Assembly (NCBI GenBank): GCA_003999685.1
Contig: CP021220.1
Location: 3,410,001 to 3,474,000, forward strand
Origin: Taiwanofungus camphoratus
Lineage: Eukaryota; Basidiomycota; Agaricomycetes; Polyporales; Taiwanofungaceae
Reading direction: 5' to 3'
DNA: 64,000 nt
Numbering within the stretch: the first letter of the stretch is position 1; the number at the start of each line of letters is the position of its first letter. Position numbers and translations under genes: made by a program. Positions 1-64,000 of this stretch are shown piece after piece. Below the pieces are notes generated by a model. It was not told the origin of the DNA and did not search any database. It saw nothing but the letters and a program-made list of their open reading frames with translations.

Positions 1-1007
1 GTCTCTAACACAGCCGCGTGTGTATCCTGCGTACGCTGTATACTGCTTCCTCGACATCAAGGTGTTTCCAAACCACCATCATCAGCTACTGCGGTTGCTT
101 GCTCGGTCCTCAACGAGAAAGTTACAGGGCATGTTATTATATCGCTCCGTGGATCGTGCAGCAGCAATTTCATACAGCAAAATTCCTACGAATAAGTTAC
201 TTCTTCGGAAATTTTCGATCCAAATGATCATTAGCGAAAGCATCTCTCCATCACCGTTAATACGTCTCAAGTAGACGCGCGCTATGTCGTCGATACTCTA
301 ATATAGTCCGAACGTCCCTCCGGGTGCTAAGACATGTTTACGAGACAGGACAACGGTGTCTGATTGGCTTCTATGATTGCCTCCCACAAAAAATAACATG
401 TACGTACCTGAAGTTCATCACCATGAATTGGTATGAAATATTCTTTCCGTCATATATCGGATGACTGCAAAGACGACTGTTCATTGTCCTCAACCAGATT
501 TTCACCGCGCATTCTTGATAGGTCGAAACGTCAATATCAAGAAACCAGTTCGTATTTGGAAGGCAAGCTTGGGTATGGTCATAATTGCAGTCTATAGACT
601 CAAAACCCACACCCAAGGAGCGACGTACTTGAAGAAAAATTCTACTCGAGGCTCATGCCGATTCCCTGAAAGATCATCACCAATTCAGCTAATACTGCCT
701 CTGCTGCTGCAATACCTGGGAATAACCTTGGACAAAGAATCTTAGTTCTGAGGCTATTTTTACTCGTTCTTGTGTATTTGGGAAATAAGATGATGGTCTT
801 CACATTCAGTCCATAAGCACAACGACGTTCCATTACTGTGCTTGCTGGTATAGTCGGCACATTCCCTCAGTCGGCACCTACCTCTAACTGGTCAAAAGCC
901 CGTCTTTTTTATGGCTTTCGCAGATACCAAAACTTTATTGGTCGAGACCCTAAGTATGGACTGAGGGACTGAGGGGGTGTGCCAACTCTACTAGTAAGCG
1001 TACATAG
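1..1007. other. Left-edge stretch without a supported gene
   Basis: Only short open frames occur on either strand, and none shows a recognisable domain. The minus strand between about 640 and 860 has a mildly coding-like composition but no clear exon chain. A small perfect inverted repeat (ACTCTACTA at 985-993, TAGTAGAGT at 1005-1013) overlaps the left edge of the adjoining TIR element. Confidence 0.4.
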
Positions 1008-1384
1008 TAGAGTGTATTTGCAGTGACCTAGGTCTCAACTTTGAACTCGAAGTGGAGCTTTTGATCCTCAAACTTGAACTCCAGTTGCTCTACTTGGTTC
1101 AAAGTATCGCTCATATGATTTAGTGGGTCTCAGGGGACAGGTTCACGTAAAGTACCACGTCGCATGTAATGGTACACTATTTACTGGGTCATAAGCTTCT
1201 TGTTGTAGTACGTTATGATAATATGATTGACTTAGAGCGCAACGCCTAGAGTGATGAGTATTAGGGGACCTACTCTGTCTGATGGTCCGATATCCGAACT
1301 TCAAACTTTCTGCTCCACTTGGTTCAAAGTGGAGCCCTCAAACTTCACTCAAAGTTAGACCTAGGTCTCTGCAAATACACTCTA
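1008..1384. mobile_element. MITE-like element with 28-base terminal inverted repeats
   Basis: The first 28 bases (1008-1035) and the reverse complement of the last 28 (1357-1384) agree at all but one position. Both ends begin TAGAGTGTATTTGCAG. If the outer TA is counted as the target duplication, the element proper starts GAGTGTATTTG, which would fit a Tc1/mariner-type insertion. Inside are subterminal repeats of the words TTGGTTCAAAGT and TCAAACTT in both halves. There is no transposase frame, so this would be a non-autonomous element of about 375 bases. It lies about 110 bases upstream of the uL1m start codon. The family name is inference. Confidence 0.75.
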
Positions 1385-1495
1385 GTATGCTGTTGAAGGC
1401 TGCTGTTTAGCACTCCGCGGTTTGGAACTCGGACCGGCAATTGCCGTTGGGTCTGACACCAGCATACAAGACTGTTTAGGAAGTCCTCTTCGACC

Positions 1496-2666
1496 ATGTC
1501 CTTGCTTGCGAATGTGAGGCTACGGTGCCGTCCGCACCATAGCTTTTTTATGCCCCTAGTATGTGTAGACATTACAATCTCTCTTGTGGCATATAACCTA
1601 TGTGAGAACTTCAGACGTGTACGCGCAGTCGGCAGTTCCACTGCAGTCAGATCGTCTTTGCGCGTCGGGAGAAGAAAGTTGCAGCTCCCTCGAAGAAACA
1701 GTTAGCTGCTAAAGCGCGGAAGAAGGGGTTAAAAGCTCGTAAGAGTATATATGACTCCGAGAAGATGACTTTGGAAGATGCAGTCGCAGTCCTACGGGTT
1801 AGTCCTCAACATCTCAGAAGTGTCTTATATTGAAAGTCGCTTGTACTTCCTAGGCTGTGGAAGTGGCATCCCCTAATGCCACTTATGAGCTTGTCGTGAA
1901 GACGGAGATGAAGAAGGGCACCACAATACCAAAAGGCCGCTTCAGCTTGCCTAGGGAAGCCAAGCAACAGAACCGAGATCGTATATTGGTGTTTGCAGAT
2001 GGCAAGCAAGCTGAGGAGGCAAGGCAAGCGGGAGCGGATATTGTCGGAGGTCCAGAATTAGTCGACGGTGTACGTCTGATCCATAATACCTTGCAGGAGA
2101 GTCGACCTCATATTTGCGACTCACCTAGGTCATCAGTGGTCGGCATCAAGCTAGCTTGTTCTTATGTACCCCGGCCCTCATTCGTGCCATTACTCCTAAA
2201 CTTGGGCGTGTCCTCGGCCCTCGAGGGCTAATGCCTTCCGAGCGGCGAGGGACTGTTACCGACAACATTGTGGGATTCATCAAAAAGTTGAAGGGGACGA
2301 GTGAGTGGAGAGGCGATAAAGCTGGGACAATTCGAACGCCAATAGCGAAGGCCAGTCTACGTTCAAAACGGATTGACAGAAACTACATCCGGCTCATGCT
2401 ATTCTGATCTCATTAGTTGCACTTCCCTCTTGAAGACGTTATCAAGAACGTGCGATATTTTCTCAGCGTAGTCAAGCGTGCTACCGGTAATCAACGGGAC
2501 CCAGCAGCAGAGAAGGATAAGAAGGACACGAGTAAAAAACCACGTAAGAAATCTTTTTCCTTCATTTTTAACAGTTGCGTAACTAAGAGGACTACTAGCT
2601 ACTGCCATTACACGGGTGATTCTGAGTTCGCGACAAGGTCCTGGTATTCAGATATCAGACGTGTAG
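1496..2666 (+). CDS. MRPL1: Mitochondrial large-subunit ribosomal protein uL1m
   Basis: Encodes the L1-stalk protein of the mitochondrial ribosome, which binds large-subunit rRNA near the E site. Five exons can be read: 1496-1558, 1615-about 1799, an exon ending at 2069, 2129-2350, 2417-2543, and a last exon from 2599. The chain includes the family signatures SGRHQASLFLCTPALIRAIT, LGRVLGPRGLMPS and EWRGDKAG, and ends LSSRQGPGIQISDV before the stop at 2664-2666. The N-terminus is basic and Ser/Arg-rich, as expected of a mitochondrial presequence. The ATG at 1496 is the first that gives an uninterrupted spliced frame, but it is not certain. The intron at 2351-2416 keeps frame only if its donor is GC rather than GT. 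The gene converges with RSM22, leaving 64 bases between the stop codons. Confidence 0.85.
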
Positions 2667-2730
2667 ATAGGACTTTTGGGATAATCTTTTGCTACAGCCA
2701 TTGAACTTAGTGAAACGGACTGACACATGT

Positions 2731-5031
2731 CTACTCCCAATCGTCTCCGACCCGTACCCTTATCCGCCTCTGCTTTCTTTTCTGGTCTCTGATGTCTGCT
2801 GAGAGCTTGCTGTAGCTTGCCGCTACTGGGATTCCACCTTTCGCCCGTTCGCCAATGTCTCCGCCCTTCGTTGATGATTGCCGCCGAGCACTGCTGGGTT
2901 GAAACCGTTGCTGAGGAGCATTCTTGGGCTCATGTGGAAATATGTCACCCCATCCAGATTTGCGTGCATCATAGTATGGTTGCTTTCCTTGTGATTTCGG
3001 TATAGTCATCCGCATGATTTTTCCTTTCGGGAATATGGACAGTCAGTCAACACATAGAACGCTTTGAAAAGACACTACCTTGGGCCGTGCAACCATCCAG
3101 AATGACATGACCACTTCGTTTCAGAGGAGGGAAGACAAGACGAGGCCAACTGTAAGCTTCTGATCTCAAAGCGGCTTCGACAGCCCCTAGATCAGGTGTA
3201 TCCTCTGCCTGCTCCGAGAGCTCACTAGAATCTGATTTTGTGGATGTGGTAGCCTTGCTTGCTTGCGGGTCCAAGACTTCTGTTTGATTGTCTCCATCAA
3301 TGACAAGCTCCGTCAGGGGTACCTGTTTGAGCGCTATCTTGTCCAATTCTCGCCGGCCCACGTCGCCAATGCGGCCCATTTTGGTACTAACTGACATTGG
3401 TCTGCTGCCTCTACGTATGACCACGTACGAATAACCTGTATCTTCATGACCGATACCTGAGTGTTTTGTCTTGCGTACAAAGGCCGGTCGCTGTAGTCTT
3501 TGTGAGAAGCCACATACAAGCTTGCTCGAACCGGAATTGTATAATGGACAGGCACCGTCATGAGGACACTGTTAAACAGCAAAATTCGATGAGTATTTTG
3601 GTTGACTACCATGTATTGCAGATATTACCGGAGCTACAACATGAGAACCTCTGACATCCCAGCCTTCCGCTTCGGGATCCTCCAAATCCTTTTTGCCCAG
3701 GCGTAAAAGGTACTCTCTAGCCTCAGCAATACAGTCAAACCCCGCGTTGGAGTTGTGGTCAATAAGGACCTTCGGCAGAGCGATGAGATCAATACCAGGC
3801 GCAATATTATTTTTTGTCATGTTCGCACTTACAATTATACCTGCACCGCTGTCCCACATTTCCTTCACAAGTGCTTTCCTTGCAAGAGGGGTAGGCAATG
3901 ATGATAACAGGAACGCAGATAACGCAAGGACATCCCCACCCTCGGATCGCCGTATTTTGTCATCATCCCGGAACGACTTTTTCCATGACACAGTCAGTCC
4001 GCCAAGGTCGACATCTTACCACACGTTTGAGGTCAGACGATTTGGACGAAATTTGAGGGATGAGCCCACCTCGTACTAGACGTTTCCCAATACTGACTAA
4101 GCCGTCCCGCTTATCAATACCCAGGTAGTTGAAGACGGTTGATTGAGAAATTTGCAAGTCGTCTGCTGGTGTTGATACTGGTATTTTTAGATCTGAACGT
4201 TTTTGAAACGAATGTGATGCTGCCCTGGACACATCTCAATCAGGGAATGGATTCAATGGTATGATAGAACACAGCGGTTTACCATAGCCCTGTGCCAGTT
4301 CCTGAGCCCCAATCGATAACTCGCTCAATTTTCCACTCTGGACCCATTCTCAGTTTGACATGATCCAATACAGCATAAATTGCGGAATAGTGAGACGGCA
4401 GCGCAATAGAGGCGAATGCAGTCCCGTCCCGCACCCCATGACGAGCAGCTTGCCGACGCGACTTATACCAGATGTCGTATGCGGAGACCCACTCTGGATC
4501 ATCTTCCGAGTCTTGAGCGAAAAGTCTTGTAGCATCTGCGTGCAGCATAGCCTTGTCTGATTCTGATACAAGATTTCAGCTTGAGGATAGAGGTAAAACC
4601 TCAAAGGTGATGGACACACCTGCGATGAGGCGAGTGATTGTCTTTCGTAACTCGAATGGTAACACGACTGCACCGATCCTCTGACTACCAAACAGAGCGG
4701 CGGGAGATTTTCTGCTCTCTTTATGGTCATAGTCTTCAACTTGAGTCGATGATTCTGCAAGACCCATAACATCTTCTGAGGAGAATGGATCGCTTGGAAA
4801 TTCCTCAAGCTCCCGGGGATTGCGCACATTTGCATATTCTGCAGAGTGGCGAGATCTGTGGCGCAAAATAGACATATCTGCGTCCTTCAGAAGCGCTTCA
4901 AACGAAGGATCGAGATCCAATGGTGCGTTGGGCTGGTGGGATGATGCAACAGAAGTTGTTGAAAAGTAAGATATATCCCCAGGTCGGCGAAGGGCAGCTC
5001 TCAGAGACCTGCTGCAGCCAGAGCGCAACAT
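2731..5031 (-). CDS. RSM22: Mitoribosome assembly factor / methyltransferase-like Rsm22 (METTL17)
   Basis: Rsm22/METTL17 proteins act in mitochondria on assembly of the small ribosomal subunit. They have a class I methyltransferase fold and a cysteine cluster that binds iron-sulfur. The N-terminus (MLRSGCSRSLRAALRR) is a typical mitochondrial presequence. Family blocks follow in order: PEWVSAYDIWYKSRRQAARH, the SAM motif ERVIDWGSGTG, a segment LRLGKKDLEDPEAEGWDVRG, then CPHDGACPLYNSGSSKLVCG with three of the cluster cysteines, and ED.GYSYVVIRRG. The exon after VVAP starts exactly at that cysteine box. The C-terminus is Lys/Arg-rich. About eight exons are joined by short introns. The start at 5031 opens the presequence and faces SAD1 across a 301-base shared promoter. 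Whether it still methylates is unknown. Confidence 0.88.
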
Positions 5032-5332
5032 GATGATAATGGAATACAGATCAACGCTGCTTCTTGGATTGTGGTGTATTGAGGGACAAGTTGGAGCCCC
5101 AAAAAGCTGCAGAGAAGTGCTTCAGTAGTAGCACTTCGTAGCTCGCATTCACAAAAGTAAATAAGTATGTACTGGCTTGGGAAAGCTTCGATAGTATGTT
5201 GCGCACGTGACCACAGTATATTGGCAACTCTTTCTCTACCTCAAGTTGTATACTTGCTCTTGCACGGAATACTACTGCTCATCTGAGAATCTTGGTGTAG
5301 TCAGCTACATTTCTGATCATAAATTTTGCGAC
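5032..5332. promoter_or_regulatory. Divergent promoter between RSM22 and SAD1
   Basis: The two start codons face away from each other across 301 bases, so both genes must be transcribed from here. No clear TATA box is placed for either gene. This is inferred from gene geometry, not from a recognised motif. Confidence 0.5.
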
Positions 5333-7332
5333 ATGACTTCTTCACGGACAAAATTTGCTTCAGATGCAGACGGAGCGAGCAGACCCTCCAAGAGAGCACG
5401 GGTAGATACAGAACATGACACCAACCTACTCTCCAGCGGCGCTTCAACGTCTTCGACAGGTCCAGGCAAGCCGGATGGACAGCTTCTTACTAGCCCTTCT
5501 GACGTCGAGGAGGACTGGGAGAAGGAAGGGGGGGTATATGAGAAATCTGAGACGAGAGCCTCTGACTTGTATCTTGACACTGTGAGTGGACGTTATAATG
5601 CTTTCGATGTTCGGCCAGAACCTAGCTCAATGTCTCTCTTAGATAAATAGGGCTGTCTTGGACTTCGATTTTGAGAAAGTTTGCTCTGTTTCCCTCTCGA
5701 ACATCAATATTTACGGGTGCCTTGTTTGTGGCAAGTATTTTCAAGGTCGGGGACGCAGCTCATATGCATATGCCCATGCGATCCATGATGATCACCATGT
5801 CTTTATCAATCTGGAAACTACCAAGGTAAGCATATCTGGCCATGCCACAAGTTTGCCTGGACTCACTTCACCGATCAAGGTCTACGTCTTACCGGATGGA
5901 TATCCCGTGTCTGATCCATCCTTAGAAGATATCTCATTTGTCCTCGCTCCGACGTTCACTCCTGCGTCTATAGCAAATCTGTCATCACCAGCACATCTGC
6001 TAAAACCTTCGTATGACCTATCTTCGAAGCCTTACATCCCAGGCTACATTGGTCTTAATGACATCAAACGAAACGACTATATGAACGTCATCGTTCACTC
6101 GCTTCTACATATACCTCCTCTTCGTGATTATCTACTACTGTCTAATTTCCGCGGCAAGGAATCCGAGCTTCTGAGGCGGTTTGCGGCTCTCGCTAAGAAA
6201 GTGTGGAATCCCCGTTTATTCAAGAGCCAAGTCAGTCCGCACGAGTTTCTGCAAGAGGTTGGCAGAGCGAGTGCGAGTAAGTTCAGTCTAGAGAGACAGG
6301 GTGACCCGGTAGAATTCCTGGGTTGGTTGCTGAACCGTCTCCACAAGGACATGGGTGGGACAAAGAAACAAAATTCCAGTGCGCCGGAACCACCAAATCA
6401 CTCTTTTCTGACGGCTTGATTGTAATCACTGCGCAGGCGTCATTTTCCGCACGTTTCAAGGTCAAGTACGTATGGAGGCACAACAAGTCGTGGTACGTCC
6501 AGACGTGGGAAAGAATGAAAAACCTAGATTCGATATAGATCGAGGTTAGCCGCAACGGTCAGGCCATGATCAGAGATCAGTTACTAAACTGGAATTACAG
6601 AGATCAAATCCACGGTTTCGCCATTCCTTTTCCTTGCAGTCGATCTGCCTCCACCGCCCCTTTTCCAAGATGCTGTAGAGAAAAACATCATTCCTCAAAT
6701 AGGTATACATTCAGTGCTTGCAAAGTACGACGGTCGTACAACTCAGGTACGTCGCGCGCGACGATGAGATGTCATACACCGCCGAGCATGCATACACACA
6801 CAGGAATCTGCCGGACAGCTACGACGCTTCAAATGTGAACGACTACCCCCGTACATTGTGCTGCATTTCAAACGCTTTACGAAGAACATCTTCGTGGAAG
6901 AGAAAAATCCTACTATTGTAAACTTTCCGCTTCGAGGGCTTGACTTTCGAGACTGTAAGTGACGTGAACGTGGTCACAAGGATAGCCATGTCTGACATAT
7001 CATTGTGCTCTGTCTCAGATCTCGATGTGCCCCCTTCGCATCCTCCCACATTGTACGATCTGATTGTAAATGTGACTCATGAATCGGCAGCAGGCACAAC
7101 CCGTGACAAGGAAAGCACTGTCTGGAAAGTGCACCTTCGCGCTGGTTCGGGAGGCGGAGAGAGCGAGAGATGGTTTCAGATCCAGGATCTCATTGTCGAA
7201 GAGATCCGAAAGGAGATGATTTTCCTGGGTGAGACCGTGCTACAAGTGAGTCATCTAAGCGCAGCTGTTTCCACACCGTCTCACGCTTATCCGCACGCGA
7301 TCCAAAAGATCTGGGAGCGAAGAGCTGGTTGA
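5333..7332 (+). CDS. SAD1: U4/U6.U5 tri-snRNP factor Sad1/USP39, inactive ubiquitin protease
   Basis: Sad1/USP39 keeps the U4/U6.U5 tri-snRNP intact before spliceosome activation. The ATG at 5333 opens a Ser/Asp-rich N-terminus with a basic KRARV patch. The first intron (5582-5642) joins DLYLDT to INRAVLDFDFEKVCSVSLSN, the hallmark start of the ZnF-UBP domain, followed by GCLVCGKYFQGRG and a His-rich segment. The peptidase-like domain starts at IPGYIGLNDIKRNDYMN; active USPs have a cysteine where this protein has Asp, as is known for this family, so it should not cleave ubiquitin. Later exons give PPYIVLHFKRFTKNIFVEE and TLYDLIVNVTHES, and end in LQIWERRAG with stop at 7330-7332. Some middle exon joints (6350-6840) are approximate. 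Confidence 0.88.
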
Positions 7333-7706
7333 TGCTTTATGTTTGCTCTGACAGTAAAATAAATAGAGATAATATCTACCCCTGCCATTGTATACGCTGT
7401 TCGAGACTGCAGCTCTCGGCTCCGTAATAGTGCGATCAAGGCTGTAAGCTTTCTACCCGGCAAGCGGGAACTTGATATGCAACCATTGAACGTTTCAAGG
7501 AACTGACTTGGATGACTCGTTGAGTTACGAGCTCGAGACTGACACAAATACGCGCGTTTCCCGGCTCGGTTGAGACGCGTATATCTTCAGATCCGTTCAT
7601 TAGCCCTGGTCGGGTGTAGATATGCACTTGTGGCCAATTGATGGATAGAGCTTACTACGCAATATCGCTGCGTGCTGGCCGTGCGCACGGACCCTTATTT
7701 CTCCTG
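7333..7706. other. 3' region of SAD1, no gene seen
   Basis: Downstream sequence of SAD1 and of the small ORF coming from the right. It is AT-richer just after the SAD1 stop (AAAATAAATAGAG near 7355), which may serve 3'-end formation. No further feature can be supported. Confidence 0.35.
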
Positions 7707-7988
7707 TCATTTTGGCACTATATCTGATTTTGCGTGAGGGACCGCCGTGTTGTGAGGATTTGCGTCGCCTTTCTGCACAGTTGAATGTCCAGCCGGGGAA
7801 CTAGGAGAGGGCGAGCTTTCATTCTGGCCATCGCTAGACCCGTACTGAGTTAACGGCATGTTGAGCAATAGACATCGTGTGGGAACCACTAACCGTGACG
7901 AACCTGACGATGGGCTGTCTTGTCCATTGCCCCGGAGTACAGGCTCAAAAATATAGAGGCCTGAAATGATTCCTGTCCACCATGACAT
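7707..7988 (-). CDS. Small hypothetical protein (93 codons)
   Basis: I do not recognise this protein. The frame opens with MSWWTGIISGLYIFEPVL, a short hydrophobic and aromatic segment, and continues into a Ser/Pro/Gly/Asn-rich tail ending HAKSDIVPK. Such a layout could be a small membrane-anchored protein. A GT...AG pair with a CGTTAAC-like branch site lies inside (about 49 bases), but removing it shifts the frame to a less fungal-looking, basic tail, so the unspliced reading is preferred. It converges with SAD1. It could be a chance ORF. Confidence 0.35.
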   Translation of the reverse strand: MSWWTGIISGLYIFEPVLRGNGQDSPSSGSSRLVVPTRCLLLNMPLTQYGSSDGQNESSPSPSSPAGHSTVQKGDANPHNTAVPHAKSDIVPK

Positions 7989-8695
7989 AAGAGTCTCGCA
8001 CTAACAATGCAGACATATTGAAAGAACTGCTACCGGTAATGCTAGCCACAACATAGGGGAAGATACGACGTGACATCATATATATCACAACTTGCTGCTG
8101 CTAGTGCCAGCAACAATCCCTATGGGATCTTACGTAATGGCCAGATCAACAAGCGCCGCTGCGCCAGTGCTGAATTTTCCTAGTCCATCTTTAACAGCCA
8201 CCAGGTCCTTTCGCAAGTCACTCCACATCTACAATTCCCAATTCACCCCATCTGTCTGGAATGCGTAGGCATTCTAATGTATTCCAAGCCAATTAGAAAC
8301 AACAACTGTATTATGCATATCACTAGCAGTACATGCTAGTAATGCGCATACATGAAAATCAGCCTGAGGTCGACATGTCAACCGATAGCGAAGGACGATC
8401 GAATGTCCTAAAAGGAAGTGGAGTCCAGCGGAATATTCGGAATGAGCGCAAAACATCTTGTTGTTTTGAGTAAAACTGAGAGAGAAAGAATAGCTAACCT
8501 CCGATCTTATGCAAGTACGACTAGACGACAATAAATCGAGGACAACCAAATGAAGATATCATTCCGAAACACTGAGATCCAAAAATTCTTCAAGTCGATA
8601 ATAATATATTGAGACAATTAGGCAAGATACGTATAGAAGGGACATGCCATCGCTGTCCTCATCTTTGACGGTGTATGCCGTTCCCCGTAGAAACC
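7989..8695. other. Gene-poor stretch at start of the accessory island
   Basis: No ORF on either strand shows a domain or convincing splice chain. The stretch holds upstream sequence of the small ORF on the left and the 3' side of the first dsRBD gene on the right. Confidence 0.4.
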
Positions 8696-9095
8696 TCACG
8701 CGACTCCTAATGACTGCAGAGCCTGAAGAGCGGCCGCTTCTTTAGCGGCACTTTTCGAGCTTGCCGTACCAATGCCTCTCGCTTGCCCACCGACTAAAAA
8801 TATGATTAATTTAGAACAGCTTACTTTACACCACTGGTAACTTACTCTTGCATATTATCGTCCATTGAAGGGCATTCGCGGGCCCCTTGGAGCTTTCTGC
8901 CCAGCTCAGGACATGCGTTTGGTTAGTTTGTTGCAAGTCTGAGATAAAGTAGCGGTAGGTGAGACATAGACACGAAGTTGAACAAGGAAAAAATACATGC
9001 GATTGTTCAATCGGATGATAGGGCCTGTTAAGCAGCAGTATAAACATCAACACTATACGAGCCTGACAATTTCTGGAAAAGGTCTCACTAGTCAT
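8696..9095 (-). CDS. Single-domain dsRNA-binding protein, copy A (83 aa)
   Basis: The protein would be almost nothing but one double-stranded RNA-binding domain (dsRBD). Four exons are read: 9095-9059, a 24-base exon ending at 9001, an exon from 8938, and a last exon with stop at 8696-8698. The total of 252 bases is exactly in frame. The product contains RLNNHLQQ (helix 1), VLSWAESSKGP and LQWTIICKIGGQ (strands), and ARGIGTASSKSAAKEAAALQ, the GxG...SK..AK..AA..AL loop and helix 2 that contact RNA. A TATA-like CTATAAATCC lies about 70 bases upstream of the ATG. The second intron (8939-9000) needs a GC donor (GCATGT). The domain is seen. Its role is not known; binding structured or viral RNA, or tuning RNA silencing, is inference. 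Confidence 0.65.
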
Positions 9096-10883
9096 TGCGT
9101 ATATACCTTGAGATTTCTCTGTGTTCGAATGGATGCTGAGCATGCCAGAGATTGCCCGAGGATTTATAGACCCGCTGCGCGTTCCACGCGGTGACCAGAC
9201 AAGAAACCTCCGGCGTAACATTCACATCGCATTCGTGTGTCAGAGTGAACCGCCGTTATGATGCGGTGCTGGGTGACCGCCCGTTGTATGTCAAGATGGA
9301 GTACGAACAGTATGTGTTGGTCTCCTGAGAAGGCTCGGGACGGCTCATATCATCCCAAACAGTGCCCTTCTAGAATTCAGACATCTGTGCTGGGAAAAAC
9401 GTGGAAATTAGTGCCATTCCTAGGGAGGGTCACTGCACAGGTAAAGAAAAAGTGAGTGTGCTAAAACAGCTCGAAAATAATAACAAAAAACCGAGTGAGA
9501 ACCGGTCCAGATTGCGGAATGCATTCTCGCAACCTTGAGAAAAAATCAAAAAACTCGCAGAGTTGTTGATGAAAAGAACCCGTGGACATTCGTTAGCCGA
9601 GTTTCTCAGCTCAGAGGCTTACTGACCCATCAAAATTGAATACTGCAGCTATGCATTCGGATCGGTCAATTCGCGAGTCACCCGATCGCGTTGTTGGTAT
9701 GAACAAACGCGGCGCTGACATAGCCGACGCGGGACTGATAATGATGGCCATGGTGTTAGCAGTGGAGACAGATCACTTGCAAAAAAAGGGACAGACTCAA
9801 GATTACGATACGCGGGTATCCTGTCCCACTAGAGGTCGACAGAAATCAGATGCAGGACACGTCCCGCACAACGGACTGGTCACCGAGAGCATCAGAAACG
9901 GCGAGCGGCTTTCTAATGCAATGCAGTAAAGCAATGCGTGTTTGAAGAAAGACAATTTGTAATCAACAACTTTCATCATATGTGATGACACTGTGATCCA
10001 GTGGAAGGATATCAACGAAGCAGACTTCTGCCTTCAAAAAAAGACGCCGAAGCACCTCGTGTATCGGCCCTTGTACACTTGTCATTAGACTTTATGCCCA
10101 CGATCATTAGAAATTGCAAACCATTGAAGTACCAACAATGTGCACGCTAGACGCCAGTCGCAGAGGAATGAGATGAGGTTCAACTCAAGTGTCCACCAAC
10201 AGGGCTCTAACTTCGTGACTGAATGCAGTCTTTCGAAAAAGACCTCTGGTAAATTCATTCGGGGGCCCTAGACCGCATGCAAAGCCTAAAGCATGATCGT
10301 TTTCAAAGATCAGTGCTGTACCGGCGAGCGTTGCTGGCTTGCAGTCTGGTACCGGGCTGCACCTTGTCACATTGGTACCATCTCCGATATTCATTGGAAA
10401 CTCTGTTCGAGCGTCTAATTGGGTCGAGCAGCCAATGCGCCGAATGTCACTTCCGGACTGACGAACTCGTGGACAGTGCGAGGGGCGGCATGATCCAGCT
10501 GGTTGTATTCTTGACTGATCGTGTACCGGTCTCTTCCGCCCGCAGCCAGCGCTACGTGAAACAGGAGATTACAATGATCGCAGACTATCTGGTCTTGAAG
10601 ATGGTCATCCTGCCATTAAGTCATTTGAAGACACTTACTTGTACATAGCTGAATATTAAGACGAACGTATCCTGAATGAAAAGATATCGAGTCTGTGTGC
10701 CTTAGGGGCAGCTCTATGAGTGAGGCGATAGACAGGCAGTAATCTGGTTATGCAACAGGGAACTGAACTTCCTGTAATAAAAATCAGTGCATGGATGCTG
10801 TGTTGCTGTTCGAAAATGATATTTGCCCTTCATTTGAGCTGCAGTTTCAGGCTACCAATTCCATAAGTAGGGCGCGGGGAAAT
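9096..10883. other. Long stretch with only weak ORFs
   Basis: It begins with the promoter of dsRBD copy A (TATA-like box near 9165). Beyond that, the plus frames 9636-9929 (97 codons) and 10277-10648 (123 codons) and the minus frame 10185-10394 are open, but none has a recognisable domain, a plausible splice chain or strong coding composition. They may be relics. A run GGTGGGGGGG occurs just after this stretch, near 10977-10987. Confidence 0.35.
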
Positions 10884-11358
10884 AGGCCTGGCTAATTAGC
10901 TCTGGCTAATTTACCTAGGTAAATTACCTGTAAACCAGATGGCCTGCAAAACATGGTACAAATTAGGATAAAATAGGGTGGGGGGGGTCTGAAAGGTTGT
11001 AGAACGAAGAAATCTGTTCACCATGGGTGCTTCACGATTGAAGTTGATACATCAATACCCTACTTTAGTAAATAGACTGTTTGCAACCATGAATGATCTT
11101 ATTATATATGGAAATTCATAAAACATCAAACACTTGCGTGACGGTTGCTTCCAGTCATCGTCATCTATGCAGTGGATGATAGGTGAACCCTCCTGGTCCT
11201 GTGGATGGGGATGCAGAACGAATGTGCTCTCCAAAGTCAATTTAACAGGCAAATTTACCGAAATTTACCAGCTACCTGCAGCCACGCCCCCCCTAAATTA
11301 GCAAATTACATAGGTCAAATAGAACTCTTACCAGGTAAATTAGCTGGTAAATTAGGCC
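10884..11358. repeat. AT-rich element built of inverted GGTAAATTAGC-type words
   Basis: Both ends carry GGCC followed by a series of TAATTTACC / GGTAAATTA words in opposite orientation: GGCCTGGCTAATTAGC at the left, and AGCTGGTAAATTAGGCC at the right. More copies (GCTAATTTACC, GGTAAATTACC, GCAAATTTACC, CTAAATTAGC) lie inside the first 60 and last 120 bases. The ends pair imperfectly, and there is no ORF inside. It abuts the TA-flanked transposon at 11367. A small non-autonomous DNA element is the likeliest reading; no target-site duplication is clear. Confidence 0.5.
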
Positions 11359-11366
11359 ATGGGACC

Positions 11367-12138
11367 TACTGTACTGGCACGACCTTAGGTTCACCGGGTG
11401 TGTGACAGCTCTAGTTCACGCCATCATAGTTCATGGCCATTGGTGACCTGTGACAGTCGGTTCATAGTTCATGAGAGGTGCCAAGGGATAATATTTTTAT
11501 TTTAAAATCCTCATGTTTATACTTGGCATTACACATGACATGATGTCAAACTCACAGGACAGCTTGACAAGCTGTGCAGCCATGCAGTTGCTCTGTGATG
11601 TAGAAAAGAATGAGCTGAAGCTCTGGAAGGAACTTAAGAAGGAATCGGGCAACACGGATTACATCAGTAATGAGGATATTGATTTGTTTGCAGGGGCCAA
11701 TGGCTTAGAGGAAGATGATGGGGCAATTCCAGAGGAAATTGTGCACACACATATACAATCAGGCTCAGGATCTCTGCCGAAAGGATTCATTCAGAAGGAA
11801 GACGGGAGCATTGCTCTGTACTTAAAGCTGGAGTCTCTTGATTACAACAATGAGGCTGCTGGTGAGCTGGTCACTGCAGATGATGATGAGGGAGTTGCGG
11901 GAGTTGCGGGACCAAGCACCAAGAGGAGGAAGCTTGCTGCAATTTGAGGTTTTTCTCCTAACGTTGTCCGTGCTGACATCCAAAACAATTTATTGGTATA
12001 AGCGCCCATCTTCAGGCCTGTGACGGTTGGTTTTGATCGTAGTTCAAGGCTGCTTGTGACGTGCGACAAGTGGCCGATTGAGTTCAGTTCAAGGGGTCTG
12101 TGACATGTGACTGAACCTAAGGTCGTGCCAGTACAGTA
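11367..12138. mobile_element. TA-flanked DNA transposon with 25-base perfect TIRs
   Basis: The 25 bases at 11369-11393 (CTGTACTGGCACGACC...) are exactly inverted at 12112-12136. TA dinucleotides flank both outer ends (11367-11368, 12137-12138), as made by Tc1/mariner/pogo-type transposases. Subterminal words such as GTTCATAGTTCATG, GATCGTAGTTCAAGG and CTGTGACATGTGACTG recur in both halves. Perfect TIRs suggest a young copy. At 772 bases it is too short for a full transposase, so it should be non-autonomous or an internally deleted derivative carrying one ORF. Confidence 0.8.
11513..11947 (+). CDS. 144-codon ORF carried inside the TA-flanked transposon
   Basis: The frame runs from MFILGITHDMMSNSQDSL to a stop at 11945-11947. 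The middle is rich in Asp/Glu (NEDIDLFAGANGLEEDDG), and the end is VAGPSTKRRKLAAI, with a basic KRRK patch that could be a nuclear signal. There is no DDE catalytic segment or helix-turn-helix that I can see. It may be the leftover C-terminal end of a transposase, an accessory protein, or a captured fragment. An inner ATG (11531) is also possible. The frame is open over 55% of the element, more than expected of a plain MITE. Confidence 0.5.
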   Translation: MFILGITHDMMSNSQDSLTSCAAMQLLCDVEKNELKLWKELKKESGNTDYISNEDIDLFAGANGLEEDDGAIPEEIVHTHIQSGSGSLPKGFIQKEDGSIALYLKLESLDYNNEAAGELVTADDDEGVAGVAGPSTKRRKLAAI

Positions 12139-12435
12139 TTTCCCTAGTCCGAGGAGTTTGATGCAACACTAAGCAAACGGCAGACGTCAACGGAAATAAC
12201 CGTGTCATATCGTACATTCTGGATCTCGAACTTCAGATTTGAATACATCTAGCTTCCAACCAGGCCGTTCCGAGGTGGAAAATATATTCTAATATGTATA
12301 TTTTGATACAACTAGATAGTAATCCGGAAGCAACCTGAAACCTAATGCGGTCCGAAGTCTATTCAGAACTGCTAGTAACGACATTTGAGAAGAGAGAAGT
12401 TAGCCATCCAGGGACTCCGAGCAAGAGTATACTCT
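12139..12435. other. Spacer between transposon and dsRBD pseudogene
   Basis: AT-rich sequence (for example ATATATTCTAATATGTATATTTTGATAC near 12281-12306, read as short AT runs). No ORF or repeat of note is present. Confidence 0.35.
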
Positions 12436-12683
12436 TCAAGGTACAAGTTGCGTAAGCTTCTCTAAAGCCACCTTCGCTGCTGCGTCTCTAGCAATATGCT
12501 TCTGGGCTCCATGACCGACTCCACATTCCTGCCCGTCAACTATTAAACATGTGAATGAATAGAATATACAAGGATTGATTGGACAGTATAATTTTACATA
12601 TAGACGTCCACTGAGGGAATGACGAGGACCTCACGTTGATTCATCCCGGCTCAGAAGGGATAGCTTGTTCTGCGACTGAAGAT
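12436..12683 (-). pseudogene. Decayed dsRNA-binding domain gene, copy B
   Basis: The last exon (12436-12539) is intact and reads DGQECGVGHGAQKHIARDAA followed by AKVALEKL, the second half of a dsRBD, with stop at 12436-12438. The exon before it starts at 12683 behind a proper acceptor and encodes LQSQNKLSLLS and then DEST, but an in-frame TGA follows. The GPRH and FPQWTSI blocks that must join it lie in different frames, so there are at least two lesions. The intron between the exons (GTAAAA...AATAG) still sits at the same place and phase as in copy A. No first exon was found. It shows that the family has been turning over here. Confidence 0.6.
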
Positions 12684-14054
12684 CTGTCGACAAAAGTACG
12701 TAGGATGGAATAAGATAGTAACAGTATGCGCACAATTATTGAACGCAACAGCACCCTCTGCATCAGGCAATTTGTCGAAATGGAATATAGCAAAAAAAAA
12801 GAAAATTGACGGACCGTTAGACATCTCTAGTGCTCTGAGACTAGAGGTTTCAAGATCCCATTGGTATTATATGCGGAAGACTCTATTCCATGCTTTTCTG
12901 CACGTTTTCATTAAGAATCGTCGAGCTCACCGCAGATGATAGAAAGGAGCTTGACTCTATAGGCGACAGGGCGAAAGAAGTCCATCAATAATACAAGCTC
13001 ATAGGAACCTTATGCAAGGTGCATCACCGCAACATCCCAGTGATTAGGCAACTAGGACACCATTGATATCCTCGAACGGATGGATCCTATAGTTTACATC
13101 ACAGCAGGCTGGAGCCTAGAATGGATATGCAAGACTTTCATGCTGGACGATCTAGGAGCGGCGAACCAATCTGTCAACGACCAATGACCACACGCAAAGG
13201 AGCCATGAACGCACACGACTTGATATTTCGAGCTTCGATTACATGAAGCAGAGCATAAGTGCGGCGCGGTTGGGATGTCGGTGCGGAGTGACCAACATGA
13301 ACAGTCGACCAAGGCCATATTTGCATTGAGAAAGGTGTAAAGGTGATGAAATATCGTTCTTCACGAATGCCAGCAGGCATCGAATGTCAATGAGGGGTCT
13401 TTCAAGTTCATACCCGGCCTGTAGATGAATGCTCGCTCCCGCGAGTCGAGGGTTCGGAGGGAGTAGAAGAGATCTAGATGTCAGGAGTAGATCAATAATA
13501 ACCTCTAACCCAGTCTGTTTCTGTCTTCTGCCGTGAATGCCGTGATGAGGTGATGCGCCAATGAGAGTCTCTGCAATTGGCATTGTTTGCCTCCACCCTG
13601 AAGCATGGTAGGTACATGCATGTTGGTGTACACCGTCCAGGTAGCTTTGAAGTGGAAGCGAAGCAAGTTCCACAGCGAACAATGTTGCATTAGTAGGCGC
13701 GATCAAAGGGTCAATGTTCAACGCTCAACGCTTAACGTCCAATTGAAGGAGTTTCCTATTCGGTCACTGCACCTTGTGATTGCCGGAAGTCGCCGAATTT
13801 TATGATGCCGGATCCTCCTCTGCTACTTCACTAATACCGTATGCACGGTACATAGTATGTCGAGCTGAGGCAGAGTGTTCATGAACTTGATCCTCATCAA
13901 ATTCACAAGCGGTGACGTGAGTAAATTCGTCGATAATGACAATTAGAGCACATGTACTAATAATTCAAGGCAGTTTCAAGAGATCATAGAATGGACTAGA
14001 GACCATAACAGCAGCTAACGAAAAATTGTTGAGAACCTGAGAGCAAGGAACTTG
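12684..14054. other. Stretch with weak ORFs between dsRBD copies B and C
   Basis: The longest frame is a 160-codon minus ORF at 13239-13721, beginning MNIDPLIAPTNATLF. It has no domain I recognise and includes many Leu/His/Arg codons. It could be a relic of a gene or chance. No exon chain linking it to other frames can be defended. Confidence 0.35.
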
Positions 14055-14410
14055 TTAGCCCCCGCGCTGTCCGATAAGTGTTCGGTAAGCCTCTTCAGCA
14101 GCTTGCTCCTTTGCACTACCCTGATTCCTTCCGGTTCCTCGTCCGTGCTCAACCTGGCGAACTGGCGGACGCAACAAACGGATAAGCGGAGACCGGAAAA
14201 AGCAAGACAAATACACACTATAAGCGATAGCTAACCAAGTCGGATCATGACGCGGGCCTGTCGAAATCATCTCCCATGACAATACATTGGTTCCATAGCT
14301 CGCTTGGAGATAATTATTCAGCTGCGTTCTCCAATCTGGATCAGAGAAGAGTCTGTGAGTATTGTAGTAGGTTATGAAGAGCGATTCTCAAATTTACGTT
14401 CTGAAGACAT
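14055..14410 (-). CDS. Single-domain dsRNA-binding protein, copy C (76 aa)
   Basis: Three exons (14410-14398, 14335-14217, 14153-14055) with GT-AG introns give 231 bases exactly in frame. The product starts MSSEHWRTQLNNYLQASYG, continues VLSWEMISTGPRHDPTW and LAIAYS, and ends with the block VEHGRGTGRNQGSAKEQAAE, then EAYRTLIGQRGG. This is a complete dsRBD: helix 1, the GPxHxPxW strand 1-2 turn, the GxG loop, and the SAKEQAAEEA helix that grips the RNA groove. There is nothing else in the protein, no catalytic or targeting domain. The start context ATCGGGATGT is good and TATATATAAATTG occurs about 70 bases upstream. It shares the size and domain layout of copy A, on the same strand. Function is unknown. 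Confidence 0.75.
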
Positions 14411-17033
14411 CCCGATGAGCTTTGATGGTGTTTGAATGATATGTCGTATCTCTTCGTCGGGGTCAACAGAAGCTCAGCACGTCTTATATATAAATTGGAA
14501 CCATCCCAAGTAGCATCTACCACGGTTTCTCACATCCTGATATACCAAGAATGATCGTTGTAGTCATACGGTCATGAAGCTCCACCGGAATGCAGAGCAA
14601 AGACGTCAACAACGATATCCGGAAATCTGAGGATAGCAATCTTGCATAATTGATACGTGCAAAGCTACCCATTAAGTGTGCGCCTTGGACCTGCACGCAC
14701 GGAATCAGCGCAAGGTACGGGGACACGAATAGGAATGCACATACCCGTACGTGCCTTAGTTGGATGCTGAGCATAGGGAGCGGACATATGATGAGTGGGC
14801 ATTCATTGATAATATCCTTACACTCCATCTGATGACTGAAACACGTGTCTGGAGCTTACTGATGCAGGACGAAGACGGGATGCCCCTTGAAAGCCAAACG
14901 GGGGATTGATTGCCTGGCAATGTATATCTTCAACGTACATCAGCTATCTGCAAAGTGACATCGCCTCATGAACTTGAGGACGCATCTGCGAAGATCTCAG
15001 CAAACGCGGAGACAATGATATCATGAGTCACTTGAGAAGGTATGACAGGTGGATCGACTAAGGCCCGGATTTTCAGAGTTGGAAGGAATTGCACGACGGT
15101 ATCCGCATATCTAACGGCGCAGCTAATGCATTACAACTTCCTCAGTCTCCTACATGTTTGAAATGAACACCGACGGTAAACGAAAGACAGACTAATACAT
15201 ACTTTGACGCTTCCAGATATACCAAGTTTCAATGAGAAAGTTTATGTGTTGGATCGATGCACATTATAGCATTGACATTGGCCCAATCGCCTCATGCGAG
15301 GCCTATTCGTACAATTGACAGTCGTAGTTGCAATCCAATTCCCTCGGAACACTCTGATTTTAATGGGTGATTGAATAAGTGACATAGGCTGTGCATCGCA
15401 ACAATGACGTCTTCTTCGTTGTCCTCGAAGCGGAAAGCCAGCTGAAGGATGTATTCAAAGCTAGCGTAACCTGCACACGACCTCGAATGGATTAAACGAA
15501 GGTTCACAAATAGATGTGGGTGTGGTAGTCATCGTAAGATCCTCAATTTAGGGAACACGATCACGACGGGACCTACTTATCGCACGAAAAGTGACGCCGC
15601 TTATCCTCTTTCAGGGGCAGATGATAGCGCATGAGGACAACGTCACCAACGCAGGAGCCACGCCTTGCTATGGCACAAAATGAAGAGTGACATGAACACC
15701 ATCCGACAGGCCCTATACCGCTGGTTACAATTTGAATGCAATAACAATTTTAAATCCCGACATCTAGCCCTGGGCGGCTGGCATGGTGAGATTATAATGT
15801 AGTTCTGGTTGACGATAACCATGACGCTTGCAAGGGCTATCCAAGGTCCCCGCTCATGCATCACTCCCCACGCAACTCTTTAGTGACCGAGATGGCGTTT
15901 GTAAGTAGACAGAGATCAGAAAGAGTACTCGGCACTTACATTACAGCTGAATCGCCGGCAAATACCATGGTCGCAGGGAGAGTCCGCGAGCGGAGCGCCA
16001 CCATATCCCGAATCGTGAGCCGATGAACTATACGCCACCTTCGACGAGTTTCGCTGTATGAGTGCATGCGTTCCCGCTTCCCACGGAGACGTGACCATCT
16101 GCGAGCCATCCGCTTGTCGGACTAGATCGTAGATGACGAATGGACGCGCAAACCAAGAAGCTCACCGACGGAGCGCTCAAAATTGCTATAATGTCGATAA
16201 GGAGTCAAGAAGATAGCCGGATAGAGAACGCCCAAGCATACTTTGGGTAAGTCAGTCGTAAGGTCGGTTCTGGAAACGGATATGGATAGGTAACTAAAAC
16301 ATTTTGCAAGCACTTCTTCAGCAGTGGAGACACACGATTTGACACAATCATCGGAGCAACACCAAACTGAAGTCGATGATCAGAGACACTACATCGGGAC
16401 CGCGCCTCGAAGGTGCCGCAGAATCAGTTGACACAAAGCTGGTATTTTAGAGCGCCTGTGACAGGTAGACGGTATAAGCGCGGGGTGAGGGATGCTACAA
16501 ATCAAGGAGTGAAACGCACCATCTACGCATGTGCATAGTTCGAAAACTGGACAAGTAGAGAATGATTGATGTAGGATGAATGATGAAATCATTAGCAAGT
16601 GAGTTACGCTTATTTCACGAGTACCGCCGGCGTCAACACCGAACTCAGACTGTGGCAGCGCGCCGGAATAACAGGTAAGTCAGCCTGTGATTTTACGATG
16701 GTTGCACTGTCCGACCGCACATCGGACGAGCCTGAGCCAAAATTGTCCCAAGACCCTCGAAACGCAAAATGTATCCCAGGCGTAAAGAGACGCTGAGTGC
16801 ACAGAAAGACCGGAAAGCGGTGTTCTGGTGAACCAAATACTCATTATAACTCCTCTTAAGGACAATAGGTGCTTACCGCTGCGGCGGAACTGTCTCCTCC
16901 GAGTCGTATGCCCATATAATTGGTGTACACGCAAAAGTCACGCACACCGCTGCAGGCTGTGCCATGAGCTGAACACTGTTTCTGATATGGTTATCCGCGA
17001 GTCTGGTTCGCCATGGACAGAGTGTAGTATCCT
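14411..17033. other. Unresolved 2.6 kb with broken open segments
   Basis: On the minus strand several open segments look coding: about 15090-14950 (ending DIIVSAFAEIFADASSSS), 15507-15292 (FEYILQLAFRFEDNEEDV), 16098-15916 (SPWEAGTHALIQRNSSKV) and 16350-16270 (CCSDDCVKSCVSTAEEVL). I could not join them into one protein or name a family. They may be exons of one or more lineage-specific genes or relics. The plus strand has a strong-looking donor (ACAGGTAAGT) at 16673-16682 after a 25-codon open piece. Confidence 0.3.
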
Positions 17034-17234
17034 CTAGAACTTGGACTTGGACTTATCGGTCTCGCCGCTGGGCGAGCAGCGATCTGTCAATAATGTGCGC
17101 TCGACGGCTAAATGCGGGCCGTGTGGCGTGGAAATCTGGCCGCCCAATTCGGAGAGGTCCGCCTCGTCGAACGAGTCGAGCTCATCAGCGCTCTCATTTC
17201 CAGTCGTGACAATCGCCGTCCCTCTTGCCCCCAT
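17034..17234 (-). CDS. Small acidic hypothetical protein (66 codons)
   Basis: The frame begins MGARGTAIVTTGNESADELD, is rich in Asp/Glu/Ser over residues 13-32, and ends SGETDKSKSKF. It is divergent from the G-beta gene with a 312-base gap. Composition looks more protein-like than chance, but no family is recognised. It could instead be the last exon of a gene extending left to right on the minus strand, since no promoter can be told apart from that of G-beta. Confidence 0.35.
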   Translation of the reverse strand: MGARGTAIVTTGNESADELDSFDEADLSELGGQISTPHGPHLAVERTLLTDRCSPSGETDKSKSKF

Positions 17235-17546
17235 TTGCCCCCTCCTGCCCTCCCCCCTGCTCGAGGGTCTTATTCTCCAGCTAGTATTAACTTGTTTCTA
17301 GCCCGTTGTCGCTTACTGATTGGTCTCGCTAGCGTCAAAGATTGGTCGGTGTTCCCACGCAAGCTTCCATCAATTGCCGACTTATTTCTCACTTGCCTTC
17401 ATTCCTTCCGTCCCCTGCACGGTGCGCCCCCTCTCCATGCCCACACTTTTTTCAGCACGGTGGACTAATCGGGCATCTTCTCTAGAAGCACAGGGACTTT
17501 TGTCTATTGACTATATCCATTTCTCCGCTATCCAAGTCCGAAAGCC
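17235..17546. promoter_or_regulatory. Promoter and 5' leader of the G-beta gene
   Basis: Long CT-rich runs (CCCTCCTGCCCTCCCCCCTG near 17240 and CTTGCCTTCATTCCTTCCGTC near 17390, taken in parts) and a GATTGGT box (ATTGG, reverse CCAAT) at 17317-17323 precede the start codon. Pyrimidine-rich leaders of this kind are usual for highly expressed basidiomycete genes. The transcription start is not identified. Confidence 0.45.
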
Positions 17547-18814
17547 ATGGCTCAGTCACCACAGGGAGATATCCAGGAGAGGATCGCTGCAGCGCGTCGC
17601 GAAGCGGAGAGCTTGAGAGAGAAAATTCGGGCAAGGAGAGAGTCTTCGGCTGATACGAGCCGTTAGTGTGGTTTTCTTGTGTCTATCAACCAAGTGCTTA
17701 ACGTCCACTACAGTGCGAGCAATGGCCGCAGAAGTTGCCGCATTGCCTCGCATCGTGATGCGTCCCCGCCGCGCTCTTCGGGGCCATTTAGCAAAGATCT
17801 ATGCTATGCACTGGGCTACCGACCGGCGGCATCTCGTGTCTGCTTCGCAAGATGGGAAGCTGATCGTATGGGACGCGTACACGACGAACAAGGTTCACGC
17901 CATCCCCCTAAGGTCTAGCTGGGTTATGACCTGTGCCTACTCACCATCCGGTAACTACGTTGCTTGTGGTGGTCTCGACAACATCTGTTCCATCTACAAT
18001 CTTCACTCGAAGGAAGGCAACAATGTCAAGGGTGCTCGTGAGCTCAGTGCACACTCCGGTTACCTCAGTTGCTGCCGTTTCATCAACGACCGGCAAATTG
18101 TCACCAGCTCTGGTGATATGACCTGTATGTTGTGGGATATCGAAGCTGGCGTACGGGTGGTAGAGTTCAGTGACCACACTGGTGATGTCATGAGGTAGGA
18201 GACGCAGGTGCTCTCTAGCTCTATCCTCACTGACAATGCGTCTTTCAGTCTGTCATTGGGTCCTAATCAAAATGTATTCGTGTCCGGTGCATGCGATGCT
18301 ACTGCTAAGCTGTGGGATATTCGCAGCGGCAAGGCCACGCAGACTTTCACAGGTCACGAATCAGATATCAATGCTGTAAAGTGCGTACATCAAGATTTGC
18401 CAACGGAATGTTATTGACTATTCCCGTCAGCTTTTTCCCCAACGGCGATGCCTTTGCCACCGGGTCTGATGACGCGTCATGCCGTCTCTTTGATATCCGA
18501 GCTGACCGGGAGCTGAATGCTTTCACTCATGATAACATCCTGTGTGGCATTACCTCGGTCGCGTTTTCGATTTCTGGTCGCATTCTCTTTGGCGGCTACG
18601 ACGATTGGACTTGCAACGTGTGGGACACCTTGAAGGGTGAACGTGTGGGCGTCTTGACAGGTCATGAGAACCGAGTCAGCTGCTTAGGAGTCAGTGCAGA
18701 CGGCATGGCACTTTGCACGGGCAGTTGGGACAGTACACTGAGGGTTTGTGCTTAGTAATTGGCTGACATATATCAGCACGCTGACAAGTGTCGACACCAC
18801 AGGTCTGGGCGTGA
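17547..18814 (+). CDS. GPB1: Heterotrimeric G-protein beta subunit
   Basis: G-beta forms a dimer with G-gamma at the plasma membrane and relays receptor signals, in fungi mainly pheromone and nutrient cues. Five exons: 17547-17661, 17714-18194, 18249-18380, 18431-18743 and 18803-18814. The N-terminus is the G-gamma-binding coiled coil ([20 protein letters not shown]). [20 protein letters not shown] follows, then seven WD40 blades: [20 protein letters not shown]..., [92 protein letters not shown] and a final VWA stop supplied by a 12-base last exon. Length (about 350 residues) and sequence match the canonical family throughout. Confidence 0.95.
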
Positions 18815-19389
18815 TATCTCATCTATTACAATCAAAGAATCCGGTATCATACCTGACATTGCTCGATCGCTCACCCTCGCTGGAACACCATTCGCTGCCC
18901 CAGTATATTGACATCTGTCATTTTATATGGATAAATTTTACTGCTCGCCTGCGTTCCTCTATCCGATGGACGCCTCGAGTCTGTCCTTACAGCATCCTTA
19001 GTATCCTCTTTTCATTATTACACGGAGTGGCATTGTGTTCTTGTCTCATACATATTCTTGCTCGTACGGTCTCTATTCTGATGCTCTTCCTGCTGGTCAC
19101 TCTGCTCTTTAAGTATATTTGAACCTCATCCATCAAAACTGCAGAATTCGGTTTTTGTCCTCATACATCACATTGGTTTATGCTATTCACCGCTGAACGA
19201 ATCGTCAACATTAAATATTGAGTATTGAAGACGCGCCGACCTCGTTGTCTCGATCGGGCGTCACGTGCACCTCATTCGTGTATTCTGGTCTCATTTCGAC
19301 TGTACGTGGATGCTGCGTGCTTACCTCGGAAGGTCCTACTTCTCTTTGAGCCATTGTTGCAAACGGCTATTGATTTCCCGTTCTTGAGA
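18815..19389. other. Intergenic: G-beta 3' end and golgin promoter
   Basis: Sequence just after the stop is TC-rich and then AT-rich, with no ORF of note apart from a Leu-rich chance frame (18748-19122). The right part (about 19150-19389) must hold the promoter of the coiled-coil gene. Confidence 0.4.
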
Positions 19390-22300
19390 ATGTTCGAAGA
19401 TGACCGTGCCGCCAAGGCCGCCAGAGCGCGGGCGTTGGTACGTCGCCTGGGGATACCGACAGACAGAGGAACTCATGCGCGCCATGTTCTATGTATGTGC
19501 CAATATAGCTCAAGAAACGGCAGCAGCAGAAAGCCGCTGGCGGCGCTGCTACCTCAAGTCCAACCGTTGTGTCTCCGAATCTTCCGCCCTCACGAACGTT
19601 CTCTCCTGCCCCATCCGAGGTGTCCTCAACGCATACTAAAGATGAAAAGGCTGGAGGTAGTCTAGGAGACCTGTAGGTACATATTGTACTCTGCCCTGTG
19701 TTGAAGACCCTCTCAACGTGTTCACGATGTGTTATGCCACTCAGGTTTGCGAAGACTCCGGTCGGAAACGGGTCAGATGCCAGCTGGTTGTCTTCACTGA
19801 CTCGAGTCGAGTCGCCTCCACTCCCAGTGGCAGAATCCATTGCTCCTACCATTGTACCATCCGTGCCAGCGGTGGAGAGCTCTTCTCCTGTGTCTTCTCA
19901 AGTCAAGCACGAACGGGAAGACCTTCAACGTACTATATCCCTATTGGAATCGGAAAAGGTGTCGTTAACCGCGTCTCTCGAGCGTTTCAAACAAGCGGAG
20001 TCAAGTAAGATTGATTTTTTATGAGTGGTAATATGCTTCAACCAGGTAATAGAAGCGCAGCAATCACACGAGCAGCAGCTTCAAGAGGAGCGTCGAAGAT
20101 TTGAACAGCTTCAAGATACAATGCGTCATATGGAAGCCAACGTCAATGACCTGTCCGACAGTGTCGCGCAGCGCGAAGCTACTATCGTGTCACTGACTTC
20201 TGAAAAGGCCGCCTTGGCTCGGGTTGTCGAACGACTTAAAACGGCCGAATCAAGTATGTATTCATCTCTAAGTTGTTCGGAAGATGCGCTAAGGCAGGAC
20301 TTATAGAGGCACAGGAAATGGATATAGCTCTCCACGCTGAACAGAACACTTCTCAAGTATTGAACGGCCGCATACGGGAGCTCGAAAAGAACGTGCAGGA
20401 GTACGCAGGTCGAATTGAACAGCATCAACAGACTATTTCTCTGTTGGTGTCAGAAAAGGCGTCTCTGACGTCTTCGCTGGAACGTCTCCAAGATGCTGAC
20501 TCGAGTCAGTGCTCGACCTTTCCCTCGAGGATCTCATATTGAAAACTGAATTTACCAGAATTGCAAGAAACACAGCAACTATTCCAGGCCCAACGTTCAA
20601 ATGCCGAACGACTTCAGCAACTTGTAGGCAAACTAGAGCAAGAAGTTCATAACTCCTCCGAGACACTAGCACAGCTCTCTGCCAGTGAGAAAGAGGTGTC
20701 CGAAAAGAGCCGTGAACAGGTGTGTTCATATTCTATCCTGACATCGGTGTTCACTGAATTGCTACATGCAGGAACGGGAAATTCAACTTCTGACAGGCAC
20801 CGTGAGTGATCTACGTATGCAAGCGGAACAGTCCAATCGGAGAGTGCGAGAGTTGGAAGAGCAAATTGAGAGCGATGACCGAGCAGAACGCTTGGAAGCC
20901 ACATTGCAAAATACCCAAGATCGTGCTGATGAGCTCGAGTTCCAGCTTTCAAAGCTTCAACAGGTACGTTTCTCTTCCTTGGATATTGGATACGATTCCT
21001 CAGATGCGTGCCAGGCCCACAACACTCTCAAAATCGAGCGTGACGAGTTCGTAGTTCAACTCCGCCAGCAGGCGGATGCAGAGGCGGACTGGCGAGGTCG
21101 CCATGCAGAGGTCGAGAAACAACATGCTGCGACACATGAACAGCTGTCAGCGGTCACTTCGGAGAGAGATGACCTATTACAGGCTACATCCACGCTCCAG
21201 TTACGGGTCGCAGAGAAAGAGAATGCGGTAGCTGAACTCGAACAGGGGCTGGCGACTATTGCGACTCAACTGACCGCTGGCGCTCGACAACTGCAGCAGG
21301 CACAACTGGAGTTGAAAAACGCAAATAGACGTGCCGAGGAGGCCGAAAGGATCCAGAAGGAACTTCAGGCCGAGGGCGTAGGGCTCATGCGTTCTCTCGA
21401 CGAGATGCGCCCAAAGATTATCGAGCTAACGGACGTCAAGTTGAACCTCGGAGAACAGGTCGAAAGCCTGGAAACCGCTTTGCGTAGTCGCGATGCGACA
21501 GTCGCACAGCTCGAAACCAATTTGGAGGAGTTACGACACGAGAAGGAAAACGTGGAGCGACAGAGGCAGGAACTCAGTGTAGCATTGGAGAAGGAGCGCT
21601 CTTCCTCAGATGAAAGCACCGCAGAGTTGCAGAAGGCATACGCTGGATTGCAGTCGGAACTTGAGGAGACGCGAGCTATCATTCATGACCTTGAGAGTGA
21701 AAGGACCAACTATCACCAGATGGCAGATCGTCATTTCGCAGAAGTTGACCGTCTGACATCCTCACTACAGTCGCACATGGAGCAGCTTGCTTCCTTACGC
21801 AACGAACTGGACGAACGCCAACGTGCGCAGGACGAAGCTCAGGACTTCCTCGAGCGTGCTCACGGCGAGACGGAGGCCCTACGCGCCGAGTTATTATCAA
21901 GGGGTGAGGAGATCGAGCGTCTCCGAGAAGCTGCTTCTTTGCCTTCCACACCCGGGCCCCATTCTTTAGACGAGGAAATGCTAAGTGCTCTCAAACAACA
22001 GCATTCGCTGGAGATGTCTACTGCCCAGTCCCATATGCGGACGCTGGAGACATCCGTGTTCCAGGCCGACGCAAGAGCTCATGCGCTTCAGAAACAAGTC
22101 GCCGCGTTAGAGGACCAACTTGCACATCTACGCTCCTCTTCCAGGACCTCGCAGAGATCGCAACTTCCCCAACGCCCCTTAAGCCGGAATGTCGACCATT
22201 CGGACGACCTGCGGCGTGCCTCGTTCACTTCTCACAGACCGTCGTCACATCTGGCTCCACCATCAAACCTCCCATCTTTCGACGGATTGACGCCAGAGAC

Positions 22301-22556
22301 TCGCCATAAACGGCGAGTGAGTTTGGGGATGCTCAAAGCCCGCATTGACAGCGAGATTGCAGCATCAAGCACGGCCTCTCGTCCATCATCCAGAATTGCA
22401 TCGCATGGAGAAGAGTACACGGGTCTTCCGACGGTCGTCGAACCTGGGTCTCGATCTGGATCACCTCATAGCCAGGTTTTGAGAAAACCCCAGTTCTTGG
22501 ATGATGCTCATATTTTCTGGTGTCACTCATGCCAAGGAGACCTTGTGATTCTATAG
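19390..22556 (+). CDS. Golgin-like long coiled-coil protein
   Basis: Starts MFEDDRAAKAARARAL, spliced (intron after Leu, GTACGT...ATATAG) to LKKRQQQKAAGGAAT, the N-terminal pattern seen in GM130/Bug1-type golgins, which tether vesicles at the Golgi. A Ser/Pro linker follows. Repeated exons each encode 40-60 residues of heptad coiled coil (for example SLLESEKVSLTASLERFKQA, IVSLTSEKAALARVVERLKT, LVSEKASLTSSLERL), a single open exon of over 1.5 kb (20840-22556) with continuous heptads, then a Ser/Arg-rich segment. The end is unusual: QFLDDAHIFWCHSCQGDLVI, a C-x-x-C pair at the last dozen residues. Exon joints at 19640-19750 and around 20250-20770 are approximate. The golgin assignment rests on the N-terminus and coiled coil and is moderate. 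Confidence 0.7.
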
Positions 22557-22742
22557 GGCTGTAAATGTACACAAAAGAGTATGCTCGACATTAATGTACA
22601 AATGGGTAACAAGTCGGACACATGTGTATCTTATTATGTGCGATCATGGGTATGCTGTACGCCCGATATTAAGGAATGATTGTTAAGTTATACTTATCAT
22701 ACAAGATTCAAGGTCTCCATAAACGACGCTTCAAGATTTTGA
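22557..22742. terminator. Shared 3' region of two convergent genes
   Basis: The stop codons of the golgin-like gene and of the minus-strand gene are 186 bases apart. Both 3' untranslated ends must lie here. AT-rich words such as TTAATGTAC and TTATACTTATC occur, but no defined poly(A) signal is placed. Confidence 0.4.
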
Positions 22743-25700
22743 CTATCTCAAGGAGAGGTTGTTGCGCTTCGTCTTCAACTTGACCAACTTTTGCAGTAGA
22801 TCCTATACGCGATAGGCCATCAGCAAAATGCGCTGTGAGGTAGATGTAATGCCAGGCTTACTTGTATTTCATCTGGTTTCAAGGTACCTTTTCCGCGCTC
22901 CTCTTCGAGACCCTTCTCGATGCTGTCCAGAATTTCGCTCATAAGATCACGGTAATTTACCCCGAAGAACTGGGTGAGCTTGGCAGCTCTACGGCGGCGG
23001 CGCTGAAACGTCGAGTCCTCCGGAGAGCCCAAGGTCCATTCCGACGAAACAGACATCATAGAGGTGCGTGATGGAAGAGAGCGACGGCGCTCTGCCTTGG
23101 TCGGAGAGCTGATGCTGATGAGGTCATCCGGTGGAGATGCATCGTCCACCCCATCATACCGGTTGCCGCTGAGATAGTCGTGCAACTCGGCTAGCGATTG
23201 CTTGTCGTCCTGTTGGGGATACAACATGAGCAGACGATACAGCGCTGATATTTGACATGACTGACGCGATCAATAATATCATTCAACGAGTTCAACGAGT
23301 GACGATAATGCAAATACACGTTGGACACCGATGCAATCAGATCGGGCTCCGAATCGTTGCCCGTAGGACTCAGCAGCGGTTTGGCGGACTCGGCAGTCCC
23401 GGGGCGACCATTTTTTTTGGACTTTCCTTTGTAAGCCGACTGATTGAGGTTCCGGGAAATAGACGAAGACGGGCTGTGAGACGGATGCTTGGGAGAAGAG
23501 GGGGGTTGCCAGGGCTTTGCACCCGCGGCTGCCACACTGCTGCCCGGCGAGGACACTGCCTGGCGAGTGTGATATAGCTTCTGCGGCGGAGCAACGCCAA
23601 ACATCTACGGTTTTACCATTAGGCTGACGGTAGCTTGTACCCACATGACGGCGATACGCACCTTCTCCATTTTGACCGCCCTTCGCACGTTGATGGCCTT
23701 CTCTCTCTCGTTCAGCTCCTCCTTCAGCCTGTCGATGTCGTCGGACCACGTCCCAGGCATCTCTGCCGCAGAACTGCTTCGTCTTCGCCGTACACGGATC
23801 TTACGCAATTCACCCGCGCCGCCTTCGTCTACACAGTCCGATGGCGACGCAGAAGCTGGAGGGGGCAACGGGACGCCCTCCTCGAGTGGCCCGAGGACTA
23901 GATGAGTGGGCACGCGGGAACCGAGGAAACGATGCAGCTTCGCCAGTTGTTCTCTTTTGCGGCGTCGGTCCTCTTCAGCCTGTTGTTCGGACGAGAGACT
24001 ATCGAGGATCGAAGGTGTAGTGGGGGAGAGTGGCGAGGTGAGGCGTGGGTGGAGTTTGGGCGTCTCGGCGAAGAGAAGGTCCGAAACGGCATCTGGGGAA
24101 GCTTCGCCGTCTGACAGATCTATGAAGGACGTCGGCGAGCCAGAAGCACCTGCACGCTGCTCGTAGCCGTTCTCGCTCTCCCAGTCACTAAACGGGACAC
24201 CTTCCTGCGTGCCTATCTCGATCACGTGTTGCCATTCCCCGCTGATGGTGCTCACCGAATGACCGTCTTCGGCTGAGGGTCGGCCCATAGACGGAAACTC
24301 CTGCGGGCTCAACGGCGTCGAATACCGCCGTGCACCGCGATGGACGTGTGTGCCTTCCGCGAGCGGCCAGACAATGCGGTTGTGCGCCACGTACAGCGGT
24401 ACCATGGGGTCGTCCAGCATGGACGCCGCCTGCTTGTGATGCTTCCGCTTGGATGTCTTCTGCGCCAGCGCGCCGGGCACAGGGAGACAGCCATTCACAT
24501 TGATGGTGTCGTCCTCATACCGTTCTGTCGCAACTCCTGGGGGGCGCCCAAACACCTGCGTGAGCTTTCGTGTCTTGCGGATGCGCTCGGCCCGCTCCTC
24601 GGGCGGTAGCAGGTTTGTCGTAGACGGTACATGGCGAATGTTCCGCTCCATATCAGGCGCGGATCCCTCGACAAGCTTCTTAGTGGGATCTGAGCGGGAT
24701 CTTTCTGACGGCGGTTGCGCAGACCTCGACCGTCTGAAGTTCGGCTTCGGGGCGGTAGGCAGCGGGGGTTTCTCAGAGCTGGTAGTCGTCGTCAGGCGTG
24801 ACAGGGTGGGTTTCGTGGACGATACGGAGTACTGGAAACTATTAAGATCTTGACTAGTGTACGACATAGGTGACGCAGGTAGGGTCAATGGGGCACCCGA
24901 ATAGGCGGGCCTTTCCATTTGTGCATATTGCGGAAAATCCGGAGAATGGGGCGGAGGGGAGGTCGGGGAAGTCATGTCAATGAATGATTCTCGATCTGTG
25001 TTCATGCTGGACCGGCCGAGCGAACGATACTGCGAGGGGTCGAAAGAATGTTGATTAGAAGAGTATATCGTACTTGAGATGCTTATGTGGGTCTCAGTAG
25101 GAGTAGATAATGGTTCGTGAGTAGAGTCTGAAGAGGGAGACATGCTGCGTGTGGAGGGTTGCGACATATGAGACTCGGCGCGGGCGTGGGAAAGTACCGA
25201 ACCCCGACGCGGCATTGGCGACGCTTGACCTGGGCTCGCAACTGCCGCCGTCGGAGACGATGGAACAACCGCACGCGACGACGGCGGAAGCGAACTGGTT
25301 TTAGATCCATCGACTGTGATCAGGAAACATATTAATTATTGGCCGTTGTTAGACGGACGATGCTATAGAGACCACGCACTCGGAGAGCCAGGTGCACTCG
25401 AAGGAGGCGGGCTGGTGGGCTTCCCCCTGTCCAGCATTCGACGGTACTGACGGATCAACGCGTCTTTGCCCGTCTTTTCTGCAAACCTGCTCGTTTGCAG
25501 GTCAGCATCGCTCACGCGCCTTCCGCAACGCAAACTGGACTCTGAGCCCGAGAGAACGTTTAAAGCGTTCTTGCTCTTGCCCAGCATCTTTTCGACGCGT
25601 TGCAACGACGACAGTCCACGATAGTGACGCGGTGATGATCGTGGGCCATCATTCGGAGACTCTTCGAGTTGCGGAGAAGACGGCGAGGGCGGAGGTGCTT

Positions 25701-26253
25701 GTGATATGCGGGGGTCGTCACGCAGTCGTACAGATACGACGGACAGATTCATGCGTGAGTTGTTCTCGGCACCGTTGTCCGTGCTCACCGCGTCGGGAGA
25801 AGCTTGGCTGTCCCCTCCAACTGTCAGGATCGAATCTTGGTGTCTCAGATATGACAGTCGAGGCACAGGATTAATATATGGGTTCGATGCCGAAGCTCCA
25901 GCGGTGCTAGGACTGAGACGGTACGGCGAAGTCGTCGGAGAGTTTGGCACCGACGCTGGTGAATGATCTGTGCTCGTCGCTGGTGAGATGGGCGACGAGG
26001 GCTTGGCTGATCTAGTCCGACTCTTTGGGCGCGGTGGCGGAGGCAAGCCACCTCCTGCAGCCGGACCGATAGTTGTTCCCAACGCACCTAGACGTGTCTT
26101 CTCGTCATATTCCAGCGCAGCATGGAGGTTGTATGAGATGACAAGGGACCTCGAACTCGAGGCAGGGGACGAGTCGTGTGAAGAATGCTCATGGTTGCCC
26201 CGGTCATTAGATGGAGTGTGCTCTGCGGTGGTGCGGTCATCTGCCTTCGTCAT
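22743..26253 (-). CDS. Large disordered protein with repeated L-x-x-x-(L/F)-G motif
   Basis: I do not know this family. The first exon (26253 to about 25385) starts MTKADDRTTAEH and is Ser/Pro-rich. A GTGCGT...CTAAC...CACAG intron (about 68 bases) removes an apparent stop and joins GSP to IDGSKTSSLPPS in frame with the 530-codon middle exon. Two more introns lead to DEIQ-DLLQKLVKLKTKR and a stop at 22743. The most telling feature is one motif seen four times: SLQRVEKMLGKSK (near 25590), TRKLTQVFGRPPG (near 24555), QLAKLHRFLGSRVP (near 23925) and AAKLTQFFGVNYRDLM (near 22970). The last is followed by a helical, conserved-looking end (SEILDSIEKGLEEE). A scaffold with short docking motifs is one possible reading. 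Starting upstream of 26253 cannot be excluded. Confidence 0.65.
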
Positions 26254-27086
26254 TTGCGTGTATGTAGCGTGAAAGTCGTGAATGGCACGGCAATGCCAGA
26301 GTGATTGAGGATGTCGTGAGCTGCCTTGCTCGACCACTACAAGGAACAGCAGAGGGCGGCGCAGCACAGATAACGGTATTTACCACTGGCCTCTGTGCAC
26401 TCGGCTGGGTGGCCACGTGCGACAACAGAGCTTGAGGGTTATGTGATCAAGAACATTCAGACGAAGCGATCGAGTCTGTCGCAATGGCGACCAGAGCGCC
26501 CATACAATGCAATCTTATTTGTATTGCGGAACGCCATTCCCCGCACCAGCCCTCAGGCCATAGCCAAAAACATGACCTGCCGCAGTGTTCTGGCTGCTGT
26601 TGCACGCAGCAAACGCGAGGACTGACATGCTTCAACTGTCGACCAACTTACATAACGTTTGTAATCAACCGAGAGCTGAAGGGTCGCGGAACGTTTCACG
26701 CAGTCGATTTCACCGGGACCAGGCACCAGGCCCCTCGGCACCGAAACACTGCAGTTAACGCTGTGGGGGTGATTATCGGATAATCAGCCCGCTCTCAATG
26801 ATAGATAGCTCGCGACGGCATGCAGGGCAGAGCGTATTGTGCACAACAACGAAGAAGAGCTATGGTGCTCACCGCAGTCATGGCACGCAGCTCTCATCGA
26901 TGGAGATTCGCGCACACCAACGTGCATGCAAGGTTATCAACCATCAAGAACACGCGTTCTTGGATTTGTATGTGGGTGTACGTAACGTGACAAGTAAGAA
27001 GGAGCAAAGAGGCAATGACGGATAGTCCAATAGTGCGTGTAGGGATACAATGTGACGGGACAGCGACAGATGTAGATGTGAGAAGT
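26254..27086. other. Intergenic 0.8 kb, no gene seen
   Basis: Upstream region of the disordered-protein gene and downstream region of the PH-SMP gene. Overlapping frames on both strands (for example 26447-26741) have no coherent composition. No RNA gene or repeat was recognised. Confidence 0.4.
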
Positions 27087-30000
27087 CTAAATAGGAGCTG
27101 GGACTCTCCGTGGAGGTAACGCTGGCGGTTTGGGTCTTGCCACTGGAGGGGAAGAAGGCGGGGTCCCAGACGTCAGCGGTGCGGAAGCCGAACTCGTGTT
27201 CTCTCCCTCGTCGTTTGACGGACCAGGTGACGCCGGTGTGCTTGCAGGACGCTCAAGCGATGAACGCTTGCTTCTATCCTTGGATACAATTGATTGTAAC
27301 GCCGCCGAGGCCGGCGAGGAAGCAGGATCCGCTTCAGCTGCACGCTTGACAACTTCAGGCTTGGTGTGAAAAGCCAAGGCGGAGTTGGTACGGGGAGGCA
27401 GCGGAGGTGGTACGGGGCGTGACAAGGGCAATTCGGTTGGGGCATCTGACGACGGCGGCGCAGCATCTTGATCTCCTGTGACCCCAGATTGGGATCGAGG
27501 CGTAGATTCTGTACTCCGGGGCGCTTGCCCAGAAGAGGGATTGGGATTCTTCCACAGACGATACACACTTTGAATGGCAGGCTTCTTCGGCTCTGAAGGC
27601 GCGGGGAGCGGGGGAGGAGCGTAGCCCATGGACATGACTTCGCCTCGATGACTGGCGTGTATACCCGGAATTGTCATCGTTTTCGCCTGAGGGGGCTGAG
27701 TTTGAATCGGCGCCAGCGGATGCTCAGGCTCGACTGGTTCCTCAGGAGTGGTACTTTCGCGAGAGCGATCCGACTTCTGCGATACACTCCTCTGCAGAGG
27801 TAGCGAGGGTGACACTCCTTCGGAGTGAGAAGAGGATCCTATAGTATCCGCGCTGGGTCCAGGCAAGGGTGACGACGGGAAGGCATCTATAGAATAAGGT
27901 GTCGAAGGGCCGCTTTCATGAAGGTTAGCAGGAGAAACACTGCGTGCTCTCTCCTTGCCTTTGGAGGTCTGAGGAATCAGAATAGGATCAGAACGAAGAT
28001 CCGTACTCAGAGTGTTTTCCCCTCGAGACTCTCGTTCCTGTTCTTTCCTCTGTGTAACGTGACCCCTGACCTCGGCATAGCTAGGTTTTGCCCTGTATGT
28101 CCTTGGATCTGGCTGGTGTTGCTCATGTGTAGCATCGCCACTACGACTGCCTCCGCTGTCTTTCCTGAGCCCACCCCAGTTGACACCCCATTTACGCATA
28201 GTTTCCTTCGCAGTATTGCTGAGAGCCTGTTTGTCCCCGGCGCGAGACTTGAGCGTCTGAAGGAACGTTGATGTCGAACTCGATGCAGAACTACGTCCGA
28301 AGCCGCCTATCAGCGACGGACTCTTGGGCCCCTGTGAGTCCGAACGTGCGCCTGAGGACTCATCATCGGAAGAGGTCTGACCAGACGTTTCCCGGGATGA
28401 CGAAGACCGGGAATGCTGTGACGATGATCGGCGAGCCATGTTCGGTGACAAGTAATCATTTCCCTCTCCTTGGGTACGGTCGGGCTGAGGGGTGCTCTCA
28501 TCCGAGCGTCCACCTCCCACATTGATCGGCGTAGAGCTTGACCTCCGCGTTAATGTGCTTTCAAATTCGGATGGCCGGCCCCTTGAAACAGTATCCCCAA
28601 CGTCCTCGAATGCTCTCCCATCAGGCACAGGCACATTAGACTCGCTCTCAGGTGGACTTCCCACCCATGTCCGCCGTCTCAGAGGGGAGGTACTTGGGAC
28701 AGACTTGGAACTGTTGCTCATATCTTGACGCGCATCCTGCGCGCTCTCCAGAGAGCCTGGGAGATACTTCGCGTCTATCTCGGGTTCCTCAGCCGATTGA
28801 GAGCGCTGTACGGGTGGATGCTCGGGATCCGTAGGCATAGGCTTTTGAAGCTCAGCAGCGGACGCAGAGACCGTTGATCGACTGTCGTCTACAATGTTGT
28901 TCAGTGAGGAGTATGAGGATGAAGGCGTCTCGTGGCGGGAGGCGTCTGCCCAGATGCCGCCACGATGTTGATACTGGGAGCTGTCGAAAAATGATATATC
29001 ATCCATGTTCGGCAACACCATAGATTCTTGCAACTGCGATGGTATTATATGCAACGTTCGAGATTAAAATGGAGATCCTCACTCACCACTTCCTTTACTC
29101 TTGACTGTATGGTGCTCAAGACCATGCTCCATGTGATTTGACGGTCACTCACGACTGGCTCGATGTCCAAAACGAGCTTCGGCATTTGCGTAAAAGCATA
29201 CCATATCCGACTGCTCGGTGGTCGCTTGACCTTTACCAACATATTTCCCTCCATCTCTCTTATGACCATAGCCAGTACCAGTTTCACCGCATATGTTTTG
29301 AACCTTGCTCCAAGATTGATGGTGGCAGTTGCTTCGAGAATGATACGAAATTCCCCCTTGTAATGCATATGGAGTTCCAGTGCAGCATCCCCTTCTTTCG
29401 TCAATTCTTTGAGCATGGGCTTGCTCAACGTTGGTGCTTTATTGCCGACAGATACCTCCCTGACAATGACATCCGTCAGGAACCCGGGCCGCTTAACCTT
29501 GTTAATCTTCTTCATCAGTCGCCCAATAATGTAATTCTCCAATGTTTGCGTACGGTAGTAGCTGAAAAATATCCGACCAAGGAGAGCATTGAGCCACCGC
29601 ATTGGAATGACGTCTGGCTGCTCATCCAAGGTGGCTACAAGGTGTGACATGTCGGTGGGCTTGAAGACCGGCTGAAGGGGGGTCAAAGTAGGCACGTTTG
29701 CTGGATTGTCGGAGGCATGCACGAGTGCGTGATACCAATCCTCCATGTCCACGACCGACCGGACGAAGATGAACCACGGCGTCGAGATGTCTAGAGCCTC
29801 ATCCCGAGCCTCCTCCAGCCGTTTTTCAGCCTCGACCAGCTTCTCGCACTCTTTCTGCCTCTGCTTCGGACTGCCGTCTATCTCATCGACTTTCTCCTCG
29901 AGATTGTCCTCCTGGAGCTTCATCTCCTTAGTGACACTGGGCATTTCCTTCTGCGGCTGCGGAATTTTTGGCTTCAAGCAGATGGCGTTGCGCTTGGAGA

Positions 30001-30505
30001 AGAGCTCCCCGTCCAGAAGGCCTTCGGGATAGATTACGACATCGTGCCCACCCAGTTCGATGGCGGCCTCGCACTCAGTCATGCTCTCGTCCTCGTAGAG
30101 GTAGAGCACTTTACCCTTCAGTACCACGTACCACGTGTCCTTCGGTCGCGAACGCTTCGAATCTTTCGACCTGGCGTCCCAGAATCCGCGGACCATACCG
30201 ACATAGGATCCATCGGATGGCTGCTGCTCGAACGTCCGACGTACCATCAGCCAGGTTTTGCGCACCTTGGGGAATTCATTGACGTCGGACGGAGCCGATG
30301 CTGAACTTGTCGACAGCAGGTCTTCGTTCTGCAGCTCCTCACTCTCATGGGGTTGCTCTGAGCATTCCTTGGAGACTTTCTTCTCGTCAGATTCGCCAAC
30401 GGGTACGGATGTGTAAGCCGTGTAGAAAATGAGTCCCAGTATGACCAGTGGTATGAACGTGATACCCCCGAGTAAGTAGGCATACAACAACGTCTTCAAG
30501 GACAT
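27087..30505 (-). CDS. ER membrane PH-SMP lipid-transfer protein (Nvj2/TEX2-like)
   Basis: The N-terminus has one strong membrane helix ([20 protein letters not shown]), placing it in the endoplasmic reticulum. A PH domain follows (from [13 protein letters not shown] through [20 protein letters not shown] and [20 protein letters not shown] to [20 protein letters not shown]). The SMP lipid-binding module then starts at [20 protein letters not shown] and runs to [23 protein letters not shown] tubes carry lipids at organelle contact sites; Nvj2 acts at nucleus-vacuole and ER-Golgi contacts. One intron (GTGAGT near 29085 to CGCAG near 29050) joins SRVKEV in phase 0 to [16 protein letters not shown], uniting two long frames into about 1,120 residues. 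The C-terminal 600 residues are Ser/Pro-rich with poly-proline runs ([19 protein letters not shown]), possible SH3 ligands. Confidence 0.85.
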
Positions 30506-31572
30506 TGGACTGATGCTCTGGTCACCGGACCCTGTGATGTATGTCAGAGGAGCAAGTAGAGCGACTTGGGGGCCTCAAACGCAGTCAATATAGCAAAGAG
30601 CAGCTTGAAGCTCAGAGGTAAGTCTCCTGGATACATCACTCCGCGGGCGAGGCAGGGTGTCTGTGCCTACAGCAGCCACAATACGTGCATCGCACGTGCA
30701 TTCACATGCCTCATCGAAACCTCTGTACAACGGTGTACACCGTCCACACTATCGTTCTAACCCAAACATCTACTGGCACATTTATAGACTTCTCAGTGAG
30801 GAAGCCCCCTCTGCATTCGCACTTATGCCCACTGTCCACCATTTCGGAAAATCAATGGGACCGAAGATGCATTCACTGCCACACTGGCACGGTCACTATG
30901 ATACGCAGAACAATGTACAGAACCATATACAACTTGTCCTGCGGAGATAGCAACATTATGCTTTTCGCGGTCGCATATCCGCCCAGGCAGCCCACAGTGC
31001 AATAGCGGTGCCCAGAAGCGTGGGCGGAGACCCACACTAGATCAGTGACAATACTTAGGGCAGATATAGAGATCGATCCGTCTAGCCCGTTCTGTGAACA
31101 TTTCCACCACACTGTGAGGGGCGGAGTGGCCGTGATCTGTTGGGACATGAATGACAATCCGCCTGAACACATGCTCTTTTTCTTCTTGATGGAACAGGCC
31201 GCGAGAACATCCCCTTCGTCATCTGTTCCTCTGCATCCGGTAGCAAGGCGTGCCAATGTCCGTTTTCATACTGCCAATGTTCCGCAATCGGGAATGGGTC
31301 AGAAATGAGCGGGGGGAAAGCGCCGTTTAGGACCGGGTGTGTCGGCACAGTCAGGCGGCTGCCGAACAACGCATTTTGGAAGGGGACCATGCAAGTGGTA
31401 TTGCGGGGCTGTGAGGGACATGGTGTCACAACGATAGTGGGTATCGAAGGGCCTGATCCTGGAATTATCAGCTGTGCCTCCTGATTCTGATGCGCAGGTG
31501 AGATGGAAGAGCATCAATGGTTTGCATCACATACCACGGCAGACGATCTCCGCTTTCTGCGCGGCGCTCTTG
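30506..31572. other. Intergenic 1.1 kb, promoter of PH-SMP gene
   Basis: Holds the upstream region of the PH-SMP gene at its left and the 3' side of the next minus-strand gene at its right. Overlapping chance frames exist on both strands; none is coherent. No repeat is evident. Confidence 0.35.
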
Positions 31573-32400
31573 TCAAAGATATTGATCTATTGAGTCGACA
31601 CCCTCCCGGTAAAGGTGATACTGCTTGTTGGACAGTCTACAAAGCCGGTGTCAAGAAGGCAGTAATAGACGTCCATGTGAAAAAGATGCTTACCTTTGCA
31701 GGAGCATCCTTTTCTGAAGGGTAGTCCAATTCAGCCATTACACGAGCCAGATGCTCTATATCATCACGGAGAGTATTGTGTATTACCCAATACATTGGTG
31801 TGATGGACCTTGTGCACACTTCTGCCACCCGGGCCCATGAAACCTCAGGCAGCTGGTTGATGAAGTCGCGCAGCTCCATGTCGACATACTGAAATCACAT
31901 CAGTCCACATGAGCCGCGCAGTGTGCTCAAGTACTCACGAAAACATCCGAGTCTTCACCTTCTGTGCCCGGACACTCCTCCGTCTGGAGGTCGGAGTGGC
32001 TCACTGGCAGTGCTCGAGCAGCAGCTCTAGGCAACATGGACAACACGATGGTAGGGCGAGAACCCTGTTTTGGTGGATGACCGCGAAGATAGTTGCAGAG
32101 TCCGCCCCATATATCACCCTCGGTATGAGTTCCTAATAACTTCAATTGGAGGAAGCAAGACACGGACATCCGAACTGAGGTCACGTTTGGGACAATGTAG
32201 GAGATTGTCTTACTGTGATTGGCTCACCCGGCATTCGCAGTGCTGCGATCTCAATGGATACACCGGATACTGGATTCCCCGGAGACACGAGGTTCGGTCT
32301 CCGGATGCAACGCCGATTGTAGCAATGAACATGTGAAACAGCACTCTCCAGCGTACACCGATATAATGATGCGCAAGTCCTTCTCACGACGAGCGTAGAA
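31573..32400 (-). CDS. Hypothetical protein, multi-exon
   Basis: The last three exons are clear. About 32165-31938 encodes LLGTHTEGDIWGGLCNYLRG and on to EECPGTEGEDSDVF. 31890-31693 encodes DMELRDFINQLPEVSWARVA and on to LDYPSEKDAPAK. After a GTAAGC...CAACAAG intron comes QYHLYREGVDSIDQYL with stop at 31573. Upstream, a segment PGNPVSGVSIEIAALRMPGE (near 32240) looks coding, but the first exon and start are unresolved: ATG candidates lie near 32400 (MFYARREKDLRIIISVY) in another frame. I recognise no family. The helical segment DFINQLPEVSW...HLARVMAELD may be an interaction domain. Confidence 0.5.
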
Positions 32401-32607
32401 CATGAAGCAGCCCGAATTGCTGATTATTATGGGGTCTCATGAACGTCTTCCAAAGGCAGTATAAATTTAAGACTATAATTATTGACGCCGAAGCTAACAG
32501 AAACGAGCGTGACAGGCAGAGGTACAGCCAAAATGTAAACGAGTGATGAGTTTATGAACGTGTGCAAAATAATCTAAGGTAAGAGCAAACTTGGGGAGCA
32601 GTTTTGC

Positions 32608-34725
32608 TCAGCAAGCCGTTGATGAAGACCACCCGGTATTCTGTGCCCAGGCCCTGTCTATCCCATCGTAGGATACCGTTTCGCGGTGTCCCACAGGGTG
32701 AGGGAAATCAAATTGAAGCGACGCCATAGGGGGTCTGGCATTGACAGCAGTCGCCGCTGTCCAAGCGTCTTGCCAGCCAGACGAAGCAGGTGGTACCTCA
32801 TATCCGGATTCGTGCGCCGTTCTGACAGTCTCTGAAATAGGCTGCAACAGCAAGCAAGAAGAGTCGAGTGTCCGTGGACTTGACCCCAGACCTATACTCG
32901 GGCCGACCTCGATGCCTTCGGCCTCTGTAAAATCATCTTGTTCTGTTTCTTCTTCATCACAATCAATATCGATGTCCTCGTCTTCCTCGTACTCGAAATC
33001 CTCGTCATCTTCATCTTCGTCGTAGCACTCCATCTCCTGTCCGTTTGAAAGCTGAGACGATTGCGCAAGCTCCGTGCAAGAGTCGTGTGATTGGGGCATA
33101 GGTGTGCGATGATCTAAAGTCAGACCGGTATAATTTCTGAGAGCAGAAGGAATGGCCCGCACAGGCCGAGGATGTTGTAAGGTGACTTGTTGTACTACAG
33201 GTTGCGCTGATATTGTAGGATGTGGTAGAATGCGTGATATTGGAGACGCAAAGGAAATACATGTCTCGTTCTGCATGCCGTCGCAGAGTGTGTAAGCATT
33301 GGTAGAGGCGGATGACAATGATGAAGGAGGTAGTGATGTAAAGTCTTGTTCTGACCAATCGGGATAATCGTTTGCCAGAAAGGCAGGCGACACAGCGCTG
33401 GATCCGGCGCCATCTTGGCTAAAAGGCGGGTTCCATGTAGAATTTGTGGATTGCGGTGAATCGAACAGTGGGAAATCCAAGTTACTTGGTGCCTCGGGCC
33501 AGGTGTAACTTTGGAAGTCCTGCGAAAAGGCACAGCTAGCTCCGGAGCCATCGGCAGGGCTCATGCTGTAATTCGATACCTGACGCTCTGGCGCCATGTC
33601 ATCAATAAGCGACGGCCGTTGCCCATCGCTGTCCGATGAGCAAAACCAAGGCGCCGATTCCAGAGGCACGGGATCTTCTGAGTAAGGGGATGACATGGGT
33701 TCGCAAGATGAAAAGGAGCTGATGCTGGAGCCGGTGGGACAACGGTCAAGGGGTGACGGTGCTTCGAGAGAGAAGTCGAATCCGTTCGTGAGGAAGTATG
33801 AATTTTTATCCTGAGGAAGAGAGCAAGACGTCTCTGTATAAACTGAAGATGCAAGGAGTCGATCCTGAGTAAAAACAACACTGTAGATTACGAAGACCTA
33901 CAGTGGATATCCTCCGTTGTCGTGTGTTGGTCTTGGAAACGGGAACAAAAACAGTCACAGTGATGTGGGTCATTCAAAGCTTGCTGTTTCTCTATGGAGA
34001 CGTGTGGCGCGAATATGAACGGGGCGACGTTCGGATAGGATGAGCAGTGCATTTCGATATTGTCCACAGAGAGTGACGGTTGAGAGGAGTACAAGGACAG
34101 AAGACTCCCCGTTTTATAGACCTCACGAATAGCATCATGGCCGTAAGTGGCACTAGCACAGGCCACGGTAGTGGACAAAGCCTCTGGGACAAGAGCAGAT
34201 CCAGATGCGTGTTGTGGTTGCGAATCACGAATCCGAAGGGCAGATGAGCTTCCCGAATGAATTACTCGAGACCCAAGCCCAAGCGCCTAGAAGACATATC
34301 AGGTAAGATCAGTCCGGTATTGTGTCTCGGATACACATCATGGAAGCGGACAGAGCTTAGGCCATTGGCTGAAACTGAGTGCTACACATAAATGGGTCAA
34401 CCTGTGGGCCCAAAGTCCCGTGACAGCACAATGCTGATATGGCCAAATAAAGTACGACGCCGCGGTAGAGAAGGCCACTCACTGCGGACGCGTGTTTCTC
34501 ACAATCTTCAGTCAACCACGCCTCGTTTTGGCGTCCTGCGGCCACACTTTCCCGGACTTGTGGTTGTGAATAGTAGATCCGTACCGCCTGCGATGTTGTG
34601 CGACCACTATCATGGAACGACTGTCTGTCGTACGCGCTTCTCGCACGTTTCGTGAGAGGCTGCAGGACGTGGTTCGAGTCACCAGGAAGACACGAGTGAC
34701 GCCGCTTTCCGAGTATGAGAGACAT
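32608..34725 (-). CDS. Acidic Ser/Pro-rich protein, possible transcription regulator
   Basis: The best part is one long exon from about 33867 to the stop at 32608, which starts (after CTCAG) DRLLASSVYTETSCSLPQDK, passes CPTGSSISSFSSCEPMSSPY and SDGQRPSLIDDMAPERQVSN, and includes a strong acidic run (YDEDEDDEDFEYEEDEDIDI) typical of activation or histone-binding tails. The N-terminal exon at 34725 (MSLILGKRRHSCLPGDSNHV) has a basic KRRH and a KRAR patch that could be nuclear signals. A middle exon around 34285-33900 is Ser-rich with several Cys/His near its end. The phase at the 33890 intron does not fit the longest middle frame, so the middle may be split differently, or the 34725-34357 part may be a separate short gene. 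No DNA-binding domain was found. Confidence 0.5.
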
Positions 34726-35207
34726 GGTACAATGCGGTGGATAAGTAGGAGGATATCAAAGACGCGGGTATAAGTAGCAGCTGGGCATGATGGAGCATCA
34801 TCTTGCTGAGGTGGTTAGTTCGCGCAGCGGTTGAGCCTAATGACAGAGTCTCGGAACCAGTACGCTTGTTCAACACAGCGGCAAGTCAATCAGTGGAACG
34901 TTCCAAACCTTCTATTTTAGGAATTTCCGCCACAGTTTCACAGAAACCAACTATCATGACTGCCCCAACAAACGCTGATGTGCCTATCAATATGCGGTTG
35001 GCTGATTCCCGATTCATAGCTCGTTCCTAGTCCTCAACTCAGGCTGTAATACCGCCTGTGAAGCCTTCTTTGGGCCACGCTGTACAGCGAATAGAATTAC
35101 AATGAAAAGAACTCGCTGTGGAAACGCCGTGCTACGCCCATTGTGTCTCAGAAGTTCATGAGGACACGCTGTTATGCGACACCGGCCACGCGCTCTAAGC
35201 CCGCTTC
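34726..35207. other. Intergenic 0.5 kb
   Basis: Promoter side of the acidic-protein gene and 3' side of the TPR gene. No feature beyond ordinary AT/GC fluctuation is seen. Confidence 0.35.
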
Positions 35208-37552
35208 TCAGACCTTTTGTGCGTTATTTAAGTGAACGCAATAGACGACTGGGACAATAGGAAAAGTATCAACGGATGGAAGCTCCTGCACAGTGAGGCT
35301 CAGACGTACCGACGGCGTATCCATGGTGTATTCGCCTACTAGCAGTCCTCTCATCGCATCGCGCTGAAATCGAAGGACCTGATCAATGTGCTTGTTCAGT
35401 GTTCTGGAGAAAACGCTGTAACCCCAGATCTTGCGGGCTTTCGGGACTCCACCGCGGATCAGAGCGCAGAGGGGCAAAGACTCTCGCAGTGGGAGTCCAC
35501 GATGCCAGAAGGTCTCGAAAGCAATCTTGAGGAAGTCTGATACCATCAAACAGCATGAGAACGACTTGGGAGGAAGAGCTGAGAGCGCCTAAACTGACAG
35601 ACGTGAAGTTCATCATCCTCCGGATAGGTCTCAGCGGCTGTCATATATGAGTGAGCTGCTTCAGCAAAATATGAGCGAGCTATTTCGACGTGATTCTCCT
35701 CCGTTTCATCATTTTTGAGAATCACCGCTCTCTTCATCTGACAAAACCCCAATGCGCTTCATGAAGGATCAGTAGCAGATTGGAATCGATCTTATAGACC
35801 ACTCACGCAAGTGCGCCGGCTTTTGGATACTGCCAGAAAGAAAGCACATAACCAGGGTCGTATTTACTGAATTCCGTAGGAGGGTTTGCATCGACGTCAT
35901 CAATCATATCTCTGGCCATGGTCATTAACTCCTCAAGATTATAGCTGGAAGTAGGACCGGCATTTTTGCACGCCTGCATATCAATCAGCCCAGCGACCTT
36001 CTAATCTGTGCTAATAGCTTGCCTTCATATATGCTTCGATGCGCAACCGCTTGACACCTCTGACAAAGGTCTTCTCGAAAATAACGCCTCGCTCTTCCTT
36101 GGGGATGTTTCTCCAAAGACTCGCACCCCATTCCAAGACAGAGACCGCGCTATTCAGTAGCTGGAGGGCCCTTTCCTGGCTCGAGTCATTCTTGTGTGAC
36201 AGATATCCGGACATAAGCCAAGCACTATATTCCATTCCCAAAGGGTATGAGCGCTTCGATACAAAATGCAAATAGCAAACGCACCGGATGGTGACAGATA
36301 ATGCTGAGCGCACTGCATCCCAACCATGGGATTTAAGTCGCTCTGCAGCTTCCTCTTGAACAATCTTTACCCCCCCTCGAGCCCAGCCCCCTAGGACGTT
36401 ACCTTCAAATTCTGCTGTTACTCACTGTCAGCTCCTGATATCAGTATGTTACTCCACGAATCGTACATTGCGTATTGAGACGAATCAACCAGTCGGACGT
36501 GTCCATGTGAAATACACGTTCATCTCTAAGAATACCATTGCTGATGTCTGTAATTGCCTTGGAAGTCGTCAACCACGAATTGCACCTCCAGAATAACCAC
36601 TGAATATACATTTAGATTCCCTTCAATTCTGTCGTCGTACCGCTTGGTTAGTTTCATGGTTCTTACACCTTCAGAGAAATCCTTGAGGGGGTTGTCAATC
36701 ACATCCAAGGTGGTGAAACATTGACCGAAGCACCCTATATGCATTCATGATAACCCAAGCCTATCTCAAATATCGTCCCAATCAGCCACGCGGACAAGAG
36801 ATGGAACAATTTTGCGTACGCTGCTTTGATACATTCTACTCCTTTGAAGTTCATTCTCCATATCCAGTGCCCTCTGCCAAGGCAACCTTCCGCTACTTAC
36901 TACCTCCTCCGGTATCGTAGTCAAGTTCAAGTCTTCCGCTGTCTCGACTTTCGTGTCCTTAACAGCTAAGGTAGCCAATCCCAAGCCTTCCTCACACTGT
37001 CGCTTGAGCTTTATATCAGAATCAGATAGATCTGAGCGGTCAAGGCAGGATAGAGCTCTATTCCATGCATCAATGCTCATCTCGTATTGCCATACTTCCT
37101 ACACGAGCCAGCGCAAACATGTATCATCAGTCGTGACTTCAATCGCTCATAGGGAGCTGAACAGACGTGGCTTGCTTTCGCAAGACGAGCCCAAGCCTTT
37201 GTGTAGTTGGGATCGATCTGCGTTGCCTAGAGCGGGCCAAGAGATGGTCAGATCGAGAAGTGAAAGCTCATCGTGCCGTACATGGCACCTTGTATGCGTC
37301 GCAACCCGCGTCCAGATACCTGTGGTCGCAGGCGCGATTGACATGGGTATGTTATTGCAACAGGAACGCTCACTCCTTCATGGCCATACTGGTGGCAGCG
37401 CGATTCGCGAACAGGATCGCGTTTGAACCGTTTAGTTTGATAGCCTCGGAATACTTGATATAAGCAGCCCTGTGTTGTCCCTGCATGTGCAGAGCATTTG
37501 CTTCTGCCTTCAGAGCTTCGGCTCCCTGTATTTGCTCATCTGATGAAGACAT
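35208..37552 (-). CDS. TPR-repeat protein
   Basis: The start MSSSDEQIQGAEALKAEANA opens an N-terminal three-TPR domain of the Sti1/SGT type: LHMQGQHRAAYIKYSEAIKL, NAILFANRAATSMAMKE and a third motif whose end reads ATQIDPNYTKAWARLAKASH. Such clamps usually hold Hsp70/Hsp90 C-terminal tails. The remaining 450 residues are an uncharacterised helical region (for example LSHKNDSSQERALQLLNSAV, VEIARSYFAEAAHSYMTAAE, LCALIRGGVPKARKIWGYSV) spread over at least seven small exons. The end is VVYCVHLNNAQKV with stop at 35208-35210. The start was chosen because the TPR begins right after it. This resembles a widespread Agaricomycete TPR protein of unknown role. Exon joints between 36300 and 36780 are approximate. 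Confidence 0.7.
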
Positions 37553-38020
37553 GGTGGTTCGAGTTAAAGTACGGAAACATGGCTGTATGTAACGGAACGT
37601 GTTCTTTGTAGTTCTTGTCGATCGTCCGCATTTGGCGCGAAAGCTTCCATAGACGGCAATACACTTCAGCACACCAAGTTTCACAACTGGATTGTAAGAT
37701 TTAGGCTAATGATACGAAGCTACCCCCACAATGCGAACCATGAGATAGGATACGACGAACTCGGGTACTGCCACAGAACAGATGACATGCAAGTAAAAGA
37801 GGGGAAAGTAGCAACACCAAGAGATCCTCCACGAAAACTAACTTATCAGAATACTGCACAACTAATGCTGCCTTAGGTCAAGTATGAAGGCTCGGACATA
37901 ATCAGAAACCCGACTACTAGAGAAACTGGTCTTCTCGCCTTGCCTAACAGCAGTCAGCCAGAACTGCACAACCTGTCCCTCCCTCCCTCGTGCACCCCTG
38001 CCAGGAACAATGGCACACCT
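37553..38020. other. Intergenic 0.5 kb
   Basis: Promoter of the TPR gene to the left and 3' end of the RRM-like gene to the right. A CCTGTCCCTCCCTCCCTCGTG pyrimidine run (in parts) occurs near 37973. No gene is seen. Confidence 0.35.
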
Positions 38021-38914
38021 TTACTCCGCAACGACAAGACCACTCATCACCCTCTGCAGCTCTCCCATTCCGTTGCCGGTCGCGCCGCTCACAACGCGAG
38101 GACCAAGACCTGGGTGCCTCATGCCCAGTGCCGCGCCTATGATCCTCTTACCAGGGTCCCCGATGCGAGGTGCACCATGCTCCGGCTGCGCAGCAATGAT
38201 TGCAGGATCCGACACAGTCGGATCGACGACTGCGACATCGCCGCCTAACGAGGACGAGATGAGTGCATTTAAAGTTGGGTGGGACGGGATATTAGGAAGG
38301 GTTGGTGATGGCTCGCGATCGCGGTCCCGAGGGGACCCGTTCCCGCTCCTGTCGTTATCATTGCCGTTGGCACTGATATTGGTAGGACCATTCCGTAAGG
38401 GGTTGCTCACGGAAACACCGCGGCCGTGTGATACAGAGTTGCGCACATTGTGACCGCGACCATTACCGTTGTGCTGCCGAGCATTCACGCTCTGAATGAC
38501 ATTCTGCGCATCAGGGCCATCGTATGGTTTAATGGTGGCAGTATGTGTCGATGTCGGGGAAGAAAAGATGGCAGGTGGGAAAGCAAGAGTATGAAGATAC
38601 GCTCGTTTGGCTATAATATAACATGCAAGCATCATCAGTAAATACATAGTCAGCTTACATGCGTTCGTGACGCTTGTAAGGAGACACCCGAATGTTGTTA
38701 TTCATGATGTAGAGGAACACTCACCAACTGTAGCATCGTTGAAGACGATTAGAAGACTGGTGTCGTTTATCCACTTAATCTTGAAACCTCCATTAACATT
38801 CTCCCACTCAGCAAAAGCTGCTTGTATGTCCCTTGTCTTGAGCTCTTTCGGGAAGCCCGTCAAAGAGAGAATACGTGTGACACATGCAGAAAGTTGTGAA
38901 AGCGAAGATGCCAT
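38021..38914 (-). CDS. RRM-like (R3HCC1-type) putative RNA-binding protein
   Basis: Exon 1 (38914 to about 38726) reads MASSLSQLSACVTRILSLTG, then FPKELKTRDIQAAFAEWENV and GGFKIKWINDTSLLIVFNDA. An intron (GTGAGT...TTATAG) joins TVG-type codon in phase to AKRAYLHTLAFPPAIF. The beta-alpha-beta-beta pattern FPKELKTRDI...KIKWINDTSLLIVF is the atypical RRM seen in R3HCC1/R3HCC1L-like and related cap- or RNA-associated proteins. The C-terminal half is Gly/Asn/Arg/Pro-rich and disordered (NARQHNGNGRGHNVRNSVSH) and ends QRVMSGLVVAE at 38021. About 260 residues. No separate R3H box is seen. It shares a divergent promoter with the SIKE-like gene. Confidence 0.7.
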
Positions 38915-39680
38915 GGCAACGGTATATTGATTGTTGAAGGGTGCGTTCGAATGATATGTGATGGTCAGTCGATAGGAGAGAATTTATAGAGGGAAACCAA
39001 TGCAGAGAGGGGGACCAGAAGTTAAAAAGATAAAAGTATATGTAGAGGCGGTCCGGAAATTTTGCGTGGAGGAACGAGTGAGGGTTGGTGTTGTACAGAA
39101 GATAGCCACAAGACGGTCAGAGGGAAAGCAGGTTCACTAGTGGAAATTCCGTCGGCGAGCGCCTGCAATATCAGTTTCGGGGCGTGTTCGCACGCCACTA
39201 TCCCGCTTTTTCCTACATCTGGCACTAAATCCATATGTTATTTTCCGGAGCATTTTTTGGCTCGTCTATTGTCAGAGAGAATTTCTTGGGCAATACTGGT
39301 GTTCTTTATGCATGTCTGTTGTCGCCTTGTGTCATTTTCGTCGACGTGATGATCAAGGCAACTAGGTTTCGGGTTTCGATAAGCTATCGAGCGAAACAGA
39401 GTTAGCTGCATAAATGCTGATGATAACTTACAACTTCAGCTTTCTTTGCACAATGTCTTGCATTTTCCTAGCTTGTGAACGGGAGGAAAATGCCAGTATG
39501 TCAAGCATCACCGAAATATGATTTGCACTAGAAAAGCATGCGTGAAAAGCAGTTGAGGGTTTTCTCGTATTTTCTGTTTGACACGCGTGACCGAAGAAGT
39601 AGTACATGACCGAGCTGGCTTGCAACTATCATATCTAGGTCTTACTCTGCCCAAGTCGACATTCCTCAATCCCGCCCTTC
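38915..39680. promoter_or_regulatory. Divergent promoter region, RRM-like and SIKE-like genes
   Basis: 766 bases separate two start codons that point away from each other. No ORF in it is credible. No defined operator or TATA element could be assigned to either gene. Confidence 0.4.
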
Positions 39681-40945
39681 ATGTTTCACGACATGGATAG
39701 TGATCTCATACGAGCCTGGCAGCTTCTTCATGAGCTCAGCGAGCAGAATGCCCATAATCACAAGATGTCTGCTGCCTTGCAGTCGCAAGCTGGTGCGCTG
39801 AAGGTACGTCCTAGTCGTCTTTTGGTGTCAACTGGACAATCATACATGCGAAGTGATCTAGAATGAAGCTGCGCATGCATCCAGTGGTTTCTCATTGAGA
39901 AGGTATAACACCGACATCTCTAAGGGTGGGCCATCTTTGGACATCTGCGCCATTGCGTTAAACGTTTGTTATCAACAGAGGTCTTCGAGTCCGAGTTGGA
40001 GCGGATGAACGCGCAGATTATTATCGAGAACCATACGTTGCTCCATGAGAACCGACAACTCAGTCACTTGTTGAAGGAGTACGAGCAGACAATGGAAACT
40101 ATTATGTCGAAGTTCCGCAGTCATGCAGTACGTATGTATCACTTGTCCGTATAACCTCCACTGATATGCTGTCTGTGTAGCTGGCGGCTCAACGACACGA
40201 ACTTACCCTCACACAACACTATGAAACCCTCATCATTGCCCGCGAAACCTCCTTGATGCATGCCGACCTCTCAAACCATACTGCAGTTTCACAGTCGCTA
40301 CAACGATTAGCTGAGAATCTACGTGCGCTTCTACGTAGTATCGGCGGCGAAGGTGAGTCCTCTCAGAGTCCCGACCATCAAGTGGGCACGGCGGGAGGAA
40401 ACCACGACCACGACCAATCCCAAAGCGAAGAAGACCTATTGGAGGGGCTACTGGGCCGGGATGACTGGGCACTCGAGCGTGAAACCGAGGTTTCACGTTT
40501 GGAGAAGGAGAACGAAGAGTTGAGGAAGATGCTCGGGATAGACCGCGCATCAGCTGAGGCCAATGGATGGCTGCAAGACGAGGCACGCGAGCTCTCGACG
40601 TTGAAGCGATACATGTCCGTCCCTTTCCATCGGTCCGAAAGTCCAGGAATCATCGGAGGTCCACGCTCCCCCTCTTCCGGATTTCAACCGATGCCGCATG
40701 CAGGTGGAATAGGAGGCGGTAATGGCGGCATGCAGATGCCAGGCAGCTCATTTCAGCGAATGTCTGAATTCCAACAGTCAGGTATGCGCGGAACGCAGGG
40801 TCGACGAACATTGATGTTTGGGCAGCGGGGACGTGGTGGGGGTCCTCAGCTCTGGGGAGGATTAGAGCACGCACCTTTGATGCCAGACAGACCTTCGCAG
40901 ACTCAGGCTCAGGTCTTGGATTTAGGTCGATTTCTCGTGTCATGA
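39681..40945 (+). CDS. SIKE/FGFR1OP2-family coiled-coil protein (STRIPAK subunit)
   Basis: FGFR1OP2/SIKE proteins are coiled-coil subunits of the STRIPAK phosphatase-kinase complex, which in fungi controls cell fusion and fruiting. Exon 1 reads [20 protein letters not shown] and then [21 protein letters not shown]. Next comes [20 protein letters not shown] and [20 protein letters not shown]; the IMSK(F/Y)R word is the family signature. The large last exon continues [40 protein letters not shown] and [20 protein letters not shown], then a Gly/Met-rich tail ending [10 protein letters not shown]. The intron region 39800-39985 can be spliced in more than one way (a 41-base exon may or may not be included), so that joint is uncertain. 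Confidence 0.7.
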
Positions 40946-42286
40946 TGATCTTGTACGCGGACCGTGATTGGTGTGGCAGAATTCTGATCGCGCGCCTTCA
41001 TGATATATGGTGTTGAGATCAGTGATCAAGACTCACAGCCATTTCAGTTGTGCAGATCGTGAACACCTAACTTTTCGGCCTGTCTGCGCTTATGGGGCAA
41101 ATTCTGAAGTGTTGCTATGATTGATGAATGGAGTTCAGTATACGGACAGACCGTGCCACAAAAGCATCCGAAACCGAGATCCTGAGACACAAATGCGGTA
41201 GCAGTGAATGTGAACGGCTCATGGGCTTTCCATTACAGCTTCTGGTGCTGGCGAAGCACGGTGGTGAGCAGTCTCACACACGAAGGTCTCATACTGTCTG
41301 CAAATCTGCCTGAAGACTACCGGCACCGCTTGATACAACGAAAGAGCCAGACAACCACGGTTATGTTATGAATATACGATTGTTGCGATTTGCTGTGAAG
41401 AGAAGACGTCTCGCACATCCGCGGGGCCTATAACATTAACTCTCAGGAGCTGTCCTCGCAGTAGGTGTGATCGCTATGACTCAGTATGCGGCGAAAGACT
41501 AATTTCCGCGATCATGAAAGTTGCTGGCTACAATCCGTGCAAGCTGTTGTCTGAAAGCTGCCCTAGGGGCCGCGACGTTCAACGTTTCTGCCATCTCACA
41601 AAATAAATGAACAATGCGTGTCCCGTCAAGCAATTTGAACACGTATAAAAGCCCTAAATCCTGACCACATGACGATGAGGTAAAGAGACAATTTGGTAGG
41701 CTTGTTCTGTCTATCTAACGGATTTCGACCTGCAACCATCATTTGTAGCGCCCTGTAGTCTCCCCAAGCAGATTAGATACTTCCTTCATCCTTCGTTTCG
41801 TGCCTCAGGATATCCGTACCCGGCGATCATGGCATACTGAAGATCGGTCGATCCAGACAAGGATATCCTGAGCCTGCGAAGGTTGAAGGAATTGTCTACG
41901 TCGCCTTTGGGAGACTAGGTCGATCCCGAGTTCGAGGACTTGTTTTGCACAAGCGCCGTTGCGTTATGCACCTCTGAGCTCACTTGTGACCTCCTGCACT
42001 ACATGCTCACTGACAACTTGTAATGTCAAACAAACTGGCATCTCACATCACGACATAGCGTCAACATACCCTACTTCCTTTCTCATGACCGTGATAAGTA
42101 TAGCTGCTTGATAGCTGTATAACTCAGGCTTATGTATCAGCTCTTGCTGATGGGGATCAATCATTGTTTTTGCTAAGAGGATTCCTTGACATTGTACAAA
42201 GGCCTGAGTCAGTGCACACGGCACCGGTTCTGTAAGTGTACATACACCGGTTTGCTGGCTCACCTTCTGGGCCCAACTGCATCTTG
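40946..42286. other. Intergenic 1.3 kb holding a long hairpin
   Basis: No credible ORF. A TATA-like GTATAAAAGCC is at 41642-41652, and the long inverted repeat described separately lies at 41756-41917. The rest is the 3' side of the SIKE-like gene and the promoter of the methyltransferase gene. Confidence 0.45.
41756..41917. repeat. Long imperfect inverted repeat (hairpin)
   Basis: The left arm starts TAGTCTCCC (41756-41764) and contains CTTCCTTCATCCTTCG and then CCTCAGGATATCC. The right arm mirrors it: GGATATCCTGAG, CGAAGGTTGAAGGAA and GGGAGACTA (ending 41917). Arms of about 60 bases pair over most of their length around a loop of about 40 bases. Outer flanks do not pair. It could be a small MITE-like relic or a transcribed hairpin. 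Confidence 0.65.
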
Positions 42287-43140
42287 ATGGAACAGCACGA
42301 ACACTCTCAGCCCCATGGGGTCCCGCATCCTCAAAATTTCTCCAGTGCTAATAAAGACTTTTTCAACGAGATTGCCCCGCAGTACAATGACAAGCCAGAG
42401 GCGGTGGAAGGAGCGCGAAGGATAACATCTGCCATGAGAAGAACATATCCGTTGCTATTTGACGAGGAAAATACAATATTGATGGACTATGCTTGCGGAA
42501 CAGGTGTGATTTCCTTCCACACTCTAATGGAGGAGCTCTGCTGATTTTGGATCAATCGGACAGGTCTGATATCTCGTGAACTGTGTCCATATGTCAAATC
42601 CATTGTAGGGGTCGACATCAGCAGTGCATCGGTCGACTTGTTCAACCACCATGCGAACAACCAAGGTTTAGCCCCAGAGGAGATGAAAGCCGTGTGCGTT
42701 GAATTGGAGGGATCTGAACAAGAGCTAGAAGGGCAGAAGTTCGATGTTGTAGTGGTATACACTCCGTTCAAATGTATCTTTGAGACCAAAACTAACGTAT
42801 ATTACGCATGCGCACTCAGTGCGCATCAGCATACCACCATTTCTCATCCGTCGAGGACGTCACGCGCGTCCTAACCTTCTTCCTGAAGCCTGGAGGCTCG
42901 CTGGTCATAGCGGACGTCATGAAGAATGTCGCAGGCAGCGAAATGTTTCCGAAAAATACACATCACGTAGTCGCACATCCACGAGGATTCGACGAGGCGG
43001 GACTCCGCAATATATTCGAAGGCGCTGGCTTAACCGAGTTTCATTTCACCCCGGCGTTCTTAGCCAAGTTACACGGCACGCAGACGCAAGTGTTCCTTGC
43101 TCGCGGAGTCAAGCCGCTATCACCTATAGCTGCAGAGTGA
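42287..43140 (+). CDS. Class I SAM-dependent methyltransferase
   Basis: Small soluble methyltransferase of the UbiE/Methyltransf_11-25 type; substrate unknown. The ATG at 42287 gives MEQHEHSQPHGVPHP; exon 1 includes FFNEIAPQYNDKPEAVEGAR and the SAM-binding motif I, ILMDYACGTG. After an intron near 42505-42563 comes LISRELCPYVKSIVGVDISS (motif II acidic residue Asp in VGVDIS), then FDVVV. A second intron near 42750-42810 leads to CALSAYHHFSSVEDVTRVLT and FLKPGGSLVIADVMK (motifs IV-VI), then HHVVAHPRGFDEAGLRNIFE, ending VKPLSPIAAE. About 250 residues, the normal size for the family. Very similar proteins in fungi are annotated only as methyltransferase. Confidence 0.82.
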
Positions 43141-43591
43141 ACGGTCGGAATAAGCTGTAGGATAGGTCCCTTGTCCACTTTCTGTCTAGACATGCGCCTT
43201 TGGGTTCGACGTCTATGTATAACATTCCATCTTTTGTATTATGGTTGCTCAATGGCTAGCAACGCCATCTCTAGTTTTGATCCAATGGTTGAACGCAAAT
43301 CGACGAAATAGAGAATATAAATGCCCATGTATTAACAACGCTTGGTACTGCTATTGAACACCTTCGCCCGGGTATATACTCCTACAAAACGTGTACACAT
43401 TAAGTATCTACAATGCATAATTGCAACAACAAAAAAGGCTGATGTATCGACATGATTAAGCATTAACGTAGGTAATCACTGTCGTATGCGAGGATGCGAA
43501 AGGCCGAGTGGTAACATAGCCCATGGCGCTTTCGACCGATGCAGAGTCCAGTCCTGACCGTATACCAGCATAACAGCTCGAGCCTCTCGCT
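43141..43591. other. Intergenic with possible extra 3' exon of the left-pointing gene
   Basis: Mostly AT-rich 3' sequence of both convergent genes. On the minus strand an acceptor (GGTCAG near 43551) is followed by open sequence to a stop near 43460-43480, so the next gene may have one more exon here. Frame agreement with the main exon was not achieved for the best-looking tail. Confidence 0.35.
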
Positions 43592-46129
43592 CTAGCACAC
43601 CATATGAACCTCCCACCCCAGCGTACTCCGCCCAATCCCTTCCCATGCCACACCCACCATCTTCTCCTTCCCCGCGCACATGCGCCCCTCGCGGGCACGG
43701 CCCTCCCATACAAGCGCACGGCCCGCACACACGTTCTGCAGCGCCTGCAGGCGGAGCAGCACGGGATTCGCGACGGGTCGCAGGCGCGCGAGGCGCGAAT
43801 ATCCGGGCGGCATCTCCATAAGGCGGAAGGGCGAGCGCGGAGGAGGGGCAGGAAGAGCGAACACGCGCGCCTGCGGAGAGAACGTGTTCGACGCAGGAAG
43901 GCGTACCGACAGGGGAATGAGTGTGCGCGTAGGCTGCGGGATGTCCGCCGAGTCATCCGCCGGGGCAGACAGGAAGATTTCCACGTCGAATGAGCAAGCG
44001 CGGTAGCCCTCCGCCCGCAGCTTGCCACTTCGCCCAAATGCGGATGGTCGGCTCGAAGATGGTGCCACGCGTAACCGGGATTGTGAAGGAGAACGGGAGC
44101 CCGAGCTCTCACGCGAGTCAGAGCGGGACCGAGACAAAGAGTTCCCACCAATGCTAGAAAGCGTAGCCCGCATGTATGCTCTTTGCAACTGTGCCGCCAT
44201 GTCCATCAGAGTCGACACTGAGCGACCTACGCGCCGCACCAGTCCGACATCCACCTCGGCTTGGCTTTCGCCCGAAGGCGTACGATGACTAGAACAACCA
44301 CGGGCGAGAGCTCGCCCGCGATTGTGTGGGCTGGGAGGTAAGCGTTTCTGGGGCTGCGCTAGCTGTGAGGTGGGAAGGATGAGCGGGTGCTCTGATGGGG
44401 ATACCGGCATTAGTGGATGGCGACAAGAATGAATGGAGTCGGGCTCAGCATGAATAAGGGGAGGCGTGGACAATGGCGAAGGAGGATGCGAGGACGACTT
44501 GCAAGATGAAAGGGACGTTGACGGTGTAGTAACTGCCGTCGATACTGACGCCCGCGAGTTGCGACTGCCAAAAGAGAACCAAGAGTTCGAACGGGTAATG
44601 GTAGACGTAGTGGATGAAACCGCGGTCGATTTGGAGCCGAGCGAGCATGCCACACATGCACGGCTCACCTCCCGTCGCTGTCCACTTGTCCGCTTCGGCC
44701 GCAAGTCTTCTCGACGTTTGCCCTTTCCTAGCCGCTCGCCCTCTTCGAGTACCCCGACCTTGAACAAGCTCTCAAACAGTTCCACTTGCTTGGGAGTCCT
44801 CAGTTTCGTCTCTGACCGTGCGCGCGTCGTATCATCCGGAAACAGAGGGCCATGCATGCTTGCAATAACGTCCGAAAACAACACAGTGCGGCTGATGCTC
44901 CGCAAGTGCCTTGTCGTGAATTCGTGCTGCGCGCGGGGAAGACTTAGCGTGTGCTTGTTTGGCGTCGTCGGGGGAGATGCACTGTATGAAGAGGAGGGAG
45001 AACTGCGAGGTGAGAAAGCCATCATCATGTTCTGAAAGAGGTCATCATCAGCGGACCGCGTGGGCGATTCAGGTTTGGGCGTCCGCTGGATGGGGAGGTT
45101 GTCGTAACACAGGAGCTTACGCTGGCTGAGCCCACTATACCGCAGCTGCCGCGTATGTCGCAACATCTCCTGGTCACGTTCACGCGCCTCTCGCACTCTT
45201 TCACGTTCTCTTTCACGTTCTCTCGCTTCAATTTCCATTCTCCGCTTTTGTCGCGCCTGCTCCTCCTTCTTCCGCGCCACCTTCGCGTTCTCCTCCCGCA
45301 ACCACCGTGAACTGTTCTCCCATACGCGTTCACAAGCTCTCAGCCTCTCTTCTCGTTCCATCCTCTTTCTTCTTTCCCTTTCCCGTCTCTCGCCCTCCCT
45401 ACATCTCCGTTCGTCCGCCTCCTCCAGGGTGAGCCCCCCTGGTGGCACAAAGGAGCTCGAGAAATCCTCGTCCGTGACGGCAGCGATGCGTGGGTCGTTG
45501 TCGTCGGTAACATCGATGCCTTTGAGCTTCAGAAACAGGACCTTGGCCAGATGCATGTTGTCGAGCGCATAGGCAACCTGCATCTGGTCTTCAAGGGTAC
45601 GCGGCGGAGAGGGCGGGCGGTCGTAATAGTCGATTGGGATCGTAATTGGTGGGAAGGTCCTGCAGTACATGTCGGTGTACTCTGGCGGGGTCAGGGGTCC
45701 TAAGGGGGTTGGTTCGGGAGAAATGGAGTCGATCGTTCTAGTGGATTGTGTCCGGAGTAGGACGGAGTCAACGGAAGAAGTAGATGGAGAAGGGCATGGT
45801 GCGGACGGGGTTAAAGAAGGCAAACGGGAGGTCGAAGCCACTGGTGGCTTGGACGTGGCCACGGACATGTTGCGAGAGTGGCGCGTGCGCGGAGGGGGTG
45901 GCTGGTATGGTAACGACGCGGCCGCGTCGTGCGGTGGCTGGTGCTTAGGTACATGGAGATTAGATTGTGCTATGACCGAGACCGATATTCGTGCACGGAC
46001 AGCCTGCTCGTTGGCTTTGCGTGCAATGGCGGCGGACGAGACGTCTCGAGAGCGGCCACGACGGTCCATGGTAGGACAGACGGTGGCGGAGGGCGACGTC
46101 AGGTCCTGTGGGGGGAGTATTGTGAGCAC
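43592..46129 (-). CDS. Large charged, disordered hypothetical protein
   Basis: A single 845-codon open frame with no intron needed. MLTILPPQDL or the second ATG (MDRRGRSRDVSSAAIARKAN, 46069) may be the start; the latter gives a better protein-like N-terminus. Residues about 250-350 form an extreme Glu/Arg single-helix segment (RCREGERRERERRKRMEREE and REREREREVREARERDQEM-like stretch). It is followed by a part that looks conserved: SFS-type IASMHGPLFPDDTTRARSET and LRTPKQVELFESLFKVGVLE. The C-terminus has short ordered blocks (VDVGLVRRVGRSVSTLMDMA). I recognise no named family. A role in RNA or cytoskeletal scaffolding would be a guess. The true C-terminus may lie in an extra exon downstream. 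Confidence 0.6.
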   Translation of the reverse strand: MLTILPPQDLTSPSATVCPTMDRRGRSRDVSSAAIARKANEQAVRARISVSVIAQSNLHVPKHQPPHDAAASLPYQPPPPRTRHSRNMSVATSKPPVASTSRLPSLTPSAPCPSPSTSSVDSVLLRTQSTRTIDSISPEPTPLGPLTPPEYTDMYCRTFPPITIPIDYYDRPPSPPRTLEDQMQVAYALDNMHLAKVLFLKLKGIDVTDDNDPRIAAVTDEDFSSSFVPPGGLTLEEADERRCREGERRERERRKRMEREERLRACERVWENSSRWLREENAKVARKKEEQARQKRRMEIEARERERERERVREARERDQEMLRHTRQLRYSGLSQRKLLCYDNLPIQRTPKPESPTRSADDDLFQNMMMAFSPRSSPSSSYSASPPTTPNKHTLSLPRAQHEFTTRHLRSISRTVLFSDVIASMHGPLFPDDTTRARSETKLRTPKQVELFESLFKVGVLEEGERLGKGKRREDLRPKRTSGQRREVSRACVACSLGSKSTAVSSTTSTITRSNSWFSFGSRNSRASVSTAVTTPSTSLSSCKSSSHPPSPLSTPPLIHAEPDSIHSCRHPLMPVSPSEHPLILPTSQLAQPQKRLPPSPHNRGRALARGCSSHRTPSGESQAEVDVGLVRRVGRSVSTLMDMAAQLQRAYMRATLSSIGGNSLSRSRSDSRESSGSRSPSQSRLRVAPSSSRPSAFGRSGKLRAEGYRACSFDVEIFLSAPADDSADIPQPTRTLIPLSVRLPASNTFSPQARVFALPAPPPRSPFRLMEMPPGYSRLARLRPVANPVLLRLQALQNVCAGRALVWEGRAREGRMCAGKEKMVGVAWEGIGRSTLGWEVHMVC

Positions 46130-49100
46130 TCAGGTATTATCAGGCCTCGGAAGAAGAGAAAGGCTGAGGTTATGGAATGGCTGAAGCTTATACCTGTTGA
46201 CTGAGCCGCTGTGAGAAAACAGGCACAGCGGTGCACCACGGCCCACGCGACATCTCATATAAATGATGCAGATTCTGTTGCCTCGAGGCAGCGCTCGCTG
46301 GCTCTGATACGAATGAAACCACACAAGGCGAGCGTCCAGATAACGAGAAAGTTCAGGTTTGCGTTTGCAGGGGAAGGGCGATCCTCGAACCGTCGTGAAG
46401 ACAACTCCCCCCGCCTTTTTGCCAACACTTATCGCTTTTTCCCGGATATCTCCAGATACTTCCACGGATATTACGGGAAATCTTCGGGCCCTCATTGGTC
46501 GATAGTAACTATACCCGCCCAATTTGGTCCGCCTTGACTCCCACACGGCCCTTCCTCTCGGTGCTGCCGCCTTCCCCTCGAGAACACAACCTTGTCTCCG
46601 TAACCCCCCTCAATCCCCTGTACGGCGTTTCAGACCACAACCCGAATAATCACTTGCCTATCGCAATCCCCGTGCAACGTTACTGCGCCCTTCTTCCAGC
46701 CTTTTCCGTTGCTTTGGTTGCTTTTCTTGCCCCATCTTCAAAGCGGCGTGTCGCCCGAGTCTCCCTTTATTTTATTAGCCCACCTCGCGTATCCCATTGT
46801 TGTTCGTCTCACACTAAAGTCTCGATATATCGTTTGCTGATGTATCGCTTTTGACCATGCTGATGAAAGGGAAGCATCTAATTCGACATGCGATCTAGCC
46901 GCATGCCGTCCCATAACATAACGACAAGTGTCTCCAGCCACCTGGGCCTAATGTGTACGTTTGGGTCCGCTCTCGCATTTCCTGATCATCAACTTTGTGC
47001 CCAACGCTGTGCCTATCGCCAATTGAGACCGATATGCTCCCGCCGCCCACGATCGTCGAATGGCCGTTTGGGATGTCTTTCAATTTAACCTTCGGTATGG
47101 GGCCGACGAACCTTACATCCCGTAATGCATCCGCGCGCATCTGTTCGGCGTACTTCGACACATTTGTAAGTGCTCGCACCATCCCGAGCGAAAGCCTTCA
47201 CCCGCGCCGCTCCTCTATACTTGGCATTAGTATCTCGCGCATCCTCGCATTAGATGACTTCTCTCAGGCTGTTAACCGGGATTGGGCCACTGCCATGCAC
47301 GCTGCACGTTCCCCCGCGAGATGCCACGTCTCATGTAATCCGGTAATTCGCCATACGCGACGTCGCAGCCCAGCGCATCTCAGCACGGAGCGTCGGACTC
47401 ATTCCGTTCCTCATATATCTTTCGAATTCGGATTCGATATACCACTCTCCGTACATCTGGGCGTTCGTCTTGTACGTAATCTGAGGCTTTTATGGCTTGG
47501 AAGCCTCGGAACAAGGCTCAAGCATCTGGATGAGCCGTAAGGGCTTTCAACCTTGTTCTATGCTTACTCTCTGTTATCTAATCGGGTCGCGCCACTTGCA
47601 AGATCCGAGAGCACATTACAGCCGCCGGGTGATAGTCGAGTAGAGTGTCTCTATACCTGTATCGTGTATCAGGGAGTGAGGATCTGTAGACGTCCTAGCA
47701 AACGCAGCAGCTGGCCTACCCCACAGCCCAGAAGTATTTCTCAAGCGAGCATCCTCCCAACTACTTACATCTGCCTGTGCCTGGGATCCTGCAGCGTGCT
47801 CATGGCGAGGCGCCTACTGCGTAAGTCGTCCTCAGCCAAAGTGCACAAACACGTGCCTGCGCGTACACATATGCTCAACACTGCCATCTAATTCACTTGA
47901 CAGCGTTGCGGTTCCTGCGCCTAAGGCTGTCTCACCGGGATGATCAGTCACCCCGACATGAGGCACGGTTGCTCGAGGGAACACATATCTATGGACAGCA
48001 AGGTTGGCGGGCACGCTGCACCTTGACTTCCGTGGACGTGCACGCGTCCGTCCGCAAGGCGGGATTATTGGCGAGCGACCCCTTCTTTCGGGATCGTGTT
48101 ACCTCAAGGAGCCGGTCTTGATCTCACATTCAGGAAGATGCACATGTTCCTTCTCGTGAGACATGATACATGTCCGAACTATGGCCAATCTGTATGATGG
48201 AGGCCAGTCTCCAGCTGCTGCGATCAGCCACTGTTCGTAACGTACGTCGCTGATGAACACTTGCAACAGCCTAGTTGCTTGGAGCAAGCCTCACACCGCT
48301 AGGTAAGGCTCGGAGAATATGTCCTTGACGTGTCTTTGTCATCGCCGGACCCTTTTGTTCGACAGTTGTGATATATGTACCAGTGACTGACTGAGTCATC
48401 TACCAATTTGCAGCTGGCGACCCACAGACATCTTGGTATACCTGCCTTTCTCTATCGTAACTTATCGATCCGAGGTCCGTGCAGCATCTGGCAGCGTGTA
48501 CCACTAGCTCTGATTATCGAACTACATGGTCGGAGCGACTCGAGCATCGTGAGCAGCAGCAGCCGCGCGTCTCTAAGCGTTCCAGAGCGTTCCTCACATT
48601 CATTAAGCGCAATTTTCGCCACTCGAAGCCATCGATGCTCGACCTTCGACTTCGTGATCACTTGCGTCACCGCCCTGGGTACTGGTCGCATGACAGTGTC
48701 GATCGCTCGCTCGTGCCCTCACAGTTGTGGTTGCCGATAGCCCGATTCCGCACATTGTAATCGAACCAATTCGAGGCCCTCGCTCCTGGAGATGTCTCCT
48801 CGTCCTCCGACACGATGTGTGCTCACTTTAGGGTCAACCCTCCTGACTAGCCGACAGCAAGCCCTGCGTTACGGCCCCTCAGCTGAAGAGTGATCATTCC
48901 GTTTGAGCTTTCGGATCGATCTCACAAGCGATCGGCTGTGCTCGTTTGTGTCTTCACTGTGTATTCAATGAGACGTTTATTACGGCATTTCCTTGCCATA
49001 CCACTGCGGCTTCCGGTTCTCCCGTGAGTCCCGCGACTTCAACAATATTGAGAGAATTACACGGTTACACCAGAGCAAGAAGACAGCTCTTATGACATAT

Positions 49101-50470
49101 TGGCGTCATTCACATGGTCGTGTGATGCATCGTTGGCTCCCAATGTCCTGACAAATACCTTCTCCAGACATGCATTCTGCACCTTGCTGGATTCTAGGCT
49201 CTGGGTGATGCCTACCCTTCTCTCATATTTTTCTCTTTTCCGGGAAAATATGTGTGAAACTATGGTGATCGCCATAGTTCAATACATATCTTTCTTGACT
49301 GGTTTTGCCCATTTCTGTTAGCGCAGTATACTCAGGCTGACAGACGCTATTGTGCCATACGCGCTCTAGGTCTCATCCTAGCTTACCGGTCGATCAAACC
49401 TTCTCCTAGTCTCGGTGGACCTGACCGCAATGAGTGAGACTTCATGATCATCCACTAGTCTCCCAACGTCCCCTCCGCCGGGTGTCTGGATTGTGCGTGC
49501 CTTCCACGTATCCGTCCAATCGACAGGGGCTTTGAGTATAATGAGAGTTTGCAATGCTCGAGCTCTACGTCTTTTCTACTTCCTCAGCTGTGGTCAGCTT
49601 TCGCTGTTCGACTGGCTTTGTGTGCCGTATTCCCCATGCCTGATGGCCACGTTCTGTATCTTTAGATATAACAGTGATGAAGATATTTCGGCGTCATAGA
49701 TTCCCCATCAGCAGGCATGTTGGAGGCAGTTGCCCTTCATTGATGTAATATGATAGATGTGGATATGATATCTTGCATAATGTCGACTTGAATGAGGCTG
49801 GTAGCTTTGATCATCATCATCCAATCATGTCTCATTTTCCAGCGCTCATTCATATAGATCATCAATACCATCTACCTGACCATACAGCTCGAGGGCAGAA
49901 GGCCATATGTCGCAAAGGGGTGGAATCATATGTTCATCTATCTATCATTGCGAAGGGCTTGGGAAAATGAGACTTCAGAAGAGAAGATTGCAGGTGGTTT
50001 TCTATGTTCATGCTGGTGTTTCATGATGGTTATCGGATAAAACAATTGCGAATCCGAATACAAGGCGAGAAGAACAGTTCGAGAAAGATATGGAGAGAAA
50101 CGAACAGAATGACGAGGCGATGAGACGAACAGAAACTACGACGGAGGATGGTTGATACTGTACCGAAAGGGAACGGGGAAGCCCGAGATGACAAGATAAA
50201 GTTGGGTGGCGTTCCGGTGGGGAAGTCAGCAACATTCGATGTCGGACAAAAGAAAGGCCCACTTCATAGAACACAAAGCGAAGTCCGGATTAAGTGTCGA
50301 TGTCAAATATTTTAGGAGTGGAAGGCCTGACGGCAAGCATGAACGAAGTTAAATGAACAACGCGAGCGGATGCAATTAAGACAATACAGATAATGGAAAA
50401 AAACAGATATTTACGTCAATCTCATCAAGCTAGGGACAACAGAGATGACGACGTACGGCAATATTATAGT
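46130..50470. other. 4.3 kb stretch without a convincing gene
   Basis: This is the largest gap outside the island. A CT-rich promoter-like segment (about 46540-46850) is followed by ATG 46888 on the plus strand and a frame at 46995-47540 (181 codons, including MLPPPTIVEWPFGMSFNLTF with a GTAAGT donor near 47166), but no family or exon chain can be defended. The rest (47600-50400) has only short frames with random composition. AT-rich, CAT/ATG-rich patches lie near 49740-49900. It could hold a long non-coding transcript or the extended 3' region of the regulator gene to the right. Confidence 0.35.
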
Positions 50471-52296
50471 TCACATCCCACCGCCCGCGGAGTTCGTCCT
50501 CGTCCTACCCAAACGTCCTCTTGCGCGAGCCTTCCCTTGCACCATCTTTTCAAGGCCGCGTGTAGCCTTGGCATTTTGCAAGGTCAGCGCAAAATCACTG
50601 TTCTCCCATCTGGACACAAAGGCTGCTGAGAAATGAGCATACGGATTGCGCTGAGGTTCTTCCCACGAATAAGCATGACGGAGAAGTACCGGACGTTCGA
50701 TAGGTACGCCGGTGGCGCTGGGAACTTGATGGCCAAATTCCGGAGAAACGACCTGCAGTTTTCCGGATGGGAATCCGTGATGTTCTCCTGAAACACTGTC
50801 CTCAAACGGCAGCTGTTCTGATGCAGAACTAGGGTTCCTCGACCTTAACACTGGACTTTCCAGGATATCGCCTATGTCGAGCATAGCGCCAGACTCTGAT
50901 GAGTCGTCAAGGTCATCAGTCGTCCAGATTTGTGAGATGTCCGTGCCAGTATCTGAAGACAGATCGGGTGTATGCGCAGGAGACGAAACCAAACTCTCTG
51001 GTTGGGATCGTCCACCATATAGAAGCCAGCTACTGAATTCAGAGGTGTTGTCCTTGTCAGACACATTTTGCATTTTCGGAGAGACAGTTTGTTGTGAGTG
51101 ACGTTGATGCAGAGAAGGAACCTCAGCAGCTGAGTGGGCAATATACATCGAAGGCCGATTATGACCAACACTAGAGCTGACAATACTGCTTCCGGCGGAG
51201 TAAGCTTTAGTAGCCGCACAGACAGTATCGTACAAGAGCAGCCGTTCATAATACATTTGCTTTTGCTTCAACATATAAGACTTATAAGTCCCCACAGACT
51301 CTTGAATTCCGTATGCAGGGCCAAGGGCGTCAGATAGACTTTCGTAAAAGGCTTGTCGTTGCGAGGGAGACAAAGAATCTTGACCATGCAAGGAGAATAG
51401 AGTCTCGTTGTAGTACATATGTGTCATATAAGCGGGAGTGCTTATCAAGATATCGCTCGTGGGTAAAATGGACTCCTGGCGAATGATATATTCATTAAGT
51501 CGGTCGGGACAAGACGAGGCGGACAGATCTACAACTGCAGCAGGTAAGATGACATTGTTTCCCAAAGAGTCTGCAGAAGTAGGAGTAACTAGATTGGTCG
51601 ACAAGTTATTTTCTTCGGGATACAGAACAGAGACAGAGCCAATAGAGTAAAATTTTGAAGACGAGTGTTGCTTTGCTTGGGAAAATGCACTGATTGTCTT
51701 AAATGAATGGACAAGGTTCTGAGAAGTCAAAGGCAGGGCCAGAGATGATTCATTGCTATCCGTAAGATTTGCGCTGGGGCTGGGAGGAGGTACCGCAGGC
51801 GTAGAGTCTGGCGCAGGGCACTGTCTGATCTTGCGCTTGATATCATATCAGCAGTGTATTCTACGCATACGAACATAAGATATCTCACTTGTACACGTAC
51901 ACCCCTTCCCCGCTCTTCCAGAGAAACGCGTTTCTCTTCCTTGGTCACCCGGAGCCCTTTGCTGTGAAACCAGTCATAAATATGTCTCCGATTGATGTTG
52001 TACCGCTGCTGAATCTCTTGTCGGACGGCGAATGGAGGCATCTCTGACATCCCTGGTTCAAGAAGGGCCTCGAGCTCCTTGATGAGCTGAGGCCCAAGAC
52101 GTACTGCAAGGCTTTCTGGGTTAACGCGTCTTCTATGACCTGGTATCATTGTCGGCGTGCTTGGACTTGAGGGGGACCTTCTAGTACGTTTGAATTCCAA
52201 GGGTGAGCTTGATGTGAAGCTAGAGGACGCGCTGCTCGAAATCGAACCGCGCTTTTGGGGGAAGGAGGTATCGCCGTATACAGTGCTCTTGGCCAT
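50471..52296 (-). CDS. Homeodomain-like transcription regulator
   Basis: Exon 1 (52296 to about 51893) starts MAKSTVYGDTSFPQKRGSIS. It has a Ser-rich part with FKRTRRSPSS and then a DNA-binding-like segment: RVNPESLAVRLGPQLIKELE, PGMSEMPPFAVRQEIQQRYN and INRRHIYDWFHSKGLRVTKE. The last has the helix-3 layout of a homeodomain (I..R.I..WF..KG.R), with HS where classical homeodomains have QN. A GTGAGA...TCAAG intron joins GVRVQ to RKIRQCPAPDSTPAVPPPSP and the long second exon. That exon has Ser/Thr-rich stretches and acidic DDLDDSSESGAMLDIGDILE, possibly activating, and ends RLGRTRTNSAGGGM. The start in AATATGGCC is a good context; an upstream in-frame ATG exists. About 600 residues. Confidence 0.7.
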
Positions 52297-52626
52297 ATTC
52301 TGTTGAAAGTCCTGATAACACCGAGAAGTCAATGATTTATACACTGCACAGGGTCCTCTTGACTGCGACTCGGTTCAGTGCATAACAAGACCTTGCACTG
52401 AGACGAAAGCGAGGGGCGGTGGCAAGGGGCCAGGAGCGAGGCTCCGTACGAAGCATGCCCTCGGACACCAGTGAAGGTTTGAACGCTGGCAGCAGTAATC
52501 TTCAAATCATCTAACATTCAGGTATGGTGGTGAAGTGGGGATTTGCCATATGCACGAAACCTACGCCGGTCAATACATCTTACTGTCCGCGTATAAAGAC
52601 GAAGGTATCGGTTTCGTAGAACATTG
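52297..52626. promoter_or_regulatory. Promoter of the homeodomain-like gene, COQ1 3' end
   Basis: 330 bases between the start codon of the regulator (to the left) and the stop codon of COQ1 (from the right). The minus strand carries TATAAATCATTGAC (on the plus strand near 52331) about 40 bases upstream of the regulator start. It may be part of its core promoter or leader. Confidence 0.35.
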
Positions 52627-54177
52627 TCACCACGTCCGTTTCACAACTCGCTCCGTCAACGCTTCCAGCGCGCCCCTTGCCTCGCTGTCCGGTAGGAACG
52701 CTAGCACCTCTCGTGCCTTATCCGCATGCGTTCGTGCTAAATCGCGAGTGCGCTCGACCCCTGATGATCTCCGCACCAGGTCTCTCGCCTGTAGAAGACG
52801 AGAAGAGAAGACATGTTCAGTGACGCCGACGGTACGGGCCGGAAAGTGCACTTACAAGTTCAACATCGCCTTCTCGCTCGAACTTCCGCTTAATAAGGGG
52901 ACCCATTTCTGGGTGCTCTTCCCATGCGAATAAAGCTGGTCCGGTCGCAAGCCCCAGCTGCAAATCAGCCCCACCTGGTTTACCTAAGGTAGCCTCCCCA
53001 GCTTCATAATCCAAGATATCGTCTACGAGCTAGAGTATATGGAGGTAAGTCACTTGACGTCCAGTAACTAACTGGGAATTTGGAGACAGACCTGGAATGC
53101 AATGCCGAGATTACGGCCGTACGCATACGCTACCTCCTTCCAGACTTCCCCTTCCTTGCAACCTCCTAATACTACCGCTGCTCGTGCACCTTTCGCCATT
53201 AAGCTCGCGGTTTTCATATACGTCTTTTGCAAATAAATGTTAAAGTAGTCTTTCCCCAAAGTTGGTGCACCTGCAATACCCAGCTCCTCGCCATGCACAG
53301 ATTTAAGCTGCAGGATCTCGCCCTCGACGAGGTTGGCGATCACACTGGCAATGAGCTCAACGACCTCGTTGTCGCCGAGACGAGAGAGCGTTGCACTTGC
53401 ACGACCGAGGAGAAAGTCGCCTCCGAGAATGGTGAGCTTGTTCCCGAACGCGGCGGGCGCCGATGGCACACCACGACGGAGAGGGGATTTGTCAATCACG
53501 TCGTCGTGTAAAAGAGACGCAACGTGGATCATCTCCACAATCTGCGCGAGGCGTATTTGTGTGGGAAGGAGACAAGGTGGAATTGAGAGGGTCAGCGTGT
53601 CGTGTGCAGGCGGAAATGGTGGAGGTAAGGGTGGTTGCACAGGCGGACGCGGTGGCCGTAGCGAGAATGGACTCTCGAAAGACGCAGTGTTGTCTGGCAT
53701 GTTCGGATTCCAGTCATTCAGCACGTCCGCACGCGTCAAGGGTCGGTCCAACTCCTCCGCCCTCCCGCCTGCGCCCTCGCACTCTGCTGCCCACTGTTTG
53801 AGATGCCAACCATTGCCCAGTCCATTAGTGGCCTGTGCGAATAACAGTACCAGCAGTGGCCTGAGCTGTTTTGAGGGGTGAAGGAAGTAATATTTGGCAA
53901 TTTCGGAGAGACCGGGATGCGACGAACCCAAGAGGTGGAGGAGCGTTTCTCGAAGACGCTCTAGCTGGGGCCCTAGCAATGAATACGGGTCGGAACGTAC
54001 GGGGGGCTTTGGTGGAGGTGCTGAGAAGGTCTGTTCATGAGACCGTATGGCTGGTGGTTGTGCAGGAAAACTTCTCTTCTGTTGTGCATGCCCACTGTAT
54101 TTTCGGCAAGTCCGCGTGACAGTTGGAATAGTACTATGACATGGGGCGTGCACTCCTGCGACAGACCAACGTCTCAT
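52627..54177 (-). CDS. COQ1: Mitochondrial polyprenyl diphosphate synthase (ubiquinone side chain)
   Basis: Coq1 elongates isopentenyl units to make the long tail of ubiquinone at the inner mitochondrial membrane. The ATG at 54177 opens MRRWSVAGVHAPCHSTIPTV, a fitting presequence. Family blocks follow: YYFLHPSKQLRPLLVLLFAQ (region I with KQLRP), then the first Asp-rich motif in IVEMIHVASLLHDDVIDKSP with RRGVPSAPAAFGNKLTILGG, LLGRASATLSRLGDNEVVEL, EGEILQLKS, KTYMKTASLMAKG and the second Asp motif LVDDILDYEAGEATLGKPGG after an intron near 53090-53030. The last exon ends EALTERVVKRTW at 52627. An unusually long Pro-rich loop (about 55 residues, PPRPPVQPPLPPPFPP) sits between regions I and II. 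Tail length cannot be told from the sequence. Confidence 0.92.
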
Positions 54178-54778
54178 GACCAGCAAGGACACTATCGCGA
54201 GTTGGAGGACGTCAAGGTGAGCTGATGGACCGGGCGTAAATAATTGGACGCGAACGCGAGTCGTCACGGTCGCAGTCCACTGTACAGTAGCGTCGGACGC
54301 TGCCCGGGGTCGGGTTCGTTGGGGAATACCGGGTATTTTTCCCGATACACTCAAAAAACAACCCACTTCCTTTCGTATATCCGGTACTTTATTTTCCAAT
54401 GCTGAACGCATGCCACGATTAAATACTCACATACGCTACGGACTACCAAAGCTATGAATATCGCACCAGACACATGCTTTCTGGCTAGTGTTACTTTTGG
54501 AACCTAAGGCTCACAAGAGCTGGATGCAGCGCGTTAAGGACACTGCTTGGTCCCTTAGGGAACGCTAACCCTCGAATCTTGTGGTTCAACAGCCTTGCGT
54601 CTTATTTGCTCTTGGAGATAACCCATACTTATAAGAGGGAACATCCCAGGCTGTCATAAAGTCATGTTGACAACGCTGCCGCCGAGTCTGGAAGAACTGT
54701 CAAAGTGCACTACAAACGGTAAGATGGTCCAGATGGCATACCAATTAGCTATTTGGCAAAAAGTTTACGTATTCGCCT
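54178..54778. other. Intergenic 0.6 kb, COQ1 promoter
   Basis: Upstream side of COQ1 and 3' side of the roadblock gene. An open minus frame extends COQ1 upstream to 54411, but its sequence (MRSALENKVPDIRKEVGCFL) does not look like a targeting peptide. No other feature is seen. Confidence 0.4.
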
Positions 54779-55339
54779 CTAGCGGGCTGTACGTTCGGCG
54801 CGTGGGCTGATGAGCAGAATCGGTCCTGTAGACAGTCGTCCACGCAGTTCCAAGACCGGCTCTGCTAGATGCTTTGCTAGTTCTCTTGCCTGTGAACGGA
54901 TGTCCAACCAATTTCATGGATGATTGCTGAGAAATTACCTTGTTCTCGAGCTCGCTCCACGAAATAGAGTCCTCGGCATTCAACGCGAGTAACATGAGGG
55001 GTTCATCAACCCGTTCTTCGTGCACCTTCCGGACCGGTTCGACAGGAAGTACCAGAACTCGGCCAAGCTGTGCCAGAGTTCAGATTAACGTCATTTTGTA
55101 CGTGCCACAATACGGACCATACTCACCTCACTGTCAACCATACCCATCCCTTGTTCCTTGGTCTCTTGCCAGACCTCGCTGCTCAAACCGACGACAACCC
55201 GCACATTGTCTTTTGACCTGTATACGTCTGCAGCGAACGAAACAAGTTGCCCCTCTGGCGTGAATAGAACCACGGTATGCAGCGCCGGTAGTGAGAGAAC
55301 CTGAGATAGCAGACTTCGCAGATTTGAGAGATTGAGCAT
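54779..55339 (-). CDS. Roadblock/LC7 protein, Ragulator (LAMTOR2/Ego-type) subunit
   Basis: Three exons give about 150 residues. MLNLSNLRSLLSQVLSLPAL begins helix 1, HTVVLFTPEGQLVSFAADVY forms strands with the conserved T.EG.L motif, and VVVGLSSEVWQETKEQGMGM is the central helix. After an intron near 55130-55070 come LGRVLVLPVEPVRKVHEERV and LMLLALNAEDSISWSELENK. After a last intron (GTAATT...TTCACAG) comes ARELAKHLAEPVLELRGRLS, with stop at 54779. The order helix-strands-helix-strands-helix with the closing L..YL.EPL-like word matches LAMTOR2/p14, which with partners holds Rag GTPases at the lysosome or vacuole for TORC1 signalling. Other roadblock subunits (Ego3/Slm4 side) are possible. The ATG at 55339 gives the best start; one 33 bases upstream is also in frame. 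Confidence 0.75.
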
Positions 55340-55698
55340 GAAGACGATGGAAGTGGTCAGGAAGCACTGCAACGCGTCTCAAAAGACGCGTGTGAGACCC
55401 TAGACACCCGGTCGTGCTGGTACCTACATATCTATTCTACTTGATCCGGAGCGATTGCATTACAGTAACGACGACTACACACGGAGGTTTGGAAGTACCA
55501 GCGACGCATTATGCACCGAATCTCAGGCGCATCTCGGTATGGAACGACATGAAGATAGATACGAAAGTGAAAGGGAAGAAAAAACAGAGTTAGGACACTA
55601 GCACTACAATATTGACAACATAGCACTTCGAATAAGATAAGTCCAAGACTAGCAGAACGCAATACGAGGCGTCATGATTTTTTGGTCCTCACCATAAC
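55340..55698. other. Intergenic 0.36 kb
   Basis: Upstream region of the roadblock gene and the 3' side of the tandem-RRM gene. Pyrimidine- and AT-rich; no ORF is credible. Confidence 0.4.
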
Positions 55699-58641
55699 TT
55701 AGGCGCGTTTCTGAGACTGTTACACGCAGTCAGCTGTGCGTCTCATGCGAAGCATGACAGCTGAAGCTCACCAAGTACGCCATTAGTTGCTGATATCCAG
55801 CCTGAGAGTTCGAAGGCATTGCAGAAACACCCGGAACCGGCGGGGGAGATGCCATCATTTGCTGTGGAGGCATGTTGTATTGTACTGGGGGCATTGACGA
55901 TGGAGTCGGCTGTTGCGGCGGGATCTGGCCATTCTGTTGCAATAAGGCGAGCAAATTCGGTGGCAAAGTCGCCAGTGTAGCAGCGGGAGGCTGGGGTGGC
56001 TGAGGAGTCGAAGATTGAGGGGGCATTGAAGAATAAGGATTCTGACTAGCCGCAGGAGGGACACCGTTAGGAGGGAAAGGAGGGTGCTGTGGGGGAGGCG
56101 GTGGCATAGGCATGGGAGGTGAGGTGTAATAGTTATTAGCCGTTGATGCTGGCTGTGGCATCGGAGGCATCGTTGCGGGGGGTGCCGATGGCGCCGTCGG
56201 CGTAGCCGGGGCACTAGCACCGCCTTGTCCAGGCTGCTTGAGCGCCGCCAACAACTGAAAAGAGTCAAATAATGGTCACCAGAACTCAGAATTATAAGTG
56301 CGCGCAAACCGACCTGCTGGACCTTTTTGGCTTGTTCAAGACGCTCATCGACAGGCTGTAATTGAAAGCGTTGGCACGAACACGGAAGGACGAATGAAAA
56401 ATCGGCGTACTGGAGCTGGTGCACTCGGTTGGTTGTAAACTGGAGCAGGAGGTCCTCCTCCATAGCCGGAAGGTCCTGGAGGACCACCGTATCCACCACC
56501 GCTTCTGCCGTCGAACCTGTCATCGTAATTCCCGTTACGTCCACCGCCTCTGCCACCGGCATAGTCATCATCGTAGGGGCGGCCACGATCACGGTCTCTG
56601 CCCCATTCTCCTCGGCGATCCCAATCCTCACCGCTAAAGCCGCCTCGGCCTCTGCCGCGACCGCCGCGTCCTCCACGTCGCCCACGTGGAGGAGGGGGTT
56701 CGTCCCAGTCTCGGCCTCGATCGAATCCTCTGTCTTCACGCCTGCACGGATATATTAGCTTGATGAATCTATGAATGGGGTCGGTGTGTTTACCGAGGAG
56801 AGGCTCCACGGGGGTCTTCTGCATCAGAAGCAAACACGATGTCCATTACTCCGTCTTGTAAACCTTGATGCCGCAGGCGATCGTGCGCCTCCTCACAAGC
56901 CTAGAAAAGGCATTGGATCAGATCAAGACAACAAGACCTTCATTATCACGTACTCTTGTATCGTAAAATTCTACGAAGCGTTGGCTGGTTAAGCCAAAGG
57001 TATGTTAGTGACTAATTACGAGAAAGAAACGCATTACCCACTCGGTTCGGTCACCCACAGGTTTGACGGCCTTCACATCGCCAAATTGCTGGAATTTGCG
57101 GCGAACTTCGTTGTCATCAATTGCCTGACCTGTGACCGAATTCCTCAATGTAACAAGAAGAGTGCCTTGCAATTGCTTCCAATGAATAAATGTTATGAGC
57201 ATCAAGTATTCCGTCACGACACAAGCTAATTACATACTTGATTTTTGTCCTTGTCGCCGCCTCTTCCGCCGTGATCATCACGAGGAAGGGAATAGTGAAC
57301 ATCGATCTGATTTTAAGCTTAGGCATATGACTAACGTCTACTGCTTATTCACTTACTGGACGTCCACTTATTTCGGAACCCTGCAATCGATCTCTCGCTC
57401 GTTCCGCAGCACGAAGATCGTACTGGCCGATGTGTGGGAAATCAGTCCCAGTGGACTCCTGGCAGGGAGTAATTCCACCCAATAGGTCGACTCACATATG
57501 TAACAAATACCATCCCTCGATTCGCAATGAGATCGAAGAATGTGCGAATTTCACCATGTTCTTCAAACAATCGACGAACATCTTCACTGTTGGTTTCGTA
57601 CTGTGGGACACATTTATGGGTACCTCATTAGCTGAACACCCGAAAAGCCAAATATGAGAATCCAGGCTCAAGTTGGAAGGATCCTCATCAGCCTTGGTGT
57701 CTCAAAAACGTTACTTGCCTTAATGTTGCGGATAAAGAGAGTGCGACACGGGCGCTCTCGCTGTATGCGCTCCTCAATAATGGAATCGTGCACCTTATCG
57801 TCTCTTTCACGCCGTTGGACGCGCTTGAAGGACCGGCCACCGTAACCGCCCTGACCGAAATTGGAACCTGGACCGTCTGACGAAAGGGATTGACGAACGT
57901 GAGAATGTTATTGCATGCACAACACGGCCAAAAACTGAGCGAAGTGGAATGAGGACTTAGCACAAGGGATCGCTTGTATTGCGGCTCATGATGACAAGCA
58001 GAACACAGCGCTAGCCTCAGCTCATGTGCAGAAGAGAACTTTTCCCGAGCACAGACATCAACAGAAAGGCGTCGTTCAGATCATGCGTTGAGATCCAGGA
58101 CTCCCGAACTGCTAAGAGGTGAACTGTCCAAGGCTCACAACATTACCCAGACTGATATCTCAAGGTTCATGAAGGAAATCTCAACCGTGGCGCCTAACTC
58201 CTGACTCGCCTCAAGTGAGGCCCTCTGTATTTCATGCTGCCTAACTTCAACGTGATTTTCAAGCGCACCTTCAAAAGTTCCATAGCCCTGACTGAAACGA
58301 CTGGGTGAATCAGGTGAGGCCCCATATTGCCCAGGCACTGTTGCATTGAAATTGCCATTGCCATTCTGATAGAAGGAGTCTTGCGTGGGCCCGGCGTCGT
58401 AATTATTGTAACCTCCCATATCGCCTTGCGGAGGACCTTGATCATAAGCGCCAAAATTTGTATCATAACTCCCATAGGAGCTTGCACCACCTCCACGACC
58501 GCGGCCAAAACCTCTTCCTCGAGGCGGCCCACCCCTATCTGAAAAGCGGTGTGATCTGTCGGGACCAAATGGTCCAGGAGGGCCTCCTCTGCGCGTCGTT
58601 GGACTATCGTATGACCCTGCATAGGGATGATGGCGATTCAT
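55699..58641 (-). CDS. Tandem-RRM RNA-binding protein (Mei2/CSX-like)
   Basis: Starts MNRHHPYAGSYDSPTTRRGG with an RGG-rich leader (GFGRGRGGGASSYGSYD). A helical block follows, then IQRERPCRTLFIRNIK (RNP2 of RRM1), spliced to YETNSEDVRRLFEEHGEIRT and NRGMVFVTY (RNP1). The middle exons give ISGRPIDVHYSLPRDD, GTLLVTLRNSVTGQAIDDNE and KFQQFGDVKAVKPVGDRTEW (RRM2). These are the spacing and words of Mei2-type proteins, which bind mRNA in the cytoplasm and nucleus. Then come a second RGG domain (RGRRGGRGGRGRGRGGFSGE) and a long Pro/Gln/Met-rich tail (PMPMPPPPPQHPPFPP) ending MAYL-SQKRA via a short last exon. The intron at 57601-57718 has a GC donor (AAG|GCAAGT). No third, C-terminal Mei2 RRM is seen, so true Mei2 is unlikely. 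Confidence 0.8.
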
Positions 58642-59014
58642 TTTCTCAACAAGCTTTCGATTTGCACTGATCAGTCGAAAGATAGCGCAGTAGGCTCAAG
58701 GATATGCCCAAATAGCAGCCAGGAAAGTTCGGACGATATGGAAGATGTTGAATTCTCACAGCAAGAACGCTGTAGACAACTTCAATGCTGGATCTGGGAG
58801 GCCAGGAGCACAAGACAGTCGTATCAACGAGTCAACGAGACGTGGTGAAGGTAAGAAGGCGACAAGAGCCCATCAAAATTTGTCGGCTGGTGGCCGCGTG
58901 GCTTCGTGGGAATCCTATCCATTTCAGGCCGACCCCTCAATACTGCCCCCACTGACGCTGCGCGTATCACCGCCTCGTCTCTTCAGGCCTCGTAGTCCTT
59001 TTCACCAACCTCCC
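58642..59014. promoter_or_regulatory. Divergent promoter, tandem-RRM and RAB5 genes
   Basis: 373 bases between two start codons pointing away from each other. The RAB5 side is C-rich just before the ATG (CCTTTTCACCAACCTCCC at 58997-59014). No TATA box is clear. Confidence 0.45.
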
Positions 59015-60026
59015 ATGTCAAAGCAGTTCCAGTTCAAACTTGTGCTCCTTGGTTGGTTTCCGCTCTATGTGCTTCAAGTAACGCGCTGAAATTGGCTTGC
59101 CATCCAGGCGAGTCCGCCGTCGGGAAGTCTAGGTATATTGTGTCAGGCTTCCACACCAAAGTCAGTATGAGCTGAGGAGCCTTTTATGAAGCTTGGTTCT
59201 GCGCTTTGTCAAAGATCAGTTTGACGATTATCGGGAGAGCACAATCGGAGGTAGCTGCATTACCTTGCTGCCCAGACCCCGGCTGAATACCTTGGGGCAT
59301 AGCTGCCTTCTTGACCCAGACAGTAACACTTGAGGACCAGACAACCGTCAAATTCGAGATATGGTGTGTTCTGAGGTTTTAAAGACGTTTGCTTCTCGCT
59401 CAATTTAACTCCAGGGATACGGCTGGCCAAGAACGATATAAGGTACGTAATATATGTCGCTGTCCAGTGTGGCCAATTGCTCATGCGAACTCAGTCACTC
59501 GTATGTGTTTTACATCTAGGCGACCACATCGTGACTGTATTCATGGTTTTTACAAGGCTCCCATGTACTATCGCAATGCCAATTGTGCGGTAGTCGTCTA
59601 CGACATTACGCAGACGGCGTCCCTAGAGAAAGCACGCTCGTGGATCCGCGAACTTCAACGTCAGGCGGATCCTTCCATAGTGATTGCCCTATGTGGTAAT
59701 AAATCTGATCTCGCTGCGCGACGTCAAGTTTCAGAGGAAGAAGCTAAGAAATATGCTGAGGAGGAAGGATTGATGTGGGGCGAGACAAGTGCCAAGACTG
59801 GCGAGGGCGTACAAGAGATCTTTACTGCAATTGGTGGGTCCAAGATTTCATCTCCGTCAGATTCTTTCTTCTGACCTCTCTTTTCTCCTTAGCCAAGAAA
59901 TTACCATTGACTGCACCTCCATCTGCAAGAGGAGCTGGTAGACCAGGAACATCTGGCAGGGCGGGAGTCGATCTGAATAAACATGCAAACGCTGGAGCAG
60001 GCCAGAATGAGCCATGCAATTGCTAA
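59015..60026 (+). CDS. VPS21: Rab5-family GTPase (early endosome)
   Basis: Rab5/Ypt51/Vps21 controls early-endosome fusion. The ATG at 59015 gives MSKQFQFKLVLLG. Short introns separate the exons: GESAVGKSS (P-loop), then LVLRFVKDQFDDYRESTIG (switch I with the guiding Thr), AFLTQTVTLEDQTTVKFEI, WDTAGQERYK (switch II with catalytic Gln), APMYYRNANCAVVVYDITQT, LCGNKSDL (guanine-binding NKxD) and MWGETSAKTGEGVQEIFTAI (SAK). The last exon, after an intron in 59834-59892, is a Gly/Ala-rich tail ending NEPCNC, a double-cysteine prenylation site. Between RYK and APMYY the usual two residues (SL) are missing in my splice reading, so that joint may be off by a few codons. All GTP-binding motifs are intact. 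Confidence 0.92.
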
Positions 60027-60481
60027 ACACATTGCTTGACGACTGGTGGATATGCGCACACGGTCTCGGAGCTGGGTAATGTGGCTTCTCACTCTTCCGC
60101 ATACCTTGTGTCTCTTCCCTACTAGAGTGGTTTGCATCTGTCCTTTCTGAGTTCACCTATTCTGCTGTTCTGTATTTTATGTGCCTTCCGGTGTCCTCGT
60201 AATATAAGGATTTCTGCAATACCAGAAGTTCGAGATGGGAACACCCTTCTAGAAGAACTGCGAAGTAAGAACCATTCACTCTCTGAATGCATGAATAATG
60301 ATGACACGAAGATAAACACTGAGAACAACATGGATACAGAAAATAAATATTCAGAACGGGAATTCCAACATTTATGCCAGTAATCCCAGACAGTCTGTAG
60401 AATTGATAAAGTCTTGCAAGTACCGCTAGCCCGCAAAGTAAAGGAATATCTGCCTTTATAGAATAATGAATCACGCCGAGC
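60027..60481. other. Shared 3' region of RAB5 and RasGEF genes
   Basis: 455 bases between convergent stop codons. AT-rich words (GATAAACACTGAG, AAATAAATATTC) occur near 60310-60355 and may serve 3'-end formation for either gene. No ORF is credible. Confidence 0.4.
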
Positions 60482-63132
60482 CTATCCGAGTGCATCCAGT
60501 GCTTTTCCTATGGCAATGAGGTCTAGTTCAGCTTGCTGTGTTTCATGACCTCTGAGTGAGAAAGTGATTAGGTCTTCCCCTAGCGCCCCCGCCAGATTTG
60601 TTTCGATGAAGTCCATTACGGTTACCCGCTCAGCAAATGCATATCGCTTGGCTTGGTAGCGGAGCATGGCATTGACGCTATCATACCACGCCTCACGCTT
60701 AGCGAAATTGATAAGAGGAATATTCGAGGAAGGAACGACAATATCGTCCGAGTATCGTCTGTCAATGTCTATGATGTCGGCGAGATATGTCTCCACCAAC
60801 GGGACACACGGTCCATCGACGGCACGTTGGATAAGACGATATGAAGAAAAATTGTTCGCGGGCTCGTTAAGCTCAATCAATAGGTCGAAGGTCGTATTGA
60901 GCGAGACGTATGTCCAGGTCAGACTTTGCTGCGAGATGGCATGACTGGAGAGAGCGACGACCAGCGCGCTCATGGTGGAAAAATTGTTGAGTGCCCTGCA
61001 TCTCTACGACACAATAGACATATGAATTTAGGCCCTCTAAAGGGTGTATATAGAATTTCCTTACCTCAGCAACTCTGATCCAAAAATCAATAGTAGCAGC
61101 TCTCTCACGTACTTCTTCTGTGCTAAGAATACTAGTCTTTACCCAGGTCACAAGTCTATGGCGGGTAGAGCAGAAGGCAGTAATATTTGTAATACCGGAG
61201 TCACCAGCTGTCGTCTTCACCCGATTTAAACACTCCTGGGGACGGATTTGTCTGTAAAGGCTGTGCTCGTATAAGCACAGCTGTTCCGCGACATGAGTCG
61301 GATCTAGATGGAACAGGTTAATCTTGGATGTTTTGCTGTCCTTACGTTTGGTTGGCGCAGAGGTGGGAATAGCAGGTTTGGGGAGTGTCTGCAATCGAGA
61401 ACGTCAATACGCCCAGGTAGAAGTCGAGATGACGAGGGGCTTTACCAGGCGCAAGAGAGACTCTGAGATGGTATGCGCCGTAGCGGCCAGTGGCGATGGT
61501 GCCATGACTGAGGAGGTAAAATCCATCAGGTGCGATGAAATATGCGAATCATCTTGAAGCATCCCATACTCCTCGTACCACATTTTGATTATGGCCAAGA
61601 CTCGTTCCTGAGTTGTGTGGGCTTTCTTCTCCTGTACATGCTTGTCTGCTATGGGATAACCTATGTGATATCGCTTGATCAGATAATAGGAGACTTCGTC
61701 GGCGGACGCGAACGTTCGGAAGGTCATGAGGAAAATTCTTTGGAACTTTTCTTGCGCAGACTCTATGAGACAGCTGAACTCCTTCGTAATGTGATTCACT
61801 AATTCAAAAGTCGACTTACCATGAGAATCTGAGGTCAGTTTATCGAGAAGAGCACGTAAGGAACCGGCTGCGACACTACCGCCAGGCTGCGTTTGTAGCT
61901 CGTGTTCACCATAGCTCGACCGAGTAGACAGAAGTAAAGGAGTCGGTTGAAGTACTGGCACTTCATGGTCTCTAGGAGCCGCCTCGCATCCATCCGTCCA
62001 TTTGGTGGATGCTCCGCCCTTTCGAGAGAATGCATCAAACGAGCCAGCTATCACAGGACTACCGATTAAGCTGTCCAGCTCCTCAATGTTGTTTGTCTCG
62101 AAAAGCGTGGACAACCGACTGAGGGAACCTCGATCATCAATCAGGACCGGTCGCCGACGAAGGTGACGACTGATAGCTGGACTTCCTGGCTCAGAGTAGC
62201 TTCTTGAATGGTCTGATACAATTGGCGCCGTACTCGGAGAAGAGGTGTGCTTCTGTATAGACGAGGAGTCCTTAGCAGGAAGCGGCGGAGGCATTTCTGT
62301 CGCCGGTAATCTAAGCCTTGCCATCATACCTCTCATAGATGGTGGTTCCGTTTCGGGTCCCAGGATGAACTCATCCACGCCATCGTGTGGAGGTACAAGT
62401 GGGCCGAAGACGGAAGAAGTGATGTCCTTCGTATCAGATTGTGAGGGTTGCGAAAACAGTCTAAAAAGTGGAGCCTACCAAGATTATTAGTGAACCTGCA
62501 CCATAACATCCACTACAAAAACCACGAGCCTGATCTTCATCCAGCAATGGCATCCAATGATGACCATGACTCTCTCCGGCAGGTGTGGCAATATACGGAC
62601 CACTGTGCTTAGTCGATAAGGAAGGATGATGGGCACGAGTAAGTTCATCAATAGATGTACGCGAGTTCTGGGTACCGCATGGCCTGTTTGCCACACGTTC
62701 GGAGATCGCTTCTACATAGGCACTCGGTATCCAGCCCACTTCATAACCCCCAGGTCGCATGGCTGCCCACCATCCCTGCGAAGTGTGAGTATCACGTATC
62801 AGATCTACGTTATCTGACGCACTTACAGATTCCTCCCTCTTGATGATCTCCAAGATTTCATTCTTTCTGAAGGATAGCTGGTCTGCATCCGCGGCCTCAT
62901 AGTCATATAAACAGAGCACGTTGAAAGCATCGGGACTGAACGGTGTGTCCGACAATGTAGTTGCCGCGCTGACGTGTGTAGAGGAGAATGGAGAAGATGG
63001 GGAGCACAAGGACCTTCTGTGGCTAGTCGGGGACGAATCAATCCACAGGCGGGGAAGTGGGCCGCCGCGTCTAAGAGACTGGGCGCGTGGATGAGCCATG
63101 CCAGTGTCGTAGCGAGCGACTGGACCTAGCAC
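60482..63132 (-). CDS. SH3-REM-RasGEF exchange factor (Cdc25-like)
   Basis: Activates Ras-type GTPases by releasing GDP; in fungi it links nutrients to cAMP and morphogenesis. The N-terminus (MLGPVARYDTG or MAHPRAQSLRRGGPLP at 63099) is Ser-rich. An SH3 domain begins NVLCLYDYEAADADQLSFRK with the ALYDYE-type motif and is closed, after an intron, by GWWAAMRPGGYEVGWIPSAY. A long Ser/Pro linker follows, then the REM domain (LVNHITKEFSCLIESAQEKF, FLMTFRTFASADEVSYYLIK). The catalytic domain starts INLFHLDPTHVAEQLCLYEH and passes FCSTRHRLVTWVKTSILSTE, RALNNFSTMSALVVALSSHA and IPLINFAKREAWYDSVNAML, ending IAIGKALDALG. About 750 residues, somewhat short for Cdc25. The NFST.SA and domain order are as in the family. 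The exon between about 61010 and 60990 is read from splice consensus. Confidence 0.87.
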
Positions 63133-63437
63133 GGGTATTGAAACCGCGGTTTACAACCAGCAAATGTGTTGAATGAGCCCGGGTTGATTCATGGGGAATG
63201 AAATACGATGGGGGTGCGCATCCTCGACCAGCGACGGGGGTAGCGCAAGATAACAAGACCAGGCCCAGTGATCATCCCCTGATAAATTCCATCGCTGTCT
63301 GTCCCTGCCCAGGATGCCTGTGTTAGCTGAGGAGCAACCATCAGATTTGAAGTTCGCTCAGTGGCCGCGACTCTTGACTACGGCCATTCTGGACCCCTCC
63401 TTCCATTTCCTTTCTGGGCGATTCGATAGAAAGAGAC
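63133..63437. other. Promoter of the RasGEF gene
   Basis: Upstream region of the RasGEF gene and 3' side of the edge gene. No ORF or repeat of note is seen. Confidence 0.35.
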
Positions 63438-64000
63438 TCACACGCGCCCGGCTGACCTCGGAGGTACCGTAGTGGCACCTATGTAAGTGCACACTTGCTT
63501 ATAGTTGAGCGTGCGAGGCCGCACTGAGAACGACTTGAATCCGCATATGTCAAAGAGAGGAAAGTCCTCAAGGAGATAAATTCCATCTCGAATGTCATTC
63601 TCGAAATCTTCTCCTAGCAACGATCTATCATAAGCAACCACATGCAAGATGGGCTTCTGGGATCTACGGGCGCCAGGTACTGTAAAATATTGAGCACACT
63701 ATACATAGCAAGGACACATAGTCACCATCAAGCCCAATCCAGCAAACTATTTGTGCCGTTTACGACCTTCATCTACGCCACACAACGCGGCATAATATTG
63801 CGATATCGTCGTGTGGCATGAGTCGGGAGCGACAAGTCATCTCAGTAGATTGCCCACATCGTGACATCCGTGCATTCCTTTGCAGCGCGCCGAGGAACTG
63901 CCAGATCTAGTGGGATCGTTGAGTCAATGTTGATACAACTCTCCAAGCCAAGAGCTGCCAATGGCAATCGAGAGCAGAAGGCAGATGCATGGCGAAAGTA
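63438..64000 (-). CDS. Partial hypothetical gene running off the right edge
   Basis: Coding-like sequence enters from the right edge: RHASAFCSRLPLAALGLESC, then INIDSTIPLDLAVPRRAAKE, open from 64000 to about 63845. After a splice, an exon near 63768-63750 reads CWIGLD, and after GTGACT...TTACAG it continues VPGARRSQKPILHVVAYDRS, LLGEDFENDIRDGIYLLEDF and PLFDICGFKSFSVRPRTLNY. The next donor may be at GTGTGC (63493) or the frame may end at 63438. I recognise no domain. The 5' part lies outside the window, so size and function cannot be judged. Confidence 0.45.

Follow-up and report, generated by a model that had tools for sequence, protein, structure and literature searches.

A dispersed family of one-domain dsRBD genes in Taiwanofungus camphoratus with an altered RNA-contact motif

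The plant proteins DRB7.1 and DRB7.2 have one double-stranded RNA-binding domain (dsRBD) and are without a catalytic domain. They are said to act with DRB4, sequestering dsRNA precursors (PMC8138440). Three regions of a dsRBD contact RNA, namely the helix-1 glutamate, the KKxAK motif and the GPxH loop, as set out in PMC11309768, and the KKxAK lysines contact the phosphate backbone (PMC5852647). For HYL1, regions 1 and 3 are reported as the most important ones (PMC4237382). Type-B dsRBDs form a second described class, which is described as stabilising complexes and as conserved at the C-terminal end only (PMC11309768).

Here we describe a family of fungal genes for stand-alone dsRBD proteins, three loci of which lie in the window, the analysed stretch of 64,000 nucleotides at C1:3410001-3474000 of a 33.2-Mb, 15-contig genome. 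The family resembles canonical dsRBDs (PKR, TRBP, Staufen and RNase III) in its profile-level match, its GPxH loop and a C-terminal helix with a conserved A-A, but differs from them in that the K-K pair is replaced in all six intact copies and the 75-82-aa products lack a second domain. As in DRB7-like proteins, the fungal models contain no other domain in the product, whereas its multiple copies, its eroded clamp and first exons of very small size set the family apart from DRB7.1 and DRB7.2, with which it was compared by description only. The type-B dsRBD3 of TRBP shares with the family a conserved C-terminal part and a region 3 without K-K (TTREAAR). However, the GPxH loop is kept in five of the six fungal copies, and the cited type-B domains sit in multi-domain proteins. 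Among the papers listed in searches of open-licence full texts, none describes a fungal family of this type. Mushroom genomes commonly contain automatic entries under the name 'DRBM domain-containing protein', and some of these may already represent the family, undescribed.

The three loci in the window and their surroundings

14055..14410, minus strand: gene A, predicted 76-aa single-dsRBD protein (in-frame splicing, dsrm match, paralogues)
12436..12824, minus strand: pseudogene B (TGA, frame change, donor GT lost)
8696..9095, minus strand: gene C, predicted 75-aa single-dsRBD protein (in-frame splicing, dsrm match, relative on C6)
11369..12136, no strand assigned: inverted-repeat element of 768 bp between C and B with flanking TA (33-base arms, 94% complementary)
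5643-6416, plus strand: ubiquitin-hydrolase gene with UCH and zf-UBP domains (Pfam scan)
17617-18752, plus strand: G-protein beta gene (Pfam scan)

The original prediction of two intact genes and one decayed copy on the minus strand of this interval is confirmed. Gene A is modelled with exons 14410-14398, 14335-14217 and 14153-14055, and gene C with exons 9095-9059, 8938-8846 and 8793-8696. The spliced frames of both are open, and the in-frame splicing claimed for them is thus reproduced by the predicted exon models. A profile search of the two predicted proteins, which had been proposed as a check, gave matches to Pfam dsrm (PF00035) above its curated cut-off of 23 bits for both, with 24.6 bits (E 3.9e-5) for A and 39.7 bits (E 7.5e-10) for C, in agreement with the view that each product is a dsRBD alone. 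The size range given for the products, 76-83 residues, holds for A at 76 aa, but no model reached the upper value of 83, C having 75 aa. Lengthening gene C by an additional exon, as in copy G (see below), breaks the frame when read by eye. Structure prediction without an alignment was run on the unspliced A frame 14055-14387, which spans the second and third exons with the intron between them and includes intron-encoded residues; it gave helices only, at pLDDT 55, and carries little weight for or against the dsRBD fold.

Aligned to copy G, its closest intact relative, pseudogene B retains exon remnants at 12824-12815, 12757-12734, 12683-12592 (broken) and 12539-12436 (open). The middle exon carries an in-frame TGA at 12633-12631, a one-base gap relative to G changes the frame, and TT stands in place of the GT that G has at the homologous splice donor. 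The intact last exon, searched alone, scores 20.3 bits against dsrm (E 8.2e-4), which is below the cut-off. B had been described as decayed with its last exon kept, and this description stands, with the loss of the donor in addition. Relative to G, 164 of 230 aligned exon bases are identical versus 67 of 153 intron bases, and this better preservation of the exons indicates that, over a large part of its history, B was a coding gene.

The group of A, B and C is flanked by the ubiquitin-hydrolase gene and the G-protein beta gene. The genes were also said to lie beside transposons, and this is true in a small way, in that one inverted-repeat element, with TA flanks read by eye, occupies the space between C and B. 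It is a neighbour and no part of the A, B or C genes. One of its ends occurs 20 times among the matches listed, itself included, and because the element is multicopy, dispersal of the family by it is unsupported. When window positions 5000-18000 were compared with eight loci by blastn, only the element and the gene pairs B-G and D-E matched; a copy of the element lies near G. Window positions 1-20000 contain no RNA family above the gathering score. Among 21 of the 75 window frames of at least 130 aa, the Pfam scan found no family common to the window and the family loci, and 19 of the 45 frames of at least 150 aa at five family loci likewise gave no family in common with the window neighbours. 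A chitin synthase gene adjoins copy F and, like the short introns, points to a fungal genome.

An old and dispersed family

C1:3042087-3042449: copy D, 82 aa predicted (exon-chain model)
C1:3054057-3054399: copy E, 78 aa predicted (exon-chain model)
C4:2932143-2932512: copy F, 79 or 81 aa predicted, depending on the acceptor chosen (hand-made model)
C6:1052817-1053214: copy G, 77 aa predicted (exon-chain model)
near C5:2570198: copy H, broken, with an internal stop

Searched with A, C, G, D and F as queries, the 33-Mb genome yields at least six apparently intact copies (A, C, D, E, F and G) and at least two broken ones (B and H), with those beyond the window lying on contigs C1, C4, C5 and C6. 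Both numbers are minimum values, since the search evaluates its best candidates only. Scored against whichever of A and C fits better, copy G reaches 153, D 194, E 204 and F 221. The best score against A or C among 150 random 480-base stretches from window positions 15000-63880, each put through the exon-chain search with up to about 4000 chains, was 48. For G, the top-ranked chain is a two-exon model with another start; we adopted the second-ranked, four-exon chain because B has the same first exons and start.

Copies D, E and G score 35.6, 32.6 and 31.8 bits against dsrm, and F scores 20.7 bits, which places five of the six intact models above the cut-off and F below it. In the predicted products of 75-82 aa, dsrm is the sole family above the cut-off. 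Moreover, a profile built from the six intact copies matches the dsRBDs of PKR, TRBP, ADAR, Staufen and RNase III in the PDB set. Both lines of evidence support the proposal of stand-alone single-dsRBD genes, one of them decayed, and we regard family membership and the predicted dsRBD fold as nearly certain. Since the genes are small and split by introns, they are easily missed: a six-frame dsrm search of the genome gave two matches, with no family member among them. Other dsRBDs of this genome include one at C2:2224755, apparently stand-alone and with K-K retained, one at C1:2581299 that by eye looks like the terminal part of an RNase III gene (although none of the eight Ribonuclease_3 matches described below falls there), and one at C1:1775480 in a 937-residue frame that looks helicase-like by eye.

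The intact copies fall into two subfamilies. In the one formed by A, D, E and F, the proteins have a common WRMQLNNY-like start (WRTQLNNY in A) and 4 or 5 codons precede the first intron, which is in phase 1. The second introns of these copies have roughly equivalent positions with modelled phases of 0, 2, 1 and 1, and as these phases differ, the borders are uncertain. The other subfamily, C and G, has a common ICKI/GGQ region, where B reads ICK...DGQ, and a last intron in phase 1; the first exon comprises the same 10 bases in G and B and 37 bases in C.

A and C, which belong to separate subfamilies, are 37% identical and saturated at silent sites. The window group thus mixes both subfamilies, which disfavours a recent tandem origin. 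Every one of the 15 pairwise comparisons among the six intact copies shows a pN lower than pS, with most differences at third codon positions (the pairwise pN/pS and dN/dS runs used the 81-residue F model). dS is saturated in 12 of these pairs. For D-E, dN is 0.28 and dS 2.64 (dN/dS about 0.11); the corresponding values are 0.43 and 1.83 (about 0.24) for A-D and 0.45 and 1.21 (about 0.37) for A-E. Given the old divergence and the dominance of silent changes in every pair, the intact copies look like constrained coding genes rather than recent tandem copies. The term 'turning-over cluster', which had been applied to the three loci, does not fit the distance between A and C or the genome-wide dispersal of the copies; judged by its sequences, the window trio is one address of an old dispersed family with some decay.

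RNA-binding residues and relation to known dsRBD classes

When the family is aligned to PKR, ADAR and TRBP, the K-K position of the KKxAK motif reads Q-G in A, D and E, Q-N in F, K-S in C and R-H in G. The clamp region as a whole is NQGSAK in A, NQGAAK in E, SQGAAR in D, SQNAVK in F, SKSAAK in C and QRHIAR in G. K-K is thus absent from all six intact copies, four of which lack both lysines. C retains one leading lysine, so the loss of the clamp is not uniform. The third basic residue of the motif, K or R, is kept in all six. The GPxH loop is found in A, D, E, F and G, and C reads GPAN at this place. Loss of K-K with GPxH kept is a new point about the family.

Net charges range from -1 to +3 in the family, compared with +5 for the K-K-keeping protein at C2:2224755 and +3 for the piece at C1:2581299; the value for C, +3, is not below that of the latter. 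The lack of K-K in all six copies, together with such low net charges, weakens the assumption of plain dsRNA binding.

Assignment to the canonical type-A, RNA-binding dsRBDs fails at the KKxAK motif, in which no copy has K-K. Assignment to type B fails as well, since the dsrm matches in the family span helix 1 to helix 2 and are not limited to the C-terminal end, and five of six copies retain the loop. The residue pattern of the predicted proteins therefore fits neither the canonical type-A nor the cited type-B description. A Dicer-like gene on C7 has a C-terminal dsRBD-like region that reads SQEEVK at the clamp and is likewise without K-K. It aligns with the family over 20 columns at an hhalign probability of 26% and, unlike the stand-alone family proteins, follows RNase III domains; with so short a match, descent of the family from this region is no more than a possibility.

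Possible roles and the silencing context

Accounts of fungal silencing centre mostly on Dicer, Argonaute and RdRP. Grouped by position, Piwi matches fall at about seven places in this genome and RdRP matches at six. There are eight Ribonuclease_3 matches at five places, and at three of these places two domains adjoin each other in the manner of Dicer. These genes make it likely that silencing machinery is present.

We give about an even chance to the reading that the family proteins are weak dsRNA binders or dimerising adaptors, partners or competitors that tune RNA silencing, because the minor-groove loop is kept and the phosphate clamp is gone. With this combination, single proteins would bind dsRNA weakly. 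They may be active as homodimers or heterodimers, or may partner or compete with Dicer-type enzymes, and would in this way adjust the amount of dsRNA that enters silencing. The missing lysine pair predicts that dsRNA binding is weak or partner-dependent. If the reading is true, an overlooked accessory layer of one-domain dsRBD proteins exists beside the Dicer, Argonaute and RdRP families. A bolder version, which we consider doubtful, is that the clamp was given up as the proteins became diffusible modules, dimerising or acting as adaptors, through which Dicer-type enzymes are regulated in trans, forming a minimal and possibly inducible layer of silencing control.

Simple sequestration of dsRNA is a rival to be taken seriously. 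In line with the original proposal of dsRNA buffering, the proteins may be ordinary dsRNA binders, monomers of which coat and sequester transposon or mycovirus dsRNA. The dsrm match, the GPxH loop in five of six copies and the third basic residue in all six speak for this, and contacts by helix 1 or the loop might compensate for the clamp; however, K-K is missing throughout, and the charges of -1 to +3 stand against +5 for the dsRBD at C2:2224755, so that we hold it to be unlikely. dsRBDs serve many roles, and an action in RNA localisation, translation or RNA processing, unlinked to silencing, would agree with the observation that no neighbour gene or fusion links the family to silencing among the loci compared and the frames scanned. 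Nothing specific speaks against such a setting, the silencing genes being context only, and we rate it as quite unlikely.

The proposal that the family is past use, with A and C also decaying and no functional protein made, draws on the two broken copies (B and H) among the eight found, but the six open models and the silent excess in 15 of 15 pairs over a long divergence make it improbable. Finally, the genes could be captured silencing suppressors of viral or selfish-element origin, like the dsRBD suppressors of insect viruses. dsRBD suppressors do exist in viruses (PMC4231766), and the small single-domain size would fit, but the genes have introns and share no mobile flank except the multicopy element; two scans of a viral collection gave no relative of A or C. 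This origin is highly improbable.

Returning to tuning of silencing by weak or dimerising proteins, the upstream regions bear on whether such genes might be inducible.

14487..14492, minus strand: TATA-like box of A, 82 bases before the ATG
12866..12871, minus strand: TATA-like box of B, 47 bases before the ATG
9163..9168, minus strand: TATA-like box of C, 73 bases before the ATG

Six of seven copies (B included, H left out) have TATAWW 40-110 bases upstream of the ATG, an interval set after the sites had been viewed; D is the copy without a box. In the local background, about 0.10 such sites occur per 70 bases. Promoters of the TATA type would be in keeping with inducible expression.

Open second introns

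In the predicted gene models of A, an intact single-dsRBD gene of the window, and of its relatives D and F elsewhere in the genome, the second intron has the same size, 63 nt, and contains no in-frame stop; that of a further relative, E, is predicted at 52 nt.

Window 14216-14154, minus strand: second intron of A (predicted gene model)

A transcript of A, D or F that kept this predicted intron would stay in frame and encode 21 extra residues between strands 2 and 3. The three intron-encoded inserts are mutually dissimilar, and the open introns may be either chance or exitron-like.

Other dsRBD and dsRBD-like regions in the genome

C2:2224755-2224979: further, apparently stand-alone dsRBD (dsrm match; gene ends provisional)
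C7:2028723-2029757: Dicer-like gene with a C-terminal dsRBD-like region

The dsRBD on contig C2 scores 43.9 bits against the Pfam profile dsrm, contains STKKAAK and is weakly similar to C, G and D only. In the Dicer-like gene, the position of the phosphate-contacting KKxAK clamp reads SQEEVK, so that K-K is missing there too, as in all six intact family copies.

Repeats in the window

Window 11369-12136: inverted-repeat element, 768 bp, flanked by TA on both sides
Window 11492-11944, plus strand: 151-aa frame within this element

No Pfam match was found for the 151-aa frame. One end of the element has 20 genomic matches among those listed, its own copy included, and another copy of the end lies near gene G on contig C6. 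By eye, TTTACC/GGTAAA words, in part palindromic, recur across window 10900-11330, a stretch whose sequence is perhaps that of a small mobile element or its remnant.
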